From Streptomyces sp. CGMCC 4.7035 (GTDB lineage Bacteria > Actinomycetota > Actinomycetes > Streptomycetales > Streptomycetaceae): a DNA stretch of 64,000 bases. The stretch covers positions 2,790,001 through 2,854,000 of the forward strand of contig NZ_CP134053.1 in assembly GCF_031583065.1 (NCBI RefSeq), in the 5' to 3' direction. Shown here one piece after another: positions 1 through 64,000 of this stretch. The notes under the pieces are model-generated. The model did not search any database. It saw only the letters and a list, made by a program, of their open reading frames with translations, and was not told the DNA's origin. The position numbers and the translations under genes are program-made. Each line of letters starts with the position of its first letter. The first letter of the stretch is position 1.

Positions 1-157
1 CCCGTGTCGCGGCGTGCCGGCGCATCCGCCGCAGGGCCGCCTTGACGAGGGCGGGATCGGACAGGATCTCGATGCCGCCCGACTCGTTCCGGAACCATTC
101 CGGACGGGCGCGGCGCAGGGCCCGGTAGGCGCGCCGGGCGCGCGTGTACGCGCTCAT
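1..157 (-). CDS. Partial hypothetical protein (N-terminal end only)
   Basis: The minus strand opens an ATG frame at 157 that stays open to the window edge. It encodes a basic N-terminus beginning MSAYTRARRAYRALRRARPE and continuing with EWFRNESGGIEILSDPALV. It starts about 20 bases after the stop of the preceding minus-strand gene, so the two are probably co-transcribed. No strong ribosome site is visible. The family cannot be assigned from 52 residues, and the gene continues outside the window. Confidence 0.5.
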   Translation of the reverse strand, partial: MSAYTRARRAYRALRRARPEWFRNESGGIEILSDPALVKAALRRMRRHAATR

Positions 158-176
158 GACTGCCTGCGCACGGCCA

Positions 177-1703
177 TCACCACTCGTACAGGTCGTCGTT
201 GTCCTGCGTGGTCGTGGACGCCGTGGCCTGCGGCGGTGCCGCCGCCGACTCCCGATAGGCGCTCAGCCGACTCACCAGGTCGTGGAACTGCGCCCACTCG
301 TGCTCGCTTTCGAGTCTGACCCGCGCGATCTCCCGGGCGAACCTCTGCTCCCGCATCCCTTCCCGCCTGTTGCGCAGCACCAGTTGCACCGAGCCGCCCA
401 CCGGACCGGCCGCCAACGGCGCGATACTTCCCAGCACTTCCCAGGTCTGATCAGCGGTAATCGCGGTGAACACCGAACCACCCAGAGTGACCACGACCTC
501 GATGACGGGGGACCACCGGCTGGAGCCGACCCGCTGTCTGCGAGCCGCCGCCAGTTTCACGATCGTCCTGTTGAGCTGGACGTAGCGGTCGAAGACGCGT
601 CCCACATGCTCGTGGAACGCGAGCGGGTCGGCGGACAGCGCGCCGAAGGCCCGGATGTACGCGTTCCAGTCGCCGCTCTGCCGCAGCGACCAGACGTCCC
701 CGAGGGTCAGCCCGTCGACGTTGGAGGGCGTCAGGTGGTCCTGGACGACACCGAAGGCCTGCTTCTGGAGGAACAGGAACAGTGCCTCCGGATCACGGAC
801 GACCTCGGGATCGTCCCGCACGTCCCGTACCTCCTGGAGCACGAGTCGTCGCAGACTGCCCTGCGGGGTGAGGGGGTAACGGCCCAGCGCGTCGGCGAGG
901 TTGACGCTGTAGAGCAGGTCCAGCAGCTGCTTGATCTGCGCGGCGAACGGTTTGGACCCGTCGTACTCCCCGTCCGCCACGTTGCTGCCCGGTACGGTCA
1001 CGAACTCCTCGTACAGGACGTTGCGCACGACCGACTCGCCCCGGACGTTCAGGTCGTTGCTGAAGGAGACGAGTTCGCCCAGTCTCCGCCTAAAGGCCCC
1101 GTACTCCTCGGCGGGCACGCCGACCTGACCCGCCAGCAGATCGAGGTCCAGGGCGGTCAGGCCCTGGACCTTCGCGGCGAACGGCCTGAACAGGCGGGCC
1201 CGCGTGCGGTCCCGGTTCTCCTGGTCGTCCCAGGACATGCGCACGCACCGCACCCGGTCCGTGGCGGACATCTGCTCGAAGGTGTCCCGCCATGCCGCGT
1301 ATCCCGCCGCGTCCACGTGCAGATAGGACGCGGGCTGCTCAGCCGGATGGCGTTCCGCGATCAGATACGGCACCAGAGCGCCCGAGGTGAGGAGCTTGCG
1401 ATGTGCCTCCCGCGCCTCGCCGCCCTCGATCAGGTCCTGGCTGATCGCCCGGTTGTTGTAGAAGAACGCCCGGTTCACCACGACCTGCTCGGCGTTGATG
1501 AGGCCGCGGAAGTACTCGGCACGCACCTGGGTGTTCCGCTGATCCGCCACCTGCCGCAGCGACTTCCCGGCCCGGATCATCTCCTCGGTCAGCTGTGCGC
1601 TCACCCACTGGTTGTCCAGCGACTGGGCTATCACGGCTCCCGGGTCGAGCTGGTCCGGACGTACGGGAATCATTAACTCGTCGATGCCATGGATGTCGGT
1701 CAC
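177..1703 (-). CDS. Hypothetical protein of about 508 residues with a TTA codon
   Basis: I do not recognise the family. The long frame has the expected third-position GC bias. The GTG at 1703 is chosen because GAGGGGGGAG lies seven bases upstream, whereas longer starts (up to 1751) have no comparable site. The protein is soluble and mostly helical in character, rich in charged residues, with an alanine/glycine/valine-rich patch near residues 415–450 (VVVTLGGSVFTAITADQTW) that might be membrane-associated or a buried helix. Codon 10 (bases 1674–1676) is TTA, rare in Streptomyces and read by the bldA tRNA, so translation may be tied to development. It is followed closely by the partial gene at 1–157. 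Confidence 0.7.
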   Translation of the reverse strand: MTDIHGIDELMIPVRPDQLDPGAVIAQSLDNQWVSAQLTEEMIRAGKSLRQVADQRNTQVRAEYFRGLINAEQVVVNRAFFYNNRAISQDLIEGGEAREAHRKLLTSGALVPYLIAERHPAEQPASYLHVDAAGYAAWRDTFEQMSATDRVRCVRMSWDDQENRDRTRARLFRPFAAKVQGLTALDLDLLAGQVGVPAEEYGAFRRRLGELVSFSNDLNVRGESVVRNVLYEEFVTVPGSNVADGEYDGSKPFAAQIKQLLDLLYSVNLADALGRYPLTPQGSLRRLVLQEVRDVRDDPEVVRDPEALFLFLQKQAFGVVQDHLTPSNVDGLTLGDVWSLRQSGDWNAYIRAFGALSADPLAFHEHVGRVFDRYVQLNRTIVKLAAARRQRVGSSRWSPVIEVVVTLGGSVFTAITADQTWEVLGSIAPLAAGPVGGSVQLVLRNRREGMREQRFAREIARVRLESEHEWAQFHDLVSRLSAYRESAAAPPQATASTTTQDNDDLYEW

Positions 1704-1828
1704 GATCCGACTCCCCCCTCGCTGGACTGCGCCCCTCCTGTGGACCTCCATGATCTAGCGCGGCGGCCCCGCGGTCCACTGCGACTTCCCAGGTTGGCGG
1801 GACAGCCGGGGTGCACTCTGCTAGGCGG

Positions 1829-3334
1829 TCACGAGCACGTTTCTGACAGCGGGTTCGGCAGCAGCGCCCACCGATCCCCGGACAGCCCGGGGGACAGCCG
1901 CATCAGCGTCAACGCCTTTGCGGGCAGGGGTTCTTCGCGCAGTGGCGTCAGATCGGGGGTGTTCGGCAGATCCCGTACGGCGGTCTCCAGCGCCGCCCGC
2001 AGGACGGGCGCCGACCCCGCCGTCGAGGCCAGTGCGCCCGCGACGAGCGAGCCGAACAGCTTGCGGCGCAGCGTCGTCTCCTCGTCCGTGACGATCCGGC
2101 CGGCCAGCTCCGGGGCCTTGATGCCGTGACGGGCCAGCCGGGCCGGGCTCACCCGTATGTCGGCGAGGTCGCGGTAGACCAGCCGCAGCGGGGCACCCGT
2201 GGACGAGAGCACCACGAGGAGGTTCTGGCCGTGCGCCTCCAGGGCCACGCCGAGGTCCAGCAGTCGCAGACCGACGGTGAGGGCGAGACGCGTGAACTCG
2301 GCGAGCCAGGCGGGGGACGCGGGCAGGCCGGTGACCGGCAGAGCGGCCACCGGGACGACCCGTTCGCCCTGCGCCGGGTCCGCGTATGTCTCGGGCGACT
2401 CCCGCACCACCGCCGCGAGATCGGGGGAGTGCGCGCTGATCGCCCCCAGGGTGCGGGTGACCCGTAGAAGGCCGTCCGTGCGCGCCGCGATCGACTCCAC
2501 GAAGTCGGACACCGTCGCCGACGTGTCGACCGAGTACACCGAGATGTCCCGCACGGAGGACGTCAGCCGGGCGCTGACCGCGGTCTTCACATGGGGACCG
2601 CCGTCGGGCAGCGCCAGCGTCCGCAGGGCCATCAGCGGATGGGCGGCCGGACCGTCCTGCGCGGGTACGCCGAGCACATGCGCCGACTGCCAGGGGTGGA
2701 CCGGGATCAGCGCCCGCTTCCCGTCCCGCAGCCACACCGGCCACTCGCCCCGCACGAGACAGTCGTCCACGGCGACCAGGCCCAGGCGCACCAGCGGCCG
2801 GTGCTCGGGCCCGTAGGCGAGCTGTTCGACCACCGAGAAGCCGGGCCGCGAACGGCAGTTGGGGTGATACGGATGCCCGTCGACCACCCGCTGCTCCCAC
2901 TCCCAGCTGGTCGCCGGCTCGGTGGCGTCCCGTGGCTGCCCCGCCCGTGACAGCGCCAACGAAGCCGTGCTGTGGTCGAGTTCGGCCGCGAACGCGTCAC
3001 CGTGCGGGACGCCGAGAGCCCTGAGCAGCTCCGCCGCACGGTCGTACGCCCGCCCGTCGAGTCGCACCTCGGCGACGTACGCCGCGGTCGCGTACGGGTC
3101 GGCGGGCGGGCCGTGCAGCCGGCGCCCGTCGGTCAGGTGGAGGGCGAGCCCGTCGGCGGTCGGCTCCCGGCGCGCGATCCACGGCAGCGGCTCATGGGCC
3201 AGCGCCCGCCACAGGCGCGACAGGACGGCGGCCCGGGCGCCGGGGAGGGCGGCCGCGTACGACGCCGACAGATCGGGCCGGGCGCCGTCGAGCTCGCCGG
3301 CCAGCTCGGCCTCGGCGGAAGGGGAGGGGTGCAC
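1829..3334 (-). CDS. IucA/IucC-family (NIS) siderophore synthetase 1
   Basis: This NRPS-independent siderophore synthetase uses ATP to condense a carboxylate (citrate or a derivative) with an amine or alcohol in the cytoplasm. Family hallmarks are visible in order: the ATP-binding GHPYHPNCRSR loop, IPVHPWQ, the KTAVSARLTSSVRDIS strand, LEAHGQN and the C-terminal FhuF-like tail ending RWALLPNPLSE. At about 501 residues it is slightly shorter than the usual 550–620. The GTG at 3334 is preferred because TGAGGAG precedes it with good spacing; a start at 3391 would overlap the divergent promoter. It is transcribed away from a second synthetase at 3421–4920. No amine-forming decarboxylase, hydroxylase or acyltransferase lies next to it, so the substrate is unknown. 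Confidence 0.93.
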   Translation of the reverse strand: MHPSPSAEAELAGELDGARPDLSASYAAALPGARAAVLSRLWRALAHEPLPWIARREPTADGLALHLTDGRRLHGPPADPYATAAYVAEVRLDGRAYDRAAELLRALGVPHGDAFAAELDHSTASLALSRAGQPRDATEPATSWEWEQRVVDGHPYHPNCRSRPGFSVVEQLAYGPEHRPLVRLGLVAVDDCLVRGEWPVWLRDGKRALIPVHPWQSAHVLGVPAQDGPAAHPLMALRTLALPDGGPHVKTAVSARLTSSVRDISVYSVDTSATVSDFVESIAARTDGLLRVTRTLGAISAHSPDLAAVVRESPETYADPAQGERVVPVAALPVTGLPASPAWLAEFTRLALTVGLRLLDLGVALEAHGQNLLVVLSSTGAPLRLVYRDLADIRVSPARLARHGIKAPELAGRIVTDEETTLRRKLFGSLVAGALASTAGSAPVLRAALETAVRDLPNTPDLTPLREEPLPAKALTLMRLSPGLSGDRWALLPNPLSETCS

Positions 3335-3420
3335 GGTCGGGCTCCTCAGGGACGGGGGTGGTGCATCGTGGTGAGGGACCACGACATACATACTGATCGC
3401 CAGTGCACCGTACGGAACGA
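3335..3420. promoter_or_regulatory. Divergent promoter region of the two NIS synthetases
   Basis: This 86-base gap separates the two divergent synthetase starts and must hold both promoters. I looked for the 19-bp DmdR/IdeR iron box (TTAGGTTAGGCTAACCTAA type) and see no convincing copy. The only dyad-like elements are short GTACGG repeats near 3410. Regulation by iron is therefore not evident from sequence. Confidence 0.4.
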
Positions 3421-4920
3421 ATGGATCGCGTGGACCCCATGCCCCCCAGGGACGACGTCCCCGAGCGCGCCGACGCCTACGCGGCGGCGCCGCTGCTCAA
3501 CTGTCTGCTCCGGGAGGCGGCGGAGCCCACCGGCGAGCAGGGCGTCCACCGCCTGCGGGCCGGTGGCCGACTGCTGCGCGTGCGCGGCGGACGCCGGCCC
3601 CACGACCCCGAGGTGCACGCCGCCGGGACCTGGCAGCCGCTCACCCACACCGAGCTGGTCAAGCTCAGCGCCGAGGAGCTGGGCCGCGCCACCGGCCTGT
3701 CCAATCTCGAACTGCCCGTCGAGATGATCGACAGCCGGGACGCGGTGGCCGCGATCCTGACCGCACGCGCCCGCGCGACGGCGCCGGACGACCCGTACGT
3801 GCGCTCCGAACAGTCCCTGATCACCGGGCACCCCTACCACCCCGCGCCCAAGGCACGCGGCGGCGGCCCCGTGGCGAGCTGGCTGCCGTACGCCCCGGAG
3901 GCGTATGCCCGCTTCCCGCTCGCCCTGCTGGGTGTGCGCGAGGACACGGTGGTCGAGGAGGGCGACACATCGGCGCTCGACGCGCTCGGCACCGCTCCGC
4001 GCGGCTACCGGCTGTTGCCCGCGCACCCCTGGCAGCTCGACCTGGTCGCCGCCCGCCCGGAGATCCGCGCGGCGTTCGAGGACGGGCGCCTCGTCCGCCT
4101 CGGCGACACCCCGCGGACCGTGTGGCCCACGGCCGCGATCCGCACGGTGTACGCCCCCGAGGACGACCTCTTCGTCAAGTTCAGCCTGGACGTGCGGATC
4201 ACCAACGACATCCGCCGGCTGTGGCGCCACGACCTGCTCAAGCTGCGCCGCACCGACGAGGCGGCCGCGGCCGCGTTCGCCGCGCACCGGGGCCCGGCGG
4301 CCTGGTTGAGCGACCGCGGCTACCGCACCGCGGACTTCGCCTTCGAGGAACTGGCCGTCCTGGTCCGCGACGGCCTGCGCCCGCACCTCCTGCCCGGCGC
4401 CACCCCGCTGCTCGCCGCGACCCTCGTGGAGGGCTTCGACGGCAGCCCGCTCGACGCGCCGGCCGACCCGGGGGACTGGTGGGCCGCGTATCTGCGCCAG
4501 GTCGTCCCACCCGCCCTGGAGGCGTTCGAGCGGCACGGCGTCGTCCTGGAGGCGCATCTGCAGAACACGCTGGTCGCGGTCGACTCCGGGGGCCTGCCCG
4601 TCCAGGCGCTGTTCCGGGACGCGGAGGGCGTCAAGCTCCTGACGGACGTGTCGCGTCAGGCGGGCTGGGAGCGGCTCGTCTACTGCCTGATCGTCAACAA
4701 CCTCACGGAGGTGGCCGCGCTGCTGTCGGAACGCCACCCCGGCTGGGACCCCTGGCCCGCCGCCCGTGCGGAACTGGGCCGCCACCCCGTCCCCGAGATC
4801 CCCGCTCTGCTCGTCTCGCCCACCCTCCCCGGCAAGACGAACCTCCTGCTGCGCTGGACGGGCGCGGACGGCGCGGACGCGCGCTATCTGCCGCTGCCCA
4901 ATCCGCTGGCCGGCCGCTGA
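3421..4920 (+). CDS. IucA/IucC-family (NIS) siderophore synthetase 2
   Basis: This is a second NRPS-independent siderophore synthetase of about 499 residues. It has GHPYHPAPKARGG, LLPAHPWQLD, FVKFSLDVRITNDIRRL, LEAHLQNTLV and a C-terminal FhuF-like segment ending YLPLPNPLAGR, all matching IucA/IucC ATP- and carboxylate-binding elements. It presumably catalyses a different condensation from the divergent partner, as in two-synthetase pathways such as aerobactin and achromobactin. The start is uncertain: ATG 3421 is used here, with GTG 3403 and ATG 3433 as alternatives and only a weak GGAACG site. It converges on the dioxygenase gene ending at 5175. Confidence 0.92.
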   Translation: MDRVDPMPPRDDVPERADAYAAAPLLNCLLREAAEPTGEQGVHRLRAGGRLLRVRGGRRPHDPEVHAAGTWQPLTHTELVKLSAEELGRATGLSNLELPVEMIDSRDAVAAILTARARATAPDDPYVRSEQSLITGHPYHPAPKARGGGPVASWLPYAPEAYARFPLALLGVREDTVVEEGDTSALDALGTAPRGYRLLPAHPWQLDLVAARPEIRAAFEDGRLVRLGDTPRTVWPTAAIRTVYAPEDDLFVKFSLDVRITNDIRRLWRHDLLKLRRTDEAAAAAFAAHRGPAAWLSDRGYRTADFAFEELAVLVRDGLRPHLLPGATPLLAATLVEGFDGSPLDAPADPGDWWAAYLRQVVPPALEAFERHGVVLEAHLQNTLVAVDSGGLPVQALFRDAEGVKLLTDVSRQAGWERLVYCLIVNNLTEVAALLSERHPGWDPWPAARAELGRHPVPEIPALLVSPTLPGKTNLLLRWTGADGADARYLPLPNPLAGR

Positions 4921-4950
4921 GCGCCGGCTGCCGGCGTGTAACGGTGTCGG

Positions 4951-5014
4951 CGCGTACGGGTGGCGGCGGGTGCGGGTGGCGGCGCCTACGGTTGGCGGCG
5001 CGCACAGGCGGGAC
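4951..5014. repeat. Four 16-bp tandem repeats downstream of NIS synthetase 2
   Basis: Units start at 4951, 4967, 4983 and 4999, with consensus CGCGTACGGGTGGCGG; the fourth is degenerate. They lie in the 254-bp convergent gap between synthetase 2 and the PhyH gene. No coding or RNA signal is seen in the rest of this gap. Confidence 0.7.
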
Positions 5015-5174
5015 GGCAGGTACATGCCGACAGTAGCTGGGCGTCGTCGCGGTCGGCGGCCTCGGCCGCCACGGTGATGTCCGCAGAACTACGCAGGGAG
5101 CAGGTGAGAAGGCGGCCGGCCACGGGAGTGACCGGCCACTCCTGAAGTGCCTGGCCAGTGCGGAGCTGCCTGGC

Positions 5175-5960
5175 TCAGGCCGTTGCCGCGTCCGAATTGC
5201 GGACCTTGCGGACGTTCTCGTTCAGGCCGTGGTCGGCGCCCTGGGCGCGTTCGAAGTCGACCATGGCGGCGGGGCGGTAGTTGAGGATGTACGCACGGCG
5301 GGTGTGGTCCGTCGTATTACCGCGGGAGGAATGCAGCGTGCCGCCGGCGTGGGCGACACCGTGTCCGGCGGGGAGCGGGACGGCGGTGGCGCCGGGCTCG
5401 TCCTCCGAGCAGTCGCACTCGATGTTCTTGCCGTCGCTGGTCGGGCGGTGCGGACGCAGCGGGAGCTCGTGCGAGCCGCGCACGTACCACATGCAGCCGT
5501 TGTCGGGCGTGGCATCGTCGAGGGCGATCCAGATCGACACGGCACGGGTGTCGGGCAAGTCGACCCAGTACGCCATGTCCTGGTGCCAAGGAGTGGCGAC
5601 GGCCGAGTGCGGGTCCTTGTGGATCAGCATGTCGAAGTCGAGGACCGCGTCCTGGCCGATGAGTTCGCGGGCCGTGCTCAGGGCGCGCTCGTGCAGCGGC
5701 ATCTCGCGCAGCTCCGGGTGGAGGGCAGACGGCCACATGATCTGGGTGATGTTCTCCCGGCCGCCATCCCGCTCCCCCACGTGGCTGCCGAGGTCGGAGC
5801 GCTTGTCGCCGCTCTCGATCTCGCCGCTGAGGAAACGGTCGTAGATATCTCGGTACGTCTCGACCTCGTCCGCAGTGAGGAGTTGGCCTACCTTGGTGAA
5901 TCCGTCCTCCTTGAATACTCGTGCCCTGTCGTTCCCGGTCACCATCTTCACCGCGCTCAT
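5175..5960 (-). CDS. PhyH-family Fe(II)/2-oxoglutarate dioxygenase
   Basis: This is a phytanoyl-CoA dioxygenase-superfamily oxygenase of 261 residues, the normal family length. It has the HxD metal motif in TPWHQDMAYWVDLPD (about residues 123–137) and the distal His in GTLHSSRGN, followed by the basic residues (RRAYILNYRP) that bind 2-oxoglutarate. Bacterial members hydroxylate or otherwise oxidise small molecules in secondary metabolism. It is the last gene of a six-gene minus-strand run and starts 68 bases after the LmbU-type regulator. The ATG at 5960 is preceded by GAGGGGCAGGG. The substrate is unknown; a tailoring hydroxylation in the same pathway is inferred from context. Confidence 0.9.
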   Translation of the reverse strand: MSAVKMVTGNDRARVFKEDGFTKVGQLLTADEVETYRDIYDRFLSGEIESGDKRSDLGSHVGERDGGRENITQIMWPSALHPELREMPLHERALSTARELIGQDAVLDFDMLIHKDPHSAVATPWHQDMAYWVDLPDTRAVSIWIALDDATPDNGCMWYVRGSHELPLRPHRPTSDGKNIECDCSEDEPGATAVPLPAGHGVAHAGGTLHSSRGNTTDHTRRAYILNYRPAAMVDFERAQGADHGLNENVRKVRNSDAATA

Positions 5961-6028
5961 CCCTGCCCCTCGTGCGAGCGTGAAACAACGTGTTCTTCAC
6001 CGAACCTAGTGAGATGGATTCGACGCGG

Positions 6029-6736
6029 TCAATGGCGGTGTGAAGGTGCGGAGTTGTGGCCTGCGGCCGTATCAAGGACGTCGAGTATCCAGTGCGGGAG
6101 ATCCCGGTCGGCGCGTCGGGCCGCCGCTTCCCAGCGCCGTTGGCGTTCCGCGGATACCGGGAGTCTCAATTCCGCTGATTCCGCCGTCCCTTTTGTGGCT
6201 TCCTGTGAGGAGGTTGCGGCTTCCTGTGAGGAGGCAGGGTCGGTCGGCGAGGAAACGGCTTCGGTACTGATGCGGCGGCGCAGTTCATTGCGGGACCAGC
6301 CCTCCTTTCCGGCGTGGTCCAGCCACATGTCCTGGAGGTCCGGCGGCATGGCGGCGACCTCCGCGTGGTGCTGCATACTCAGGCCGGCCCGGCGGCGCCC
6401 GGACGGGAATTTCCGTGCTATCCAGGCGTAGTTGCGCAGGGTCTGGTAATCGAGCGAAGTGCCGTCGATGGCATGACGGTAACGCTCCGGGAAACGGTCC
6501 TGCCCGTAGACCAACCAGTCGCCCAGCCACCAGGCCGCGGAGTCGGCGGCAGCGGTGAGGTTCTGGCCGATACGCAGCCAGTCATCGATGGGTAGCCGGG
6601 CGGGCAGCCGCAGCGAGGTCCGGTCGGTGCGCAGGGGCCGCGCTCCCGCCAGGGCGGCGGCGCGGCCTGCGGGAGTTCTGTCCGCGGCACGGCGCGAGGC
6701 GACCTCAACTCGCCTGAGATCAGTAGGATGTTGCAT
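6029..6736 (-). CDS. LmbU-family cluster-situated transcriptional regulator
   Basis: This 235-residue protein resembles LmbU/NovE/HrmB-type regulators of actinomycete antibiotic clusters. It has the characteristic LPIDDWLRIGQNL and DSAAWWLGDWLVYGQDRF segments (about residues 50–85), then LRNYAWIARKF and a helix-turn-helix-like WSRNELRRRI region, with a variable charged C-terminus. A short SSQEAATSSQEAT repeat sits near residues 175–187. The ATG at 6736 is chosen because AAGGAGG lies five bases upstream; the longer frame to 6793 lacks this. Family members activate secondary-metabolite genes. Its place inside the operon between UDP-glucose dehydrogenase and the dioxygenase supports a role as pathway-specific activator. 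Confidence 0.85.
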   Translation of the reverse strand: MQHPTDLRRVEVASRRAADRTPAGRAAALAGARPLRTDRTSLRLPARLPIDDWLRIGQNLTAAADSAAWWLGDWLVYGQDRFPERYRHAIDGTSLDYQTLRNYAWIARKFPSGRRRAGLSMQHHAEVAAMPPDLQDMWLDHAGKEGWSRNELRRRISTEAVSSPTDPASSQEAATSSQEATKGTAESAELRLPVSAERQRRWEAAARRADRDLPHWILDVLDTAAGHNSAPSHRH

Positions 6737-6856
6737 TGCAGCCTCCTTGATCGACTTGACTGGATCATGGAGGCCGCGCCACACGCACGACAAGGTCTAG
6801 ACCAGTCATCTGTGCGATCACGCCAGGTGGCTGACCAAGGACGGGGGCAGTCGTGC

Positions 6857-8179
6857 TCAGGGCCGCCCCATCGCCCGGTACTCCCACCCCGCCGCACGCC
6901 ACCGGTCCGCGGCCAGGGCATGCCGGGCGTCCACGATGCGCCGCTCGGCGACGGCCGTGCCCAGTTCCTCGGGGTCCAGCTCCACGTAGTCACGCCACTC
7001 CGTGAGCAGCAGCACCACCTGCGCGTACTGCGCCGCCGCCGACGCCGACGCGGCGCAGTTCAGCGTGGGGTACGCCTTGCGCACATGGTCGAGGGCGACC
7101 GGATCGTGCACGGAGACCACCGCGCCCTGCCGGTCCAGGGCCGCTGCCACGGCGAGCGCCGGGGAGTCCCGGATGTCGTCGGAGTCCGGCTTGAACGCCG
7201 CGCCGAGCACCGCCACCTTGCGCCCGGCGAGGACTCCCCCGGCGAGCTCCCGGGCGAGGTCCACCACCCGCTCCCGGCGGCGCAGATTGATCGCGTCCAC
7301 CTCACGCAGAAAGCTCAGGGCCGACCCGGCACCCAGCTCCTCGGCCCGCGTCCACAGCGCCCGGATGTCCTTCGGCAGGCAGCCACCGCCGAACCCGAGG
7401 CCGGGGCGGAGGAACCGCCCGCCGATCCGCTCGTCGAGGCCGAGCGCCTCGGAGAGTCGGACGACGTCCGCGCCCGCCGATTCACAGACCTCGGCCATCG
7501 CGTTGATGTATGAAATCTTGGTGGCGAGGAAGGCGTTGGCGGCGCTCTTCACCAGCTCAGCGGTCGCGAAATCCGTGACCACGTACGGGATTTCATGACC
7601 CAGCGGTGCATATACATCGCGCAATATTCGTTCGGCGTGCTCGCTCCGTACGCCGAGCACGATCCGGTCCGGGTGCAGCGTGTCCGCCACCGCGAATCCC
7701 TCGCGCAGGAATTCCGGGTTCCAGGCAAGTTCTGCTCTGACGCCTGCCGCAGCCTTGTCCTCGATACGGGCGGCGAGCCTTTCCGCAGTGCCCACCGGAA
7801 CAGTGGACTTACCTACGATGAGGCATTCCCGTACGAGATGCGGAGCGAGGGAGTCCACTGCCGCGTCGAGCTGCGAGAGATCAGCGGCGAAACCGTCGGA
7901 GCGCTGTGGTGTGCCCAGGCAGAGGAAATGTACATCGCCGAATGCACCGGCCTCCTCGTAGGAGGTGGTGAAGCGCAGTCGGCCTGATGCCACATGGCGC
8001 TCGAGTAGCCCACCCAAATCCTTTTCGTGGATGGGGAGTTCAGCGTTATTGAGGCGCGTTACCCGCTCCGCGTCGATATCGAGGGCGAGCACCTCGTGCC
8101 CGGCCTCGGCCATACAGGCGGCGTGGGTGATGCCGAGGTATCCGCTCCCGATCACCGTCATGCGGTACGGCTTGGTCAT
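6857..8179 (-). CDS. UDP-glucose/GDP-mannose 6-dehydrogenase family protein
   Basis: This NAD-dependent four-electron dehydrogenase (440 residues, full length) converts an NDP-hexose to the NDP-hexuronate, most likely UDP-glucose to UDP-glucuronate. The N-terminal Rossmann motif is VIGSGYLGITHAACMAEAGH. GTPQRSDG follows, then the central helix ELVKSAANAFLATKISYINA with the catalytic lysine, the catalytic cysteine in FGGGCLPKDIRAL, and the C-terminal UDP-binding domain (VLGAAFKPDSDDIRDSPAL). The start has GAGGACAGG upstream. It lies 43 bases after the MFS gene in the operon. With the neighbouring glycosyltransferase domain it suggests that a uronic acid or pentose derived from it is used in the pathway. 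Confidence 0.93.
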   Translation of the reverse strand: MTKPYRMTVIGSGYLGITHAACMAEAGHEVLALDIDAERVTRLNNAELPIHEKDLGGLLERHVASGRLRFTTSYEEAGAFGDVHFLCLGTPQRSDGFAADLSQLDAAVDSLAPHLVRECLIVGKSTVPVGTAERLAARIEDKAAAGVRAELAWNPEFLREGFAVADTLHPDRIVLGVRSEHAERILRDVYAPLGHEIPYVVTDFATAELVKSAANAFLATKISYINAMAEVCESAGADVVRLSEALGLDERIGGRFLRPGLGFGGGCLPKDIRALWTRAEELGAGSALSFLREVDAINLRRRERVVDLARELAGGVLAGRKVAVLGAAFKPDSDDIRDSPALAVAAALDRQGAVVSVHDPVALDHVRKAYPTLNCAASASAAAQYAQVVLLLTEWRDYVELDPEELGTAVAERRIVDARHALAADRWRAAGWEYRAMGRP

Positions 8180-8221
8180 GTTCCTGTCCTCGGGGGGTGG
8201 GGTGAGGGGTGACTGTACGGG

Positions 8222-9499
8222 CTATGCGGGTGATACGGGCTGTACGGATCCGGGTGTGCGAACCGTGCGCCGCAGCCGCCGGATCGGGGCCGTCGCGATC
8301 AGCGCCGCCGCGCACCCGGCGCTCATCAGGGCGGCGAGCAGCAGCAGTTGATGGACGCCCACGGCCGAGCCGGCCGGTCCAGCGATCACCTGGCCGAGCG
8401 GGACGGCGAGGATCGAGCCCGCGATCTCGTACGCGGAGATCCGGTTGAGCTTGTCCTCGGGGATCTGGGTCTGCACGGTCGTTGACCACTGCACACCCCA
8501 GAACGCCCAGCCGATGCCGCTGACGGCGTACCCGAGGAGCACCAGCCACAGTGCGAGATCCTCAGCGAGCCCCGCGGCGAGCGGCATCAGCGGGAACAGG
8601 AACATCGCGACCGCCCCGCCGAGCAGTGGCCGCGCGGGCCGGATCCGGATCGCGACAAGCCCGCCGAGCACACACCCGGCGCCGAACGCGCCCTCCGCGT
8701 ACCCGAAGGCGGCACTCCCGTGCTCCCCTGTGACCGAGGCCGCGCCGAGCGGCGTGACCGGACCCCAGACGAACACGCCGAGCACCCACCAGATGAGGAT
8801 GACCGCCCATAGCCAGGACCGGGACCGGAACTCCTGCCAGCCCTCCCGCAGGTTCTTCAGGGTCGACGCCGAACGGTCGACGGTGTACGCCCCGAGCCGC
8901 AGCGCGAGCAGGCAGAGCCCGCTCGCCCCGAACGTGACCGCGGTCACCGCGAACGCCCACGCCGGGGAGAATGCCGCGAGGAGCCCGGCGAGCGCGGGCC
9001 CCGCCATGGTCGAGATGCCCTGGGCGACCCGCAGCACCCCGTTGGCCTTGTGTGCGTCGGTGGCGACCTGCGGGACCAGGCCGTTCACGCCCGGCTGGAA
9101 CATCGCGGTGGCCAGACCGCCGAGCGCCGTCACACCGATCAGGAACCACAACTCCGGTCGCCCGGTCGCGAAGGCGAGGGCGGTCGCGCCGATCAGGCCG
9201 CAGCGCACCGCGTCCGCCCCGATCATCAGCGGCCGCGGATGGATCCGGTCCGCGAGGACGCCACCGAACACTACGAACAGGGCGAATGCCCCCATCCAGG
9301 CGCCGAGCGCATAGCCGACGGCGCTCACCCCGTACCCGAGTGCCAGCATGGCGACGGACAGGGCGACGGGCAGCATCGCATCGCCGAGCAGCGAGGCGAT
9401 GCGGGCGGTGAAGTAGAGGGTGAAGTTACGGGTCCACAGCGGCTGCCCGTCCGCCGCCGGCGGGTCGGCCCGGCCCGCCGCCTTGGTTGTCTCGGTCAT
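8222..9499 (-). CDS. MFS transporter (EntS/DHA3-like exporter)
   Basis: This integral membrane protein of 425 residues has about twelve hydrophobic segments. The first begins FTLYFTARIASLLGDAMLPVAL, and the loop 2–3 signature region reads GGVLADRIHPRPLMIGADAVR, as in major facilitator exporters of the EntS/macrolide-efflux type. Its start lies one base beyond the stop of the AsnB-like gene, with GTGGAGC serving as ribosome site, so the two are translationally linked. In this context it probably exports the product made by the surrounding enzymes. A substrate cannot be read from sequence. Confidence 0.9.
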   Translation of the reverse strand: MTETTKAAGRADPPAADGQPLWTRNFTLYFTARIASLLGDAMLPVALSVAMLALGYGVSAVGYALGAWMGAFALFVVFGGVLADRIHPRPLMIGADAVRCGLIGATALAFATGRPELWFLIGVTALGGLATAMFQPGVNGLVPQVATDAHKANGVLRVAQGISTMAGPALAGLLAAFSPAWAFAVTAVTFGASGLCLLALRLGAYTVDRSASTLKNLREGWQEFRSRSWLWAVILIWWVLGVFVWGPVTPLGAASVTGEHGSAAFGYAEGAFGAGCVLGGLVAIRIRPARPLLGGAVAMFLFPLMPLAAGLAEDLALWLVLLGYAVSGIGWAFWGVQWSTTVQTQIPEDKLNRISAYEIAGSILAVPLGQVIAGPAGSAVGVHQLLLLAALMSAGCAAALIATAPIRRLRRTVRTPGSVQPVSPA

Positions 9500-9500
9500 C

Positions 9501-11303
9501 TCAGAGCTCCACTCGCACGCCGTAGGTACGCAGCCAGTCGTCGAGTTGCAGCGCCGTCTCCAGGACCGCCCGGCCGACCCCTTCCAGGCCCGGCGCCTGC
9601 TTCAGTCCGTCCGAGAGCAGCGGCAGGACGGGACTCTCCCCGGCTCGTACGACAGCGGCGAGACGCTCGCGCAGGACTCGGTCGTAGGCCGCGTCCCGCA
9701 GGTTCGGGTACGGCGTCTTGACCCGCATCGCCACCTTCTCGGGCAGCGCGTCGCGCAGGGCGGCGCGCAGCACGCTCTTCTCACGGCCGTCGTGCGACTT
9801 CATCGACCAAGGGATGTCGAAGGCGTACGCGAGCAGCCGGGGGTCGGCGAACGGTACCCGGATGTCCAGGCCCGCGGCCATGCCTAGCCGGTCGAGCCGG
9901 TCGAAAAGCACCCGGGAGTGTCGGGTCAGGGCGAGATAGGTGACCTCGCGGTGCCGGGCCTCGGCCGGATCGGCGACGACTTCGCGTGCACCCAGCTCGG
10001 CGATCGCGTCGCGGTGGCAGTCGTGTTCGTACGTCGCCAGGTCCAGGGTCGCGAGCAGGGAGGCGTCGAAGACCCGGTCCATGCCGTCGAAGCGGGCCCG
10101 GCCCTCGGCGACCCAGGGGAAGGTGTCGGTGTGCACCCAGCGGTCGAAGCGCTGCCAGTTGTAGCCACCGAACACATCGTCGCCGAGCTCACCGGAGAGC
10201 GCGACGGGCGCATGCCCGCGCGCGGCGCGGAACAGGCTGAGCAGCGAGGCGTACTGGTCACCCTTGTTGATCGGGATGTCGTACGCGGCGAGTACGTCGG
10301 CGCGCAGCCGCGAGTCGAGCAGGTCGAGGCCGGTGAGGGAGATCTCGTGGTGGTCCGTGCCGGCGTGCTCGGCCATCATGCGGGCGTAGAGGTGGTCCTC
10401 ATTGCCCGAAGTGCCGTCCGCGTCCTGGTCGTTGACGGCGAGGCTGCGGATCGGGCCGGTGCCGAGCCCGCTAGCCGTCCGCGCGGCCAACGCCGTCAGT
10501 GAGCTGGAGTCGAGGCCCCCGGAGAGCAACGAGGCGGGCGGCTCGCCGCCGGGCCCGAACTGCTCCGCGACCACCGTCTCCAGGAGCTCCCGCACCGTCG
10601 CCACGGTCTTGTCCAGGCCGTCGGTGTGCTCCCCGGCCCGCAGCGCCCAGTACGTCCGCTCACGCAGGCCACCGACCCTGCTGACACGCACCACACACCC
10701 GGGCCGCACCTCCCGCATGCCCCGGAACATCGCGTGTCCCGGCACTCGGGCGATGGAAAGAATGTCGCGCAGGCCACCCGCGTCGACGGCCGGTGTGAAG
10801 TCGGGGTGCGCGAGGACCGCTTTCGGCTCCGAGCCGAACAGGACGCCGTGCTCCGTCGGCGCGTAGAACAGCGGCTTCACGCCCATCCGGTCACGTACCA
10901 GGAGCAGTTCCTCGCACCGCTCGTCCCAGACCGCGAAGGCGTAGGTACCCTCGATCCGCTCGGCGCACTCCTCGCCCCACTGCCGGTAGGCGCGAAGGGC
11001 TACCTCCGCCTCGTTCTGGGAGACGAACTCCTGGCCTAGGCTGCGGAGTTGAGCGCGCAGTGCCTGCGCGTTGCTGATGCGTCCGGCGTACGTGACGACG
11101 GTGCGGCTCCCTGTGGCATCGCCGGACACCAGCGGTTGGCCGTCGGCCGCCGAGGTGCTCCGGTGCCCGAGTGCGGCGTGGGCCGACCGCCACAGCCCTG
11201 CACCGCCCGGGCCGCGTCCGGCGAGGCTCGCGGTCATGACGCCCAGTGGGTCCACCGCCTCGGCGGCGCGCACGAAGTCGACCCAACCGGCTATGGCTGA
11301 CAT
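9501..11303 (-). CDS. Asparagine synthetase B-like amidoligase lacking the N-terminal Cys
   Basis: The 600-residue protein has the two-domain AsnB layout: an N-terminal Ntn-hydrolase-like glutaminase domain (about 1–210) and a C-terminal ATP-pyrophosphatase domain with the PP-loop LLSGGLDSSSLTALAAR, SGELGDDVFGGYNW and LDIRVPFADPRL. True glutamine-dependent enzymes begin Met-Cys; this one reads MSAIAGWVDF, so Ser replaces the nucleophilic Cys that becomes residue 1 after Met removal. The glutaminase is therefore probably inactive, as in beta-lactam synthetases and some lasso-peptide cyclases. It may use ammonia or another amine to form an amide, or close a ring. It follows the fusion gene by 36 bases in the operon. 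Confidence 0.9.
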   Translation of the reverse strand: MSAIAGWVDFVRAAEAVDPLGVMTASLAGRGPGGAGLWRSAHAALGHRSTSAADGQPLVSGDATGSRTVVTYAGRISNAQALRAQLRSLGQEFVSQNEAEVALRAYRQWGEECAERIEGTYAFAVWDERCEELLLVRDRMGVKPLFYAPTEHGVLFGSEPKAVLAHPDFTPAVDAGGLRDILSIARVPGHAMFRGMREVRPGCVVRVSRVGGLRERTYWALRAGEHTDGLDKTVATVRELLETVVAEQFGPGGEPPASLLSGGLDSSSLTALAARTASGLGTGPIRSLAVNDQDADGTSGNEDHLYARMMAEHAGTDHHEISLTGLDLLDSRLRADVLAAYDIPINKGDQYASLLSLFRAARGHAPVALSGELGDDVFGGYNWQRFDRWVHTDTFPWVAEGRARFDGMDRVFDASLLATLDLATYEHDCHRDAIAELGAREVVADPAEARHREVTYLALTRHSRVLFDRLDRLGMAAGLDIRVPFADPRLLAYAFDIPWSMKSHDGREKSVLRAALRDALPEKVAMRVKTPYPNLRDAAYDRVLRERLAAVVRAGESPVLPLLSDGLKQAPGLEGVGRAVLETALQLDDWLRTYGVRVEL

Positions 11304-11339
11304 GCAAATGAACCCTTCTGAAGACGAGTTGGGGCGGGG

Positions 11340-13229
11340 TCAGGCGTCGAGCGACGCGACGGCTGTCTCGGCTGCGTCGGCTTTCTCGTCGTAGTCTCCG
11401 TGGATGTCGCAGGCGTACCACTGGGCCAGGGCCCGCATCGCCTCCATGACGCGGGCGGTGGGCCGCCAGCCGAGCTCGCGCTCGATCAGGCCGGTCGCCA
11501 TGGACCAGCGCGGGGAGAGCGGCTGCTGGCTCCACTCCCAGGGGGTACGCCGTGAGACATCGGCGAGCAGCCCGGCGAGCTCCACCTCGCCGTGGAGCGC
11601 GGAGGCCACGTTCAGGACCGGCTCGGCGGGCGGGGCGGCGAGCACGGCACGCAGCGCGTCCGCGAGGTCGCGGTGGTCCAGGATCTGGTGTACACCCTGC
11701 GGGTCGAGCAGCAGCGGGCGGCGTGTCCAGGCCAGGTCCACCCAGCGCACACAGGCCGTGGACGCGGGCGCGTACGGCCCCACCGGGTCGGCGATCCGCA
11801 GCACCTGCACGGGGACCGAGGCGCTCTCGCCCCACTCCCGGCAGCGTCGCTCCTCCTCCCACCAGCCACGGGCCACCTCGTCCCGGGGAGCGTCGGGGCC
11901 CACGGCGTCCTCGGTCAGCTCGTCGGGGGCGCTGCCCCGGTAGACGGCGGCGGAACCGACGTACACAAAACGCTCGACTCCCGGCGCACCAGCGGCGGTC
12001 AGGGCCTCATCGAGGCCGTCGCCGGTGCCGGTGCCGAGGTGGACGACGTAGGACGCGCCCTCCTGTCGCACCTGGAACCCCAGGTCGGTGAGGGTGCCCG
12101 CCAACTGCCGCCCGAACCCGCCCGCACCGCCGGTGACGTGGACGGCGTGTCCCGCGGGCGCCGGCCGCGGGAGCGTTCCGCCGACGCGGCGGCCCTCGTC
12201 CATCGCGGCGAGAGCGAGGTCCCTGACGGTGGGCGCCATCGCGAGGAGTTCCTCGGCGGTGTACTCCTCGCACAGGCCGCCGGGGCCGAGTGTCTCCCAC
12301 ACGGCGGCGGCGGTGACCCGGTCGGGCTCGGCGGCGTCCGAGAGTACGATGCCGGTCGCGTATCCGGTCAGCCATACCGCGTCCGCGATCCGCTCGCCGA
12401 GCTTCTGACGGGCCGGGCGGTGTGCCTCGTCCGCGTACGCCGCGCGACAGCCGCGGAGGGCGCCGGCCCGGCGCAGCCACCGCTCGGTCTCGATGAACTC
12501 CCAGGTACCGGCACCCACCTCACGCACCGCGCAGCGCGCATCCCCGTACTGGTAGAAGGGCACGACGGGAAAGCGCGGACAGTCCCCGGCGCCCGCGTCC
12601 CGCGGGACCTGCCCGGTGAACAGGGTCGCCTGCCGGAAGCCGTGGTAGGCGTTCCCCGCCAGGCTGGGCAGCGCGTCGTGCTGCACGGTGCTCGGCGTGC
12701 AGAAGCGGACGGGGACGCCGCGCTCGTTGAGGAACCGCTGCACGACCACGTCGTAGGGCCAGCCACCGCCGTGCTTCTCCTGGTACTCGCCGTATTCCCG
12801 GGCGAGTTCGGCGGGCAGCATCAGCGCCTGGCACGGCACGTGCTCCTGGAGGGTGTATGCCCAGGTGGTGCCGGAAAGGGCGGCGAGGCGGGCCACGGCT
12901 CCATTGCGGGCCTCCCAGCCACCGTAGAGGGAGATCGCCTCGCCGGGCGGCGCAGCGGCGGCAGCCTGCTCGGCATGCTCGTAGAACCCCTCGGCGAGTA
13001 CCACATCGTCCTGGAGGACCAGGTGATGCGTGGCGTCCGGCGCGACGCACCCCCACGACACCAGGGCGGTACGCAGCGCCGTCGGCCGCCCCTCCGGGTC
13101 GGGGTCGGTGGTCACGAGGATGCGGCCCCGGGGGTCGGCCTCGGCCAGCCGGCGAGCCTCCTCCATGCGCTTGGGGTGCGCCATCACGGCACCGCTCAGC
13201 TTGATCTCATCACGACCTACGGGTCCCAC
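11340..13229 (-). CDS. Glycosyltransferase-like / NAD-epimerase-like fusion protein
   Basis: The N-terminal half (about 1–200) looks like a GT-A glycosyltransferase: a first strand KLSGAVMAHPKR and a DxD-like THHLVLQDDVVLAEGF. After a middle segment (about 215–345) of unknown function comes a Rossmann domain starting HAVHVTGGAGGFGRQLAGTL and running YVGSAAVYRG ... RIADPVGPYAP ... ILDHRDLADAL, as in extended SDR epimerases/dehydratases. The usual YxxxK catalytic pair is not recognisable; the position reads around GWWEEERRCREWG. The GTG at 13229 begins just before the first strand; the longest frame starts at 13280. It is the first gene of the six-gene operon. Roles in sugar transfer and binding are inferred. 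Confidence 0.75.
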   Translation of the reverse strand: MGPVGRDEIKLSGAVMAHPKRMEEARRLAEADPRGRILVTTDPDPEGRPTALRTALVSWGCVAPDATHHLVLQDDVVLAEGFYEHAEQAAAAAPPGEAISLYGGWEARNGAVARLAALSGTTWAYTLQEHVPCQALMLPAELAREYGEYQEKHGGGWPYDVVVQRFLNERGVPVRFCTPSTVQHDALPSLAGNAYHGFRQATLFTGQVPRDAGAGDCPRFPVVPFYQYGDARCAVREVGAGTWEFIETERWLRRAGALRGCRAAYADEAHRPARQKLGERIADAVWLTGYATGIVLSDAAEPDRVTAAAVWETLGPGGLCEEYTAEELLAMAPTVRDLALAAMDEGRRVGGTLPRPAPAGHAVHVTGGAGGFGRQLAGTLTDLGFQVRQEGASYVVHLGTGTGDGLDEALTAAGAPGVERFVYVGSAAVYRGSAPDELTEDAVGPDAPRDEVARGWWEEERRCREWGESASVPVQVLRIADPVGPYAPASTACVRWVDLAWTRRPLLLDPQGVHQILDHRDLADALRAVLAAPPAEPVLNVASALHGEVELAGLLADVSRRTPWEWSQQPLSPRWSMATGLIERELGWRPTARVMEAMRALAQWYACDIHGDYDEKADAAETAVASLDA

Positions 13230-13351
13230 GTCTCCACCCCAACACCAGTGATCGATACGGCTCTTACGGAGCCCCGGCACCGCTCATGTTGACCATGCCC
13301 CCATTCGGCAGCAAGGTCTATACCACCCCTCCGAGTTGGCGCCGGGCATGC

Positions 13352-13443
13352 GGGGTCGATGGCCTTGCGCGTCGCGGTCCGGTGGCCCTGGGCGTCCCGG
13401 CCTGGTGGCCCTGAGCATCCCGGTCCGATGGCTTCGGCGGGCC
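13352..13443. repeat. Four 23-bp tandem repeats in a divergent promoter region
   Basis: Units begin at 13352, 13375, 13398 and 13421. The shared core is close to CGGTCCGGTGGCCCTG. The repeats lie between the six-gene minus-strand operon (start about 13229) and the plus-strand gene at 13509, next to a perfect palindrome. A 23-base period is roughly two helical turns, so the units would present on one face of the DNA, as regulator-binding iterons do. Confidence 0.7.
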
Positions 13444-13445
13444 CA

Positions 13446-13465
13446 CTGTCCCGCCGGCGGGACAG
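13446..13465. promoter_or_regulatory. Perfect 20-bp palindrome, candidate LmbU-type operator
   Basis: The sequence ctgtcccgccggcgggacag is fully self-complementary and contains CGCCGGCG, which I recall as the palindromic core reported for LmbU binding. It lies 43 bases upstream of the GTG at 13509 and about 215 bases upstream of the operon start on the other strand. It could be an operator for the LmbU-type protein or a hairpin; the position between divergent genes favours an operator. Confidence 0.5.
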
Positions 13466-13508
13466 AGTTCCGTGGCCCCATGTCTTCCGTACGCTTGAAG
13501 GAGTTCGC

Positions 13509-14180
13509 GTGACCGCCCCTGCCGTCAGCCCGCCCGGCTCGCCCACCCCGCTCGCCGAGGTCGTCTCGCCGGACGGCCTCACCGTCCGTGCCCGCCACCA
13601 CCACAACCCCTACGGCTATCTATTGTCCGGCGCCGGCCTCGACGCCCTTCTCCTCGACCTCGGCCTGCGCCGCGCTGCCAGCATCTGGCGCCAACACCAC
13701 ATCTCCCCTGCCGCCGCGCCCCGGGACCCGTACCCCCGGCTGTCCATGGGCTTCGTCCTCCTGGACCCCACGGCCGACCGCTGGGTCCGGCACGAGGACG
13801 CCGTACTCGGCGCGATCGCCATCGGGGACGAGGGCCACCGCTTCCTACCGAACGCCGCCGCCAAGGCCGCGGGCCACCGCCGCCTCGACCGCAACTATGG
13901 CGAGGCCGTCCACACCGACCCGCACCTGTGCGGCGACGGCGCCTTCCGCTACGGTCACTCCGCCGAGGTCCGCGGCCTGATCGTCGGCGCCAGCGCGCAG
14001 AGCCCCGACCAGGACCTGTACGAGGCGTCGCTGCTCGCCCAGGACTTCATCGCCGAGCTCGCCGACCGCCACGCAGCCTGGGAGACCACCACCGGCGCCA
14101 CTGACTGGCTCGCCCCCAACGACCGCCCGGCGCCCGGGACGGCCGCCATGACCGCCTTCTTCACCGCCGGGGCGTCGTAG
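13509..14180 (+). CDS. Hypothetical protein (about 223 residues), divergent from the operon
   Basis: The GTG at 13509 has an ideal AAGGAG site five bases upstream, so the start is well supported. The protein contains RLSMGFVLLDPTADRWVRHE, GDEGHRFLPNAAAKAAGHRR and a glycine-rich VRGLIVGASAQSPDQDLYEA segment. The last is faintly like the GlcG/HbpS fold, but I do not claim homology. No signal peptide or membrane segment is seen. It sits directly downstream of the repeat/palindrome region and may share its regulation. A long hairpin 30 bases after the stop probably ends the transcript. Confidence 0.75.
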   Translation: MTAPAVSPPGSPTPLAEVVSPDGLTVRARHHHNPYGYLLSGAGLDALLLDLGLRRAASIWRQHHISPAAAPRDPYPRLSMGFVLLDPTADRWVRHEDAVLGAIAIGDEGHRFLPNAAAKAAGHRRLDRNYGEAVHTDPHLCGDGAFRYGHSAEVRGLIVGASAQSPDQDLYEASLLAQDFIAELADRHAAWETTTGATDWLAPNDRPAPGTAAMTAFFTAGAS

Positions 14181-14210
14181 ACGGGGTGCCCACTCGGGGC
14201 GTGGGCCCGA

Positions 14211-14237
14211 GGTGGAAGTCACCCGGTGACTTCCACC
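14211..14237. terminator. Hairpin terminator after the 13509 gene
   Basis: Arms GGTGGAAGTCAC and GTGACTTCCACC form a perfect 12-bp stem around a CCG loop, 30 bases after the stop codon. There is no T-run, which is common for Streptomyces terminators. Confidence 0.7.
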
Positions 14238-14314
14238 CGGTGGTCCTGCTCCAGCGGCACCTTCCAGCCGCCCCTGAGGAACACACAGAGGTCATCCGGC
14301 CCGGCGTCCCTGGC

Positions 14315-14425
14315 CTACGGCACGACCTCGCGCACGCAGTAGCTGCGGGACACCCCCAGGCCGACGGCGGACTCGGCCCAGGCATTGTCTGCGGCCTCAC
14401 CCAGAGTGCCCGCCACTTGACCACT
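14315..14425 (-). pseudogene. Possible IS3-type transposase remnant
   Basis: The minus strand reads GTLGEAADNAWAESAVGLG, resembling the conserved DNALAES...GLxKTE block of IS3-family OrfB integrases. The reading frame is not intact on either side. The surrounding gap (14238–14743) shows no complete gene. Confidence 0.35.
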
Positions 14426-14743
14426 ACAGTGCGGGAGGCACTCATGGGGTGGCTGACGGCCGACGACGACGCGGCAAGAAGGCCGGCGCCTCGCCGACAT
14501 CGAGCGGTGGATGGCGCGCTCCTTCAGAAGGGTCGTTCGCGGAGCCGTTGGCGTAGTACACAGGGGCGGTTCCCCCCGAGGAGGAGATTCCGGGGGACGC
14601 ATGGAGGACAGGCAGCCGTAGAGGTCCGATTTCAGCCGGTACCAGTCGGACTCGCCGCCCGTCGAAGGGGCGGGGCAGATTCACACGGACGGCCTATAAG
14701 CCCATCTGACCTACAGAAACGCCGCGCCCTGAGAACGGGTTGG

Positions 14744-14817
14744 TGGCGCCCCCGGCAGGACTCGAACCTGCGGCCAAGCGCTTAGAAGGCGCCTGTTCAG
14801 GGGCAGCATTCGGGGGC
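14744..14817 (-). tRNA. Degenerate tRNA-Arg(UCU)-like sequence at the left attachment site
   Basis: Read on the minus strand, the 3' part is a normal tRNA. It has an anticodon loop CTTCTAA (UCU), a GCAGG-TTCGAGT-CCTGC T-arm, a CGGGGGC acceptor strand, a G discriminator and an encoded CCA. The matching 5' acceptor strand GCCCCCG lies at 14811–14817, giving 71 bases. The D-arm, however, reads AATGCTGCCCCTGAACA and cannot form the usual GCTC/GAGC stem. It is either a pseudogene or only the 3' tRNA part captured at an integration site. Confidence 0.35.
14745..14792. repeat. Left copy of a 48-bp direct repeat (putative att site)
   Basis: This block is identical to 28523–28570 and corresponds to the anticodon-to-3'-end half of a tRNA-Arg(UCU) gene. 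Tyrosine-integrase elements of Streptomyces use exactly such tRNA 3' ends as attachment sites. Sequences outside the 48 bases differ between the two copies. Confidence 0.8.
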
Positions 14818-14903
14818 TCTGACCTGCATCGATAGGCAGAGCTGTGGCGCTGTCAGACGGTCGAGAGTGACCGACTTCCTACGGGGATTTGTGCCGCAGG
14901 GAT

Positions 14904-15030
14904 CTACAGCCCTTCCGGGACCGACGGCAGCCGGGCTGTCGCCCAAGGGGTCCAGGTGCCGTAGTCGTCGGTCCAGGTGCAGCTGACCTCGCCGGTGCGG
15001 CAGTCGGCGATGCGGGCGAAGTCGCGCCGG
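14904..15030 (-). pseudogene. Possible 3' gene remnant
   Basis: A minus-strand frame ends with RIADCRTGEVSCTWTDDYGT and about a dozen more residues before a stop at 14904. It looks protein-like but has no start or upstream part. I do not recognise it. The remaining bases from 14818 to 15142 hold nothing else I can support. Confidence 0.25.
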
Positions 15031-15142
15031 CGCCGTCCACCGGCTTTCGCGCGGCGCCCGCAGGGAGGCGAGGCCCCCGCCACTGTCGGCGAACGATGTG
15101 GTGACCGTGTGGCGTGGAGTGTTCGGATTCCCTGGCCTGGCG

Positions 15143-16672
15143 TCATGCCTCCTCGGCGCCGCGGTCTGATAGGGAGCCGTACTGGCTGCGCAGGCGGGCC
15201 TTCAGGATCTTGCCGGTGGCGTTGCGGGGCAGGGCGTCGACGAGGACGACCGACTTGGGGAGCTTGTACTTGGCGAGTCGGCCGGACAGGGAGTCCATGA
15301 TGTCGTCGGGCGACAGGTCGGCGCCCGCGCGGGGCACGACCAGCGCTCTGCCCACTTCGCCCCATCGTTCGTCGGGTACGCCGATCACCGCGCATTCGGC
15401 GACCGCGGGATGCTGGTAGAGGAGTTGCTCGACCTCGGCCGGATAGACGTTCTCCCCGCCGGAGATGTACATGTCCTTGATTCGGTCGACGATCGTGACG
15501 TACCCCTCCTCGTCGACAGTGGCCGCGTCTCCGGAGCGGAACCAACTTCCTTCAACGAAGGCGTCCTTGGTCGCTTCGGGCCACTGCCAGTAGCCCTTCA
15601 TCACGTTGAGGCCCGCGATGATCACCTCGCCGACCTCGCCCGGTGCGACATCGGTGAGGTCGGGCCGCACCACGCGTACGTCGGTGAAGAAGCAGGGTGT
15701 GCCGGCCGAGCCGGCCTTGCGGATGCTGTCCGGTGCGCGCAGGCCCAGCGCGGCGGGAGCGGTCTCGGTCAGGCCGTACGCCTGGAGGAAGGTCAGGCCA
15801 CGGTCCTGGTATGTGTGGATGAGGGCCTTGGGTACGGGGGCCGCCGCGCACATCAGGATCCGGATCGACGACAGATCGGCCGTCGCCCACCGCGACGACC
15901 GGGCCATGGCCTGGTACATCGCGGGCACGCCGAACATCCTCGTCACCCGGTGCTCGGCGATGACGTCGAGCACCCGTTCCGGGTCGAAACCGGGCATCAG
16001 CACCGACGTCCCTCCTTTGAGGAAGCCCGGCAGGAAGACGGTGTTGAGGGCGGCGGTGTGGAACATCGGTGCCACCACCAGAGCGACGTCGTCGGAGGCG
16101 ATGTCCACGTCCAGCAGGATGTTGAAGCAGTTCCAGGCGATGTTGGCGTGGGTGAGCATGACGCCCTTGGGACGGCCGCTGGTGCCAGAGGTGTACTGGA
16201 TCATGCACACCTCATCGAGGCCGACCGTCTCGTCCAGGGGGTTGTCCGGCGCGCTCGCGAGTAGCTCCTCGTACGCTTTCCCCACCTCGACGTAGTGCTT
16301 CACCTCGACATCGTCCCTGAACGCGTCGACGATGTTGGTGAGTTCGGCCCCGAACACCAGCACCGACGCTCCCGAGTCGCCCAGGATGAAGGCCAACTCG
16401 GGTGCCGCGAGGCGGGTGTTGAGCGGGACGAAGACGGCGCCCAGCGCGTTCGCGGCGAACAGGGTTTCCACCAGGGCCGGATGGTTAGCGCCGAGGTAGG
16501 CCACCCGGTCGCCGTGTCCGACCCCCAGGGCACGCAGGGCGTGAGCGAGCCGCGTCACGCGCGCGGCCAGCTCTCCGTAGGACAGGGATCCGCCGTCGTG
16601 CACGACGGCGGTGGCCTCCGGTGCCATGCGGGCACGCCGCGCGGGCCACGAGCCGAGCCCTTGATCGCGCAT
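15143..16672 (-). CDS. AMP-dependent acyl-CoA synthetase/ligase
   Basis: This is a class I adenylate-forming ligase of 509 residues, normal length. It has the P-loop-like YTSGTSGRPKGVMLTH, AYGLTETAPAAL, the hinge GYVTIVDRIKDMYISGGENVYP and the C-terminal catalytic lysine region PRNATGKILKARLR. Such enzymes activate aromatic or fatty carboxylic acids to CoA thioesters. The ATG at 16672 follows GGGAG. It sits 26 bases after the flavin reductase and forms a three-gene unit with it and the acyl-CoA-dehydrogenase-like hydroxylase. A CoA-activated aromatic acid is therefore a plausible substrate, which is inference. Confidence 0.92.
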   Translation of the reverse strand: MRDQGLGSWPARRARMAPEATAVVHDGGSLSYGELAARVTRLAHALRALGVGHGDRVAYLGANHPALVETLFAANALGAVFVPLNTRLAAPELAFILGDSGASVLVFGAELTNIVDAFRDDVEVKHYVEVGKAYEELLASAPDNPLDETVGLDEVCMIQYTSGTSGRPKGVMLTHANIAWNCFNILLDVDIASDDVALVVAPMFHTAALNTVFLPGFLKGGTSVLMPGFDPERVLDVIAEHRVTRMFGVPAMYQAMARSSRWATADLSSIRILMCAAAPVPKALIHTYQDRGLTFLQAYGLTETAPAALGLRAPDSIRKAGSAGTPCFFTDVRVVRPDLTDVAPGEVGEVIIAGLNVMKGYWQWPEATKDAFVEGSWFRSGDAATVDEEGYVTIVDRIKDMYISGGENVYPAEVEQLLYQHPAVAECAVIGVPDERWGEVGRALVVPRAGADLSPDDIMDSLSGRLAKYKLPKSVVLVDALPRNATGKILKARLRSQYGSLSDRGAEEA

Positions 16673-16698
16673 GGTGCGTCTCCCTTCTCTCAGAGCTC

Positions 16699-17271
16699 TC
16701 AGAGCCAGTCGGGCCACGTGTAGGCGGCCGATTCGTCGTGGTCCCGGCGGGGCGGCAACGGGGCGAGCCGCCCCCGGGAGAAGACCAGCGGTGCGGCGCC
16801 GGTCTTCTCCACCCCAAGTTCTCGGACGCGGCCGAGGACGAAGTAGTGGTCGCCGAGGGGCCACACGTCGGCGATGTCGCAGTCGATCCAGGCGACGACG
16901 CCCGCCAGGACGGGGCTGCCCGAGGCGGCGCCGCGCCACGGGTGGCGGTCGAAGACGTCGGGTGCCTTGGCGCTGACGTCCCGGCAGAGGCCCTCCTGGC
17001 CGGCGGCCAGCACGTTCACGCAGAAGGCGCCGCCGGCCATGATCCTTGGCCAGGTGGTGGAGGAGCGGCCGGGGAGGAACGCGACGAGCGGAGGGTCCAG
17101 GGACACCGAGGCGAACGAGCCGATCACCATGCCGACCGGGGTGCCGTCGGGTTCCTTCGCGGTGACCACCGTGACACCCGTCGGGTAGTGGCCGAGCACG
17201 TGCCGGAACAAGCCGGGGTCGTCCGCCGGGCCACCGCCGGTTACCGTCGCGGCGGGCGTCCGCCGGTTCAC
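16699..17271 (-). CDS. Flavin reductase component of a two-component monooxygenase
   Basis: This 190-residue FMN-binding split-barrel protein of the HpaC/HsaB family has HVLGHYPTGVTVVTA, GMVIGSFASVSLDPPLVAF, CVNVLAAGQEGLCR and a DHYFVLGRVRELGV strand. It supplies reduced flavin to a partner oxygenase. Its GTG start overlaps the stop of the upstream acyl-CoA-dehydrogenase-like gene in a GTGA, a strong sign of coupled synthesis of the two components. Confidence 0.9.
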   Translation of the reverse strand: MNRRTPAATVTGGGPADDPGLFRHVLGHYPTGVTVVTAKEPDGTPVGMVIGSFASVSLDPPLVAFLPGRSSTTWPRIMAGGAFCVNVLAAGQEGLCRDVSAKAPDVFDRHPWRGAASGSPVLAGVVAWIDCDIADVWPLGDHYFVLGRVRELGVEKTGAAPLVFSRGRLAPLPPRRDHDESAAYTWPDWL

Positions 17272-18521
17272 GCCGGGGTCTCCAGCCCGAGCAGAGAACG
17301 GGCGTATCCCGTGGCCCACGAGCCGTGCTGCGCGTTGATGTGGGTCTTGTACGTGGCGACGTCGCGCAGGTACCGCTGCATGCGCTGGCCGTTCGCCAGC
17401 GCGCTGGAGCCACTGGCCGCGGCCAGCATCTCGACGGCCTGGCAGGCGAGTTGGCCGGACTGCCGGGCCGTGAGGGAGAGGGCCTGGTCGTCCAGTTCGG
17501 AGAAGGGCTCGCCCCCTGCCAGGCCCCGGGCGGCGTACGCGGTGTAGTCGTCGGTGACCGACAGGATGATCCGCTGCGCGCTGTCGGCCAGGGCCGTGGC
17601 CAGGCCGAGGTTGCGCTGGTGTTCCGGATCGTGGCTGCGCGGCTTGAAGGGCGGCAGCGGGCTGTTCTTGGTGGTGATGATCCGCTGGTACTCGTCGACT
17701 GCGGCCCAGGCGGTGCCCGCCACGATCGAACACAGCTGGATGTTGAAGAACGACATCAGCCGGCCCGCGTACATCGGGTTGCCGTGCAGTTCCACACCCG
17801 GCCCGTCGGTGGCGTCGTTCGCCGCGAGGTGGGTCCTGGACACGTACTCGTACGGTACGAGGACGTCCTCGGCCACGACGCTGTTGGAGCCGCTGCCGCG
17901 GAAGCCCAGGATCTCGCCCCAGTTGTCGAGCATCCGCCAGCCGGAGGGCACGAGCACCATGCCCGGCGTGGGCGTGCCGCCCTCTTCGTCGATGATGAGC
18001 ACGCCACCCAGGAAGTGCGTGGAGACGTTGACTCCGGAGGAGTAGTCCCAGCGGCCGTTGACCAGGTACCCGTCGGGGGTCCTCGTCGCGGTGGCGCTCG
18101 GGGCGATCGGCAGCGGGGCCCGGAAGTCACCGTCCGGCCCGAACACCTCGCGCTGGGTGCTCTCGGGGAAGCGGCCGGCCACCACCAGGCTGTGGGAGGC
18201 GGCCAGACACAGGTTCCAGCCGCTGGACGGGCAGCCGCGGGCCACCTCGGTGACCATCCGGGAGTAGGTCCGCAGGTCGAACTCGTAGCCGCCGAAGCGG
18301 CGTGGCTGGAGGGACCGGTAGAAACCCGCCTCCAGGAACGCCTTGTGCGTGTCCTCGGAGATACCGGTCCGCTGTTCGGTCTCGTCCTGATGATCACGTA
18401 GCCAGGCCCTCATGCCGGCGGCCCGGCGCACCAGTTCCTCCGGTGTCAGGTCCGGCTCCGGCTGCGGAATCTCGATGATTTTCTCGGCTGCCTCGGTTGT
18501 CTCGGACAATTCGCACCCCAT
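17268..18521 (-). CDS. Acyl-CoA dehydrogenase-family flavin-dependent hydroxylase
   Basis: This 417-residue protein has the acyl-CoA dehydrogenase fold: an N-terminal helical domain with FYRSLQPRRFGGYEFDLRTY, a beta domain with NGRWDYSSGVNVSTHFLG and FRGSGSNSVVAEDVLVP, and a C-terminal four-helix domain. The coupled flavin reductase identifies it as the oxygenase of a group D two-component monooxygenase (HsaA, HpaH C2 or DszC type) rather than a true dehydrogenase. It probably hydroxylates an aromatic ring, but the substrate is not readable. It is transcribed divergently from the LysR regulator. The ATG at 18521 has only a weak ribosome site. Confidence 0.88.
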   Translation of the reverse strand: MGCELSETTEAAEKIIEIPQPEPDLTPEELVRRAAGMRAWLRDHQDETEQRTGISEDTHKAFLEAGFYRSLQPRRFGGYEFDLRTYSRMVTEVARGCPSSGWNLCLAASHSLVVAGRFPESTQREVFGPDGDFRAPLPIAPSATATRTPDGYLVNGRWDYSSGVNVSTHFLGGVLIIDEEGGTPTPGMVLVPSGWRMLDNWGEILGFRGSGSNSVVAEDVLVPYEYVSRTHLAANDATDGPGVELHGNPMYAGRLMSFFNIQLCSIVAGTAWAAVDEYQRIITTKNSPLPPFKPRSHDPEHQRNLGLATALADSAQRIILSVTDDYTAYAARGLAGGEPFSELDDQALSLTARQSGQLACQAVEMLAAASGSSALANGQRMQRYLRDVATYKTHINAQHGSWATGYARSLLGLETPA

Positions 18522-18599
18522 CCGCTGCTGTTCTGGGTCGGCCTGAAGCGAGTGTTGGCAGCGCGGCGAAGGACCGTCCAATGCCGGTAATTGCGGGCT

Positions 18600-18618
18600 T
18601 GATGAGTGCCGCGCATCA
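18600..18618. promoter_or_regulatory. Candidate LysR-type operator
   Basis: TGATG and CATCA arms separated by nine bases lie in the 216-bp gap between the divergent hydroxylase and LysR genes. The position fits a LysR recognition site, but the arms are short. Confidence 0.3.
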
Positions 18619-18737
18619 CAGCAGGTCGGACGGGGTGACGGGAATGCCGCACATTTCTGCCTGGTGACGTGCGGGGAAGCGCGCTGTAACCTGGCGCGGA
18701 CCACAACGTCGTGGACCTCGCCTTTCTGGAGGGCTGA

Positions 18738-19643
18738 GTGGAACTCCGGAGCCTGCGCCATTTCTCGGCGCTCGCCGAGACCTTGAATTACCGGGTCGCC
18801 GCCGAGTGTCTGCACCTCACCCAGCCCGCGCTGACGCGATCGATCGCCGCCCTCGAGCGTGAGCTGGGCGTCCAGCTCTTCGACCGCGACAAACGGCATG
18901 TGGCGCTCACCGCCGACGGCGCGGAACTGCTCGAACGGGCGGGCGAGGTGCTGGCCGACGCCGACCGGCTCGCCGCCGCCGCAGACGCCATCAGGGCCAG
19001 GCGACGGGACGAGGTGCGGGTCGCGCTCTACGGGGTGGCTCTCGCGGAGCTGACGCATCCGGTCATCGAGGCGTTCTGCGAGCGGTATCCCAGAGCCACG
19101 ATCCGGGTGCACGAAGCGGACTTCCACCAGGGGCACGCCCCGCTGCTGGCCGGCGAGTGCGACGTGGCGCTGTTGTGTCTGAACGTCGACATGCCGGGCC
19201 TGACACGCGTACCGATCTTCACCGAGCCCGTTTCCCTCGCGCTGTGGAAGGGGCATCCGCTGGCCTCGGCCGCCGCGGTGGACATGACCGAGGTCTACGA
19301 CCAGCCCTGGGTCACCCCCAACCCGGGCGACGACTTGTGGGTGGGGGGACGCCACGGGGACCACGACGCCCCGACGGTCGACTCCCACGCCCGCTCGGTC
19401 CTGGACATGTCCTCGAAGATCGCCTACCAGCACATGGTGGGACTGATGCCACTGTCGGGCGCCCGGATGTTCCCGCCACACCCGGGAGTGGAGGCCGTCG
19501 CTCCGAAAGAGCCCCTCCACGCGGTGGCCGCGGTCGCCTATCCGAGGACGGGCCACTCGCCCGCCGCCCCGGCGTTCGCCGAGGTCGCACGCCGGGTGGC
19601 CCGACGCGCGACCGGCGTTCCGTACGCCGAGATCTCCCGGTAG
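18738..19643 (+). CDS. LysR-family transcriptional regulator
   Basis: This 301-residue regulator has an N-terminal winged helix-turn-helix (LRHFSALAETLNYRVAAECL, LTQPALTRSIAALERELGVQ, LFDR) and a C-terminal effector-binding domain. LysR proteins typically sense an aromatic intermediate and activate a divergent catabolic operon. It lies divergent from the hydroxylase operon and converges with the maleylacetate reductase gene (six bases between stops), sitting between the two halves of the pathway. The GTG at 18738 follows GGAGGG. Confidence 0.92.
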   Translation: MELRSLRHFSALAETLNYRVAAECLHLTQPALTRSIAALERELGVQLFDRDKRHVALTADGAELLERAGEVLADADRLAAAADAIRARRRDEVRVALYGVALAELTHPVIEAFCERYPRATIRVHEADFHQGHAPLLAGECDVALLCLNVDMPGLTRVPIFTEPVSLALWKGHPLASAAAVDMTEVYDQPWVTPNPGDDLWVGGRHGDHDAPTVDSHARSVLDMSSKIAYQHMVGLMPLSGARMFPPHPGVEAVAPKEPLHAVAAVAYPRTGHSPAAPAFAEVARRVARRATGVPYAEISR

Positions 19644-19649
19644 GAGGGG

Positions 19650-20729
19650 TCAGCCGCCGTATGGCGGCTCGCCCGCCCAGGCCGCGTGCAGGACGGCGCG
19701 CAGATCGTCGGCGGAGGCCGGGCGGGGATTCGCGTACGGCGCCCCGAGAGCGACATCGACCGCACGGTCCACGTCGGCGGCGGTCAGACCCAGGTCGGCG
19801 AGCGATCGCGGGATGCCCAGCCGCTCGCCCAGCTCGTGCAACTCCCGTACCGGATCCGGGACATCGAGCGCCCGGCGCAGCGCCGCCAGTGCCTCGGGAA
19901 CCGCCGGCGCGTTGAAGGCCAGCACGTGGGGCAGGACGACGGCGTGTGTCTCGGCGTGCGGCAGGTCGAAGGTGCCGCCGAGCACATGGCAGAGCTTGTG
20001 GTGCAGCCCCATGGTGGTGGCGCCGAGACAGGCACCGCACAGCCACGCCCCGTACAGCGCGCGGCTGCGCGCGTCATGCCCCGAGGGGTCGGCGACGATC
20101 TCGGGAAGGGCCGCGGCCAGCGCCCGCACACCCTCCTCCGCCATGAGGGAGACGATCGGAGTGGAGTCCGGGGCGTACAGAGCCTCGACGGCGTGCGCGA
20201 TCGCGTTCATGCCGCTCGTCGCGGACCCCACGGGCGGCATGGTGAGCGTGAGCAGCGGGTCGTACACGACGCTGCGCGGCAACACCTTCGGGTCGCGCCC
20301 GGTGCGTTTGACCGCGCCCTCGGTCAGGCCCCAGACGGGTGTCATCTCCGATCCGGCGTACGTCGTCGGGACGGCGACGATGGGCAGGCCGGTTCTGAGC
20401 GCGACGGCCTTGGCCAGGCCGGTCACGGAACCGCCGCCGACCGCCACGCAGCCGTCGGCCCGGGCTTCGCGAGCCGCTTCGACGGCCAGGTCGGCGACCT
20501 CCACCGGGACGTGCGTCACCGCCCCCGCGTGCAGCCCGGCGCAGGCGTCGCCGAGAGACGCGGCGACGGCGCGGGCCGTGTCCAGGCCATGGTCGTCGCA
20601 CAGCACGAGGACGCGGCACAGGGCGAGAAGCGCGACCTCGTCGGGCACTGCGTCCGGCACGGCACCCGACCGGAAGACGACGCGCATCGGCTGGGCCTGA
20701 TAGGTGAAGTCCAGGGCGCGTTCCCTCAC
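19650..20729 (-). CDS. Maleylacetate reductase
   Basis: This iron-containing-alcohol-dehydrogenase-fold enzyme of 359 residues reduces maleylacetate to 3-oxoadipate with NAD(P)H. Visible features are the nucleotide-binding ADGCVAVGGGSVTGLAKAVA, VPTTYAGSEMTPVWGLT, SGMNAIAHAVEALY and the metal-region GLHHKLCHVLGGTFDLPHAE. These are close to family members from chlorocatechol, resorcinol and hydroxyquinol pathways. The GTG start overlaps the dioxygenase stop in a GTGA. Together with the dioxygenase it completes hydroxyquinol to 3-oxoadipate conversion. Confidence 0.93.
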   Translation of the reverse strand: MRERALDFTYQAQPMRVVFRSGAVPDAVPDEVALLALCRVLVLCDDHGLDTARAVAASLGDACAGLHAGAVTHVPVEVADLAVEAAREARADGCVAVGGGSVTGLAKAVALRTGLPIVAVPTTYAGSEMTPVWGLTEGAVKRTGRDPKVLPRSVVYDPLLTLTMPPVGSATSGMNAIAHAVEALYAPDSTPIVSLMAEEGVRALAAALPEIVADPSGHDARSRALYGAWLCGACLGATTMGLHHKLCHVLGGTFDLPHAETHAVVLPHVLAFNAPAVPEALAALRRALDVPDPVRELHELGERLGIPRSLADLGLTAADVDRAVDVALGAPYANPRPASADDLRAVLHAAWAGEPPYGG

Positions 20730-21604
20730 GCGATCACCGGTTGCAGCACGATGTCGAAGCGCGCCCGGCGGAAGGGGTTGGCCAGGCCCAACTCCGCGGC
20801 CTCCTCGGGGGAGTCCACCTCGACGAACTCCTCGACCAGGCTCTCCCTCACGGCGAAGACCGCGTCCGACTCCAGATAGTCGCTGCCCGCCACGAAGATG
20901 TGCGTCGTCACCGGGCTGTACCCCTCGGCGCCCACGATGAAGTGGACATGGGCCGGACGGTAGGGGTGACGGCCGGTCGCCTCCAGCAGGGAGCCGACCG
21001 GCCCGTCCGTCGGAATCGGATACGGGCTGGGAACGCACGAGCGGAACCAGAACCGCCCTTCCGCGTCCGCCGTGAACAGCCCGCGCCCATTGCCCGGCGG
21101 CTGCTTCTCTGGCTGCTGGACGTCGTAGAAGCCCTGGTCGTCGGCCTGCCACACGTCCAGCGTCGCGGCGGGCAGCGGGGTGCCGTCGACGGAGACGACC
21201 CGTCCGCTGATCACACACGGCTCGCCGCCGCCGACCAGATCGATGTTCGCCCCGAGTTCACGGACCGGGGACTCGGTCATGTGGAAGGGGCCGAGCACTG
21301 TCGAGTCGGTCGCGGCGGCCGCCTTGTGGTCGTTGATCGTCTCGACGAGCATCGACACACCCAGGACGTCCGACAGCAGGATGAACTCCTGCCGGGTGTC
21401 GTCGCACATGTGCCCGGTTGCGGTGAGGAAGTCGATCGCACGCTCCCACTCGGCCTGGGTCGGCTCGATGTCCCGTACGAAATCGTGCAGGTGACGCGTC
21501 AGGGAGACCAGCACCTCGCGCAGTCGGGGATCGGAGGTGTGGGCGAAGCTTTCCAGCACCGCCGTCGTCGTCGCGGTCGTCGCGGTCTTCGCGGTGAGGT
21601 CCAT
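20726..21604 (-). CDS. Intradiol ring-cleavage dioxygenase, probably hydroxyquinol 1,2-dioxygenase
   Basis: This 292-residue non-heme Fe(III) dioxygenase has an N-terminal helical dimerisation domain. The iron ligands can be assigned: Tyr160 (DDQGFYD), Tyr195 (PSPYPIP), His219 and His221 (YRPAHVHF). Cleavage between adjacent hydroxyls of hydroxyquinol gives maleylacetate. The adjoining maleylacetate reductase makes hydroxyquinol a better substrate guess than catechol. It begins six bases after the FAD monooxygenase stop. Confidence 0.92.
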   Translation of the reverse strand: MDLTAKTATTATTTAVLESFAHTSDPRLREVLVSLTRHLHDFVRDIEPTQAEWERAIDFLTATGHMCDDTRQEFILLSDVLGVSMLVETINDHKAAAATDSTVLGPFHMTESPVRELGANIDLVGGGEPCVISGRVVSVDGTPLPAATLDVWQADDQGFYDVQQPEKQPPGNGRGLFTADAEGRFWFRSCVPSPYPIPTDGPVGSLLEATGRHPYRPAHVHFIVGAEGYSPVTTHIFVAGSDYLESDAVFAVRESLVEEFVEVDSPEEAAELGLANPFRRARFDIVLQPVIA

Positions 21605-21610
21605 GGCCGC

Positions 21611-23368
21611 TCAGCCCCGCCCGAGGATCTGCCGCAGTGCGTCCCTCAGTGCGGCCGTGACGTCACCGGTGGCGTCCTGGCGGCGGAAGGCCACGTGGTT
21701 GTCCGGCCGCACCAGCAGCGCGCCCGAGTCGCCGATCTCCCGCAGCCGGGCCCAGTCCCCGTACGGGTCCTCGTACTCCTGGCCGGGGCCGATGACCGCC
21801 GTGGCGATCTCCAGGCCGAACTCCTTGCCGAGGATGCAGGCGGCCTCCGTCCAGGGCTCGCCGCCGATGCCGGTGATCAGGGTGAACCGGCCGTTTCCGC
21901 CCAGGTCCAGGGTGGACAGATCGCGGGTGCCCGCGGAGAGCCAGGCGTGCGGGAGCTTGGCGCCGGGGCGGGTGCTCGGCTGGAAGTGCAGCTCGGGGTC
22001 GCGTGCGAAGCCGGGGTCCTCGGTGCCGTCCGGGACGATCGCGGCGGAGGTGTAGCGCTGGTTGAGGTCCACGCCGTGGGCGTTGAACTCGTATGCCTTG
22101 AAGGCGATCGCCTCCCGCAGCCGCGCCCGCTGCTCCTCGGCCTCCGTAGTGGCGTCCTTGCGGGCGGCGATGTTCCGCCACAGCTGCTCGGGGGTCTGCG
22201 GCGCCAGGCCGCCGAGCGCCTCGAAGACGGGTGCCGTCTCACCGATGGACTGGTTGGCCCGGGTGACGACCTGCTTGCCGACCGGTGCCCGCTCGTCACT
22301 GTAGGTGTCCAGCAGGGACGGGGACGCGGTGCCGTCCAGGACGAGCTTCAGCTTCCACGCCAGGTTGTAGGAGTCCTGGATGGAGGTGTTGGAGCCCAGC
22401 CCGTTGGACGGTGGGTGCCGGTGGCAGGCGTCGCCCGCGCAGAACACCCGGCCGCTGGAGTACGTCTCGGCGCACATCTCGTTGACCGTCCACGCGGAGG
22501 ACGACTTGATGGTCACCGGGATCTCGTCGTCGCCGATCAGCTTGCGGACGACGGACAGGGCGTACTCCTCGGTGAGGTCCGGCGGCCCGGCGTCGACGTC
22601 GTAGCCCCACACGATCAGCCACTCGTTCCACGTCCGTACGCAGCGCACCAGGCCGGCGCCGATGCCGCCCACGGTCGCGCCGGGCGCCAGCACCCAGTAG
22701 AGGGTGGCGGGTCGGTGCGCCACGTACTTGGTGAGGTCCGCGTCGAAGACGATGTTGATGCTGCCGGCCACGCCCATCTGGCCGCCCATCGGCAGCCCGG
22801 CGTCCTCGGCCACCTTGCTGCGGCCGCCGTCCGCGCCGATCAGGTACTTGGCGCGGATGGTGTACGTGTCGCCGCGCAGCCGGTCGCGGACCATGGCGGT
22901 CACGCCGTCGGCGTCCTGCTCGTGCGACAGGTACTCGGTGCCGAACCGCAGTTGGCTTCCGCGTGCTATGGCCCCGTTCACGAGCACCGGCTCCATGAGG
23001 TGCTGCGGCATGTCGCACATGCGGGTGGGGCTCGCCAGCTCGTGCGCGGCCTGCACGAGCGGTTCGTTGCCCCAGGACCTCAGCCGGCCGAGCTCCTCGC
23101 CCGCGATGGCGGTGCAGAAGACGGTGTTCCCCATCAGATGCTGCGGGGTGGCCTGGGCGATCACATCCTCTTCGACACCCAGGTCACGCAGCACTTCCAT
23201 GGTGCGCTGGTTGGTGATGTGCGCCCGGGGCGTGTCCGCGAGGCGTGAGTAGCGGGTGACCATGACGTTCGGCACGCCATAGGTGCTCAGCGCCAGTGCG
23301 GCGCTCGCTCCCGCGGGCCCGCTTCCCACGATGAGCACATCGGTCTCGACGGTCGGCACGGTTGTCAT
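21611..23368 (-). CDS. FAD-dependent aromatic hydroxylase (TfdB/PheA-like)
   Basis: This class A flavoprotein monooxygenase of 585 residues has the FAD motif DVLIVGSGPAGASAALALS, the DG motif YLIGADGGRSKVAEDAG and the GD motif RVFCAGDACHRHPPSNGLGS, followed by a thioredoxin-like C-terminal domain typical of phenol 2-monooxygenase and 2,4-dichlorophenol hydroxylase. It probably ortho-hydroxylates a phenolic, for example a dihydroxybenzene to hydroxyquinol. The ATG at 23368 overlaps the hydrolase stop in an ATGA. Confidence 0.92.
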   Translation of the reverse strand: MTTVPTVETDVLIVGSGPAGASAALALSTYGVPNVMVTRYSRLADTPRAHITNQRTMEVLRDLGVEEDVIAQATPQHLMGNTVFCTAIAGEELGRLRSWGNEPLVQAAHELASPTRMCDMPQHLMEPVLVNGAIARGSQLRFGTEYLSHEQDADGVTAMVRDRLRGDTYTIRAKYLIGADGGRSKVAEDAGLPMGGQMGVAGSINIVFDADLTKYVAHRPATLYWVLAPGATVGGIGAGLVRCVRTWNEWLIVWGYDVDAGPPDLTEEYALSVVRKLIGDDEIPVTIKSSSAWTVNEMCAETYSSGRVFCAGDACHRHPPSNGLGSNTSIQDSYNLAWKLKLVLDGTASPSLLDTYSDERAPVGKQVVTRANQSIGETAPVFEALGGLAPQTPEQLWRNIAARKDATTEAEEQRARLREAIAFKAYEFNAHGVDLNQRYTSAAIVPDGTEDPGFARDPELHFQPSTRPGAKLPHAWLSAGTRDLSTLDLGGNGRFTLITGIGGEPWTEAACILGKEFGLEIATAVIGPGQEYEDPYGDWARLREIGDSGALLVRPDNHVAFRRQDATGDVTAALRDALRQILGRG

Positions 23369-24462
23369 CGGGACGTTTCCTCCCCATCCGCCAGTCGCTT
23401 GTTCAGCCAGGCCATCAGTGCCTCGGCCACGTCGTCGGAGTTCTTCTCGCCCATGGGCAGGTGACCGTTGCCCGTGAGCCCCAGGTCCGCCAGGCGCAGC
23501 AACTCGGCGTCGGCACCGGCCTGGACGAGGTAGTCGGCGATACCGTGCTGGAACGACGCGAACGGCGAGTGGTCGGCCGCGACCACGGCGATCGGGAAGC
23601 CCTGGAGCCCTGGCAGGGACCGCACGGCGCCTGCCTTTTCGTCCTGGACGAGACAGTCCTGCAGCCCGTCGCCCCCCGCCTCGCGCAGCCGAAGGCGCAG
23701 TTCCTCCGGGGTCCGTACCGGCGGCTCGTAAGTGATCGGGGCCGCGGTGAGCCCCCACTCCAGCTTTCCGAGGCCGGGCAGTTCGATGAACGGCGGCCCC
23801 ATCGGCTCGATGGAGACAACGGCCTTCACCAGCCCGGGCCGGGCATCGGCGACCAGCCAGCCGAACGGCGCCCCCATGGAGTGGGTGATCAGCACGGCCG
23901 GTCCGATACGGTCCAGCAACTCGGCCCCGCAGCGCCGCATCTGCTCCTCGTTCTCGGCGAAGGTGGGCAGCGTCGGGCCCTGGCTCGCCATGAACTGGTC
24001 CAGCGCGGAGTCGTCGCCGATCTCGCCGCTGCCGGGCCACTGGCTACCAGGTCGTCCCGCCCCCTCGCAAAACAGCCAGCGGATGAACTCGTACGTCGGC
24101 GCCGCGCCCTCGATGGGCCCGAGGACATCGGGGTGGTACGGGGAGCGCCCGTGACCTGGACGGTCGACCACGTACACGGCGTAACCGGCCTGGAGGAACC
24201 GGGTGGCCCAGCCGGGGCGCCCGTCCGGCGTCGACAGGTAGTCCGTGCCCTGGCCGCCGCCCCCGTGGACCATCACCACGGGCAGCGGATACCGGAGATC
24301 GGCCGGGATCTGGTACTGGACGTACATCGCGGCCTCGGCGGCGGTCCCGGCCTCGGTCGGCTTGCGCCCGACACCGACCCAGAACGCGCCTTGCTCGCTG
24401 ATCGTCAACCGCGAGGCGGCACGGGCCGGCTCGGCGGTTGCGGGTGGTGGGGAGATGGTCAT
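23365..24462 (-). CDS. Alpha/beta-hydrolase (esterase-like)
   Basis: The 365-residue protein has an oxyanion-loop VMVHGGGGQGTDYL, the sequence VDRPGHGRSPYHP, a nucleophile elbow THSMGAPFGW and a late histidine in GNGHLPMGEKN. This gives a plausible Ser–His pair with an acidic partner. It is the first gene of the hydroxyquinol-type operon. It may release a phenolic substrate from an ester, or act on a ring-cleavage product; context alone cannot decide. The ATG at 24462 follows GGAGG. Confidence 0.88.
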   Translation of the reverse strand: MTISPPPATAEPARAASRLTISEQGAFWVGVGRKPTEAGTAAEAAMYVQYQIPADLRYPLPVVMVHGGGGQGTDYLSTPDGRPGWATRFLQAGYAVYVVDRPGHGRSPYHPDVLGPIEGAAPTYEFIRWLFCEGAGRPGSQWPGSGEIGDDSALDQFMASQGPTLPTFAENEEQMRRCGAELLDRIGPAVLITHSMGAPFGWLVADARPGLVKAVVSIEPMGPPFIELPGLGKLEWGLTAAPITYEPPVRTPEELRLRLREAGGDGLQDCLVQDEKAGAVRSLPGLQGFPIAVVAADHSPFASFQHGIADYLVQAGADAELLRLADLGLTGNGHLPMGEKNSDDVAEALMAWLNKRLADGEETSR

Positions 24463-24588
24463 CGGCGAACCTCCGTCACGGCGTCTGCGCCCATGCCCAG
24501 CACTATTGGTGACCGGCTCCGGGGCGGTCCAATGCCGGTTGGGGACGCCGTGATGCATGGCGCTCATCAGCGTCCCCGAGGGCGGCTA

Positions 24589-24812
24589 CTTCACCGGGAA
24601 GGTGCGCGTGGCGGCGAGGGTGACCAGGGCGTCGGTGTAGAGCGCGGCCTCCAGCTGCTCGACGACCGGCAGTTTGTGCTGCGGGTCGCGGTCGGAGAGG
24701 CCGGTCAGGTGGAAGCTGCCGGTGCCGACCCAATCGCTTGGCGCGCACGACGTCGAAGGACGACTCCACGAACTCGGCGACGACGGGCGGCTGGCCGGGC
24801 AGTACGTGAAGC
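24589..24812 (-). pseudogene. 3' relic of a sugar-metabolism gene
   Basis: Two minus-strand frames together read QLHVLPGQPPVVAEFVESSF then, after a frameshift near 24730, FHLTGLSDRDPQHKLPVVEQ and a tail ending TLAATRTFPVK. This looks like the C-terminus of a dehydrogenase- or isomerase-type sugar enzyme whose family I cannot name. There is no N-terminal part. Confidence 0.4.
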
Positions 24813-24815
24813 TGA

Positions 24816-25152
24816 GTGAACCTCAGCGGCTACTTCGCCAGCCGCTTCGGCTGCCAGGTGAACGCCGAGAATGACGCCAACCTCGCCACCCTCGCCGAGC
24901 ACTGGCGCGGCTGCGCCCGCCACATCGACGATGTCGTGTACATCCTCGCCGGCCGGCGCACCGGTGCCGGGATGATCGTCGGCGGACGACTGCACCGGGA
25001 CCGAACGGCGCCGCCGGCGAGATCGGGAACCTGCGCCTGCTGGGCTGGTGCGACGCCCCCGGCGACCTGGAGGCCCACGGTGCCGACGCCGAGGCCGGCA
25101 CTGCCCCGTCCGTGCCGCGCCCGAGGACCCGATCCTCACCGACGCCCAGTAG
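24816..25152 (+). pseudogene. ROK-family sugar kinase/regulator fragment, frameshifted
   Basis: The plus strand reads FGCQVNAENDANLATLAEHW, then DDVVYILAGRRTGAGMIVGG, the conserved ROK actin-like ATPase core. The continuation GEIGNLRLLGWCDAPGDLEA is in another frame after about 25010. Neither the N-terminal domain nor the zinc motif is present. It is a relic lying back to back with another sugar-gene relic. Confidence 0.6.
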
Positions 25153-25226
25153 GCCGGTGTCCATGTCGAACGGTTCGCCGTTGTTCGCGGCTACGCGCAG
25201 CATTGCGCGGAAGGATTCGGCGAGCG

Positions 25227-26273
25227 CGCTCTCTGCGCGAGTACGCCTTCAACAAGCTCCGACGCGACGAGGCGCCGCCCGAGGTCCGCACTGTCCTGTC
25301 GTGGATAGCCCGCAACTCCCTGCCCATGACGGCCTGGGAGGGCACCAAACGCGTCGACGCCGTCCTGCACGCGCTCGACACACTTTTGGACGGTAGCCCG
25401 GCCGCCGCCAGCTCCGTCAAGCGCGAGCAGCGGATCCTCAACGTGGCGATGAAGTACGCCGTCCGGCAGAAGATCCTCACCGCCAACCCGCTCCCGAAGG
25501 GAAAGGAGGAGGGCGCCGCCCCGAAGGTGGCCGAGGCTGTCGACAAGCGGTCGCTGCTCAATCCGGGTCAGGTTGCCGGCCTCCTGGCCTGGATCGCCGA
25601 CCGCCCTCGCACCGGCCACCGCCTCCACGCCTTTTTCGCCACCCTGTACTACGCCGGTCTGCGGCCGGAGGAGGCCGTAGCCCTCCGCGTCAGCGCCGCC
25701 ACACTGCCCGCTGAGGGCTGGGGCGAGCTGCTCGTCCACACCGCCGAGCCCGAGGTCGGCAGCCAGTGGACCGACGACGGCCGCGTCCATGAGACCCGCG
25801 ATCTCAAGGGTCGCGCCGAGGGCGACACCCGCCCCGTCCCCGCCCACCCGGCACTCGTCGCTGTCCTTCGCGACCTGATCAAGAGGGACGGCATCCAACC
25901 GGGCGACCTGTTCTTCCCCGGCGAAAAGGGCGGGCTGCTGGCCGGATCGGTCTTCCGCCGTGCCTGGAACAAGGCCCGCAAGGCGGTCCTGCCGGAGCAC
26001 GAACACGAGTCACCCGTGGGCAAGCGCGTCTACGACCTGCGCCACACCTGCCTGACTACCTGGCTCAACAACGGCATCCCACCCGCCCAGGTCGCCGAGT
26101 GGGCTGGCAACAGTGTCCCCGTCCTGCTCGCTACCTACGCCCGCTGCATCACGGGCCAGCTCGCCGAGCTCCAGCAGCGCATCGAAGGCCCCCAGCGACT
26201 GCCCGTCGGGCCGGCCCCGAGCATGCCGGTGCCCAAGCCTGGATCCACGCCCGCACCGCGTCGCCGAGCCTGA
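25227..26273 (+). pseudogene. N-terminally truncated tyrosine recombinase (integrase)
   Basis: About 348 residues of an actinomycete phage/AICE-type integrase remain, from LREYAFNKLRRDEAPPEV through the core-binding domain. The catalytic region has Arg in YYAGLRPEEAV, HxxR in RVYDLRHTCLTTW, and the tyrosine in LLATYARCI. The His usually found before the tyrosine reads Asn in WAGNSVPV. The usual N-terminal 100 or so residues are missing; the same frame runs upstream into the ROK relic. It points toward the right-hand att repeat and was probably the integrase of this or a related element. Confidence 0.75.
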
Positions 26274-26317
26274 ACCGGGCGCAGGGACGCGCAGATCTTC
26301 GATCCCGGCGCCGGCGT

Positions 26318-28231
26318 TCAGTCGGTGATGTCGACGCCGTATCCGCGTGCGAGGGCGTCGAGGCCGTGGTCGTAGCCCTGGCCGACGGCGCGTAGGCGCC
26401 ACACCGGGCCCCTGCGGTAGATCTCCGCGAGCAGCATGGTGCGTTCGGTGGTGGCGGCGTCCAGGGTTGCCCGGGCGAGCGGTGCCCCGCTGCTGCCGGG
26501 GGCCGCACCGATCTGGATCGCACCGACCGTCCCGAAGGTGGTGGCGCCGTCGATGGCGGCAGCGACGACGACCTTGCGCGTCGCGGGTGGCAGGGAAGCC
26601 AGGTCGAGGGCGATGGTCTGTTCGGCCGGGCCGCCGGTGAGCAGTCGCACGGTTCCGGCAGGGCTCTCCGGAGCTCCGTAGAAGATGAAGTCCTCGTCGA
26701 AGGTGACCTGTTCGTCCTCGTCGAGGAGGAAGGCGACGACGTCGATTTCGTAGTCGGTCTGCGGGGCCCAGCTGGCGGTGACGTACCACTCGGGCGCGGG
26801 TCTGCCGTGCGGCATGGGCAGGTCGATGACGCCGCCTCTTGGCATCACGTGCGGCTCCTGGGTCCGGAGTGTCGTCGCGGCCGCCGGTGCGGTGGCGGTC
26901 GGAGCGGTGAGCCAGTGGAGGTCGTGCACGGGGAGTTCGAGGGCGGTGATGCGGCTCATTCGCCGGTCGCCCTGCCCTCCCTCCAGGAGTACGACGTCGG
27001 TGACGCCGGCGGACAGGTTGATTGCCGCGGACCCGCCCAGCTCGACGATGCGGGTACGGGCCGCTGCGGCATCGGCATGGACACCGCCGACCACTAGCAC
27101 GCGACGCCCGGCCAGGGGCTTGTCCAAGGTGCCGGCGGAGGGCTCCGGTCGTCGCGGAGCGGGTGCTGGCACATCGGGGGCGGCCGTGGGGAGATCTGCT
27201 GTTTCCGGGACGGGTGCGGCAGAGGTTGTGGTGGGCGCCAACTCCATGGGCCCGGCGACTGGTTCTGCTTCCGGTTTAGCCGCGGGGGCGACAGCGACGG
27301 CCGTCGCCTCATGCGCTGTTCCCGGCCGTACGTCGGCCAGCAGCCGCAGGAAGGTGTGCTCGTCGATGACCGGCACGCCTTCGGCGAGTGCGCGTCGGGC
27401 CTTCGCCGAACCGGACGCCGGTTCATTGGTGACCAGCACGCTCGTGTGCCGGCTGACGGAGGTCATCATGTTCAGCCCGGCGGCAACCGCCCGCCCCACC
27501 AGCTCCGCCCGGGCATGGGCAGTCTCACCGGTGATCGCGACCTTCATCCCCTGCCGGAGAGGCCCGCCGGGAGTCGGCCGTCCCGGGTTGCGGTAGGCGC
27601 AGGGAGTCTTCGGCGGCTTCGGCGTGAACTGCGACTCAGCCCGGGGCGGGCAGGTCACCAGCGGCAGGGGCAGATCGAGCCGCGCTGCCTCGCGCAGCGA
27701 CGCCCGCAGGATCCCGGCCAGCACACGAGTGTCGTCCAGAGCATCGTGCGCCCGCTGCTGGGGGACGCCGTAATGAGCGGCGAGGGTGCCGAGCTTCATG
27801 TCGCCCGTCGGTGGATCCACCTGGCGATTCAGAGCCAGGGTGCACAGCCGCTGCGACACCGGCAGCCACATCCGCGCACGGGCGAACTCGTAGGCCAGGA
27901 AGTCGTAGTCGAACTGGGCGTTATGGGCCACCAGGACCCGGTCCTGAAGCATCGCGCCGATCCGCCCGGCGACTTGGTCGAAGGTCGGCGCCCCCTGTAA
28001 CCGCTCGACGGTCAGCCCGTGCACCCTCACCGGTCCCGGATCGCAGCCCGGATTGAGCAGTGTCGAGAACTCCCCGGTCTGCTCGCCGTCCGGACCGATC
28101 GTGATCACCGCGACGGAGAGCACGCGATCTCGCCGGGCCATGAGGCCCGACGTCTCCACATCAACCAAGGCCCAGTCGTGTGCGTAGTCGCCCCTGTCGG
28201 ACGCATCGAAGGAGGTGGAGACGAGACTCAT
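26318..28231 (-). CDS. DEDDh exonuclease – two BRCT domains – TerD fusion protein
   Basis: The 637-residue protein combines four modules. Residues about 15–190 are a DnaQ-type 3'-5' exonuclease with a complete DEDDh set (DVETSG, NAQFDYDF, RAHDALDD). Residues about 225–300 and 376–445 resemble BRCT domains (MKVAITGETAHARAELVGRA; GRRVLVVGGVHADAAAARTR), joined by a Pro/Ala linker. Residues about 480–637 are a TerD/CABP-type stress domain ending RAVGQGYDHGLDALARGYGV. Exonuclease plus TerD suggests DNA processing linked to stress or element defence, which is inference. It converges with the truncated integrase (44 bases apart) and lies just inside the right att repeat. Confidence 0.88.
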   Translation of the reverse strand: MSLVSTSFDASDRGDYAHDWALVDVETSGLMARRDRVLSVAVITIGPDGEQTGEFSTLLNPGCDPGPVRVHGLTVERLQGAPTFDQVAGRIGAMLQDRVLVAHNAQFDYDFLAYEFARARMWLPVSQRLCTLALNRQVDPPTGDMKLGTLAAHYGVPQQRAHDALDDTRVLAGILRASLREAARLDLPLPLVTCPPRAESQFTPKPPKTPCAYRNPGRPTPGGPLRQGMKVAITGETAHARAELVGRAVAAGLNMMTSVSRHTSVLVTNEPASGSAKARRALAEGVPVIDEHTFLRLLADVRPGTAHEATAVAVAPAAKPEAEPVAGPMELAPTTTSAAPVPETADLPTAAPDVPAPAPRRPEPSAGTLDKPLAGRRVLVVGGVHADAAAARTRIVELGGSAAINLSAGVTDVVLLEGGQGDRRMSRITALELPVHDLHWLTAPTATAPAAATTLRTQEPHVMPRGGVIDLPMPHGRPAPEWYVTASWAPQTDYEIDVVAFLLDEDEQVTFDEDFIFYGAPESPAGTVRLLTGGPAEQTIALDLASLPPATRKVVVAAAIDGATTFGTVGAIQIGAAPGSSGAPLARATLDAATTERTMLLAEIYRRGPVWRLRAVGQGYDHGLDALARGYGVDITD

Positions 28232-28522
28232 GGCGGCAAGGATGATCTGATATCCAGCGCTCCCTCAACCTGTATGCCGATTTGCCCTCACCTATTCGGT
28301 TGTGGCGACGTGGTCGGCCCGCGGCGACTGCAGAGAGACCGCGCCGAAACTTCGGGACGTTTTCGGGAAGGACACCCGCCGAGGGCCGGACGAAATCGTC
28401 TCCAGCCGGACACCAACCGACTCCGCCCGGGGGTCCACCCGCGCACGGGGAGCTGCTCCGACGATCCTTGTAAAGGGCCTCTGACCAGCGAAAACGCTTT
28501 CCCGATGGGAGGGCGGAGACTG

Positions 28523-28570
28523 GGCGCCCCCGGCAGGACTCGAACCTGCGGCCAAGCGCTTAGAAGGCGC
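28523..28570. repeat. Right copy of the 48-bp direct repeat (putative att site)
   Basis: This block is identical to 14745–14792 and again represents the 3' half of tRNA-Arg(UCU). No 5' tRNA half follows at the expected distance. The two copies bracket 13.7 kb. The gap 28232–28522 before it shows no gene. Confidence 0.8.
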
Positions 28571-28649
28571 TTGCTTTGTTTTGGCGGGTTCGGGCATCGA
28601 CGGCGAGCCGCTGATGGCTGTTCGGTGGCTGCCAAACAGGCGATCCCAC

Positions 28650-29015
28650 TGTGATCTCTGGCCAAGGCCGGCATCATTCCGCCGCGCGCCAAGGGCGCGA
28701 AGGACTGGCAACGGGAGGCGGCGCCGAAGGACGGCTTCCACGTGCTGCGGCATACCTACGCCTCGATCATGCTGGAAGCAGGGGAGTCCGTGGTGACGTT
28801 GGCACGATGGCTCGGGCACTCGTCCTCCGGCTGTCACGCTTGGTTACTATGCTCACTTCATGCCGGAGGCCGGAAGCAAGGGGCGCACCGCCATTGACGG
28901 ACTGCTGGGGGAGAGAGGGGACGAGGATGCCGGTCGAAACTCCCCAGTTCTCCCCAGCGCTGATCGGGGAGGTTTCGCCAGAGTGCACCATCTTGGAGCT
29001 GGCCGTGGAATGTAA
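28650..29015 (+). pseudogene. Frameshifted C-terminal remnant of a second tyrosine integrase
   Basis: The frame reads GFHVLRHTYASIMLEAGESV then TLARWLGHSS, the HxxR and GHS boxes of a tyrosine recombinase. After a frameshift near 28833 it continues AVTLGYYAHFMPEAGSKGRT to a stop at 29015, supplying the catalytic tyrosine. The N-terminus is absent. It lies just outside the right att repeat and belongs to a different integrase lineage from the one at 25.2 kb. Confidence 0.75.
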
Positions 29016-29042
29016 GGTAAACGATCCGTGGGTCCTCGGAAG

Positions 29043-29957
29043 ATGCTGAAAAAGGTCACCGCCACCCGTTATATCGAACCCCTGCGCTCCGGCGGCTCCG
29101 TGCCCGGAGTCGTCGAGGCCGACGACCTCGGAACGTACGTCGTGAAGTTCACCGGCTCTGCTCAGGGCGTGAAGGCGCTGGTCGCCGAGGTGATCGTCGG
29201 CGAGCTGGCCCGCAGGCTCGGGCTGCGCGTCCCCGAGCTGGTCCTCGCCCACTTCGACCCGGAGATCGCCGCGCACGAACCGCACCAGGAGGTGCGCGAC
29301 CTGCTGAACGCGAGCCCCGGCCTCAACCTGGGCATGGACTGTCTCCCGGGGGCGCGGGATTTCACCCCGGAGGTCGCCCAGGCCTGCACGGTCGACCCGC
29401 TGGAGGCGGGCAGGGTCATCTGGCTCGACGCCCTGACCGTGAACGTCGATCGCACGGTCCACAGCTCGAACCTCATGGTCTGGCCCACCTTCGGCACCGC
29501 ACCCCCGAAGCTGTGGCTGATCGACCACGGTGCCGCCCTCGTCTTCCACCACCGCTGGGACGCCTCCGCCCCGGAGAAGGCGTACGACTTCCGCCACCAC
29601 GCCCTCGGGCACTACACCCCGGACATGCGGGGCGCCGAGGCCGAGCTCGCGCCCAAGGTGACCGAGGAGCTGCTGCGCGAGGTCACCGAGGAGGTGCCGG
29701 ACGCCTGGCTGGCCGGTGAGCCGGGCTTCGCGACGCCCGGCGAGGTCCGGGACGCGTATGTCGCCTACCTCTCGGCCCGGGTGAAGGCGTCCGAGTCCTG
29801 GCTGCCCACCGATTTCCCCACCCGGGAGGAACTCGCCGCCGAGGAGGCCCTGCGGGCGGCACGGACACAGCAAGGCCGGCCGGACTGGCTCAAGCGGGTC
29901 CCGGACCTGCACGGCAAGCCGGCGGCACGACAGGATTGGTCGGTGCACCTCGGATGA
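29043..29957 (+). CDS. HipA-family kinase-like protein
   Basis: The 304-residue protein opens MLKKVTATRYIEPLRSGGSV and carries VVEADDLGTYVVKFTGSAQG, then a catalytic-loop-like segment LDALTVNVDRTVHSSNLMVW and a metal-site-like LWLIDHGAALVFHH. These are the N, D and DHG elements of the HipA/PI4K-like kinase fold. It lacks a HipB-type partner. Instead it is coupled by an ATGA overlap to a SelW-like gene. ATG 29043 is preferred by family resemblance; GTG 29028 is possible. Its target is unknown. Confidence 0.82.
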   Translation: MLKKVTATRYIEPLRSGGSVPGVVEADDLGTYVVKFTGSAQGVKALVAEVIVGELARRLGLRVPELVLAHFDPEIAAHEPHQEVRDLLNASPGLNLGMDCLPGARDFTPEVAQACTVDPLEAGRVIWLDALTVNVDRTVHSSNLMVWPTFGTAPPKLWLIDHGAALVFHHRWDASAPEKAYDFRHHALGHYTPDMRGAEAELAPKVTEELLREVTEEVPDAWLAGEPGFATPGEVRDAYVAYLSARVKASESWLPTDFPTREELAAEEALRAARTQQGRPDWLKRVPDLHGKPAARQDWSVHLG

Positions 29958-30244
29958 CGCAGACCCCCACGGCGCAGATCCATCGCGTCCAGATCGAGTA
30001 CTGCACCCAGTGCCGCTGGCTGCCCCGCGCGGCCTGGCTGGCGCAGGAGCTGCTCACGACGTTCGAGACCGAGTTGACGGAGCTGTCCCTGAAGCCGGGC
30101 AAGGGCGGTGTCTTCGTCGTCCGCGTGAACGACGAGGTCGTCTGGGACCGGCGCGAGCAGGGCTTCCCGGAGCCGACGGCCGTGAAGCGCCTCGTACGCG
30201 ACCGAGTGGCCCCGGGAAAGCCCCTGGGCCACTCGGAGAAGTGA
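29954..30244 (+). CDS. SelT/SelW/SelH-family (Rdx) thioredoxin-like protein
   Basis: The 96-residue protein has the Rdx redox motif as CTQCRW near residue 17 (CxxC in place of the CxxU of selenoproteins), then RAAWLAQELLTTF and GVFVVRVNDEVVWDRREQG, the typical SelW strand pattern. No UGA-Sec codon is needed. Its ATG overlaps the stop of the HipA-like gene. A thiol-redox role is likely; the link to the kinase is unexplained. Confidence 0.85.
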   Translation: MTQTPTAQIHRVQIEYCTQCRWLPRAAWLAQELLTTFETELTELSLKPGKGGVFVVRVNDEVVWDRREQGFPEPTAVKRLVRDRVAPGKPLGHSEK

Positions 30245-30247
30245 GCG

Positions 30248-31870
30248 TCAGCCCCTCAGCTGCTCGTACGCGGGCAAGGTCAGGAAGTCCGCGTAATCCT
30301 CGTCGAGGGCCACCTTCAGCAGCAGGTCGTGGGCCTGCTGCCAGTGGCCGGCCGTGAAGGCCTCCTCGCCGATCTCGTCCCGGATGTGTGCGAGTTCCTC
30401 GGCGGCCACCGTGCGGGCCAGCTCGGGGGTGGCCTTCTCGCCGTTCTCGAACTCGACGCCCGCGTTGATCCACTGCCAGATCTGGGAGCGGGAGATCTCG
30501 GCGGTGGCCGCGTCCTCCATGAGGTTGAAGATGGCGACCGCGCCGAGGCCGCGCAGCCAGGCCTCGATGTAACGGATGCCGACCTGGACGGCGTTGACGA
30601 GGCCCGCGTACGTGGGTCTGGCGTCCAGGGAGTCGACGGCGATCAGGTCGGCCGCCTTGACGTCGACGTCCTCGCGCAGCCGGTCCTTCTGGTTGGGCCG
30701 GTCTCCCAGCACGGCGTCGAAGGAGGCCATCGCGATCGGCACCAGGTCCGGGTGGGCGACCCAGGAGCCGTCGAAGCCGTCGTGCGCCTCGCGGTCCTTG
30801 TCCGCCTTGACCTTTTCGAAGGCGACCCTGTTGACCTCTTCGTCGCGCCGGGACGGGATGAACGCCGCCATGCCGCCGATCGCGTGCGCGCCGCGCTTGT
30901 GGCAGGTGCGGACGAGGAGTTCGGTGTACGCGCGCATGAACGGGGCCGTCATCGTGACCGCGTTGCGGTCCGGGAGGACGAACCTGGGGCCGCCGTCACG
31001 GAAGTTCTTGACGATGGAGAAGAGGTAGTCCCAGCGGCCCGCGTTCAGCCCGGAGGCATGATCGCGGAGCTCGTAGAGGATCTCCTCCATCTCGTACGCC
31101 GCCGTGATCGTCTCGATCAGGACGGTGGCGCGGACCGTGCCCTGCGGGATGCCGACGTAGTCCTGCGCGAAGACGAAGACGTCGTTCCAGAGGCGGGCCT
31201 CCGGGTGCGACTCGGTCTTCGGGAGGTAGAAGTACGGGCCCTTGCCGAGGTCCAGCAGGCGCTGGGCGTTGTGGAAGAAGTACAGGCCGAAGTCGACGAG
31301 GGCGCCCGGCACCTGCTGCCCGTCGACCTGGAGATGGCGCTCGTTCAGGTGCCAGCCGCGCGGGCGCATGACGACCGTCGCCAGCTCCTCGTTCGGACGC
31401 AGGGCGTACGACTTGCCGCTCGCCGGGTCGGTGAAGTCGATGGTCCGGGTGTAGGCGTCGATCAGGTTGAGCTGGCCGAGGACCACGTTCTCCCAGGTGG
31501 GCGCGGAGGCGTCCTCGAAGTCCGCGAGCCACACCTTCGCGCCGGAGTTGAGCGCGTTGATGGTCATCTTGCGGTCGGTGGGGCCGGTGATCTCCACGCG
31601 CCGGTCGTCTAGGGCCGCGGGTGCGGGGGCCACCTTCCAGGAGTCGTCCGCGCGGATCGCCGCGGTCTCCGGAAGAAAGTCGAGTGCCGAGGTACGGGCG
31701 ATCTCGGCACGGCGCTCCGCGCGGCGGGCCAGGAGCTCGTCACGCCGGGGAGTGAACCGCCGGTGCAACTCGGCCACGAAGGCGAGCGCCGCGTCGGTGA
31801 GGACCTCGTCCTGCCGGGGCAGGGGCTCGGCGTCGACGACGGCCGCCGGGGACGGCGCTGGTGCGGACAT
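30248..31870 (-). CDS. aceB: Malate synthase A
   Basis: This 540-residue enzyme condenses glyoxylate and acetyl-CoA to malate in the glyoxylate shunt. It has the type A length and motifs: [88 protein letters not shown] and the C-terminal catalytic region [20 protein letters not shown]. Three genes away lies the allantoin locus, whose allantoicase branch yields glyoxylate. The product of allC would thus feed this enzyme, and a motif shared with the allB promoter suggests co-regulation. Confidence 0.96.
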
Positions 31871-31990
31871 GAGCTGTCACTTCCTTCAGCGAGCGGACAT
31901 GAGTGCACGGCGGCACTCGGTGCCATGGGGGCCGGATGCGGCTGACTGCGCCTGGTGAGCGGCCAGACACTTCTGGGCAGTGGATACTAG

Positions 31991-32007
31991 TTTCCTCATG
32001 GTGGAAG
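31991..32007. promoter_or_regulatory. Candidate IclR/AllR-type operator upstream of aceB
   Basis: TTTCC and GGAAG are separated by seven bases, about 120 bases upstream of the malate synthase start. The same TTCC-N7-GGAA layout occurs upstream of allB at 34415–34429. Binding by the IclR-type protein encoded at 33443–34249 is inferred. Confidence 0.45.
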
Positions 32008-32072
32008 TTCAATGATTTGTTGACGTCGAGACTCTCTGCTTCGAGGCAAGGTGGCGCTCGGTGCCACCTCGT

Positions 32073-32672
32073 TCACTCAAGGTGGCCCAAGTCGCCCTCC
32101 GTGTCGATGTCGTACGGCTGTGCCACGTCCCCGCACTCGACGAGCGTGATCGCGTCCTCGTGCGCCCTGAGGTACGCGCGGGCCCCCCGGTCGCCCGTCG
32201 CCACCGCCGCGATGCCCGCCCAATGGCTCGCGCCGAACAGCACCGGATGCCCCCGCACCCCCGCGTACGCGGCCGAGACCAGCGACGTCTCGTTCCGGTA
32301 CGCGGCGAGGATGCGGGCCACCGCCTCCGGGCCGATACCGGGCTGGTCGACGAGCGAGACGAGGGCGGCGGATGCGCCCGTCCCCGCGAGCGAGTCGAGC
32401 CCGGCCCGCAGCGAGGAGCCCATGCCCCCCTCCCAGTCCGGGTTGTCCACGAGAACGCAGCCGTCGAGGTCCGCCTGGGCCCGTACGGCATCGGCCGCCG
32501 CCCCCAGGACCACATGAACGCGGCGGCATCCGGCCGCACGCAGGACCCCCACCGCGTACTCCACGAGCGGCCGACCCCGGTGTGGGAGCAGTGCCTTGGG
32601 CCGTCCGCCGAGGCGTCGCCCGCCGCCTGCCGCGAGGAGCAACCCGACGACCTGGTCTTCATTTGGCGTCAT
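32073..32672 (-). CDS. MobA/MocA-like NTP transferase
   Basis: This 199-residue GT-A-fold nucleotidyltransferase has the N-terminal LLLAAGGGRRLGGRPKALLP signature (the family GxGxRxG...K loop), VDNPDWEGGMGSSLRAGLDS and SLVDQPGIGPEAVARIL. Relatives transfer CMP or GMP to molybdopterin (MocA/MobA), often near xanthine dehydrogenase. The position next to the purine-ring (allantoin) pathway supports a role in maturing a molybdenum hydroxylase. The ATG at 32672 is used. Confidence 0.88.
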   Translation of the reverse strand: MTPNEDQVVGLLLAAGGGRRLGGRPKALLPHRGRPLVEYAVGVLRAAGCRRVHVVLGAAADAVRAQADLDGCVLVDNPDWEGGMGSSLRAGLDSLAGTGASAALVSLVDQPGIGPEAVARILAAYRNETSLVSAAYAGVRGHPVLFGASHWAGIAAVATGDRGARAYLRAHEDAITLVECGDVAQPYDIDTEGDLGHLE

Positions 32673-32878
32673 ACGTCCTGCATACCGGACGCCGCGTAGG
32701 CCGCACGGTTTCCATGGGCTGAATTTGCGTCCCCACTGTGGCGCCCGGCGCACCGGGTGGCGTTTACTTGCCCGCGTCCCCCGGCGCCCGACCAACGCCA
32801 AGGGGCACCGGGCGACGTACCGAGCCGTGCGCACGAGGGCGTGCGAAGGCGCGCGAAGGGGTGCGAGGGGGGAGAGCT

Positions 32879-33193
32879 GTGTTGCGGAGCTTGGGGCAGA
32901 GGCCAGTGACCGGCAGCGACGAGGATCCGAGGGTGGTGGAACTGCGGACCGCGGTGTCCCGGCTGCGCCGGGAACTCGCCGCGCATCCCGCGGAGTTCTC
33001 CGACCGGGCCATTGCCGAGGACGAACTCGCCGCGCTCGCCGCGATGGCCGTGAGCGGCATCCCGGAGATCCCGCGCCTGCGTCGCTCCCTGCTGCTGATC
33101 GCGGGCGCGATCGGCTCGGTGAGCGCCCTGGGCAGGAGTCTGTCGGACGTCCGCAGCGCGGTGGAGCTGTTCGGGGAGCCGCCACGGACCTGA
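32879..33193 (+). CDS. Small conserved actinobacterial protein (DUF5955-like)
   Basis: The GTG at 32879 has a strong GGGGGGAG site, so the shorter 104-residue form is chosen over the open frame from 32738. The protein is helical, with TAVSRLRRELAAHPAEFSDR, AEDELAALAAMAVSG and a hydrophobic RSLLLIAGAIGSVSALG segment that could be amphipathic. I recall similar proteins as DUF5955 in Streptomyces; function unknown. Confidence 0.72.
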   Translation: MLRSLGQRPVTGSDEDPRVVELRTAVSRLRRELAAHPAEFSDRAIAEDELAALAAMAVSGIPEIPRLRRSLLLIAGAIGSVSALGRSLSDVRSAVELFGEPPRT

Positions 33194-33200
33194 CCGACGA

Positions 33201-33337
33201 CGCGTGCGGTCCGGGACCGTGCGGTGGCCACCGGCCGTGTATGCGGCGCGTGCGGGCCGGGGTCGTACGAGGGCGGCCACCAGCCGTGTGTGCGGCGCGT
33301 GCGGTCCGGGACCGGGCGGCGGCAGTTCCCGGCCGTG
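33201..33337. repeat. Three imperfect repeats of about 46–49 bp
   Basis: Units start near 33201, 33247 and 33296, each beginning CGCGTGCGG and containing a CCGTG/GCGG tail. They lie just after the DUF5955-like stop in the convergent gap with the IclR gene. Confidence 0.6.
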
Positions 33338-33363
33338 AGGTCGAGGGCTGCGCGCTGAGACGG

Positions 33364-33412
33364 TACGGCGAAGGGGCCGACCCGCGGGGTGCGGGTCGGC
33401 CCCTTCGCCGTA
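33364..33412. terminator. Strong bidirectional hairpin terminator
   Basis: A perfect 22-bp stem (arms 33364–33385 and 33391–33412) around a five-base loop lies between convergent genes, the small protein and the IclR regulator. Confidence 0.85.
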
Positions 33413-33442
33413 GGGCGTGGGCCGGGCTGTCCGGCGGCCGGA

Positions 33443-34249
33443 TCAGGTGGCTGGGCCGCCCGAACTCGCCAGCGTCTGCGACAGTTCCGCCGCCATCTGC
33501 TGAAGCACCGGCACGATCTTCTCCGTCGCCGCGTCCGTGACTCGGCCCGCGGGACCGGAGATGGAGATCGCCGCGGCCGTCGGGGAGTCGGGCACGGACA
33601 CCGCGAGGCACCGGACCCCTATCTCCTGCTCGTTGTCGTCGACCGCGTATCCGAGCCGGCGCACCTCCTCCAGGGCGGCGAGGAACGCGTCGGGCGTGGT
33701 GATCGTCTTCTCGGTCGCGGCGGGCATGCCCGTCCGGGCGAGCAGGGCGCGTACCTCGTCGTCCGGCGCGTTGGCGAGCAGTGCCTTGCCCACGCCCGTG
33801 GAGTGCGGCAGCACCCGCCGGCCCACCTCGGTGAACATCCGCATCGAGTGCTTGGACGGCACCTGCGCGACATACACGATCTCGTCGCCGTCGAGCAGCG
33901 CCATGTTCGCGGTCTCGCCCGTCTCTTCGACCAGGCGCGCGAGGCAGGGGCGCGCCCAGGCGCCGAGCAGCCGGGACGCCGACTCGCCGAGCCGGATCAG
34001 CCGGGGGCCGAGGGCGTAGCGCCGGTTGGCCTGCTGGCGCACATAACCGCAGGCCACGAGCGTGCGCATCAGGCGGTGGATGGTCGGGAGCGGAAGCCCG
34101 CTGCTCGTGGACAGCTCGCTGAGGCCGACCTCGCCGCCCGCGTCCGCCATCCGCTCCAGCAGGTCGAAGGCACGCTCAAGGGACTGGACGCCACCGCCGC
34201 CGGCGGACTTGGCGGGGGCGTCGCTGGCGCTGGACGTCGACGTCGACAC
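33443..34249 (-). CDS. allR: IclR-family regulator of the allantoin locus
   Basis: This 268-residue repressor has an N-terminal winged helix (VQSLERAFDLLERMADAGGE, LSELSTSSGLPLPTIHRLMR) and a GAF-like effector domain (ALLDGDEIVYVAQVPSKHSM, HSTGVGKALLANAP, EIGVRCLAVSVPD). Position and divergence from allantoinase match the AllR regulators of Streptomyces, which respond to allantoate/glyoxylate-type effectors. The symbol is given by synteny, not by a search. Confidence 0.85.
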   Translation of the reverse strand: MSTSTSSASDAPAKSAGGGGVQSLERAFDLLERMADAGGEVGLSELSTSSGLPLPTIHRLMRTLVACGYVRQQANRRYALGPRLIRLGESASRLLGAWARPCLARLVEETGETANMALLDGDEIVYVAQVPSKHSMRMFTEVGRRVLPHSTGVGKALLANAPDDEVRALLARTGMPAATEKTITTPDAFLAALEEVRRLGYAVDDNEQEIGVRCLAVSVPDSPTAAAISISGPAGRVTDAATEKIVPVLQQMAAELSQTLASSGGPAT

Positions 34250-34304
34250 GGCGCGTTCCTTTCGGGACTGGCGGGAAGGGCAGAAGCCTACCCGGCAGTC
34301 GATC

Positions 34305-34384
34305 GACTCCCTGGTGGTGTGACTCCCTGGTGGTGTGACTCCCTGGTGGTGTGACTCCCTGGTCGTGCGACTCCCTGGTCGTGC
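34305..34384. repeat. Five 16-bp tandem repeats between allR and allB
   Basis: The unit gactccctggtggtgt is perfect three times (34305, 34321, 34337), followed by two copies with CGTGC ends (34353, 34369). It lies about 55 bases upstream of the allR start. Spacing of about 1.5 helical turns would alternate faces. Function unknown. Confidence 0.85.
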
Positions 34385-34404
34385 GGAGCTATGTTCTGTG
34401 TGCT

Positions 34405-34430
34405 GGAATTCTAATTCCGCTTTGTGGAAA
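34405..34430. promoter_or_regulatory. Overlapping inverted repeats upstream of allB (candidate AllR operator)
   Basis: GGAATT-ct-AATTCC (34405–34418) is immediately followed by an overlapping TTCC-N7-GGAA dyad (34415–34429). Both lie in the divergent allR–allB gap. The second matches the element upstream of aceB. Confidence 0.5.
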
Positions 34431-34584
34431 CGTCCAGAGTGGGCGCCTTTCGAGCCTCAGGGGGAAGTGTGCCCTTGACGGCGGAGGGGCGGGAGTGAAG
34501 ACTCCTTCAACAGAACGTTGAAATCCGTTACGGGGGAGTAAATCCCGTTTCCCGGAAGTAAAACGGTGGGAGAGAGGGGTCCGG

Positions 34585-35922
34585 GTGTCCGACGCCGAAC
34601 TGGTCCTGCGCTCGACGCGCGTCATCACTCCCGATGGGACACGCGCCGCGTCGGTCGCGGTCGCCGGGGGCGAGATCACGGCCGTACTGCCGTACGACGC
34701 CGACGTACCGTCCGGAGCCCGTGTGGAGGACTTCGGCGACGACGTCCTGCTGCCCGGTCTGGTCGATACCCACGTGCACGTCAACGACCCCGGCCGTACC
34801 GAGTGGGAGGGCTTCTGGACCGCCACGCGCGCGGCGGCGGCCGGCGGCATCACCACGCTGATCGACATGCCACTCAACTCGCTCCCGCCGACCACGACCG
34901 TCGACAACCTCCGTACGAAGCGGGAGGCAGCGGTCCGCAAGGCCCACATCGACGTCGGATTCTGGGGCGGCGCGCTGCCCGACAACGTCAAGGACCTCAG
35001 GCCGCTGCACGACGCGGGCGTCTTCGGCTTCAAGGCGTTCCTCTCGCCGTCGGGCGTGGACGAGTTCCCGCACCTCGACCAGGAACGGCTGGAACGGTCG
35101 ATGACCGAGATCGCCGGTTTCGGCGGACTGCTCATCGTGCACGCCGAGGACCCGCACCACCTCGCCACCGCCCCGCAGCAGGGCGGCCCCAGATACGCCG
35201 ACTTCCTCGCCAGCCGTCCGCGCGACGCCGAGGACAGAGCCGTCGAGCACCTCATCGCGCAGGCCAAGCGCCTCGACGCGCGTGTGCACGTGCTGCATCT
35301 GTCCTCCAGCGACGCACTGCCGCTGATCGCCGCCGCCAAGGCCGAGGGCGTGCGCGTCACGGTCGAGACCTGCCCGCACTACCTGACCCTGACGGCCGAG
35401 GAAGTCCCGGACGGCGCCAGCGAGTTCAAGTGCTGCCCGCCCATCCGCGAGGCCGCCAACCAGGACCTGCTGTGGCAGGCACTGGCGGACGGCACGATCG
35501 ACTGCGTGGTCACCGACCACTCGCCGTCGACGGCCGATCTCAAGACCGACGACTTCGCGACCGCCTGGGGTGGCATCTCGGGTCTCCAGCTGAGCCTGGC
35601 GGCTGTGTGGACCGAGGCGCGCAGGCGCGGGCACGGCCTTCAGGACGTGGTCCGCTGGATGTCGACGCGTACGGCGCAGCTGGCCGGTCTCGGGCGGAAG
35701 GGCGCCATCGAGGCCGGCCGCGACGCCGACTTCGCGGTCCTCGCGCCCGACGAGACGTTCACCGTGGACCCCGCGGCCCTCCAGCACCGCAACCGCGTCA
35801 CGGCGTACGCGGGCAAGACCCTGTACGGCGTCGTGAGGTCCACCTGGCTGCGCGGGGAGCGCATCGTGGCGGACGGCGAGTTCACCGAGCCGCGGGGCCG
35901 CCTGCTCACCCGGCATCCCTAG
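34585..35922 (+). CDS. allB: Allantoinase
   Basis: This amidohydrolase opens the allantoin ring to allantoate. It has 445 residues, normal length, with the binuclear metal set [17 protein letters not shown], the carboxylated-lysine strand [39 protein letters not shown] and the aspartate in [13 protein letters not shown]. The GTG at 34585 has AGGGG upstream. The stop codon TAG falls inside the terminal inverted repeat of a MITE. Allantoicase follows 273 bases later, across that element. Confidence 0.96.
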
Positions 35923-36129
35923 GCCCTGTCGTCAAACTCCCGTCTGCCCCGCGACGCCATGCACGCTCCCCCAAGCTCTTCGAGCAGGGGGGACCCCCAC
36001 TCGCCGCACCGGGCGCACCCCCAAGTACATCCAGTACGAGGGGCTGCACCCGGCACGCCGAGAGCACGCACCTGACGCCGCAGGGCCCGCCCTCCCGGCG
36101 GACGACGGGAGTTTGACGACAGGACCTAG
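35919..36129. mobile_element. 211-bp MITE with 26-bp terminal inverted repeats
   Basis: The ends at 35919–35944 and 36104–36129 are inverted repeats with one mismatch in 26 bases, both ending in CTAG outward (ctaggccctgtcgtcaaact). The interior has no transposase and contains a CCCCCAAGCTCTTCGAGCAG hairpin common in Streptomyces intergenic repeats. It overlaps the allB stop codon, and CTAG or TA may be the duplicated target. Confidence 0.8.
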
Positions 36130-36195
36130 ACCCCGTCGGCAAACCGCCATCCCGCGCCCGCAGCGGCCGACTCCCGAAAGGAACCCCTGATCACC

Positions 36196-37311
36196 GTGAC
36201 GGCGATTCCGAGTTTCACCGGCGACGCGAACCCCTACGGAGGCGGTGACCCGTACGCGGACTACCGCACCGCCGACTTCCCCTTCACCCACTACGCCAAC
36301 CTCGCCGACCGCCGGCTCGGCGCCGGTGTCATCGCCGCCAACGACGAGTTCTTCGCCCAGCGGGAGAACCTGCTGGTGCCCGAGCGGGCCGCGTTCGATC
36401 CCGAGCACTTCGGGCACAAGGGCAAGATCATGGACGGCTGGGAGACGCGCCGCCGCCGGGGCGCCTGCGCCGAGCATCCCTGGCCGACGGCGCAGGACCA
36501 CGACTGGGCGCTGGTACGCCTCGGCGCGCCGGGTCTCGTCCGGGGCATCGTCGTCGACACGGCCCACTTCCGCGGCAACTACCCGCAGGCGGTGTCGATC
36601 GAGGGCACGTCGGTGCCAGGCTCTCCTTCCCCGGAGGAGCTCCTCGGGGACGACGTGAAGTGGACGACGCTGGTGCCGCGCACGGCGGTGGGCGGGCACG
36701 CGGCGAACGGTTTCGCCGTATCGGTCGAGCGGCGGTTCACGCACCTGCGCGTCAACCAGCACCCGGACGGCGGCATCGCCCGTCTGCGCGCGTACGGCGA
36801 GGTGGCCCCCGACCCGGCGTGGCTGGAGGTCCTCGGCACCTTCGACGTTGTCGCCCTGGAGAACGGCGGCCGGGTCGAGGACGCCTCGAACCTCTTCTAC
36901 TCACCGGCGACGAACACCATTCAGCCGGGGCGGTCCCGCAAGATGGACGACGGCTGGGAGACGCGCCGCCGCCGCGACCGGGGCAACGACTGGATCCGCT
37001 ACCGGCTGGTGGACCGTTCGCAGATCCGGGCGATCGAGATCGACACGGCGTATCTGAAGGGGAACGCGGCGGGCTGGGCGTCGGTCTCGGTCAAGGACGG
37101 CGAGGACGGCGAGTGGCGCGAGGTCCTCCCACGCACCCGTCTCCAGCCCGACACGAACCACCGCTTCGTCCTGCCCGCACCGGCCGTCGGCACGCACGCG
37201 CGCGTGGACATCTACCCGGACGGCGGGATCTCCCGGCTGCGCCTGTACGGCTCCCTGACGGAGGAGGGCGCGTCGCGTCTGGCGGCACGGCACCAGGAGC
37301 TGGGCGGCTGA
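36196..37311 (+). CDS. allC: Allantoicase
   Basis: This 371-residue enzyme hydrolyses allantoate to ureidoglycolate and urea. The family's internal duplication is visible: KIMDGWETRRRRGACAEHPW with GIVVDTAHFRGNYPQAVSIE in the first half, and KMDDGWETRRRRDRGNDWIR with AIEIDTAYLKGNAAGWASVS in the second. Each half is followed by a PDGGI(A/S)RLR loop. The GTG at 36196 has AAAGGAA upstream. It forms the second step after allantoinase. Confidence 0.96.
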   Translation: MTAIPSFTGDANPYGGGDPYADYRTADFPFTHYANLADRRLGAGVIAANDEFFAQRENLLVPERAAFDPEHFGHKGKIMDGWETRRRRGACAEHPWPTAQDHDWALVRLGAPGLVRGIVVDTAHFRGNYPQAVSIEGTSVPGSPSPEELLGDDVKWTTLVPRTAVGGHAANGFAVSVERRFTHLRVNQHPDGGIARLRAYGEVAPDPAWLEVLGTFDVVALENGGRVEDASNLFYSPATNTIQPGRSRKMDDGWETRRRRDRGNDWIRYRLVDRSQIRAIEIDTAYLKGNAAGWASVSVKDGEDGEWREVLPRTRLQPDTNHRFVLPAPAVGTHARVDIYPDGGISRLRLYGSLTEEGASRLAARHQELGG

Positions 37312-37609
37312 CGTGCTGTCCTGTTCGAGCGTCGCGCTTCCTCGATGCTGAAAGGCGACGGTGATCCACTCCTCGCCGTCCCCCGCCCGCCCAAGTTGGG
37401 GCGCGCCCGCCTGACGGCACCGGAGCGTCCCGCGCCCCTCCGGGCGGAGTGCCGCCAGGTCGGGCAGGGGCGCCGCCAGGCCGGGCAGGGGGTGCCGACG
37501 GCGAACGGACGACCGACCCGCAGGGCAGCAGGCACGCGCGACGTCGGTCGGTCGTCCGGAATTCGGCCGTCCGTGGAACTCTTCCGCCCGTCCGCAGCGT
37601 TCTCCCCGC
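37312..37609. other. Non-coding gap between allC and the AIM24 gene
   Basis: About 300 bases without a supportable gene. It contains direct repeats of the type CGCCAGGTCGGGCAGGGG / CGCCAGGCCGGGCAGGGG near 37450–37487 and presumably the promoter of the gene at 37610. Confidence 0.4.
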
Positions 37610-38434
37610 GTGACTCTTCAGCAAGAAATCGTCGGCAACGCCATGCAGATGGCGGTCGTCAACGTGCGTCCCGGGCAGACCGTGTACTGCGAGGCGGGCA
37701 AGTTCCTCTTCAAGACCACGAACGTGACCATGGAGACCCGTCTCTCCGGCCCGTCGTCCAACGGCGGAGGCCAGCAGTCCCAGGGCGGCGCGGCGGGCGG
37801 CGGCATGGGCGGTTTCCTGCGCCAGGCCATGGGCACCGCCATGCAGGTCGGCCAGCGCGCGCTCGCGGGCGAGTCGCTGGCGTTCCAGTACTTCACGGCG
37901 CAGGGCGGTGAGGGCACCGTCGGCTTCGCGGGCGTGCTCCCCGGCGAGATGCGCGCGCTGGAGCTGGACGGCACGCGCGCGTGGTTCGCGGAGAAGGACG
38001 CCTTCGTGGCCGCCGAGTCGACCGTGGACTTCGGCATCGCCTTCCAGGGCGGCCGTACGGGCATGAGCGGCGGCGAGGGCTTCATCCTGGAGAAGTTCAC
38101 CGGGCACGGGACCGTGATCATCGCCGGCGCGGGCAACTTCATCGACCTCAATCCCGCCGACTTCGGTGGCCGCGTAGAGGTCGACACCGGGTGCGTCGTC
38201 GCCTTCGAGGAGGGCATCGAGTACGGCGTCCAGCGCGTCGGCGGCCTCAACCGCCAGGGGATCATGAACATGGTCTTCGGCGGCGAGGGCCTGTCCCTGG
38301 CCACCCTGGAGGGCAACGGCCGGGTCATCCTCCAGTCCCTCACCATCGAGAGCCTCGCCAACGCCCTCAAGAAGGCGCAGGGCGGCGACAAGCAGGGGCC
38401 GACCGGAGGACTGTTCTCGACACACGCCGGGTGA
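37610..38434 (+). CDS. AIM24/TIGR00266-family protein
   Basis: This 274-residue beta-rich protein has YCEAGKFLFKTTNVTMETRL, a Gly/Gln-rich insertion (SSNGGGQQSQGGAAGGGMGG, residues about 49–68), then AFQYFTAQGGEGTVGFAG and GEGFILEKFTGHGTVIIAGA, as in the AIM24 TRAP-like superfamily. Members are named after a yeast mitochondrial protein; the bacterial function is unclear. The GTG at 37610 was chosen. There is no obvious link to the allantoin genes. Confidence 0.88.
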   Translation: MTLQQEIVGNAMQMAVVNVRPGQTVYCEAGKFLFKTTNVTMETRLSGPSSNGGGQQSQGGAAGGGMGGFLRQAMGTAMQVGQRALAGESLAFQYFTAQGGEGTVGFAGVLPGEMRALELDGTRAWFAEKDAFVAAESTVDFGIAFQGGRTGMSGGEGFILEKFTGHGTVIIAGAGNFIDLNPADFGGRVEVDTGCVVAFEEGIEYGVQRVGGLNRQGIMNMVFGGEGLSLATLEGNGRVILQSLTIESLANALKKAQGGDKQGPTGGLFSTHAG

Positions 38435-38648
38435 GGCGATGAGCGGGGCGGCGGGAGCGTCCCGCACGGCGACGAGGACCTAGGCACCCTGACCTGGCGG
38501 GCCGCGCGCGGTACGGCTCGCGCGGTACGGCTGGGACGAGCTCCCGGAAACGTCTGGCCGGAGATCATCCGCGTAGGTACGGTGAGCGTTCCACGTGGGA
38601 GCCGCCGCCGTCTCCGCACATCCGACGGAGACCCGGAGAGCCGCTCCC

Positions 38649-39554
38649 ATGTCCTCGATCGCCGTACCCGGCGCCCTCGCGCCCCGCCATGCCTGGCGCA
38701 CCGACCTGCCCGTCCTGCTGGTGGCGGTGGTGTGGGGCGCGAGCTATCTCGCCGCCAAGGACATCACCACCCCGCGGACGGTGATCGCGGTGCTCGTCCT
38801 GCGCTTCGCCCTGGCGGTGCCGGTGCTGGTCGCCGCCGGGTGGCGCTCGCTGCGCGCCCTGACCGCCGCCCAGTGGCGTGGGGCCGGACTCCTGGGGGTG
38901 ATCCTGAGCGGGATCTTCCTCCTGGAGACGTACGGTGTCGTCCACACCTCGGCGACCAACGCGGGCCTCATCATCAGCCTCACCATGATCTTCACACCGC
39001 TCGCCGAGGCCGCCGTGACCCGCACCCGGCCGTCGCGCGCCTTCCTCGGCGCGGCGGCCGTCTCCGTGCTCGGCGTGGTCCTGCTGACCCAGGGCGGCGG
39101 CTTCACCCGGCCCACGACCGGTGACCTCCTCATGCTCCTCGCTGCGCTCGCCCGCACCCTGCACGTCCTCGCCATGGCCCGCATCAGGGCCGTACAGGGC
39201 GCCGACGCGCTGCCGCTCACCACCGTTCAGCTCGGCACCGCGGTCGCGGTGTTCGCGGCCCTGGCGGCCGGTTCCGACACGACGCCGTGGGGGACGGCCG
39301 CGGGCTTCGGGGTGCGGGAGTGGGCCGGGCTGCTGTTCCTGTCCGCGTTCTGCACGGTCTTCGCCTTCTTCGTGCAGATGTGGGCCGTCCGGCGGACCTC
39401 GCCGTCCCGGGTCGGCCTGCTGCTCGGCACCGAGCCGCTGTGGGCCGCCGCGGCCGGCATCGCGCTCGGCGGCGACCGGCTCGGCGTGCTCGGCCTGGTG
39501 GGTGGCGCGCTGGTGCTGGTGGGGACGGCGTGGGGGCGGCGGGCGGCAGGTTAA
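38649..39554 (+). CDS. EamA/DMT-family permease
   Basis: This 301-residue membrane protein has about ten hydrophobic helices arranged as two EamA repeats (LPVLLVAVVWGASYLAAKDI, and TVFAFFVQMWAVRRTSPSRV with LLGTEPLWAAAAGIALGGDR). Such proteins export small metabolites or amino acids. The ATG at 38649 follows GGAGA; a GTG at 38583 is possible but extends the N-terminus without homology. Confidence 0.9.
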   Translation: MSSIAVPGALAPRHAWRTDLPVLLVAVVWGASYLAAKDITTPRTVIAVLVLRFALAVPVLVAAGWRSLRALTAAQWRGAGLLGVILSGIFLLETYGVVHTSATNAGLIISLTMIFTPLAEAAVTRTRPSRAFLGAAAVSVLGVVLLTQGGGFTRPTTGDLLMLLAALARTLHVLAMARIRAVQGADALPLTTVQLGTAVAVFAALAAGSDTTPWGTAAGFGVREWAGLLFLSAFCTVFAFFVQMWAVRRTSPSRVGLLLGTEPLWAAAAGIALGGDRLGVLGLVGGALVLVGTAWGRRAAG

Positions 39555-39639
39555 CTTCCTGAAAATTCAACGTACTTGACGGGAAAATCTCTGGAGTTGT
39601 CATTGACATGCCATGGTCTACGCGCGTCATCATGAGGCC

Positions 39640-40035
39640 ATGAGATTCCCCCCACGCATCACTCGCATCGGCTCCGCAGCCGCTCTCCTGTCCGCCCTCC
39701 TCGTGGGTGGCACCGTCTCCGCCGGCACGGCGGACGCCGCCGCCACCTCCGTCGGCAGCATCTGCTACAGCGACCTGCCGTCCCAGGCCTATGACACGTT
39801 CGACCTGATCGCGTCGGACGGCCCCTTCCCGTACTCCCAGGACGGGAGCGTCTTCCAGAACCGCGAACGCGTCCTGCCCACACAGCGGACCGGCTACTAC
39901 CACGAGTACACGGTCAAGACGCCCGGCTCCTCGACGCGCGGCGCCCGCCGCATCGTCACCGGCCAGAAGTACGAGGAGGACTACTACACCTCCGACCACT
40001 ACGCGACGTTCGACCTGATCGACTTCGGCTGCTGA
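39640..40035 (+). CDS. Secreted guanyl-specific ribonuclease (RNase Sa family)
   Basis: This 131-residue precursor starts with a Sec signal peptide (MRFPPRITRIGSAAALLSAL ... AGTADAAA). The mature part closely follows RNase Sa: an N-terminal Cys in SICYSDLPSQ, LIASDGPFPYSQDGSVFQNR, the catalytic Glu in GYYHEYTVKTPG, Arg in RGARRIVTG, catalytic His in YYTSDHYATFDLID and a C-terminal Cys for the single disulphide. It cleaves RNA after G outside the cell. No barstar-like inhibitor gene is adjacent. TTGACA lies at 39603–39608 and may be a –35 element. Confidence 0.93.
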   Translation: MRFPPRITRIGSAAALLSALLVGGTVSAGTADAAATSVGSICYSDLPSQAYDTFDLIASDGPFPYSQDGSVFQNRERVLPTQRTGYYHEYTVKTPGSSTRGARRIVTGQKYEEDYYTSDHYATFDLIDFGC

Positions 40036-40051
40036 GCGAACGCGCGAACAG

Positions 40052-40124
40052 CCGGGGTCCGGTCCGCGTTCAGCCGGACCCCGGCCCCCGTCGCCCCGCG
40101 GCCTCCCCACATCGGCCGCGGGGC
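40052..40124. terminator. Two consecutive hairpins after the RNase gene
   Basis: Stem 1 pairs CCGGGGTCCGG (40052) with CCGGACCCCGG (40074). Stem 2 pairs GCCCCGCGGCC (40093) with GGCCGCGGGGC (40114). Both are perfect 11-bp stems shortly after the stop codon. Confidence 0.75.
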
Positions 40125-40179
40125 GAGCCGAGCCCGACGGAAGTGTCAGGCGGCCGTCTTACCGAAGTGTCAGTCGGCC

Positions 40180-40410
40180 GTGTCTGACGGAAGCGTGCGA
40201 CGGAAGTGCCAGTCGGCTGTGTCTGACGGAAGCGTCTGACGGAAGTGCCAGTCGGCCGTGTCTGACGGAAGCGTGCGACGGAAGTGCCAGTCGGCTGTGT
40301 CCGACGGAAGTGTCGGACGGCCGCGTCTGACGGAAGCATCGGGCAGAAGCATCCGACGGCCGTGTCCAGCGGCCATGTCCGATACTGAACGGCCATGTCC
40401 GATACTGAAG
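40180..40410. repeat. 39-bp tandem repeats and related short repeats
   Basis: Three 39-bp units start at 40180, 40219 and 40258, built from GTGTCTGACGGAAGCGT and GACGGAAGTGCCAGTCGGC blocks. Degenerate copies extend on both sides, and near 40372–40408 an 18–20-base block CGGCCATGTCCGATACTGAA occurs twice. The minus strand translates the array as a 13-residue repeat (SDTADWHFRRTLP), but no convincing start or function supports a gene. The gap 40125–40522 holds this array and the kinase promoter. Confidence 0.8.
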
Positions 40411-40522
40411 TCCCGCGCCGCCCGGCGCGGCCGCGCCGAAAGTCTGCGGTGCCGCGACTTTGGTCGCGGATCACGGTCGCGGGGGAGGTGCCCCCGGCCG
40501 TCCGCGCATAGATTTGTCGACC

Positions 40523-41782
40523 GTGAGCGGAGACGAGCCGGTGCGTCCGGCGGTGGCGTACGGGCTTCCCCGGCGGCGATGGTTCCTGCCCTCCGCCGTC
40601 ATCGCGGAGCTGGACCCCGAGGCGAGCGATGGCCGGCGGCGACCCCGGCGTACCGTGCGCGACTGGGCGGTGGACGTCGGATGCTTCCTGCTGGCCGTGG
40701 TCATCGCGTTCGGCGCCGGGGTCTCGGTGCACGGCGATACCCACATCCCGCGCGCCCTCGCGGTCGCCGACCTGGGGATCGGCGGGCTCGCCTGCGCGGC
40801 CGTCTGGCTGCGCCGCCGCTGGCCGCTAGGGCTCGCGGTGGTGATGCTCCCGGTGGGCCTGGTGTCCAACACCGCGGGCGGCGCGGGCATGATCGCCCTG
40901 TTCACCGTCGCAGTGCATCGCCCGTTCAAGTACGCCGCCTGGCTGAGCGGCGTCCAACTCGCGCTGCTCCCGCTGTTCTTCTGGCTGCGCCCGGACCCGG
41001 ACATGCCCTACCTCGCCTCGGTCGCCGTCACCGCTCTGCTCACCGCCGCGGTCGTCGGCTGGGGCCTGTTCGTACGCTCCAAGCGGCAGCTCATGCTCAG
41101 CCTGCGGGACCGGGCACGCCGAGCCGAGACGGAGGCGGCGTTGCGGGCCGAGCAGGCCCAGCGGCTGGCCCGGGAGGCGATCGCGCGCGAGATGCACGAC
41201 GTCCTGGCACACCGCCTGACGCTGCTGAGCGTCCACGCGGGCGCCCTGGAGTTCCGCCCGGACGCGCCCCAGGAGGAGGTGGCGCGGGCGGCCGGGGTGA
41301 TCCGGGAGAGCGCGCACGAGGCACTTCAGGACCTGCGGGAGATCATCGGTGTGCTGCGGGCCGGCGACTCCGACGACGCCGGCCGCCCCCAGCCGACCCT
41401 GGCCGCGCTCGATTCCCTGGTCGCGGAGTCCCGCGAGGCCGGCATGAAGGTCGTCCTCGACCTCCGGGTCGCCGATCCCGCGGCCGTGCCCGCCTCCGTG
41501 GGCCGCACGGCGTACCGCATCGCCCAGGAGGGCCTGACGAACGCGCGCAAGCACGCCCCCGGAGCCGAGGTCACGGTGACGGTCACGAACGCGCCCGGCG
41601 ACGGACTCACCGTCACCGTGCACAACCCCGTGCCACCGGGCGAGGTCCCGCACGTCCCGGGGTCGGGCCAGGGCCTCATCGGCCTCACCGAACGCGCGAC
41701 CCTGGCCGGCGGCACCCTCGACCACGGCATCGAGGCCGACGGCGGCTTCCGGGTGCACGCACGACTGCCGTGGCCGGGCTGA
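40523..41782 (+). CDS. Sensor histidine kinase (HisKA_3 type)
   Basis: This 419-residue membrane kinase has four or five N-terminal transmembrane segments (DVGCFLLAVVIAFGAGVSVH onward). A short coiled linker follows, then the dimerisation/phosphoacceptor box REMHDVLAHRLTLLSVHAGA and an ATP-binding domain with AYRIAQEGLTNARKHAPGAE (N box) and SGQGLIGLTERATLAGG (G box). It should phosphorylate a NarL/LuxR-type regulator. The matching regulator at 43357 lies beyond two opposite-strand genes. The GTG at 40523 has no clear ribosome site. Confidence 0.88.
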   Translation: MSGDEPVRPAVAYGLPRRRWFLPSAVIAELDPEASDGRRRPRRTVRDWAVDVGCFLLAVVIAFGAGVSVHGDTHIPRALAVADLGIGGLACAAVWLRRRWPLGLAVVMLPVGLVSNTAGGAGMIALFTVAVHRPFKYAAWLSGVQLALLPLFFWLRPDPDMPYLASVAVTALLTAAVVGWGLFVRSKRQLMLSLRDRARRAETEAALRAEQAQRLAREAIAREMHDVLAHRLTLLSVHAGALEFRPDAPQEEVARAAGVIRESAHEALQDLREIIGVLRAGDSDDAGRPQPTLAALDSLVAESREAGMKVVLDLRVADPAAVPASVGRTAYRIAQEGLTNARKHAPGAEVTVTVTNAPGDGLTVTVHNPVPPGEVPHVPGSGQGLIGLTERATLAGGTLDHGIEADGGFRVHARLPWPG

Positions 41783-41795
41783 CCTGACGTCCGGC

Positions 41796-42233
41796 TCAGG
41801 TCAGCCGCATCGTGTGCCACGTCTCGTCCACGTCCGCCACATAGCGGTCGACCTCGACGAAACCGTGTCTGCGCGCGAACTCCAGCCCGTCCACGTTGGT
41901 GCCGAGCACGATCGTCTCGATCACCTCGGCGCCGAGCCCCCGCGCCCGCTCCAGGCCCCGCTCGTACAGCCGCCCGCCGAACCCCTGCCCGCGGTGGGCG
42001 GGCAGGATGCGCGCGATGACCATCGCCGTGGCCGAGTCGTCCTGTGGCGGACGCACCGTCGAACAGCCCACCAGTACGTCGCCCAGGTACACGACCTCCA
42101 GATGATGGCGCGTCACACGCTCGCGTACGTCGTCGAGGGAGAGCGGGTCCGCCGGGATGATCTCGTTGTGGACGTACCGCCAGTCCTCCAGTCGGGCGTC
42201 GTCGTACGGTTCTTCGAAGCGAAGGTTCGGCAT
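41796..42233 (-). CDS. GNAT-family N-acetyltransferase
   Basis: This 145-residue protein has the acetyl-CoA loop ARILPAHRGQGFGGRLYERG and the late NVDGLEFARRHGFVEVDRYV strand typical of GNAT enzymes. Its substrate is unknown. The ATG at 42233 fits the fold start (MPNLRFEEPYDD), though the ribosome site is weak; the frame is open to 42299. It converges with the histidine kinase (13 bases between stops). Confidence 0.82.
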   Translation of the reverse strand: MPNLRFEEPYDDARLEDWRYVHNEIIPADPLSLDDVRERVTRHHLEVVYLGDVLVGCSTVRPPQDDSATAMVIARILPAHRGQGFGGRLYERGLERARGLGAEVIETIVLGTNVDGLEFARRHGFVEVDRYVADVDETWHTMRLT

Positions 42234-42264
42234 CGCAGCAGGAAACCGGGCGTGTCCTTTGCCG

Positions 42265-43250
42265 TCAACCGAAATCGGCAGGGGACCACGGCCCTTCACA
42301 TGCCGCTCTGGCCGGTACGCGGCACCACGCGCTGCGGGCCACCAGGTCGGCGGGCAGCGTCAGTTCGGCCGCGCCGAGGTTGTCGGTGAGCTGGTCCAGG
42401 CGGCGGGCGCCGAGGACGGGGTGCACCGCGGGGGAGCCGGCCATGGTCCACGCGAGGGCCACCTGCGCGGCGGACGCGCCGAGTTCGTCGGCGACCGACT
42501 GCACCGCCTCGGCCACGGCCCGCTCGCGCTCGCCGATCGCCTCGGCCGTCAGCCGGGTCGCGATGCCCGGTTCCACCCCGCCCGGCCGGCTGTACTTGCC
42601 GGACAGGATGCCGTTCTGCAGCGGACTCCAAGCCGCCACGGTCATCCCCAATGCCTCGGCCATGGGCAGCAGTTCACGCTCGACGTCCCGGTTGAGCAGG
42701 CTGTAGGGCACCTGGAGCGCGGAGAACGGCGTCCAGCCCCGCCATTCCGCCGGGGTGTTGGCCCGCGACACCACCCACGCAGGGGCGTCCGAGATGCCGG
42801 TGTACAGCACCTTCCCGGACCGTACGGCGTCGTCGAGCGCGCGCAGGGTCTCCTCGACCGGCGTATTGCGGTCCCAGATGTGCACCCAGTAGACGTCGGC
42901 GTAGTCGGTGCCGAGCGGGCGCAGACTCGTCTCCAGCGACAGCGTCGGGTCTTGCGGTGGTTGCCCGCGGCGTTCGGATCGGTGCCGTCGCGCGAGACGG
43001 TGTACTTCGTGGACAGGACGAACCGGTCGCGCCGCCCCTTGAGCAGTTCACCGACGATCGACTCGCTCTCCCCGCCCCGGTAGTTGATGGCGGTGTCGAT
43101 CACATTGCCGCCGGCCTCCTCGTAGGCGCCGAGGATCCGCGCGCAGTCTTCCTTGGGTGCGCCGACCCCGCCCTGCTCGCCGAAGGTCATGGCGCCGAGG
43201 AACAGCTCGGAGACGCGCAGTCCGGTCCGGCCCAACAGTTTGTAACGCAC
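42265..43250 (-). pseudogene. Aldo/keto reductase disrupted by a frameshift
   Basis: The N-terminal frame (from 43250) encodes KLLGRTGLRVSELFLGAMTF, NVIDTAINYRGGESESIVGE and RFVLSTKYTVS. The second frame resumes with HIWDRNTPVEETLRALDDAV, TGISDAPAWVVSRANTPAEW and AAWSPLQNGILSGKYSRPGG. One base appears lost near 42945, where the expected ACC-CTG-ACG reads ACCCGACG. The C-terminus also diverges after PADLVARS, suggesting truncation. The intact protein would be an NADPH-dependent oxidoreductase. A sequencing error at the frameshift cannot be excluded. Confidence 0.8.
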
Positions 43251-43356
43251 GGCATTTTTCGTGGGTCGGTGTGATCGTGAGGGGCGGTTTCCGGTGCGGG
43301 CCGCCGCACTGTTGGCGTTCCGCCCCGAAACCGGCCCGGAGAGGGATCACTACCGT

Positions 43357-44043
43357 ATGGGCATGACCGCGATCCGATTGCTCCTGGTCGACGACGACCC
43401 CCTCGTGCGGGCCGGACTGTCCTTCATGATGGGCGGTGCCGACGACATCGAGATCGTCGGCGAGGCCGCCGACGGCAACGAGGTCGAGGCTCTCGTCGAC
43501 CGCACCCGGCCGGACGTCGTCCTCATGGACATCCGGATGCCGACCGTCGACGGGCTGACCGCCACCGAGCTGGTCCGCCGCCGCGCGGACGCGCCCGAGG
43601 TCGTGGTCCTCACCACCTTCCACGCCGACGAGCAGGTGCTGCGGGCTCTGCGCGCGGGCGCCGCCGGGTTCGTGCTCAAGGACACCCCGCCCGCCGAGAT
43701 CCTGGACGCCGTACGGCGCGTCGCGGCCGGCGACCCGGTCCTTTCGCCCGCCGTGACCCGCCAGTTGATGGCGCACGCCGCCGGGACCGGGCCCGACAAC
43801 CGGCGGGCCACCGCCCGCGGCCGGATCGCCGCCCTCAACGACCGCGAACGCGAGGTCGCCGTCGCCGTAGGCCGGGGAGCCTCCAACGCCGAGATCGCGG
43901 CCCGGCTGTTCATGAGCGTCGCCACGGTCAAGACGCACGTCTCCCGCACTCTCGCCAAGCTCGGCCTCAACAACCGTGTGCAGATCGCCCTGTTGACGTA
44001 CGACGCGGGACTTCTGGAGGAGGACGGGGAGGGCGGGCACTGA
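43357..44043 (+). CDS. LuxR/NarL-family response regulator
   Basis: This 228-residue regulator has a receiver domain with LLLVDDDPLVRAGLSFMMGG, the phospho-acceptor Asp in VVLMDIRMPTVDG, Thr in VVVLTTFHADEQ and Lys in GFVLKDTPP. A C-terminal LuxR helix-turn-helix follows (LNDREREVAVAVGRGASNAE, MSVATVKTHVSRTLAKLGLN). It is the probable partner of the kinase at 40523, from which it is separated by an insertion of opposite-strand genes. GGAGAGGG precedes the ATG at 43357; ATG 43363 is an alternative. Confidence 0.92.
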   Translation: MGMTAIRLLLVDDDPLVRAGLSFMMGGADDIEIVGEAADGNEVEALVDRTRPDVVLMDIRMPTVDGLTATELVRRRADAPEVVVLTTFHADEQVLRALRAGAAGFVLKDTPPAEILDAVRRVAAGDPVLSPAVTRQLMAHAAGTGPDNRRATARGRIAALNDREREVAVAVGRGASNAEIAARLFMSVATVKTHVSRTLAKLGLNNRVQIALLTYDAGLLEEDGEGGH

Positions 44044-44072
44044 TCCGGGGCGCCGCCCGTTGGGGCGGTTGA

Positions 44073-44282
<210 letters not shown>

Positions 44283-44396
44283 GGGGCGTGCGGCTCGCCG
44301 GCCGGGTGCGGGTGCGGGGGCGCGGCATGGTGGCCGGGAGCACCGGCCCGGACCGGGCGGGCGGGTGAGGGTGCGGCGGTCCCAGCCTGGACCGGA

Positions 44397-44473
44397 CCCG
44401 GTCCGAGCCTGGGCCGAGCCCGGTCTGAGCCCGGTCTGAGCCGGGTCTGAGCCCGATCCAAGCCCGGTCCGGG
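44397..44473. repeat. Seven 11-bp tandem repeats
   Basis: Units of CCCGGTCTGAG type start at 44397, 44408, 44419, 44430, 44441, 44452 and 44463. An 11-base period is one helical turn. The rest of 44283–44656 shows no supportable gene. Confidence 0.75.
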
Positions 44474-44656
44474 CCGGACCCGGTACGGCCCCGAGGGCCG
44501 CCGCCGCGGCCGGAACCCCGCCCCGGATCTGTCCCTCCGGCAGGGCTGGGTGCGCGGCGAGGTCCGGTGCGCGGATTCCCGTAGAACCCCACGCCCCACG
44601 CGCGGGGAACACCCTCACGACCCACGGCGCGCGGTGAGAGGCCCGGCCGGGTGTGG

Positions 44657-45667
44657 TCAGTCGCGGATGCCCGCGATCTCGCCGAGGTTCACCGGGCGGC
44701 GCTCGTGGCGGGAGAGCTCGCAGGCCTCGGCGATACGCAGGGCCTGGAGGGCCTCGCGGCCGTCGCACGGGTTGGCGCGCTCACCGAGCACGACCTCGAC
44801 GAACGCGGCGACCTCGGCCTCGTACGCGGGCGCGAACCGCTCCAGGAAGCCGGTCCACGGCTTGTCCGCCGGAGGCGGTCCGGCCGATTCGGTCGAGGTG
44901 ATCGGCGTACGGTCGTCCAGGCCGACCGCGACCGTGTCCAGCTCGCCCGCCAGCTCCATGCGGACGTCATAGCCCGCGCCGTTGGTGCGCGTCGCCGTCG
45001 CCGTGGCCAGCGTGCCGTCCGCCAGCGTGAGGACGACCGCCGCCGTGTCGACGTCGTTCGCCTCGCGGTACATCGCCCCGCCGGCGTCGGACCCGGTCGC
45101 GTACACCTCGACGACCTCCTGGCCGGTCACCCAGCGCAGGATGTCGAAGTCGTGCACGAGGCAGTCGCGGTAGATGCCGCCGGAGACCGGCAGATACGCG
45201 GCCGGCGGCGGCGCCTGGTCGGCCGTCATCGCGCGGACCGTGTGGAGCCGCCCGAGCCGGCCGGAGCGTACGGCTTCCCGCGCGGTTGCGTAGCCCTTGT
45301 CGAAGCGGCGCTGGAAGCCCATCTGCAGAACCGTTCCGGCGGCGTCGACCTCGGCGAGCGCGGACAGTGTGCCCGGCAGGTCGACGGCTATGGGCTTCTC
45401 GCAGAACACCGGGAGCCCGGAGCGTGCTGCCCGACCGATCAGTTCGGCGTGGGCCGAGGTCGCCGCCGTGATGACCACGGCGTCCACGCCCCAGGTGAAG
45501 ATCTCGTCCACGCCGGGCGCCGCCGTCGCGCCGAGACCGTCCGCGAGCTCGTTGGCCCGGGCCGTGTCGACGTCGGTGATGATGAGCGAGCCGACCTCGC
45601 GGTGGCGGCTGAGCGTGGTCGCGTGGAACGTCCCGATACGACCCGCTCCGATGAGTCCGATGCGCAT
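44657..45667 (-). CDS. Gfo/Idh/MocA-family dehydrogenase (inositol 2-dehydrogenase-like)
   Basis: This 336-residue NAD(P)-dependent sugar/polyol dehydrogenase has the N-terminal Rossmann motif MRIGLIGAGRIGTFHATTLS, the signature lysine in GLPVFCEKPIAVDLPGT, MGFQRRFDKGYATAREAVRS and the catalytic-site helix GIYRDCLVHDFDILRWVTGQ with Asp and His. The pattern is close to myo-inositol 2-dehydrogenases. It is divergent from the GntR gene, and a nested palindrome lies between them. The start ATG 45667 excludes the open frame to 45703, which would cover the operator. Confidence 0.9.
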   Translation of the reverse strand: MRIGLIGAGRIGTFHATTLSRHREVGSLIITDVDTARANELADGLGATAAPGVDEIFTWGVDAVVITAATSAHAELIGRAARSGLPVFCEKPIAVDLPGTLSALAEVDAAGTVLQMGFQRRFDKGYATAREAVRSGRLGRLHTVRAMTADQAPPPAAYLPVSGGIYRDCLVHDFDILRWVTGQEVVEVYATGSDAGGAMYREANDVDTAAVVLTLADGTLATATATRTNGAGYDVRMELAGELDTVAVGLDDRTPITSTESAGPPPADKPWTGFLERFAPAYEAEVAAFVEVVLGERANPCDGREALQALRIAEACELSRHERRPVNLGEIAGIRD

Positions 45668-45693
45668 GGGAACAACCTGAGGGCGCACCCCCC

Positions 45694-45733
45694 GTTGTGT
45701 CAATGGATTGTCCGGACAACCGGACTACACAAC
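45694..45733. promoter_or_regulatory. Nested palindromic operator between dehydrogenase and GntR genes
   Basis: An inner perfect 12-mer TTGTCCGGACAA (45708–45719) and outer 7-bp arms GTTGTGT (45694–45700) and ACACAAC (45727–45733) share exactly the same centre, with seven-base spacers on each side. It overlaps the expected promoters of both divergent genes and is the likely site of the GntR-type protein. Confidence 0.7.
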
Positions 45734-45768
45734 TTCCCGTCAACAGGTGCCGGAGCTACGCTCGCCCC

Positions 45769-46533
45769 GTGCCGAAACCAGATGTGGATCCGACCGTCTC
45801 GCTCCAGCTCAGCGTCGACCGGAGCAGTCCGGTGCCGCTCTACTTCCAGTTGTCCCAGCAGCTGGAGGCCGCGATCGAGCACGGGGCGCTGACCCCGGGC
45901 AGCCTGCTGGGCAACGAGATCGAGCTGGCCGGACGGCTCGGCCTGTCCCGGCCCACCGTCCGTCAGGCCATCCAGTCCCTCGTCGACAAGGGCCTGCTCG
46001 TGCGCCGCCGCGGCGTCGGCACCCAGGTCGTGCACAGTCAGGTCAAGCGTCCGCTGGAGCTCAGCAGCCTGTACGACGACTTGGAGGCGGCTGGCCAGCG
46101 CCCCGCGACCCGAGTGCTCACGAACACCTTCGTGTCCGCCTCCGCCGAGGTCGCCGCCGCGCTCGGCGTGCCCGAGGGCATGGAGGTGCACCGCGTCGAG
46201 CGGCTGCGCCTGGCGCACGGCGAGCCGATGGCGTACCTGTGCAACTACCTGCCGGCCGGCCTCCTCGACCTGGAGACCGAGCAGCTGGAGGCGACCGGCC
46301 TCTACCGTCTGATGCGCGCCGCCGGTATCACCCTGCACAGCGCCCGGCAGTCCATCGGGGCCCGGGCGGCCACCCTCGTCGAGGGCGAACGGCTCGGCGA
46401 GCCCGAGGGTGCCCCGCTGCTCACCATGCAGCGCACGACCTTCGACGACACCGGTCGTGCCGTCGAGTTCGGCACTCACACCTACCGCGCCTCGCGCTAC
46501 TCGTTCGAGTTTCAGCTGCTCGTACGCTCCTGA
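45769..46533 (+). CDS. GntR/HutC-family regulator
   Basis: This 254-residue regulator has an N-terminal winged helix-turn-helix (VPLYFQLSQQLEAAIEHGAL, GNEIELAGRLGLSRPTVRQA, DKGLLVRRRGVGTQVV) and a UTRA ligand domain (ALGVPEGMEVHRVERLRLAH to FGTHTYRASRYSFEFQLLV). It probably represses the divergent dehydrogenase and the downstream sugar importer until a sugar or polyol (phosphate) binds. The GTG at 45769 has no close ribosome site and may be leaderless or uncertain. Confidence 0.9.
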   Translation: MPKPDVDPTVSLQLSVDRSSPVPLYFQLSQQLEAAIEHGALTPGSLLGNEIELAGRLGLSRPTVRQAIQSLVDKGLLVRRRGVGTQVVHSQVKRPLELSSLYDDLEAAGQRPATRVLTNTFVSASAEVAAALGVPEGMEVHRVERLRLAHGEPMAYLCNYLPAGLLDLETEQLEATGLYRLMRAAGITLHSARQSIGARAATLVEGERLGEPEGAPLLTMQRTTFDDTGRAVEFGTHTYRASRYSFEFQLLVRS

Positions 46534-46622
46534 GGAAACCGGGGCGCGCACCGTGCCGCGCGCCGCGCCGCCCCCCAACAGGGCCCTGACCTGCGGCGTC
46601 GATCAACGGTCGGCGATACTTG

Positions 46623-46640
46623 GTAGTTCAAAGCAACTAC
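46623..46640. promoter_or_regulatory. Inverted repeat upstream of the ABC transporter operon
   Basis: GTAGTT-caaagc-AACTAC lies 20 bases before the substrate-binding protein start. It differs from the operator at 45694, so a second regulator may act here. A further perfect 7-bp inverted repeat (CTCCTAG/CTAGGAG) lies inside the signal-peptide codons at 46693–46711. Confidence 0.45.
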
Positions 46641-46659
46641 GCATGAAGGGCACGGCTTC

Positions 46660-47664
46660 GTGGCACGGACTCGAACCTCGGCAACCATCGCGCTCCTAGC
46701 AGTGCTAGGAGTATTGCTGGTGGGGTGCAGCAGCCACGGCGGGAAGCGTGCCGAGGACGCCCGCGCGGTCGCCTCCGCCCAGGGCCGGGCCGCGGTGAAC
46801 ACGCCCCGCTGGACCTTCGCGATGATCACGCACTCCGGCGACGGTGACACCTTCTGGGACATCGTGCAGAGCGGCGCCAAGCAGGCCGCCGTCAAGGACA
46901 ACATCGACTTCCTGTACTCGCACAGCGCCGAGGCCCAGCAGCAGGCGCAGCTCGTGGACGCCGCGGTCGACCAGAAGGTCGACGGCATCATCGTCACCCT
47001 CGCCAAGCCCGACGCGATGAAGGCCGCCGTCGCCCGCGCGGAGAAGGCCGGCATCCCGGTGGTCACGGTGAACTCCGGCTCCGCCGAGTCCAAGGCGTTC
47101 GGCGCGCTCACCCACATCGGCCAGGACGAGACGGTCGCCGGCGAGGCCGTCGGCGACGAGCTCGACGAGCGTGGCAGGAAGAAGGCCCTGTGCGTGCTGC
47201 ACGAGCAGGGCAACGTGGGCCACGAACAGCGCTGCGCGGGCGTGAAGAAGACCTTCCACGGCACTGTGCAGAACCTCTACGTCAACGGCACCAACATGCC
47301 GGACGTGCAGTCCGCCATCGAGGCCAGGCTCCAGGCGGACCCGTCCATCGACACCGTGGTCACCCTTGGCGCTCCCTACGCCGACACCGCGGTGAAGGCC
47401 AGGTCCGACGCCGGCAGCCGGGCGGAGGTCGACACCTTCGACCTGAACGCGAAGGTGGCGGGCGAGCTGAAGGACGGCACCCTCGGCTTCGCCGTCGACC
47501 AGCAGCCCTACCTCCAGGGGTACGAGGCGGTCGACCAGCTCTGGCTCCACAAGTACAACGCCAATGACCTGGGCGGCGGCAAGCCGGTCCTCACCGGGCC
47601 GCAGATCGTCACCAAGGACCAGGCCGCGGCCCTTGAGGCGTTCACGAAGCGGGGAACGCGATGA
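46660..47664 (+). CDS. Sugar ABC transporter substrate-binding lipoprotein
   Basis: This 334-residue periplasmic-binding-protein-like (LacI/RbsB fold) lipoprotein has an N-terminal signal with lipobox LLVGCSSHGG. FAMITHSGDGDTFWDIVQSG, QKVDGIIVTLAKPDAMKAAV and LCVLHEQGNVGHEQRCAGVK follow, as in ribose/inositol-type binding proteins. Exported and lipid-anchored, it delivers the sugar to the permease. Its stop overlaps the permease start. Confidence 0.92.
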   Translation: MARTRTSATIALLAVLGVLLVGCSSHGGKRAEDARAVASAQGRAAVNTPRWTFAMITHSGDGDTFWDIVQSGAKQAAVKDNIDFLYSHSAEAQQQAQLVDAAVDQKVDGIIVTLAKPDAMKAAVARAEKAGIPVVTVNSGSAESKAFGALTHIGQDETVAGEAVGDELDERGRKKALCVLHEQGNVGHEQRCAGVKKTFHGTVQNLYVNGTNMPDVQSAIEARLQADPSIDTVVTLGAPYADTAVKARSDAGSRAEVDTFDLNAKVAGELKDGTLGFAVDQQPYLQGYEAVDQLWLHKYNANDLGGGKPVLTGPQIVTKDQAAALEAFTKRGTR

Positions 47665-48764
47665 CCGTGACGGCCTCGGCGTCCACGCCGGAAAAGCAAC
47701 CTCGAGAAAACCCTGAAAATCACCCGGAGACGCATCCGCGCAAGCAGGCGGACGAGCGGCTGCTGAGGACCTCGCCGCTGAAGCGGCTCCTCGGCCGGCC
47801 CGAGCTGGGCTCCGTGGTCGGAGCGCTCGCCGTCTTCCTGTTCTTCTCGATCGCCGCCGACAGCTTCCTGCGGGCCTCCAGCCTCAGCACGGTCCTGTAC
47901 GCGGCCTCGACGATCGGCATCATGGCCGTTCCGGTCGCGCTGCTGATGATCGGCGGCGAGTTCGACCTCTCCGCCGGCGTCCTGGTGACGTCGTCGGCGC
48001 TGATCTCGTCCATGTTCAGCTACCGGATGACCGCGAACGTGTGGGTCGGCGTCGGTGTGTCCCTGCTGGTCACGCTGGCGATCGGCGCCTTCAACGGCTT
48101 CGTGCTGACCCGGACGAGACTGCCGAGCTTCATCGTCACGCTCGGTACGTTCCTGATGCTGACCGGTATGAACCTCGGCTTCACCAAGCTGATCAGCGAC
48201 ACCGTCTCCACCAAGTCGATCTCCGACATGGACGGCTTCTCCTCGGCCAGGGCAGTGTTCGCCTCCACGCTCACAATCGGCGATGTCGCCTTCAAGGTCA
48301 CCATCCTGTGGTGGTGCGCCCTGGTCGCCCTCGCCTCCTGGATCCTGCTGCGCACCCGCTCCGGCAACTGGATCTTCGCGGTCGGCGGCAACAAGGACGC
48401 GGCCCGCGCCGTCGGCGTCCCGGTGCACAGGGTCAGGATCGGCCTCTACATGGGCGTCGCGCTCGGCGCCTGGATCTCCGGGCAGCACCTGCTGTTCTCG
48501 TACGACGTCGTGCAGTCCGGCGAGGGCGTCGGCAACGAGCTGATCTACATCATCGCCGCCGTCATCGGCGGCTGCCTGATCACTGGAGGCTACGGCTCAG
48601 CGGTCGGCTCGGCGGTGGGCGCGTTCATCTTCGGCATGACCAGCAAGGGCATCGTCTTCGCCCAGTGGAACCCCGACTGGTTCAAGTTCTTCCTCGGAGC
48701 GATGCTGCTCCTCGCGACCCTGCTCAACGCCTGGGTCCGCAAGCGTGCGGAGGCCACGACATGA
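47661..48764 (+). CDS. Sugar ABC transporter permease (RbsC-like)
   Basis: This 367-residue membrane protein has an unusually charged N-terminal tail ([20 protein letters not shown]) and then eight or more hydrophobic helices. The family motif region is [20 protein letters not shown], followed by [20 protein letters not shown] and [20 protein letters not shown]. It forms the channel of the importer. ATGA overlaps with both neighbours indicate an operon. Confidence 0.93.
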
Positions 48765-49573
48765 CGACGGATGTCACGGAGCGCACGGCGCTCGTCGATC
48801 TGGAGGACGTCGGCAAGCACTACGGCAACGTCCGCGCCCTCGACGGTGTGTCCCTGGAGGTTCACGCCGGGGAGATCACCTGCGTCCTCGGGGACAACGG
48901 CGCGGGCAAGTCGACCCTCATCAAGATCGTCGCGGGCCTTCACCAGCACGACGCGGGCACCTTCCGCATCGAGGGCGAGCAGATCCGCCTGTCCTCCCCG
49001 CGCCAGGCCCTGGACCGCGGGATCGCCACGGTCTACCAGGACCTCGCCGTGGTCCCGCTGATGCCCGTCTGGCGCAACTTCTTCCTCGGTTCCGAGCCGC
49101 GCAAGGGCGTGGGCCCCTTCAAGCGCATGGACGTCGACTTCATGCGGCGCACGACGCGCGAGGAACTCCTGCGCATGGGCATCGACCTGCGCGATGTCGA
49201 CCAGCCCATCGGGACCCTCTCGGGCGGCGAACGCCAGTGTGTGGCGATCGCACGGGCTGTGTACTTCGGGGCAAAGGTGCTGGTCCTCGACGAGCCGACG
49301 GCGGCACTGGGCGTGAAGCAGTCGGGTGTGGTCCTCAAATATGTGGCGACCGCACGGGACGCGGGCCTGGGTGTGGTCTTGATCACCCATAATCCGCATC
49401 ACGCATACCTGGTGGGTGACCGGTTCGTGCTGCTCAAGCGCGGCACGATGGTGGGCAGCCATACGCGGGACGAGATCACCCTGGAGGAGCTGACAAGCCA
49501 GATGGCAGGCGGCGACGAGCTGGAGGATCTCCGTCACGAGCTGGAACGCGACCTTGAAGGGCACGCCCGTTAG
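48761..49573 (+). CDS. Sugar ABC transporter ATP-binding protein
   Basis: This 270-residue ATPase has Walker [21 protein letters not shown], the Q-loop [15 protein letters not shown], the signature [20 protein letters not shown], Walker [13 protein letters not shown] and a switch His in [11 protein letters not shown]. It is the short single-domain version rather than the doubled ATPase common in ribose systems. It energises uptake by the preceding permease and is followed by a hairpin terminator. Confidence 0.94.
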
Positions 49574-49576
49574 GAG

Positions 49577-49596
49577 CGCGCCCTTCAAGGGGCGCG
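49577..49596. terminator. Hairpin after the ABC transporter operon
   Basis: CGCGCCC pairs with GGGCGCG around a six-base loop, four bases after the stop codon. Confidence 0.7.
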
Positions 49597-49628
49597 GGGC
49601 TGTACCGATATGCGGCTCCGCCGCGATG

Positions 49629-49730
49629 GGGGTCCCCCCTGTTCATGGGGGTCCCCCCTGCTCGAGCGAAGCCGAGAGCTTGGGGGAGAAGCCGAGAGCT
49701 TGGGGGAGAAGCCGAGAACTTGGGGGAGCG
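49629..49730. repeat. Intergenic repeat cluster with three 20-bp units
   Basis: Units gccgagagcttgggggagaa start at 49671, 49691 and 49711 (the third with two or three changes). They are preceded by two copies of GGGGGTCCCCCCTG. The motif resembles the CCCCCAAGCTCT hairpins common in Streptomyces intergenic DNA and in the MITE at 35.9 kb. The remaining gap to 49915 holds no gene I can support. Confidence 0.75.
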
Positions 49731-49915
49731 ACCGGCCGACGCGGACCCGCAGGGTCTCGACGGCCCGCAGCTCCCCCGGCCCGCTGCGGAGCGCCGTGGC
49801 TCCGCAGCGCTGGCACGACGGCCACGACGCACCCGCACCCGGCAGATGTCCCGTCCCCCAGCTCCCGCTCACCCTGCGGAGCAGCGCGCGGCGGCGTAGG
49901 GCAGAATCGGGCACG

Positions 49916-51061
49916 ATGAGCACCTACCGCGACTTCACCCACCGCGGCTCCGCCCGGGCCACCGTCCTGCGGACCGTAGGCACGCGCGAGCGCCGTTCCC
50001 ATCTGACGGCGCCACGCGTCCCCACGGTCGGCATCGACATCGGCGGTACGAAGGTGATGGCGGGCGTCGTCGACGCCGACGGCAACATCCTGGAGAAGGT
50101 CCGCACCGAGACGCCCGACAAGTCCAAGAGCCCCAAGGTCGTCGAGGACACCATCGTCGAGCTGGTCCTGGACCTCTCCGACCGGCACGACGTGCACGCC
50201 GTCGGCATCGGCGCGGCCGGCTGGGTGGACGCGGACCGCAACCGCGTCCTGTTCGCCCCGCACCTGTCCTGGCGCAACGAGCCCCTGCGCGACCGCCTCG
50301 CCGGGCGGCTCGCCGTCCCCGTCCTGGTCGACAACGACGCCAACGCGGCCGCCTGGGCCGAGTGGCGCTTCGGCGCCGGACGCGGCGAGGACCACCTCGT
50401 CATGATCACGCTCGGCACCGGCATCGGCGGCGCCATCCTGGAGGACGGCCAGGTCAAGCGCGGCAAGTTCGGTGTCGCCGGCGAGTTCGGGCATATGCAG
50501 GTCGTGCCCGGAGGCCACCGCTGCCCGTGCGGCAACCGCGGTTGCTGGGAGCAGTACAGCTCCGGCAACGCCCTGGTCCGCGAGGCCAAGGAACTGGCCG
50601 CCGCCGACTCTCCGGTGGCCTACGGGATCATCGAGCACGTCAAGGGCAACATCTCCGACATCAGCGGCCCGATGATCACCGAGCTGGCCCGCGAGGGCGA
50701 CGCGATGTGCATCGAGCTGCTCCAGGACATCGGCCAGTGGCTCGGCGTCGGCATCGCGAACCTGGCGGCGGCCCTCGACCCGTCCTGCTTCGTGATCGGC
50801 GGCGGCGTCTCGGCCGCCGACGACCTGCTGATCGGCCCTGCCCGCGACGCCTTCAAGCGCCACCTCACCGGCCGCGGCTACCGTCCCGAGGCCCGCATCA
50901 CCCGCGCCCAGCTCGGCCCCGAGGCCGGCATGGTCGGCGCCGCGGACCTCGCCCGGCTCGTCGCCCGCCGCTTCAGGCGCGCCAACCGACGCCGCGTGGA
51001 GCGGTACGAGCGCTACGAGCGGTACGCGGAGGCCCGCCGCACCACCAAGGGGACGTTGTGA
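49916..51061 (+). CDS. ROK-family sugar kinase (glucokinase-like)
   Basis: This 381-residue kinase phosphorylates a sugar with ATP. It has the phosphate loop TVGIDIGGTKVMAGVVDADG, VLVDNDANAAAWAEWRFGAG, LGTGIGGAILEDGQVKRGKF, the ROK zinc motif HRCPCGNRGCWEQYSSG and the ATP-binding FVIGGGVSAADDLLI. The C-terminus is arginine-rich and extended (RRVERYERYERYAEARR). It follows the ABC importer and may phosphorylate the imported sugar. Its last base pairs overlap the next gene. Confidence 0.92.
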   Translation: MSTYRDFTHRGSARATVLRTVGTRERRSHLTAPRVPTVGIDIGGTKVMAGVVDADGNILEKVRTETPDKSKSPKVVEDTIVELVLDLSDRHDVHAVGIGAAGWVDADRNRVLFAPHLSWRNEPLRDRLAGRLAVPVLVDNDANAAAWAEWRFGAGRGEDHLVMITLGTGIGGAILEDGQVKRGKFGVAGEFGHMQVVPGGHRCPCGNRGCWEQYSSGNALVREAKELAAADSPVAYGIIEHVKGNISDISGPMITELAREGDAMCIELLQDIGQWLGVGIANLAAALDPSCFVIGGGVSAADDLLIGPARDAFKRHLTGRGYRPEARITRAQLGPEAGMVGAADLARLVARRFRRANRRRVERYERYERYAEARRTTKGTL

Positions 51062-51657
51062 CGGCCGCGGCCTCGATACCGCGTCAGTCGTCACCGCCGG
51101 ACGAGCCCCCGCGGCCCCCGGAGGGCCGGGGGCACATGATCCGCCGCCGGGCGCTCACCCTGCTGATCATCGTGCTGCTCATCGGCGTCCCCGCCGGATA
51201 CCTGGTGATCTCCGCCAACCAGAGCCGCGACAGCGGCAAGGTCAAGGAGGCGAAGTACTCGGCGACCGGCCTCACGGCCGGCTGGCCCTCGCGCGTGCAG
51301 CGCCGCCTCTACCAGGTGCCGGTCCCGCACCCGGCGGCGCAGGTCGCGTACTACGAGACGAACAACTGGAAGACCAGCCGCCTCTATGTGCAGTTCCAGA
51401 CCACGAACGCCGGCCTGGACGCGTTCCTGGAGGAACTGGGTGTCAGCCGGGCGCAGCTGAAGAAGGACGACATCGCCATCAGCGACCGTGACCAGAGCGT
51501 CACCGGCTGGAAGTTCTCGGGGCCCGGTTCCCGGCCCGCCCCCTATTTCGGGTTCGTCCACGAGCAGAAGAACCCGAAACCCACGCAGGACGTGGTCGTG
51601 AACACGTCCAACCCGACGTACCCCATGGTGTACGTCGTCTCGCGCACGGTTCCCTGA
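51058..51657 (+). CDS. Membrane-anchored hypothetical protein
   Basis: The 199-residue protein has a cytoplasmic Pro-rich N-terminus, one transmembrane segment (ALTLLIIVLLIGVPAGYLVI, about residues 32–51) and an extracytoplasmic domain with VAYYETNNWKTSRLYVQFQT and YFGFVHEQKNPKPTQDVVVN. The family is not recognised, though it looks conserved in Streptomyces. The GTG start overlaps the ROK stop in a GTGA. Confidence 0.82.
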   Translation: MTAAASIPRQSSPPDEPPRPPEGRGHMIRRRALTLLIIVLLIGVPAGYLVISANQSRDSGKVKEAKYSATGLTAGWPSRVQRRLYQVPVPHPAAQVAYYETNNWKTSRLYVQFQTTNAGLDAFLEELGVSRAQLKKDDIAISDRDQSVTGWKFSGPGSRPAPYFGFVHEQKNPKPTQDVVVNTSNPTYPMVYVVSRTVP

Positions 51658-51799
51658 CCGGGCGAACCCCGGCCCGGTCGCAGGGGCGCCGCCCCGGAGG
51701 CGGACCGGGCGACAAGAGGCGTCGGGGCCGATTGTCAGACCCCGCCCGTAGAGTCGAAGACGATCGATCCGACACACGGGCGGGAGGTGAACAGGGCGT

Positions 51800-54625
51800 A
51801 TGAGCGACATGGCCGCGGTGGCCGAGCGCGGGGGGACGTCCGTCCCCGTACGCCTCGCGGCCGTCTTCCTGCCGGCGCCCCTCCCACGCGACGGGCGGGT
51901 CGCCTTCTGGGACCCGGAGGACGGACCGCTGCCCGCGACGGGGGAGGAGCACGCCGAGCTCACGGTGGTCCGACGGCACGGCTCCTCGGTCCGCCGCGGG
52001 AAGGCGCCCGCGCTGTCGCTGCCGATCGGCGAAGCGCTCCCCCTGCTCGTGCGCGCCCGCCGCGACCCCGCCGCCCACCCCGCCACCGTCTGCTGGGGCG
52101 CGGCAGCGCTGCACGCGCTGCGGCTCGTCGCGCGCGGGCGCCTGCTGCCCGGGCTCACCCCGGACGGATGCGACGCCTGGCGGGCCGGACCCCTGGAGCC
52201 GGACGACATCGCGCACCTCAGGGCGGTCGCCGCCGCCCTGCCCCACGAGGGCCACGCCGTCCCGCTCCCTGGCAAGGGCCCTCTCCTGCTGCCCGAGCCC
52301 GAGGCCCTCGTACGGTCCTTCCTGGACGCGGTCGCGGACACCCTGCCCCGCACCCCGGCCGCCCCCCACACCACGGGCCGCCCGTTCGCGGCGCGCGAGC
52401 CACAGCGTCTGCCGCACGCGCACGACTGGGCCGCGGAGGTCGCGGCGGGCATGGACGCGGGCGTACGGATCTCGCTGCGCCTGGACCTGTCGGCCTACCA
52501 GTTGTTCGACGACGGCGAGGGCGCCCGCCGCGCGGGCGCGGCCATCGTGCAGGTGCACAGCCTCGCCGACCCGACCCTCGTCGTCGACGCGGCCGCGCTG
52601 TGGGCCGGTGAGGCGGACGCGGCGTTCGGACCCCGCGCGCGCGTGGACGCGGCCCTGGCCGTCCGTCGCGCGGCCCGCGTCTGGCCGCCGCTGGACCGGC
52701 TCTCCGAGCAGGAGGTGCCCGACGTGCTGGCCCTGGCCGAGGACGAGCTGGGCGAGTTGCTGGGCATCGGGGCGACCCGGCTCACGGCGGCCGGAGTGGC
52801 GGTGCACTGGCCCCGGGACCTGGCGCAGGACCTGACCGCGACGGCGGTCGTACGACCCGCGCCCGGCTCGGCGACCGACGGCACGGGCTTCTTCGAGAGC
52901 GAGGAACTGCTGCGGTTCCGCTGGCAGCTGGCGCTCGGCGGCGAACCGCTCACCGAGGCCGAGATGGACGCCCTGGCGGAGGCCCACCGCCCGGTCGTCC
53001 GGCTGCGCGACCAGTGGGTGCTGGTCGACCCGGCGCTCGTCCGCAAGGCCCGTCAACGCGAGCTGGGCCTGCTGGACCCGGTCGACGCGCTGTCCGTGGC
53101 CCTCACCGGGACCGCCGAGGTCGACGGCGAGACGGTGGAGGCGGTGCCGGTCGGGGCGCTGGCCGCGCTTCGGGACCGGCTGACGGCGGGCGTCGCCCCG
53201 GTGGAGCCGCCCCCGGGCCTCGCCGCCCGGCTGCGGGACTACCAGCTGCGGGGCCTGGCCTGGCTGGACCTGATGACATCGCTCGGCCTCGGCGGCTGCC
53301 TCGCGGACGACATGGGGCTCGGCAAGACGGTCACCGTCATCGCCCTGCATCTGCGCCGGGCGCGCCGCGAGCCGACCCTGGTGGTCTGCCCGGCGTCGCT
53401 GCTGGGCAACTGGCAGCGGGAGATCACCCGGTTCGCCCCCGGAGTGCCGGTCCGCCGCTTCCACGGCCCGGAGCGCACCCTGGACGACCTCGACGGCGGC
53501 TTCGTGCTCACCACGTACGGGACGATGCGGACGGCGGCGCCGCGGCTGGCCGAACAGACCTGGGGCATGGTCGTCGCGGACGAGGCACAGCACGTCAAGA
53601 ACCCGTACTCGGCGACGGCGAAGGCCCTGCGCACCCTCCCGTCCCCCGCGCGCGTGGCCCTCACCGGCACCCCCGTGGAGAACAACCTCTCCGAACTGTG
53701 GGCACTGCTCGACTGGACGACCCCCGGCCTGCTCGGCCCGCTCAAGTCCTTCCGCGCCCGGCACGCGCGCGCGGTGGAGAACGGTGAGGACGACCAAGCG
53801 GTGGAGCGGCTGGCCCGATTGGTCCGTCCGTTCCTCCTGCGCCGCAAGAAGTCCGACCCGGGCATCGTCCCCGAGCTCCCGCCGAAGACGGAGACGGACC
53901 ACCCGGTGCCGCTCACCCGCGAGCAGGCCGCGCTGTACGAGGCGGTCGTCCGGGAGTCGATGCTGGCGATCGAGACGGCGGACGGCATCGCCCGCCGGGG
54001 CCTGGTCCTCAAGCTCCTCGGCTCGCTCAAGCAGATCTGCGATCACCCGGCTCTGTATTTGAAGGAGGACGCGCGGACGGCAGCGGCCCTCACCGCCCGT
54101 TCCGGCAAACTCGCCCTGCTGGACGAGCTGTTGGACACGCTGCTCTCGGAGGACGGCTCGGCGCTGGTCTTCACGCAGTACGTGGGCATGGCCCGCCTGA
54201 TCACCACGCACCTGGCCTCCCGGGCGGTCCCCGTCGAGCTGCTGCACGGGGGGACGCCGGTGCCCGACCGCGAGCGGATGGTGGACCGCTTCCAGAGTGG
54301 TGCGACCCCGGTCCTGGTGCTGTCCCTCAAGGCGGCGGGCACCGGCCTCAACCTGACGCGCGCGGGCCATGTCATCCACTTCGACCGCTGGTGGAACCCC
54401 GCGGTGGAGGAGCAGGCCACGGACCGCGCGTACCGCATCGGCCAGACCCAGCCGGTCCAGGTCCACCGCCTGATCACCGAGGGCACGGTCGAGGACCGCA
54501 TCGCCGAGATGCTGGCGTCCAAACGGGCGCTGGCCGACGCGATCCTGGGCTCCGGCGAGTCGGCCCTGACGGAACTGACCGACCGGGAGCTGTCGGACCT
54601 GGTGTCGCTGAGGAGGACCGAGTGA
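51800..54625 (+). CDS. SNF2/Rad54-family helicase-like ATPase
   Basis: This 941-residue DEAD/DEAH-like SF2 ATPase has an N-terminal bacterial SNF2-associated domain (about 1–450) and then the motor: motif I ADDMGLGKTVTVIALHLRRA, motif II VVADEAQHVKNP, motif III ALTGTPVENNLSELWALLDW, motif V LKAAGTGLNLTRAGHVIHFD and motif VI EEQATDRAYRIGQTQPVQVH. It would translocate on duplex DNA and remodel DNA–protein complexes or transcription. Its stop overlaps the start of a SWIM-domain gene, a frequent partnership in actinomycetes. Confidence 0.94.
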   Translation: MSDMAAVAERGGTSVPVRLAAVFLPAPLPRDGRVAFWDPEDGPLPATGEEHAELTVVRRHGSSVRRGKAPALSLPIGEALPLLVRARRDPAAHPATVCWGAAALHALRLVARGRLLPGLTPDGCDAWRAGPLEPDDIAHLRAVAAALPHEGHAVPLPGKGPLLLPEPEALVRSFLDAVADTLPRTPAAPHTTGRPFAAREPQRLPHAHDWAAEVAAGMDAGVRISLRLDLSAYQLFDDGEGARRAGAAIVQVHSLADPTLVVDAAALWAGEADAAFGPRARVDAALAVRRAARVWPPLDRLSEQEVPDVLALAEDELGELLGIGATRLTAAGVAVHWPRDLAQDLTATAVVRPAPGSATDGTGFFESEELLRFRWQLALGGEPLTEAEMDALAEAHRPVVRLRDQWVLVDPALVRKARQRELGLLDPVDALSVALTGTAEVDGETVEAVPVGALAALRDRLTAGVAPVEPPPGLAARLRDYQLRGLAWLDLMTSLGLGGCLADDMGLGKTVTVIALHLRRARREPTLVVCPASLLGNWQREITRFAPGVPVRRFHGPERTLDDLDGGFVLTTYGTMRTAAPRLAEQTWGMVVADEAQHVKNPYSATAKALRTLPSPARVALTGTPVENNLSELWALLDWTTPGLLGPLKSFRARHARAVENGEDDQAVERLARLVRPFLLRRKKSDPGIVPELPPKTETDHPVPLTREQAALYEAVVRESMLAIETADGIARRGLVLKLLGSLKQICDHPALYLKEDARTAAALTARSGKLALLDELLDTLLSEDGSALVFTQYVGMARLITTHLASRAVPVELLHGGTPVPDRERMVDRFQSGATPVLVLSLKAAGTGLNLTRAGHVIHFDRWWNPAVEEQATDRAYRIGQTQPVQVHRLITEGTVEDRIAEMLASKRALADAILGSGESALTELTDRELSDLVSLRRTE

Positions 54626-56658
54626 ACGGCACTGGGGACGAGCGGCCCGGGGCGCGGGAGGACGCGCGTCCCGCCGACGCGGCGCGGCGTGCGCTGAGGG
54701 CCGCGCGGGAGGGCGAGCGGGTCGGCGGTGAGGACGGGGGTGGGGCGCCTCGGGCCGACGGCGCAGGCGTCACCGTGCCGGAAAGCGGCGTGCAGCCGGC
54801 GACCCGCCCCGGGGACGCGGCCCGCGAGGCGTTGCGAAGGGCGAACGCGGAACGCCGCAGTGGCGAGGGGACCGTGGCGGGTGCCGTGCCGCCGACGGAG
54901 TCAAAAGAGGCGTACCCGTCCGTCGCGGGGAATGCAGGCGCGGCCTACGGTCCGGCTTCTGGTCCGGCCTCCGGTCCGGGCGGGGAGAGCACACCGGCCG
55001 TACGCCCCGGTGACGCCGCGCGCAAGGCGTTGCACGCGGCGCGGGAGGAAGTGGAACGGCAGCGAACGGAGGCCGAAGGAAAGGCGGCCGGGGAACCGCG
55101 CCCGTCCGGCGCGTCGCAGCGGTCCGGCACCCGGGAGTCGACCGGCGTCGGTGGCCGCCGCGACCTGCACATCCGTACCCCTGCGCGCGGCGGCCGGGTC
55201 CGGGACGTGCGGGAAGTCCTCGCCGGCGCCTTCGGGCTGCCGGAGCCGGTGGCACCGCGGGGCGCGGTCGCGACTACCGCGCGGCACGACGGCGAGGAGG
55301 CCGCACGGGACGTGGGACGCGAGCGGGAGCAGCCCGAGCCCCCGCGATCCCCGCGCGAGCTGCCCCTGGCCACGCCCCGTTACCCGGGCTCCATGGCGGC
55401 CCCGGGCCGGGACGGCGAGTTGCGGCGCACGTTCGCCGCGCTCCCCGCACGACCGGCGGACCGGGCCGACCGGTTCGCCGAGACATGGTGGGGCAACGCC
55501 TGGGTCACCGCGCTGGAAGAGGGGGCCCTCGACGCGGCGCGGCTCGCGCGCGGGAGGACATACGCGGGGCGGGGGAACGTGGACGCCATCACGGTCACGC
55601 CCGGGCTCGTGCTGGCGTACGTCCAGGGAAGCCGTCCCCGCCCCTATCGCGTACAGGTGCGGTTGCGGACGTTCGCCGACGACGAGTGGGACCGCCTCCT
55701 GGACGCCGCCGCCGAGCGGCCCGGGGACATCGCCGCGCTGCTGGACAAGGAGGTGCCGCAGACCCTCGCCGAGTGCGGCGTCCGGCTGCTTCCCGGCCCG
55801 GGCGATCTCGAACCGCACTGCAGCTGCCCCGACTTCGGCCACCCCTGCAAGCACGCCGCCGCCGTCTGCTACCAGACCGCGCGCCTGCTCGACCGGGACC
55901 CCTTCGTCCTGCTTCTGCTGCGCGGCCGGGGCGAACGCGAGCTGCTCGACGCCCTGTCCCGGCGCAACGCGGCGCGCGCGGCCAGGGCCGCCCAGGAAAA
56001 GGAGCCCGCACCGGTTCCCGGTATACGCGCCCGCGACGCCATGGCCCGGGACGCGCTGCCGCCGCTCCCGGCCCCGCTGCCGCCGCCCGCTCACCCCGAG
56101 CAGCCGCCGGTCTATCCGGGGACTCCGGGTGGTCCGGACCCGTTCGCGCTGGACCAGCTGGCCACGGACGCGGCCGGCCGCGCGCACGCCCTGCTGACCA
56201 CCGGGCACGATCCGGTCGCCGAGCTGACGCTGTGGCAGGACGCGGTACGGCTCGCCGCGGCCCGCCCCGGTTCGGGTCTCACCGCGACGACCCGGGCGCT
56301 CTACTCCGCGCTGGCCGACGCCACCGGGCGGACCCCGGCCGACCTGGCGCGCGGCGTCGTCGCATGGCGGCAGGGCGGGCGGGAGGCGCTCGCCGTACTG
56401 GAGGAGCCCTGGGACCCGCCGGCGGGCCGCTTCGACCGCGCCCGCCCGCTGCTGCTGGCCGCGGACCTGCCCGCGTTCCGCCCGTGGCGCAATCGCCTCA
56501 CCCACCCGGACGGCCACGCCCAACTCCGCCTGGGCCGGGACGGCCTCTGGTACGCGTACGAGTCGGAACCGGGCCGCGAGGACTGGTGGCCCCGGGGCAC
56601 CCCGGACCTGGACCCGGTGGGCGCGTTGACGGGCCTGGAGGCGCCGGGGGAGGGGTGA
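54622..56658 (+). CDS. SWIM zinc-finger protein, partner of the SNF2 helicase
   Basis: The 678-residue protein has a disordered, repetitive N-terminal third in which RPGDAAR(E/K)ALxxA occurs several times (about residues 10–150). A conserved RFAETWWGNAWVTALEEGAL block follows, then the SWIM finger HCSCPDFGHPCKHAAAVCYQ (CxCxnCxH) and a helical C-terminus. SWIM domains bind DNA or protein. The GTG start overlaps the helicase stop, so the two are made together. Confidence 0.93.
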   Translation: MNGTGDERPGAREDARPADAARRALRAAREGERVGGEDGGGAPRADGAGVTVPESGVQPATRPGDAAREALRRANAERRSGEGTVAGAVPPTESKEAYPSVAGNAGAAYGPASGPASGPGGESTPAVRPGDAARKALHAAREEVERQRTEAEGKAAGEPRPSGASQRSGTRESTGVGGRRDLHIRTPARGGRVRDVREVLAGAFGLPEPVAPRGAVATTARHDGEEAARDVGREREQPEPPRSPRELPLATPRYPGSMAAPGRDGELRRTFAALPARPADRADRFAETWWGNAWVTALEEGALDAARLARGRTYAGRGNVDAITVTPGLVLAYVQGSRPRPYRVQVRLRTFADDEWDRLLDAAAERPGDIAALLDKEVPQTLAECGVRLLPGPGDLEPHCSCPDFGHPCKHAAAVCYQTARLLDRDPFVLLLLRGRGERELLDALSRRNAARAARAAQEKEPAPVPGIRARDAMARDALPPLPAPLPPPAHPEQPPVYPGTPGGPDPFALDQLATDAAGRAHALLTTGHDPVAELTLWQDAVRLAAARPGSGLTATTRALYSALADATGRTPADLARGVVAWRQGGREALAVLEEPWDPPAGRFDRARPLLLAADLPAFRPWRNRLTHPDGHAQLRLGRDGLWYAYESEPGREDWWPRGTPDLDPVGALTGLEAPGEG

Positions 56659-56699
56659 CCACCCCCAGAGCCGACGGGCCCCGGCCACCGCCCCGGGCC

Positions 56700-56815
56700 T
56701 CGTCGAACAGACTCGCGTGCGCAGGTGGTCGACTGCGGCCCAGCCGACCACTCGCCGGGAGGCTGTGTCGACGACGGTGGCCAGACAGAGACGGCCCTCG
56801 TGGCCAGGCATGACA
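56700..56815 (-). pseudogene. IS3-family transposase (rve domain) fragment
   Basis: The minus strand reads GRLCLATVVDTASRRVVGWA then AVDHLRTRV, the conserved first part of the IS3 OrfB integrase core. The triplicated ATGACAGCC upstream and the lack of flanking transposase sequence mark it as a remnant. Confidence 0.65.
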
Positions 56816-56866
56816 GCCATGACAGCCATGACAGGCAAGTACGCGCATACCCCTGGCCGGGTTCCC

Positions 56867-57505
56867 TCACTCCCGGCCCAGCGTCACCGTCGTCGTGACC
56901 CCGGTGACAGAGGGTTTCCTCGGAACCGAATCGAACCCGAAATGGACGGGCGGTTCGACAGGCGCGAGAGCACCGAGGTCGGTGCCGTCGAGCACCGCCG
57001 AAACAGTGCGGATCGGCCGGAGGTCCCTGGCGCCGTACCACTCGCGGCGGCCCGCGCCGGCACTGCCACGGGTTCGCACGCCGACCAGCAGTACACGGGC
57101 GGGCCAGTCTGTGAGCGCGCTCCATGCCGGACGGCAGGTGAGCGCGCGGGGCACGGCCCAGAGCAGGAGCCCCAGAAGCCCTCGTCGCCCTGTGGTGAAA
57201 CGCAGGTCGAGTGGCCCGGCCGTGACGGTCCAGCTGTCGTCCGTGACGCTCACGTCGACCGGGACGACCCGCACGATGTCGAAGGCGTAGGTGCCGCGGA
57301 TGAAGTCCGCCGTCTCCCGTGTGGGCGCCAGCAGCAGCCGTTCTCCGTCGGCCCGCTCCAGCATCACATCGCTGAACGGCCCGAACGGTGACCGCTGCCA
57401 GTGTCCCAGCACGATGCGCGTCCCCAAGGAGGTGCCCAGGCCCGCGATCCAGCCGTCGAAGCGCAGCCGTGGGCGCCGTGCGGCTCCGCTGAGAATCCGG
57501 CTCAT
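56867..57505 (-). CDS. Hypothetical protein (about 212 residues)
   Basis: The ATG at 57505 follows GGGAGGGAG. The protein contains IVLGHWQRSPFGPFSDVMLE, LLAPTRETADFIRGTYAFDI, VDVSVTDDSWTVTAGPLDLR and a hydrophobic GLLGLLLWAVPRAL stretch. It appears to be a conserved actinomycete protein of unknown function, possibly membrane-associated. No neighbours suggest a role. Confidence 0.78.
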   Translation of the reverse strand: MSRILSGAARRPRLRFDGWIAGLGTSLGTRIVLGHWQRSPFGPFSDVMLERADGERLLLAPTRETADFIRGTYAFDIVRVVPVDVSVTDDSWTVTAGPLDLRFTTGRRGLLGLLLWAVPRALTCRPAWSALTDWPARVLLVGVRTRGSAGAGRREWYGARDLRPIRTVSAVLDGTDLGALAPVEPPVHFGFDSVPRKPSVTGVTTTVTLGRE

Positions 57506-57754
57506 CCGCTCCCTCCCGCTCGAAGCCCTGGGAACGCCCCGCTGGACGAGGCCCCACCGTGACAGCCGGGGCCGGGAAGGAGCCGTCGTGTGTAGGCCCG
57601 TCGGCGCGAGGTCGGCCACACGTCCCGCTCCGCCACCACAGGCGGCGAGTCCCCCACGCAGTGTCCAGGGAAACGGACAGGGCACGGACCGCGTAGGCCC
57701 GCAGTCCGGGAAGCCGGGGCCGGATGGCTGCGTGAGGCTGTCCGGGGCCGGGCG

Positions 57755-57829
57755 GGATTACTGCCGTCCGGTGGGTACTCGGGTTCTCACCGGACGCACG
57801 GACCGTGAACTCGTGAAGCGGAGGCGATC
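57755..57829 (+). promoter_or_regulatory. Possible stress-sigma promoter before the SPW-repeat gene
   Basis: GGGTAC at 57773–57778 resembles the –10 box of SigB-type promoters in Streptomyces, with GATTAC about 18 bases upstream. GGAGGCG precedes the ATG at 57830. The rest of 57506–57829 shows no gene. Confidence 0.3.
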
Positions 57830-58300
57830 ATGACTGACCGGACACACCCCACCATGGAATCGCACCCGGACATCCTGGAGATGCGCGAGCGCCACGCCCG
57901 GGCAGAACGTGCGGCGACGACCCAGCAGGGACAGGCCGTCGAAGCGCTGGCCCTGGTCACCGGCCTCTACCTGGCCGCATCACCCTGGATCGCGGGCTTC
58001 AACGGCTTCACCACCCTGGCAGTGAACAACCTGATCACCGGTATCGCCTACGCCCTGCTCCTGAGCGGCTTCGGCCAAGCCTACGAGCGCACGCACGCCA
58101 GGGCGTGGGCTGCCGCCCTGCTCGGAGTCTGGACCATCATCTCGCCGTGGGTGGTGGCAGGCAGCGTGGACACCACGCGCACCATCATCAACAACGTCAT
58201 CGTCGGCGTCATCGGGCTGGTGCTCGCGCTGGCAGCCGGCGCGGCGGCGAACGAGGCCGACAAGCGTATCCGTAGCCGCTCCGCCCGGATGGCTCCCTGA
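57830..58300 (+). CDS. SPW-repeat integral membrane protein
   Basis: The 156-residue protein has four hydrophobic helices in two repeats, each carrying the SPW signature: YLAASPWIAGFNGFTTLAVN and TIISPWVVAGSVDTTRTIIN. The N-terminus is charged and the C-terminus basic. Function unknown; such proteins are often seen near stress genes. Confidence 0.9.
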   Translation: MTDRTHPTMESHPDILEMRERHARAERAATTQQGQAVEALALVTGLYLAASPWIAGFNGFTTLAVNNLITGIAYALLLSGFGQAYERTHARAWAAALLGVWTIISPWVVAGSVDTTRTIINNVIVGVIGLVLALAAGAAANEADKRIRSRSARMAP

Positions 58301-58461
58301 CGCGGGCTCGTGAGCGGTCCCGCATCCGAGGAGAAGCGGGAACGAAGTGGCACGTGAAGCCGAAGTAGAGGATCTTCGCGATGCTGCCACAACCTGGGAC
58401 GGCTTGCACGGGGTTACGACCCCAGCACGTAAGAAATTGTCAGGTGTGAGAGCGTGAGGGC

Positions 58462-58569
58462 GTGAGTGACACACCTACGAACACCCTGCAATACCGCTTT
58501 GACGGGCCAGAAGACGCACCTGTCCTGATCCTGGGTCCCTCACTTGGTACAACCTGGCACAGGTTGTAA
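58462..58569 (+). pseudogene. Truncated 3-oxoadipate enol-lactonase (pcaD-type) start
   Basis: The frame begins VSDTPTNTLQYRFDGPEDAP and continues VLILGPSLGTTWH, matching the N-terminus of PcaD/PcaL enol-lactonases, then hits a stop after WHRL. Some 230 residues including the catalytic triad are absent, so only the 5' end of the gene remains. Confidence 0.65.
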
Positions 58570-58741
58570 TGGCCGTCCATGGGCGTCCAGCCACTCCAGT
58601 GCGGGCACGAAACCGCAGGTCAGGGCCTCCTGGTCCGGGAGGGTCCGCCCAGTTCGTGATCGCTGTGTGATAGCGGGTGATACGGCGAAGCCCCTCCGGG
58701 AAGCATCCTGACGGGACTTCAGCGCGTGTCGGAGCCGTGAG

Positions 58742-58783
58742 ACGACGAAGCCGCACCGGAGCGCTCCGGTGCGGCTTCGTCGT
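58742..58783. terminator. 42-bp perfect palindrome, bidirectional terminator
   Basis: Arms of 21 bases (58742–58762 and 58763–58783) are exactly complementary with no loop bases, centred on GAGCGCTC. It resembles strong Streptomyces terminators, but the gene it once ended is not recognisable. Confidence 0.7.
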
Positions 58784-58974
58784 GAGATCGGGTGCGCTGG
58801 CGCGGACGATGCGGTCGGCGCCTCATGCGGTCCGTGTTCTGTGACGCTTTCGGGTGTGCGGGGATTTGCGATCGCATCCGCATACCCCTCCGTACAAGGG
58901 ATCCGTTCCTGAGGACACGCCCCGCCCACGGATGGGCGGGAGCGCTCCCGAACCGCACCGGGGAAGCGCAGTGC

Positions 58975-59110
58975 TCAGGCGTGTGCGTGCCCGGTACGAC
59001 GGCGTGCGACCCAGCCGAGGACGACGTCCACCGCGAGGAAGCCGGCGAGCGGGACTCCGGCAAGCGCCCCGACAGCGCCCCCGCGCTCCCCAACACCACC
59101 AACACGATGG
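58975..59110 (-). pseudogene. Possible remnant of a small membrane protein
   Basis: The minus strand ends with GALAGVPLAGFLAVDVVLGW and VARRRTGHAHA before a stop at 58975. An upstream hydrophobic AIVLVVLGSAGAL lies in another frame. This may be a frameshifted membrane gene; evidence is slight. Confidence 0.25.
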
Positions 59111-59358
59111 CCGATTGATCGGTTACACCATCACGTGGGACGCCATCCCTCTTTCTCAGCCAGCACATCCGCACCGCAGCCGCAGCGACTACGTCAGCCG
59201 GGTGAGGCGGGCTGACAGGCTCACTCGCGGACTACGACGGCCTGCTGCGCCATGGAACACGGGGGTCGCGACACCGCGGTCGCGGTGCTAGATCAGCCGG
59301 CCTCTCGGCCCCGGAGAGTCCCGGCCCCGACACCAGCCGCACCAGTCACACGTAGTGG

Positions 59359-59645
59359 TCAGACACTGTCTGGGACGGTGGGAGTGCCTGACGGGACTGC
59401 CGGGGCAGGACGCGTTTGCCAGAGCCTGCGCACCGCATCCGGCTTCTGCAATGCGGCGGGCGCCGTCTGATCCGAGCCGCTGCCACGGCTGAGGTGCACA
59501 CCGATCGCTGACGTCGTCAGGCTCAGTACGGCGGCTGCGCACCTGGCGATCCGGAAGTCGTGACGTGAGGTGGCACCGACGTGGGAGCCGACCACCGCGA
59601 CCAGGACGGTGACGCCGATCGCGGCGGAGATCTGGCGGCCTGTCC
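59359..59645 (-). pseudogene. MFS transporter C-terminal fragment
   Basis: The frame reads RQISAAIGVTVLVAVVGSHV, the conserved helix 11 region of DHA2-type drug exporters (GRQIGAALGVAVL type), then a hydrophobic helix and a tail ending TPTVPDSV. The upstream ten helices are missing. Confidence 0.5.
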
Positions 59646-59717
59646 GGGAACGTCGCGCGATGCGCGGGAGCGGCGCGCAGGAGCCAGGCGCAGTCTGGAC
59701 AGTGGAGGTGGGTTGCC

Positions 59718-61808
59718 GTGGCGCACAACGAAGCCATTTCGCCCGTCGAGGGTGCGGCAGTACTGGAAGCCCTGTTCCACCAATCCCCGACCGGCCTGAT
59801 GCTCCTGGACACGGAACTGCGGATCCTATGGATCAACGTCAACACGCCGGTCCTGAAATCGGGCACCCCTGAAGAGATCATAGGCCGGCACTTCACCGAC
59901 GTATGTGACCTTTCCGCGCCCGGTGAGGTCGAGGCGATGCTGCACGGCGTGCTGGAGAGCGGCGCGCCCGCTCGGGGGCGACGATTGGAGGTGCGTCCGA
60001 AGGGCGCGCCGGGGCCGGAGTACCGGTTCTCCGTCTCGGCATTTCGTCTTGAGGACGCGCAGGGCAGGATCCTGGGAGTGCTGACGGAGATACTTGGTGT
60101 CACCGAATGCGAAAAGGTACGCGCCCGTCTGCGCCTTCTCGGCTCGGTGCGCGATCGCGTGGGACAGACCCTCGACGTTGTGGCCACCTGCGAGGATTTG
60201 GTGCAAGCGGTGGTGCCGGACCTCGCCGACCTCGCCGTGGTGGAAGTGGTGGAGGCAGTGGTGCGTGGCGAGGAACCTCCGCCGAGTCCTCTCGGACGGG
60301 AGGTGCCGCTGCGCCGTGCGGCCTTCGCCCGCAGTGGCGGCGAGGACCAGGTCCAGGCACATCCGGTGGGTGACGTGCGTGCTCTGCCGTTCCCGACGCC
60401 CTACGCCCAGACACTGGCCGACCTCAGGCCACGCCTCGTCGCCCTGGGTCCGGAAACACCTTGGCTGGCGGCCGTCCCGCAGCGCGCCGAGGCGATTCGC
60501 GCCTCAGGCGCCCAGAGCCTTGTTACCACTCCCCTGACCCTGCGGGGAAAGGTGCTGGGGCTGATGAGCCTCTACCGCACCGACCAGGGCGACGTCTTCG
60601 ACCAGGGCGATGTCATCCTCGCCGACGCAGTGGCCGCTCACGCCGCGCTGTGCATCGACAACGCCCGCCGTTATACCCGCGAACACACCATCGCCCTGAC
60701 GATCCAGCGCCATCTGCTGCTTCCCGAGGTTGCGACGCAGACGACCGTTGAAACCGCGCACATACTGGTGCCCTCTGAAACCGGCGGAGGCTGCGGGTTC
60801 GACACATTCGCCCTGTCCGGCGCCCGCACCGCACTGGTGGTCGGCGAAGTAGCCGGCCGAGGCATCCATGCGGCCACCACCATGGGACAGATAGGGACCG
60901 CCGCGCACTCTCTGGCCGCGCTCGACCTGGAGCCCGACGAGCTCCTCGCCCGCCTCAACGACACCGCCATCAGCCTGGCCCAGGAACGCGCCGCTCTGCC
61001 GCCCGGCGACCCCATGCCGCTCACGGGAAGCTGCGCGTACGCGGTCTACGACCCGCTCGCTGGGACCTGCACCATCGCCCTGGCCGGCCACCCCCCACCC
61101 GTCATCGCCCATCCCGATGGGAGCACCCAGATCCCTCACCTACCGAGCGGACCTCCCCTGGGCAGGACCGAAGGACCTCCCTTCGCTGCCACCACGGTCC
61201 CTCTCCCCGACGGCAGCGTCCTCGCCTTCTACACGCCGTCCCTCCTGCACACCTCCCAGTCCCCGGAGATCCTCCAACGAGTGCTGGCCCACACTGACCG
61301 GCCACTGCAGGATCTGTGCGACGACGTGCTCTACCGGCTACGGAACGACACCCGCCACGGCGACGTCATCCTCCTCCTCGCCCGCACCCACACACTCCCC
61401 GCGGACCAGGTCGCCGCATGGCACCTCGACCCCCACCCCAAAGCCGTCGCCACGGCGCGCACCCACGCCCAACACCAACTCACCCATTGGGGAGTGGACG
61501 AGGAAACCGCCTACACCACCGAAACGATCGTCAGCGAACTGGTCACCAACGCCATCCGCTACGGCACACCGCCTGTGCAGTTGCGGCTCATCAAGGACCG
61601 CACGCTCACCTGCGAAGTCCACGACAGCAATGCCCTCGCGCCACGGCTGCGCCACGCGAAAACCATCGACGAAGGCGGGCGCGGCCTGTTCATCATCGCC
61701 CAACTCGCGCAGAACTGGGGCGTCCGTTACTCCCTCGACGGCAAGATCGTCTGGGCCGAGCAGACTCTGCCGCCCGCAGCCTCGCCCCATCCCCAACAGC
61801 GGTCATAG
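59718..61808 (+). CDS. PAS–GAF–PP2C (SpoIIE)–HATPase regulator
   Basis: The 696-residue protein begins with a PAS domain (ALFHQSPTGLMLLDTELRIL). A GAF domain follows (LVTTPLTLRGKVLGLMSLYR ... AHAALCIDNARRYTREH), then a SpoIIE-like phosphatase domain (about 335–560) and a C-terminal RsbW-type ATPase domain (YTTETIVSELVTNAIRYGTP, GGRGLFIIAQLAQNWGVRYS). It probably controls an anti-sigma or anti-anti-sigma switch. The phosphatase metal sites are altered: the GGDWFD position reads GGGCGFD and the VGDVxGHG position reads VGEVAGRG, so activity may be reduced. GGAGG precedes the GTG at 59718. Confidence 0.9.
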   Translation: MAHNEAISPVEGAAVLEALFHQSPTGLMLLDTELRILWINVNTPVLKSGTPEEIIGRHFTDVCDLSAPGEVEAMLHGVLESGAPARGRRLEVRPKGAPGPEYRFSVSAFRLEDAQGRILGVLTEILGVTECEKVRARLRLLGSVRDRVGQTLDVVATCEDLVQAVVPDLADLAVVEVVEAVVRGEEPPPSPLGREVPLRRAAFARSGGEDQVQAHPVGDVRALPFPTPYAQTLADLRPRLVALGPETPWLAAVPQRAEAIRASGAQSLVTTPLTLRGKVLGLMSLYRTDQGDVFDQGDVILADAVAAHAALCIDNARRYTREHTIALTIQRHLLLPEVATQTTVETAHILVPSETGGGCGFDTFALSGARTALVVGEVAGRGIHAATTMGQIGTAAHSLAALDLEPDELLARLNDTAISLAQERAALPPGDPMPLTGSCAYAVYDPLAGTCTIALAGHPPPVIAHPDGSTQIPHLPSGPPLGRTEGPPFAATTVPLPDGSVLAFYTPSLLHTSQSPEILQRVLAHTDRPLQDLCDDVLYRLRNDTRHGDVILLLARTHTLPADQVAAWHLDPHPKAVATARTHAQHQLTHWGVDEETAYTTETIVSELVTNAIRYGTPPVQLRLIKDRTLTCEVHDSNALAPRLRHAKTIDEGGRGLFIIAQLAQNWGVRYSLDGKIVWAEQTLPPAASPHPQQRS

Positions 61809-62449
61809 CGTTACCGAGCGCGCCCGGATCGTCCTCGGCCAGCCGTGCCGGCGAGAGCGCGGCGGTGCAGCTGCAACTGCAGCTGCTCGGCCGGGTTTCG
61901 CCGAAGACGCCGCAGGCGCCGCGAAGCACGAGCATCACGGCTCCGCTCTTGGCCAGGGCAATCGCCCGGATTCAGCAACGGGGGAGCCGCTGGCGCTGTC
62001 AGCCGGGGAACTCCGCCACGGCATTCGGTCGCGCTCGAGGTCACCAGGCGTCTGGAGGCCCCGGTTCGCGAGGTAGTCCGGGCGTCACGGCTTTCGGGCA
62101 ATGCGACCAGGCCGAGGAACGTGGCCATGCCGTTCGCCTCCATCGCAACCATAGTTCTGGGCCCGACCCAAGTGGTCCGTCCCTCCCGGCACGGACCCAG
62201 CGGTGTTTCGCCTGTTCCACGCACGTCCGCGCCCCCAGGCATTGGCCTGGGCGATCTCGGACATTCACCGTTAGCAGCGGCAGCCGTCAGAGCCCCGGCG
62301 GGCCAGGGCCAGATCACACTGGCCACCCTGCGTTCCCTGCGCGCGCTGCTGGTGCGGCAGTCGGTGATTGTCATGGAGGCGGTGGCTGCCTGTGTGATCA
62401 CTGGTCCGGGTCGGTGGGGGTGGTCGTCAGCAGCGGTCGCGGCCCCGCG
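61809..62449. other. Non-coding or decayed stretch
   Basis: About 640 bases with several overlapping open frames but no recognisable protein on either strand. A short plus-strand tail reading LFHARPRPQALAWAISDIHR (stop near 62271) could be a gene end, but I cannot assign it. Confidence 0.4.
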
Positions 62450-62535
62450 GGACATGAAGTGGTTGTTGAAGGAGTCGAGGCCCATGTCCGCACGCTCCGC
62501 GATGGCTCGGACCGAGCGACTGCGTTCGAAGCCCT
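62450..62535 (-). pseudogene. TetR helix-turn-helix fragment
   Basis: The minus strand reads RAIAERADMGLDSFNNHFMS, a TetR-type recognition helix region (compare GVGFGSFYNHF in the intact gene nearby), with no flanking regulator sequence. It is a relic. Confidence 0.45.
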
Positions 62536-62541
62536 GGAGGC

Positions 62542-62810
62542 ATGGCTGCGGACAGCCGCCTCCGCTGGGATCAGGAGGGCCACTCTGTCAGTGTCCAGCT
62601 GACAGGTGTCTCCGGTTCGATCGAGGTGCTGGTGGACGGAAAAGACGTCGCCCGGGGCAGCGCCTCCCGGGCAGGCAAAACCGTCCTCTACGCCGAGATC
62701 CGTCGGGGATCCGCCGCGCCCCCTGAGCGTCACATTCGCGGACATGGGCGACGTGTCTCATGCGTCGCCGATCTTGCTCACCATTGTCAGGTCCGGGGCA
62801 GCGATGGCAG
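62542..62810 (+). pseudogene. Small hypothetical gene, probably frameshifted
   Basis: The frame from ATG 62542 encodes WDQEGHSVSVQLTGVSGSIE and VLVDGKDVARG, then loses sense near 62700. The neighbouring frame continues GDPPRPLSVTFADMGDVSHA and ILLTIVRSGAA to a stop just before 62825. A one-base shift joining them is likely. Function unknown. Confidence 0.35.
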
Positions 62811-63452
62811 GGGCCGAGTGGCGATCTCCTGTGCTTCGGCGCGCGTCATGCCGAACATGCGCAGCAGGCGGAAGGCCAGCTGGTCGGAAACATGCGCGGC
62901 ATCGAGGTCCGGGCGGGTCTCCAGTAGGTGGAGCACTCCGAGCAGGGCGCCGCCGACCATGGCCACAGAAGTGCGCGGGTCGTCGATGTCCAGCCGTCCG
63001 GTGTCGGCGGCGGCCCGCAGATCCCGCATCGCCTGCGGAGCCAATCCGCTGTCGGAAGTCAGATAGGACATGCCCGTACGGACGAGGATCCTGGCTATCT
63101 GTGTGTGGGTGCGCTGCAGCCGGCCGGTCAGGCGGACGCTGGCGGCGAAGATCTCCGCGGGGTCCTTCAGGTCTTCAACGACGGATTCCAGGAGTGCGCC
63201 GTGTTCCTCCAGGGTGAGGGCGACGGCCGCGTCGAACAGCTCGTCCTTGCTGGTGAAGTGGTTGTAGAAGGAGCCGAAGCCGACATCCGCCGCCTCGGTG
63301 ATCTCCTGGATGCTCACATCGGTCCGCCCCTGATCCGCGAGGAACCGCTGCGCGGCGGCGATCAGCGCGGCACGGGTGCGCGCCTTGCGTCGGTCCACGC
63401 GGTTGGGCGTGTGGCTGGGTGTGTTGGCCCTGCCCTGTCGATCGATACTCAT
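62787..63452 (-). CDS. TetR-family transcriptional regulator
   Basis: This 221-residue regulator has an N-terminal helix-turn-helix (RRKARTRAALIAAAQRFLAD, VSIQEITEAADVGFGSFYNH, FTSKDELFDAAVAL) and a variable ligand domain. It is divergent from the fumarylacetoacetate-hydrolase-family gene at 63609. A dyad ATGAT...ATCAT just upstream of the ATG (about 63459–63475) could be its operator. ATG 63452 (GGAGAG upstream) is used; 63524 is possible. Confidence 0.88.
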   Translation of the reverse strand: MSIDRQGRANTPSHTPNRVDRRKARTRAALIAAAQRFLADQGRTDVSIQEITEAADVGFGSFYNHFTSKDELFDAAVALTLEEHGALLESVVEDLKDPAEIFAASVRLTGRLQRTHTQIARILVRTGMSYLTSDSGLAPQAMRDLRAAADTGRLDIDDPRTSVAMVGGALLGVLHLLETRPDLDAAHVSDQLAFRLLRMFGMTRAEAQEIATRPLPSLPRT

Positions 63453-63608
63453 CTCTCCACCATGATCAGACGCATCATCTTTGATTGTTTCATCACGACT
63501 GACTGCTGTTGACGGGGTCGTCATCTGGACTGATTCTCTCATCACTGCTGACTGGAGCTGCTCGCGGGAGCGTTCCGGTCGGTGTCTGTCCAGGACTCAG
63601 GAGAGCCG

Positions 63609-64000
63609 ATGAGTATCCAGGTCGTCCGCACCACAGACGGCTGGTGGGTGGAGAGCGGCACAGGGCGGCTGCACCGCGTCGACACCGGCGCGGACACCAC
63701 CGCCGGCCTGCTCGCCGACCGTTCCGCCGTGCAGCAGGCGGCTGCCCGCGCCACGGGTGACCCCGGCGCCGGGGTTTCGGTTGGAGAGGCCGAGCTGCTG
63801 TCGCCTGTCACCACGCCCTGCCGGGTGGTGGCGCAGATGGTCAACTACCGTTCCCACGCGGTGGACTCCGGATTCGACCCGGACACCGTTCCGCCAGCGT
63901 TCTTCCGCAAGGCGTCCGGGTCCGTCAGCGGGCCCTACCAGGACATCGAACGTCCACAGCACGTGCGTTTCTTGGACTACGAGGTGGAGCTCGGGCTGGT
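63609..64000 (+). CDS. Fumarylacetoacetate hydrolase-family protein (5' part)
   Basis: AGGAGAGCCG precedes the ATG at 63609, and the frame stays open to the window end (130 codons). The protein has an N-terminal FAH domain and then LLSPVTTPCRVVAQMVNYRS, AFFRKASGSVSGPYQDIERP and the metal-ligand region RFLDYEVELGLV, where the two glutamates bind the catalytic divalent ion. Members cleave or decarboxylate beta-diketo acids in aromatic catabolism. The divergent TetR probably controls it. Confidence 0.88.
   Translation, partial: MSIQVVRTTDGWWVESGTGRLHRVDTGADTTAGLLADRSAVQQAAARATGDPGAGVSVGEAELLSPVTTPCRVVAQMVNYRSHAVDSGFDPDTVPPAFFRKASGSVSGPYQDIERPQHVRFLDYEVELGL

Follow-up and report, generated by a model that had tools for sequence, protein, structure and literature searches.

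A recurrent Streptomyces operon with predicted DasR- and LmbU-type operators beside a conserved pair of NIS synthetase genes

Moenomycin, whose uronate derives from an NDP-sugar and whose MoeH5 belongs to the AsnB class, offers a first point of comparison for the locus presented here. In its unit-B pathway an amidotransferase acts on the uronate carboxyl (excerpt of PMC8778134), as we propose for our operon. In structure comparison MoeE5 with bound UDP-glucuronate is, tied with other epimerases, nearest in fold to the C-terminal SDR domain of our fused protein GTR; that domain, however, is without the YxxxK pair, and no moenomycin-type prenyl or phosphoglycerate gene is found among the operon's genes. 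Non-NRPS siderophore clusters have two IucA/IucC synthetases, as does our locus, but the operon is unlinked to this pair across the genomes examined. The DasR regulon of Streptomyces provides an operator, dre, whose form as given in part of PMC4398421 is matched by the sites predicted here. The closest solved sequence to our AsnB-like enzyme is named hydroxyamidotransferase, a tie by name to TsnB9/SaHAT; the substrates of SaHAT are free benzoate, ATP and glutamyl hydroxamate (excerpt of PMC13418202), whereas no hydroxamate-donor genes are named in our operon and its enzyme has Ser in place of Cys2. Finally, the orthosomycin oxygenase EvdO2 is the best solved-sequence match of our PhyH protein, at only 101 bits.

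The window, the whole stretch of 64,000 nucleotides analysed from Streptomyces sp. CGMCC 4.7035, contains all eight genes that an earlier note had named, each recovered in its place by profile searches of the ORFs. Gene calls came from a GC-bias script and starts are approximate; those of NIS1 and NIS2 were set by eye, guided by the ribosome-binding site and by relatives, and that of LmbU was inferred from the ribosome-binding site and L086. The features are:

1829-3391 (ORF), minus strand: NIS1, IucA/IucC-type synthetase; likely start GTG 3334; IucA_IucC 104.7 bits (cut-off 25)
3403-4920 (ORF), plus strand: NIS2, IucA/IucC-type synthetase; likely start ATG 3421; IucA_IucC 131.7 bits (cut-off 25)
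4935-29078, no strand: ~24-kb insert separating NIS2 from the gene that usually lies 3' of it, from the L072 alignment and context genes
5175-5960, minus strand: PhyH-family Fe/2-oxoglutarate oxygenase; PF05721 126 bits
6029-6793 (ORF), minus strand: LmbU-family regulator; likely start ATG 6736; NF038070 217.5 bits (cut-off 125)
6793-6804, no strand: dre-like site AGGTCTAGACCA, a predicted DasR operator upstream of LmbU; 1 mismatch to TGGTCTAGACCA
6857-8179, minus strand: UGD, NDP-sugar dehydrogenase of the UDP-glucose 6-dehydrogenase type; TIGR03026 416 bits, above cut-off
8222-9499, minus strand: MFS exporter; PF07690 90 bits
9501-11303, minus strand: AsnB-like ligase without Cys2; PF00733 206 bits
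11340-13229 (ORF 11340-13280), minus strand: GTR, putative GT-A-like domain fused to an SDR-like domain; invariant DD, no YxxxK
13314-13325, no strand: dre-like site AGGTCTATACCA in the divergent promoter; 2 mismatches
13448-13463 (20 bp in all, 13446-13465), no strand: LmbU-box palindrome GTCCCGCCGGCGGGAC, containing the published LmbU site
13509-14180, plus strand: div273, recurrent divergent partner of GTR

The minus-strand run had been taken for one tight operon of six genes. The genes are there, but UGD and LmbU are separated by 120 bp and an operator-like site lies in that gap, so the six may form two transcripts. A seventh gene, div273, absent from the earlier set, lies divergent to GTR and is present in 14 of 19 loci.

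Both synthetases exceed the Pfam cut-offs for the IucA_IucC and FhuF-like C-terminal domains (PF04183 and PF06276 in NIS1). NIS1 displays the motifs GHPYHP, PVHPWQ, RLTSSVR and EAHGQN, and the closest solved sequences are AsbB for NIS1 and AcsD for NIS2. NIS2-like matches at E<=1e-40 are present in 168 of 246 genomes of the genus, a count that takes in paralogues near 45%. The two genes diverge from each other and occupy a position conserved in Streptomyces, outside the operon. They are framed by conserved left-flank and right-flank genes, named by eye from sequence as aminotransferase, vWA, malate synthase, IclR and allantoinase, with a 24-kb gap 3' of NIS2 in the window. L072 aligns to window positions 4701-4934 and then from 29079 onward, with only ~110 bp between the two blocks in L072, and the operon sits inside the insert that parts NIS2 from its usual next gene.

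The earlier note had joined synthetases and operon in one cluster, while allowing that they could be two separate loci. It is the second possibility that the comparison favours, the parts regularly occurring apart: among 19 other genomes with GTR, NIS2 orthologues (>=55%) are found in only 4 and the NIS pair adjoins the operon in 1, one further case (G929) being cut by a contig end. Operon genes were found in none of 23 other NIS neighbourhoods, hand-picked from the 168 genomes, mostly top-scoring first (8) and more diverged next (15), and the NIS promoter has neither of the operon's operator-like elements, dre-like site or LmbU box. Against these observations, and the position of the operon within an insert, it appears quite unlikely that the synthetases take the operon's uronate product, or else citrate, and couple it to an amine, forming a sugar-bearing siderophore for export by an EntS-like MFS protein. 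Such a single functional cluster would agree with the match of the MFS protein to the EntS family (60 bits, far under the cut-off of 324) and with the adjacency seen in the window and found a second time, independently, in G173 (L066), where a type-B operon adjoins the NIS pair. Since operon type and context differ in G173, the adjacency arose twice; two such events are poorly explained by chance alone, and G173 counts for the one-cluster view. We nevertheless favour, with a probability of roughly 0.55, two separate loci, namely the NIS pair at its conserved site and a sporadic operon inserted after NIS2 that would make a uronic-acid glycoside. A false cluster call, combining the NIS pair with its neighbour, is corrected, an error of the type that adjacency-based mining invites; what remains is a compact operon that recurs and carries two predicted operators.

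This operon recurs as a unit of GTR, the AsnB-like ligase, PhyH, MFS, an NDP-sugar dehydrogenase and the divergent gene. Over 19 tabulated loci we found MFS in 19, the dehydrogenase in 18, AsnB in 17, PhyH in 15 and div273 in 14; AsnB was not found in the examined stretches of L146 and L150, nor PhyH in 4 of the 19 loci. The table leaves out L144 (G915), the same genome as L088 by the place of its NIS2 match, and G929, where GTR lies at a contig end, and its loci do not count as independent samples, with L145 and L151 looking like close kin. Identities co-vary with those of GTR for div273 (r=0.87), AsnB (0.78) and PhyH (0.78). The distribution is sporadic and partly plasmid-borne, with GTR at >=51% identity in 5 of 246 genomes of the genus. 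Two operon types can be distinguished, in which dehydrogenase and exporter are exchanged; the window's type, A, has a ligase without Cys2. The earlier view of the set as undescribed stands for the open-licence PMC literature, partly judged from titles and the starts of abstracts, in which no description of this gene combination was found.

The predicted dre sites suggest that the operon is probably under DasR control. A DasR-type site is present in 13 of 19 operon promoters by a rule written after the sites had already been noticed, against a mean of 0.24 and a maximum of 2 for 59 permuted-palindrome controls; L145 and L151, one base short of the rule, are left out of the 13, and the site is absent from the operon promoters of L066, L089, L152 and L153. 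A similar dre-like site occurs in the corresponding region of L086. In the window's genome the same motif adjoins a DasR-like GntR gene, nagB and a GlcNAc-type PTS gene (DasR, LPMO and chitinase gene names were assigned by eye from sequence). Over the whole genome, at <=2 mismatches, dre-like sites are not in excess (199 vs 292 for the reversed pattern). The GGTCTAGACC motif was also considered as the operator of LmbU and rejected, because loci without LmbU carry it too; it fits the dre of DasR.

The claim of LmbU control gained support from a different element, the candidate operator in the divergent promoter. This palindrome has a single exact copy in the 8.09-Mb genome, and a palindrome with the published LmbU site is present in 4 of the 5 loci that bear LmbU (the remaining one is truncated) and in none of 14 others. 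Its 16 bp are exact in the window, L086 and L088, while L151 has one mismatch with the CGCCGGCG core kept. We infer both the binding of the two regulators and the direction of regulation: DasR would repress through the dre sites, a block lifted once signals derived from GlcNAc arise, and LmbU would act through its own palindrome. The predicted operators render the product testable, as GlcNAc or chitin, dasR deletion or LmbU overexpression should alter expression.

GTR matches Pfam in its C-terminal epimerase-like part only. Its GT part has no Pfam match; neither Pfam nor PDB offers a convincing counterpart by sequence, and a profile of that domain (A3) found no convincing solved relative. On the strength of an invariant DD, with the secondary structure pattern also examined for GT-A, the N-terminal part is a putative GT-A-like glycosyltransferase. 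When the whole GTR model was set against structures in two comparisons, SDR entries stood in every row among the matches listed. The YxxxK pair of extended SDR epimerases is absent in the majority of 51 sequences, in a region placed by eye, and the epimerase-like domain, without this catalytic pair, probably holds a sugar nucleotide.

The AsnB-like ligase had rightly been described as Cys-less: it begins MSAIAGW, hence Cys2, the N-terminal hallmark of glutamine-dependent asparagine synthases, is missing, while NCBIfam TIGR01536 still scores above cut-off and the SGGLDSS motif is retained. In all 6 type-A enzymes that could be read at this position, Ser replaces Cys2. Its best solved-sequence match, the hydroxyamidotransferase 7ylz (424 bits, vs 108 for asparagine synthetase B), and the action of SaHAT on a free acid could point to a sugar hydroxamate, a metal chelator formed as TsnB9/SaHAT form theirs from free acids. 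We consider this very unlikely, given that the window enzyme is without Cys2, which would take nitrogen from the glutamyl donor, and that no amidooxygenase-like family is named among the operon's genes.

Our best reading is a DasR- and LmbU-controlled pathway to an exported, amidated, oxidised uronic-acid glycoside. The gene set and its recurrence, the operator-like sites and the catalytic motifs are observed; substrates, order and product we infer as follows: 1) UGD, which has a GFGGGCLPK motif and matches AglM (374 bits) and TuaD (349 bits), each below family cut-off, would convert UDP-glucose to UDP-glucuronate. 2) The GT domain of GTR would transfer the sugar, its epimerase-like domain probably binding sugar nucleotide without catalysis. 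3) The AsnB-like ligase would use ATP to activate a carboxylate, probably that of the uronate, and join it to an amine or ammonia. 4) PhyH, whose metal motif (HxD...H) is kept as WHQD and LHxSRGN in all 15 copies aligned, would oxidise sugar or aglycone. 5) The MFS protein, matched by EntS and efflux families below cut-off only, would export the finished product. A uronate-derived and amidated metabolite, along the lines of the earlier note, is still the best guess; carboxylate condensation is not needed.

Surface glycan loci typically contain glycosyltransferase, epimerase-like and uronate genes, and UGD resembles the teichuronate enzyme TuaD below that family's cut-off. It is still unlikely that the operon serves to modify a polymer, of the cell surface or of teichuronic type, instead of making a small secreted metabolite: MFS in 19 of 19 loci and the PhyH oxygenase better fit specialised metabolism, as do LmbU control in one subset and the sporadic, partly plasmid-borne spread, and no polymerase, flippase or lipid-linked GT is named among the operon's own genes.

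More tentatively, the operon might represent an undescribed pathway family spread over Streptomyces and related actinomycetes, megaplasmids included. Its members would respond to chitin sugars via DasR, with LmbU in one subset. Their central enzyme, GTR, would be a glycosyltransferase in which a dead UDP-uronate epimerase domain acts as a substrate-holding or sensing module, the swap of a UDP-glucose for a UDP-HexNAc type dehydrogenase would tune the sugar, and the exported product would be a uronamide or uronohydroxamate glycoside. If the chemistry holds, the operon would add a pathway to uronamide glycosides that includes an unusual fusion glycosyltransferase, together with an AsnB-like ligase occurring with and without the glutaminase cysteine.

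The divergent partner div273 probably has a DUF336/HbpS-like fold; a sequence profile (A2) found no convincing solved relative, and Foldseek alone gave nothing significant (best E 0.85). Two tRNA-like matches were the sole Rfam finds in the window.

Pfam and NCBIfam searches of the window (G000:C1:2790001-2854000, in an 8.09-Mb single-contig genome) confirmed two IucA/IucC-type proteins and the PhyH, LmbU-family, NDP-sugar dehydrogenase, MFS and AsnB-like proteins where the earlier note had placed them, and assigned the epimerase-like region to the C-terminal part of the 646-residue GTR. The ligase had rightly been described as Cys-less, as its N-terminus reads MSAIAGW and Cys2 is absent. The features are:

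177-1751, 524-residue protein adjoining NIS1, without a Pfam match
1829-4920, divergent synthetase pair, NIS1 (minus strand) and NIS2 (plus strand)
5175-13280, minus strand, operon of GTR, AsnB-like ligase, MFS, dehydrogenase (UGD), LmbU-type and PhyH genes
6793-6804, dre-like site, one mismatch to the DasR operator core, 56 bp ahead of the probable start of LmbU
13314-13325, dre-like site, two mismatches, between GTR and div273
13509-14180, plus strand, div273, divergent from the operon
14745-14792, 48-bp direct repeat, similar to a section of a tRNA
28523-28570, second, identical copy of this repeat

A 64% relative of the 524-residue protein lies beside NIS1 in G111, and two more IucA/IucC genes occur elsewhere in the G000 genome.

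The proposal that synthetases and operon form a single cluster proved mostly wrong. Among 246 genomes of the genus, 168 yield a hit to NIS2 (E<=1e-40), a count that includes paralogues near 45% identity; GTR occurs at 51% identity or more in 5, the window's genome counted, and 23 more hold distant relatives only (31-43% identical). GTR is carried by 19 genomes besides the window's (G019, G111, G149, G173, G341, G246-G249, from which L086-L089 come, G893, G1055, G771, G898, G810, G888, G929, G772, G820 and G908; G248 and G915 are the same genome, counted once). Four of these also hold a NIS2 orthologue that is at least 55% identical (G111 79%, G173 71%, G929 62%, G810 55%), and in G173 only does one lie beside the operon; the GTR piece of G929 is at a contig end, where adjacency is not judgeable. 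Conversely, operon genes were found in none of the 23 other NIS neighbourhoods examined (8 + 15, up to 20 kb each, one being a 40% paralogue).

The NIS pair itself occupies a conserved place. In eight further genomes (L071-L078) the pair is surrounded by gene families that are also found on either side of it in G000, where the left flank (by eye including an aminotransferase and a vWA protein) lies just before the 524-residue gene and the right flank (by eye including malate synthase, IclR-type and allantoinase-like genes) begins near 29,040. Between NIS2 and the right-flank gene, alignable sequence leaves a gap of about 110 bp in L072 versus 24 kb in the window. The corresponding interval spans 14.3 kb (G169) and 14.4 kb (G124) in two genomes in which GTR was not found; it is 2.7 kb long in G208 and 1.8 kb in G234, and stays below 0.2 kb in the remaining four of the comparison (L072, L074, L075, L077). 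The site after NIS2 is thus a recurrent target of insertions, one of which contains the operon.

The two-loci reading leaves the co-location in G173 unexplained. There an operon of type B (defined below) adjoins the NIS pair and a GntR gene, which has a dre-like site at 15758 (L066 14164-19037). This second kind of context, marked by a GntR gene close to NIS2, was identified by eye through the genes of L118, L119 and L121. Two independent adjacencies exceed expectation; they could reflect a site prone to insertion or a weak functional link. Other NIS pairs, with some 55-70% identity to that of the window (L118-L121, L123-L131, L066), lack the malate-synthase context within the fetched stretches; in L118, L119 and L121, those whose genes were listed, there is a GntR gene close by.

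The operon alone is a worthwhile uncharacterised family. Protein searches returned 111 rows for div273 and at least 102 for GTR, the window's own copies included; for GTR, scoring was limited to the 7993 candidates with the most shared words. Where names were given, the relatives were called hypothetical protein, NAD-dependent epimerase/dehydratase or oxidoreductase, and GTR is also carried by linear megaplasmids (pSCAT in Streptantibioticus cattleyicolor, another in Streptomyces sp. NBC_01237). One div273 relative is also named phospholipase D-like. Another recurrent neighbourhood (L079-L084) contains a distant relative of GTR, at 31-40% identity; L081, the only annotated stretch, carries genes for a radical SAM protein, GHMP kinase, NUDIX, SDR and GT2 proteins and, by eye, ABC sugar-transporter components.

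Across 19 operon loci (the window and 18 others, some ending at contig ends), MFS is present in 19, the dehydrogenase in 18, AsnB in 17, PhyH in 15, div273 in 14 and LmbU in 5. Pairwise identities follow those of GTR for div273 (r 0.87), AsnB and PhyH (0.78 each), and more weakly for MFS (0.72) and the dehydrogenase (0.53). The last two genes are exchanged between two types. Loci of type A (window, L086-L089, L145, L151) share one MFS and a TuaD-like dehydrogenase, the latter not found in L088; type B (12 loci) has a different MFS and a dehydrogenase nearer the UDP-HexNAc type, its best named families being TviB and UDP-ManNAc dehydrogenase, with every score under its family cut-off. Across types, identity is ~27% and ~24% for the two exchanged genes, against 61% for AsnB and 74% for PhyH. 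Where its start can be read, AsnB begins with MS in all six type-A copies; in type B it begins with MC in 10/10 copies.

Operator-like sites recur at these loci. As published, dre reads A(G/C)TGGTCTAGACCA(G/C)T (PMC4398421). Each locus was scanned by an identical rule, from 450 bp before the first operon gene to 30 bp within it, together with a stretch upstream of LmbU where LmbU is not first; 13/19 carry a dre-like site at two mismatches or fewer, the core being perfect in L148 and L150. The rule was drawn up with sites already in view; applied identically to 59 control palindromes with permuted half-sites, it gave on average 0.24 loci and never more than 2 of 19. Elsewhere in G000, one-mismatch sites lie at a GntR/HutC-family gene, which we take to be dasR, together with nagB (above its family cut-off), at a GlcNAc-type PTS gene (below cut-off) and, by eye, at a chitin-active LPMO-like gene and a chitinase-like gene. 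Sites at two mismatches or fewer show no genome-wide excess in G000 (199 versus 292 for the reversed pattern), and the argument therefore rests on their position and recurrence.

Around the LmbU site published as CGCCGGCG (PMC6510168), a perfect 16-bp palindrome, GTCCCGCCGGCGGGAC, lies upstream of the operon in the window, L086 and L088, and with one mismatch in L151; the L145 stretch is cut off at a contig end. In the 14 LmbU-less loci the best match still has three mismatches. The complete G000 genome has a single exact copy of the 16-mer and two further places at one mismatch. The NIS intergenic region has neither a dre-like site nor an LmbU box; a recurrent GACATACTGATC-like stretch was read there by eye.

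What the analysis shows is the gene set, the motifs and the operator-like sites; the proposed mechanism is that DasR would be released by GlcNAc-derived signals and LmbU would activate or tune the operon. UGD would supply UDP-glucuronate in type A and the alternative dehydrogenase a HexNAc-uronate in type B, the GT domain of GTR transferring the uronate sugar. The AsnB-like ligase would form an amide at a carboxylate, in type A, where the glutaminase cysteine is absent, using ammonia or an amine directly; PhyH would oxidise and MFS export.

Elsewhere in the 24-kb insert, the 48-bp repeats enclose some 13.8 kb that contain an integrase-like frame (24816-26273) and genes resembling those of aromatic degradation (AMP ligase, acyl-CoA dehydrogenase, ring-cleaving dioxygenase, FAD hydroxylase). 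The repeats may be the att sites of a nested integrative element; a third copy, at 98%, lies at G000:C1:6789551-6789604. The protein encoded at 26318-28231 joins an RNase_T exonuclease domain to a TerD domain.
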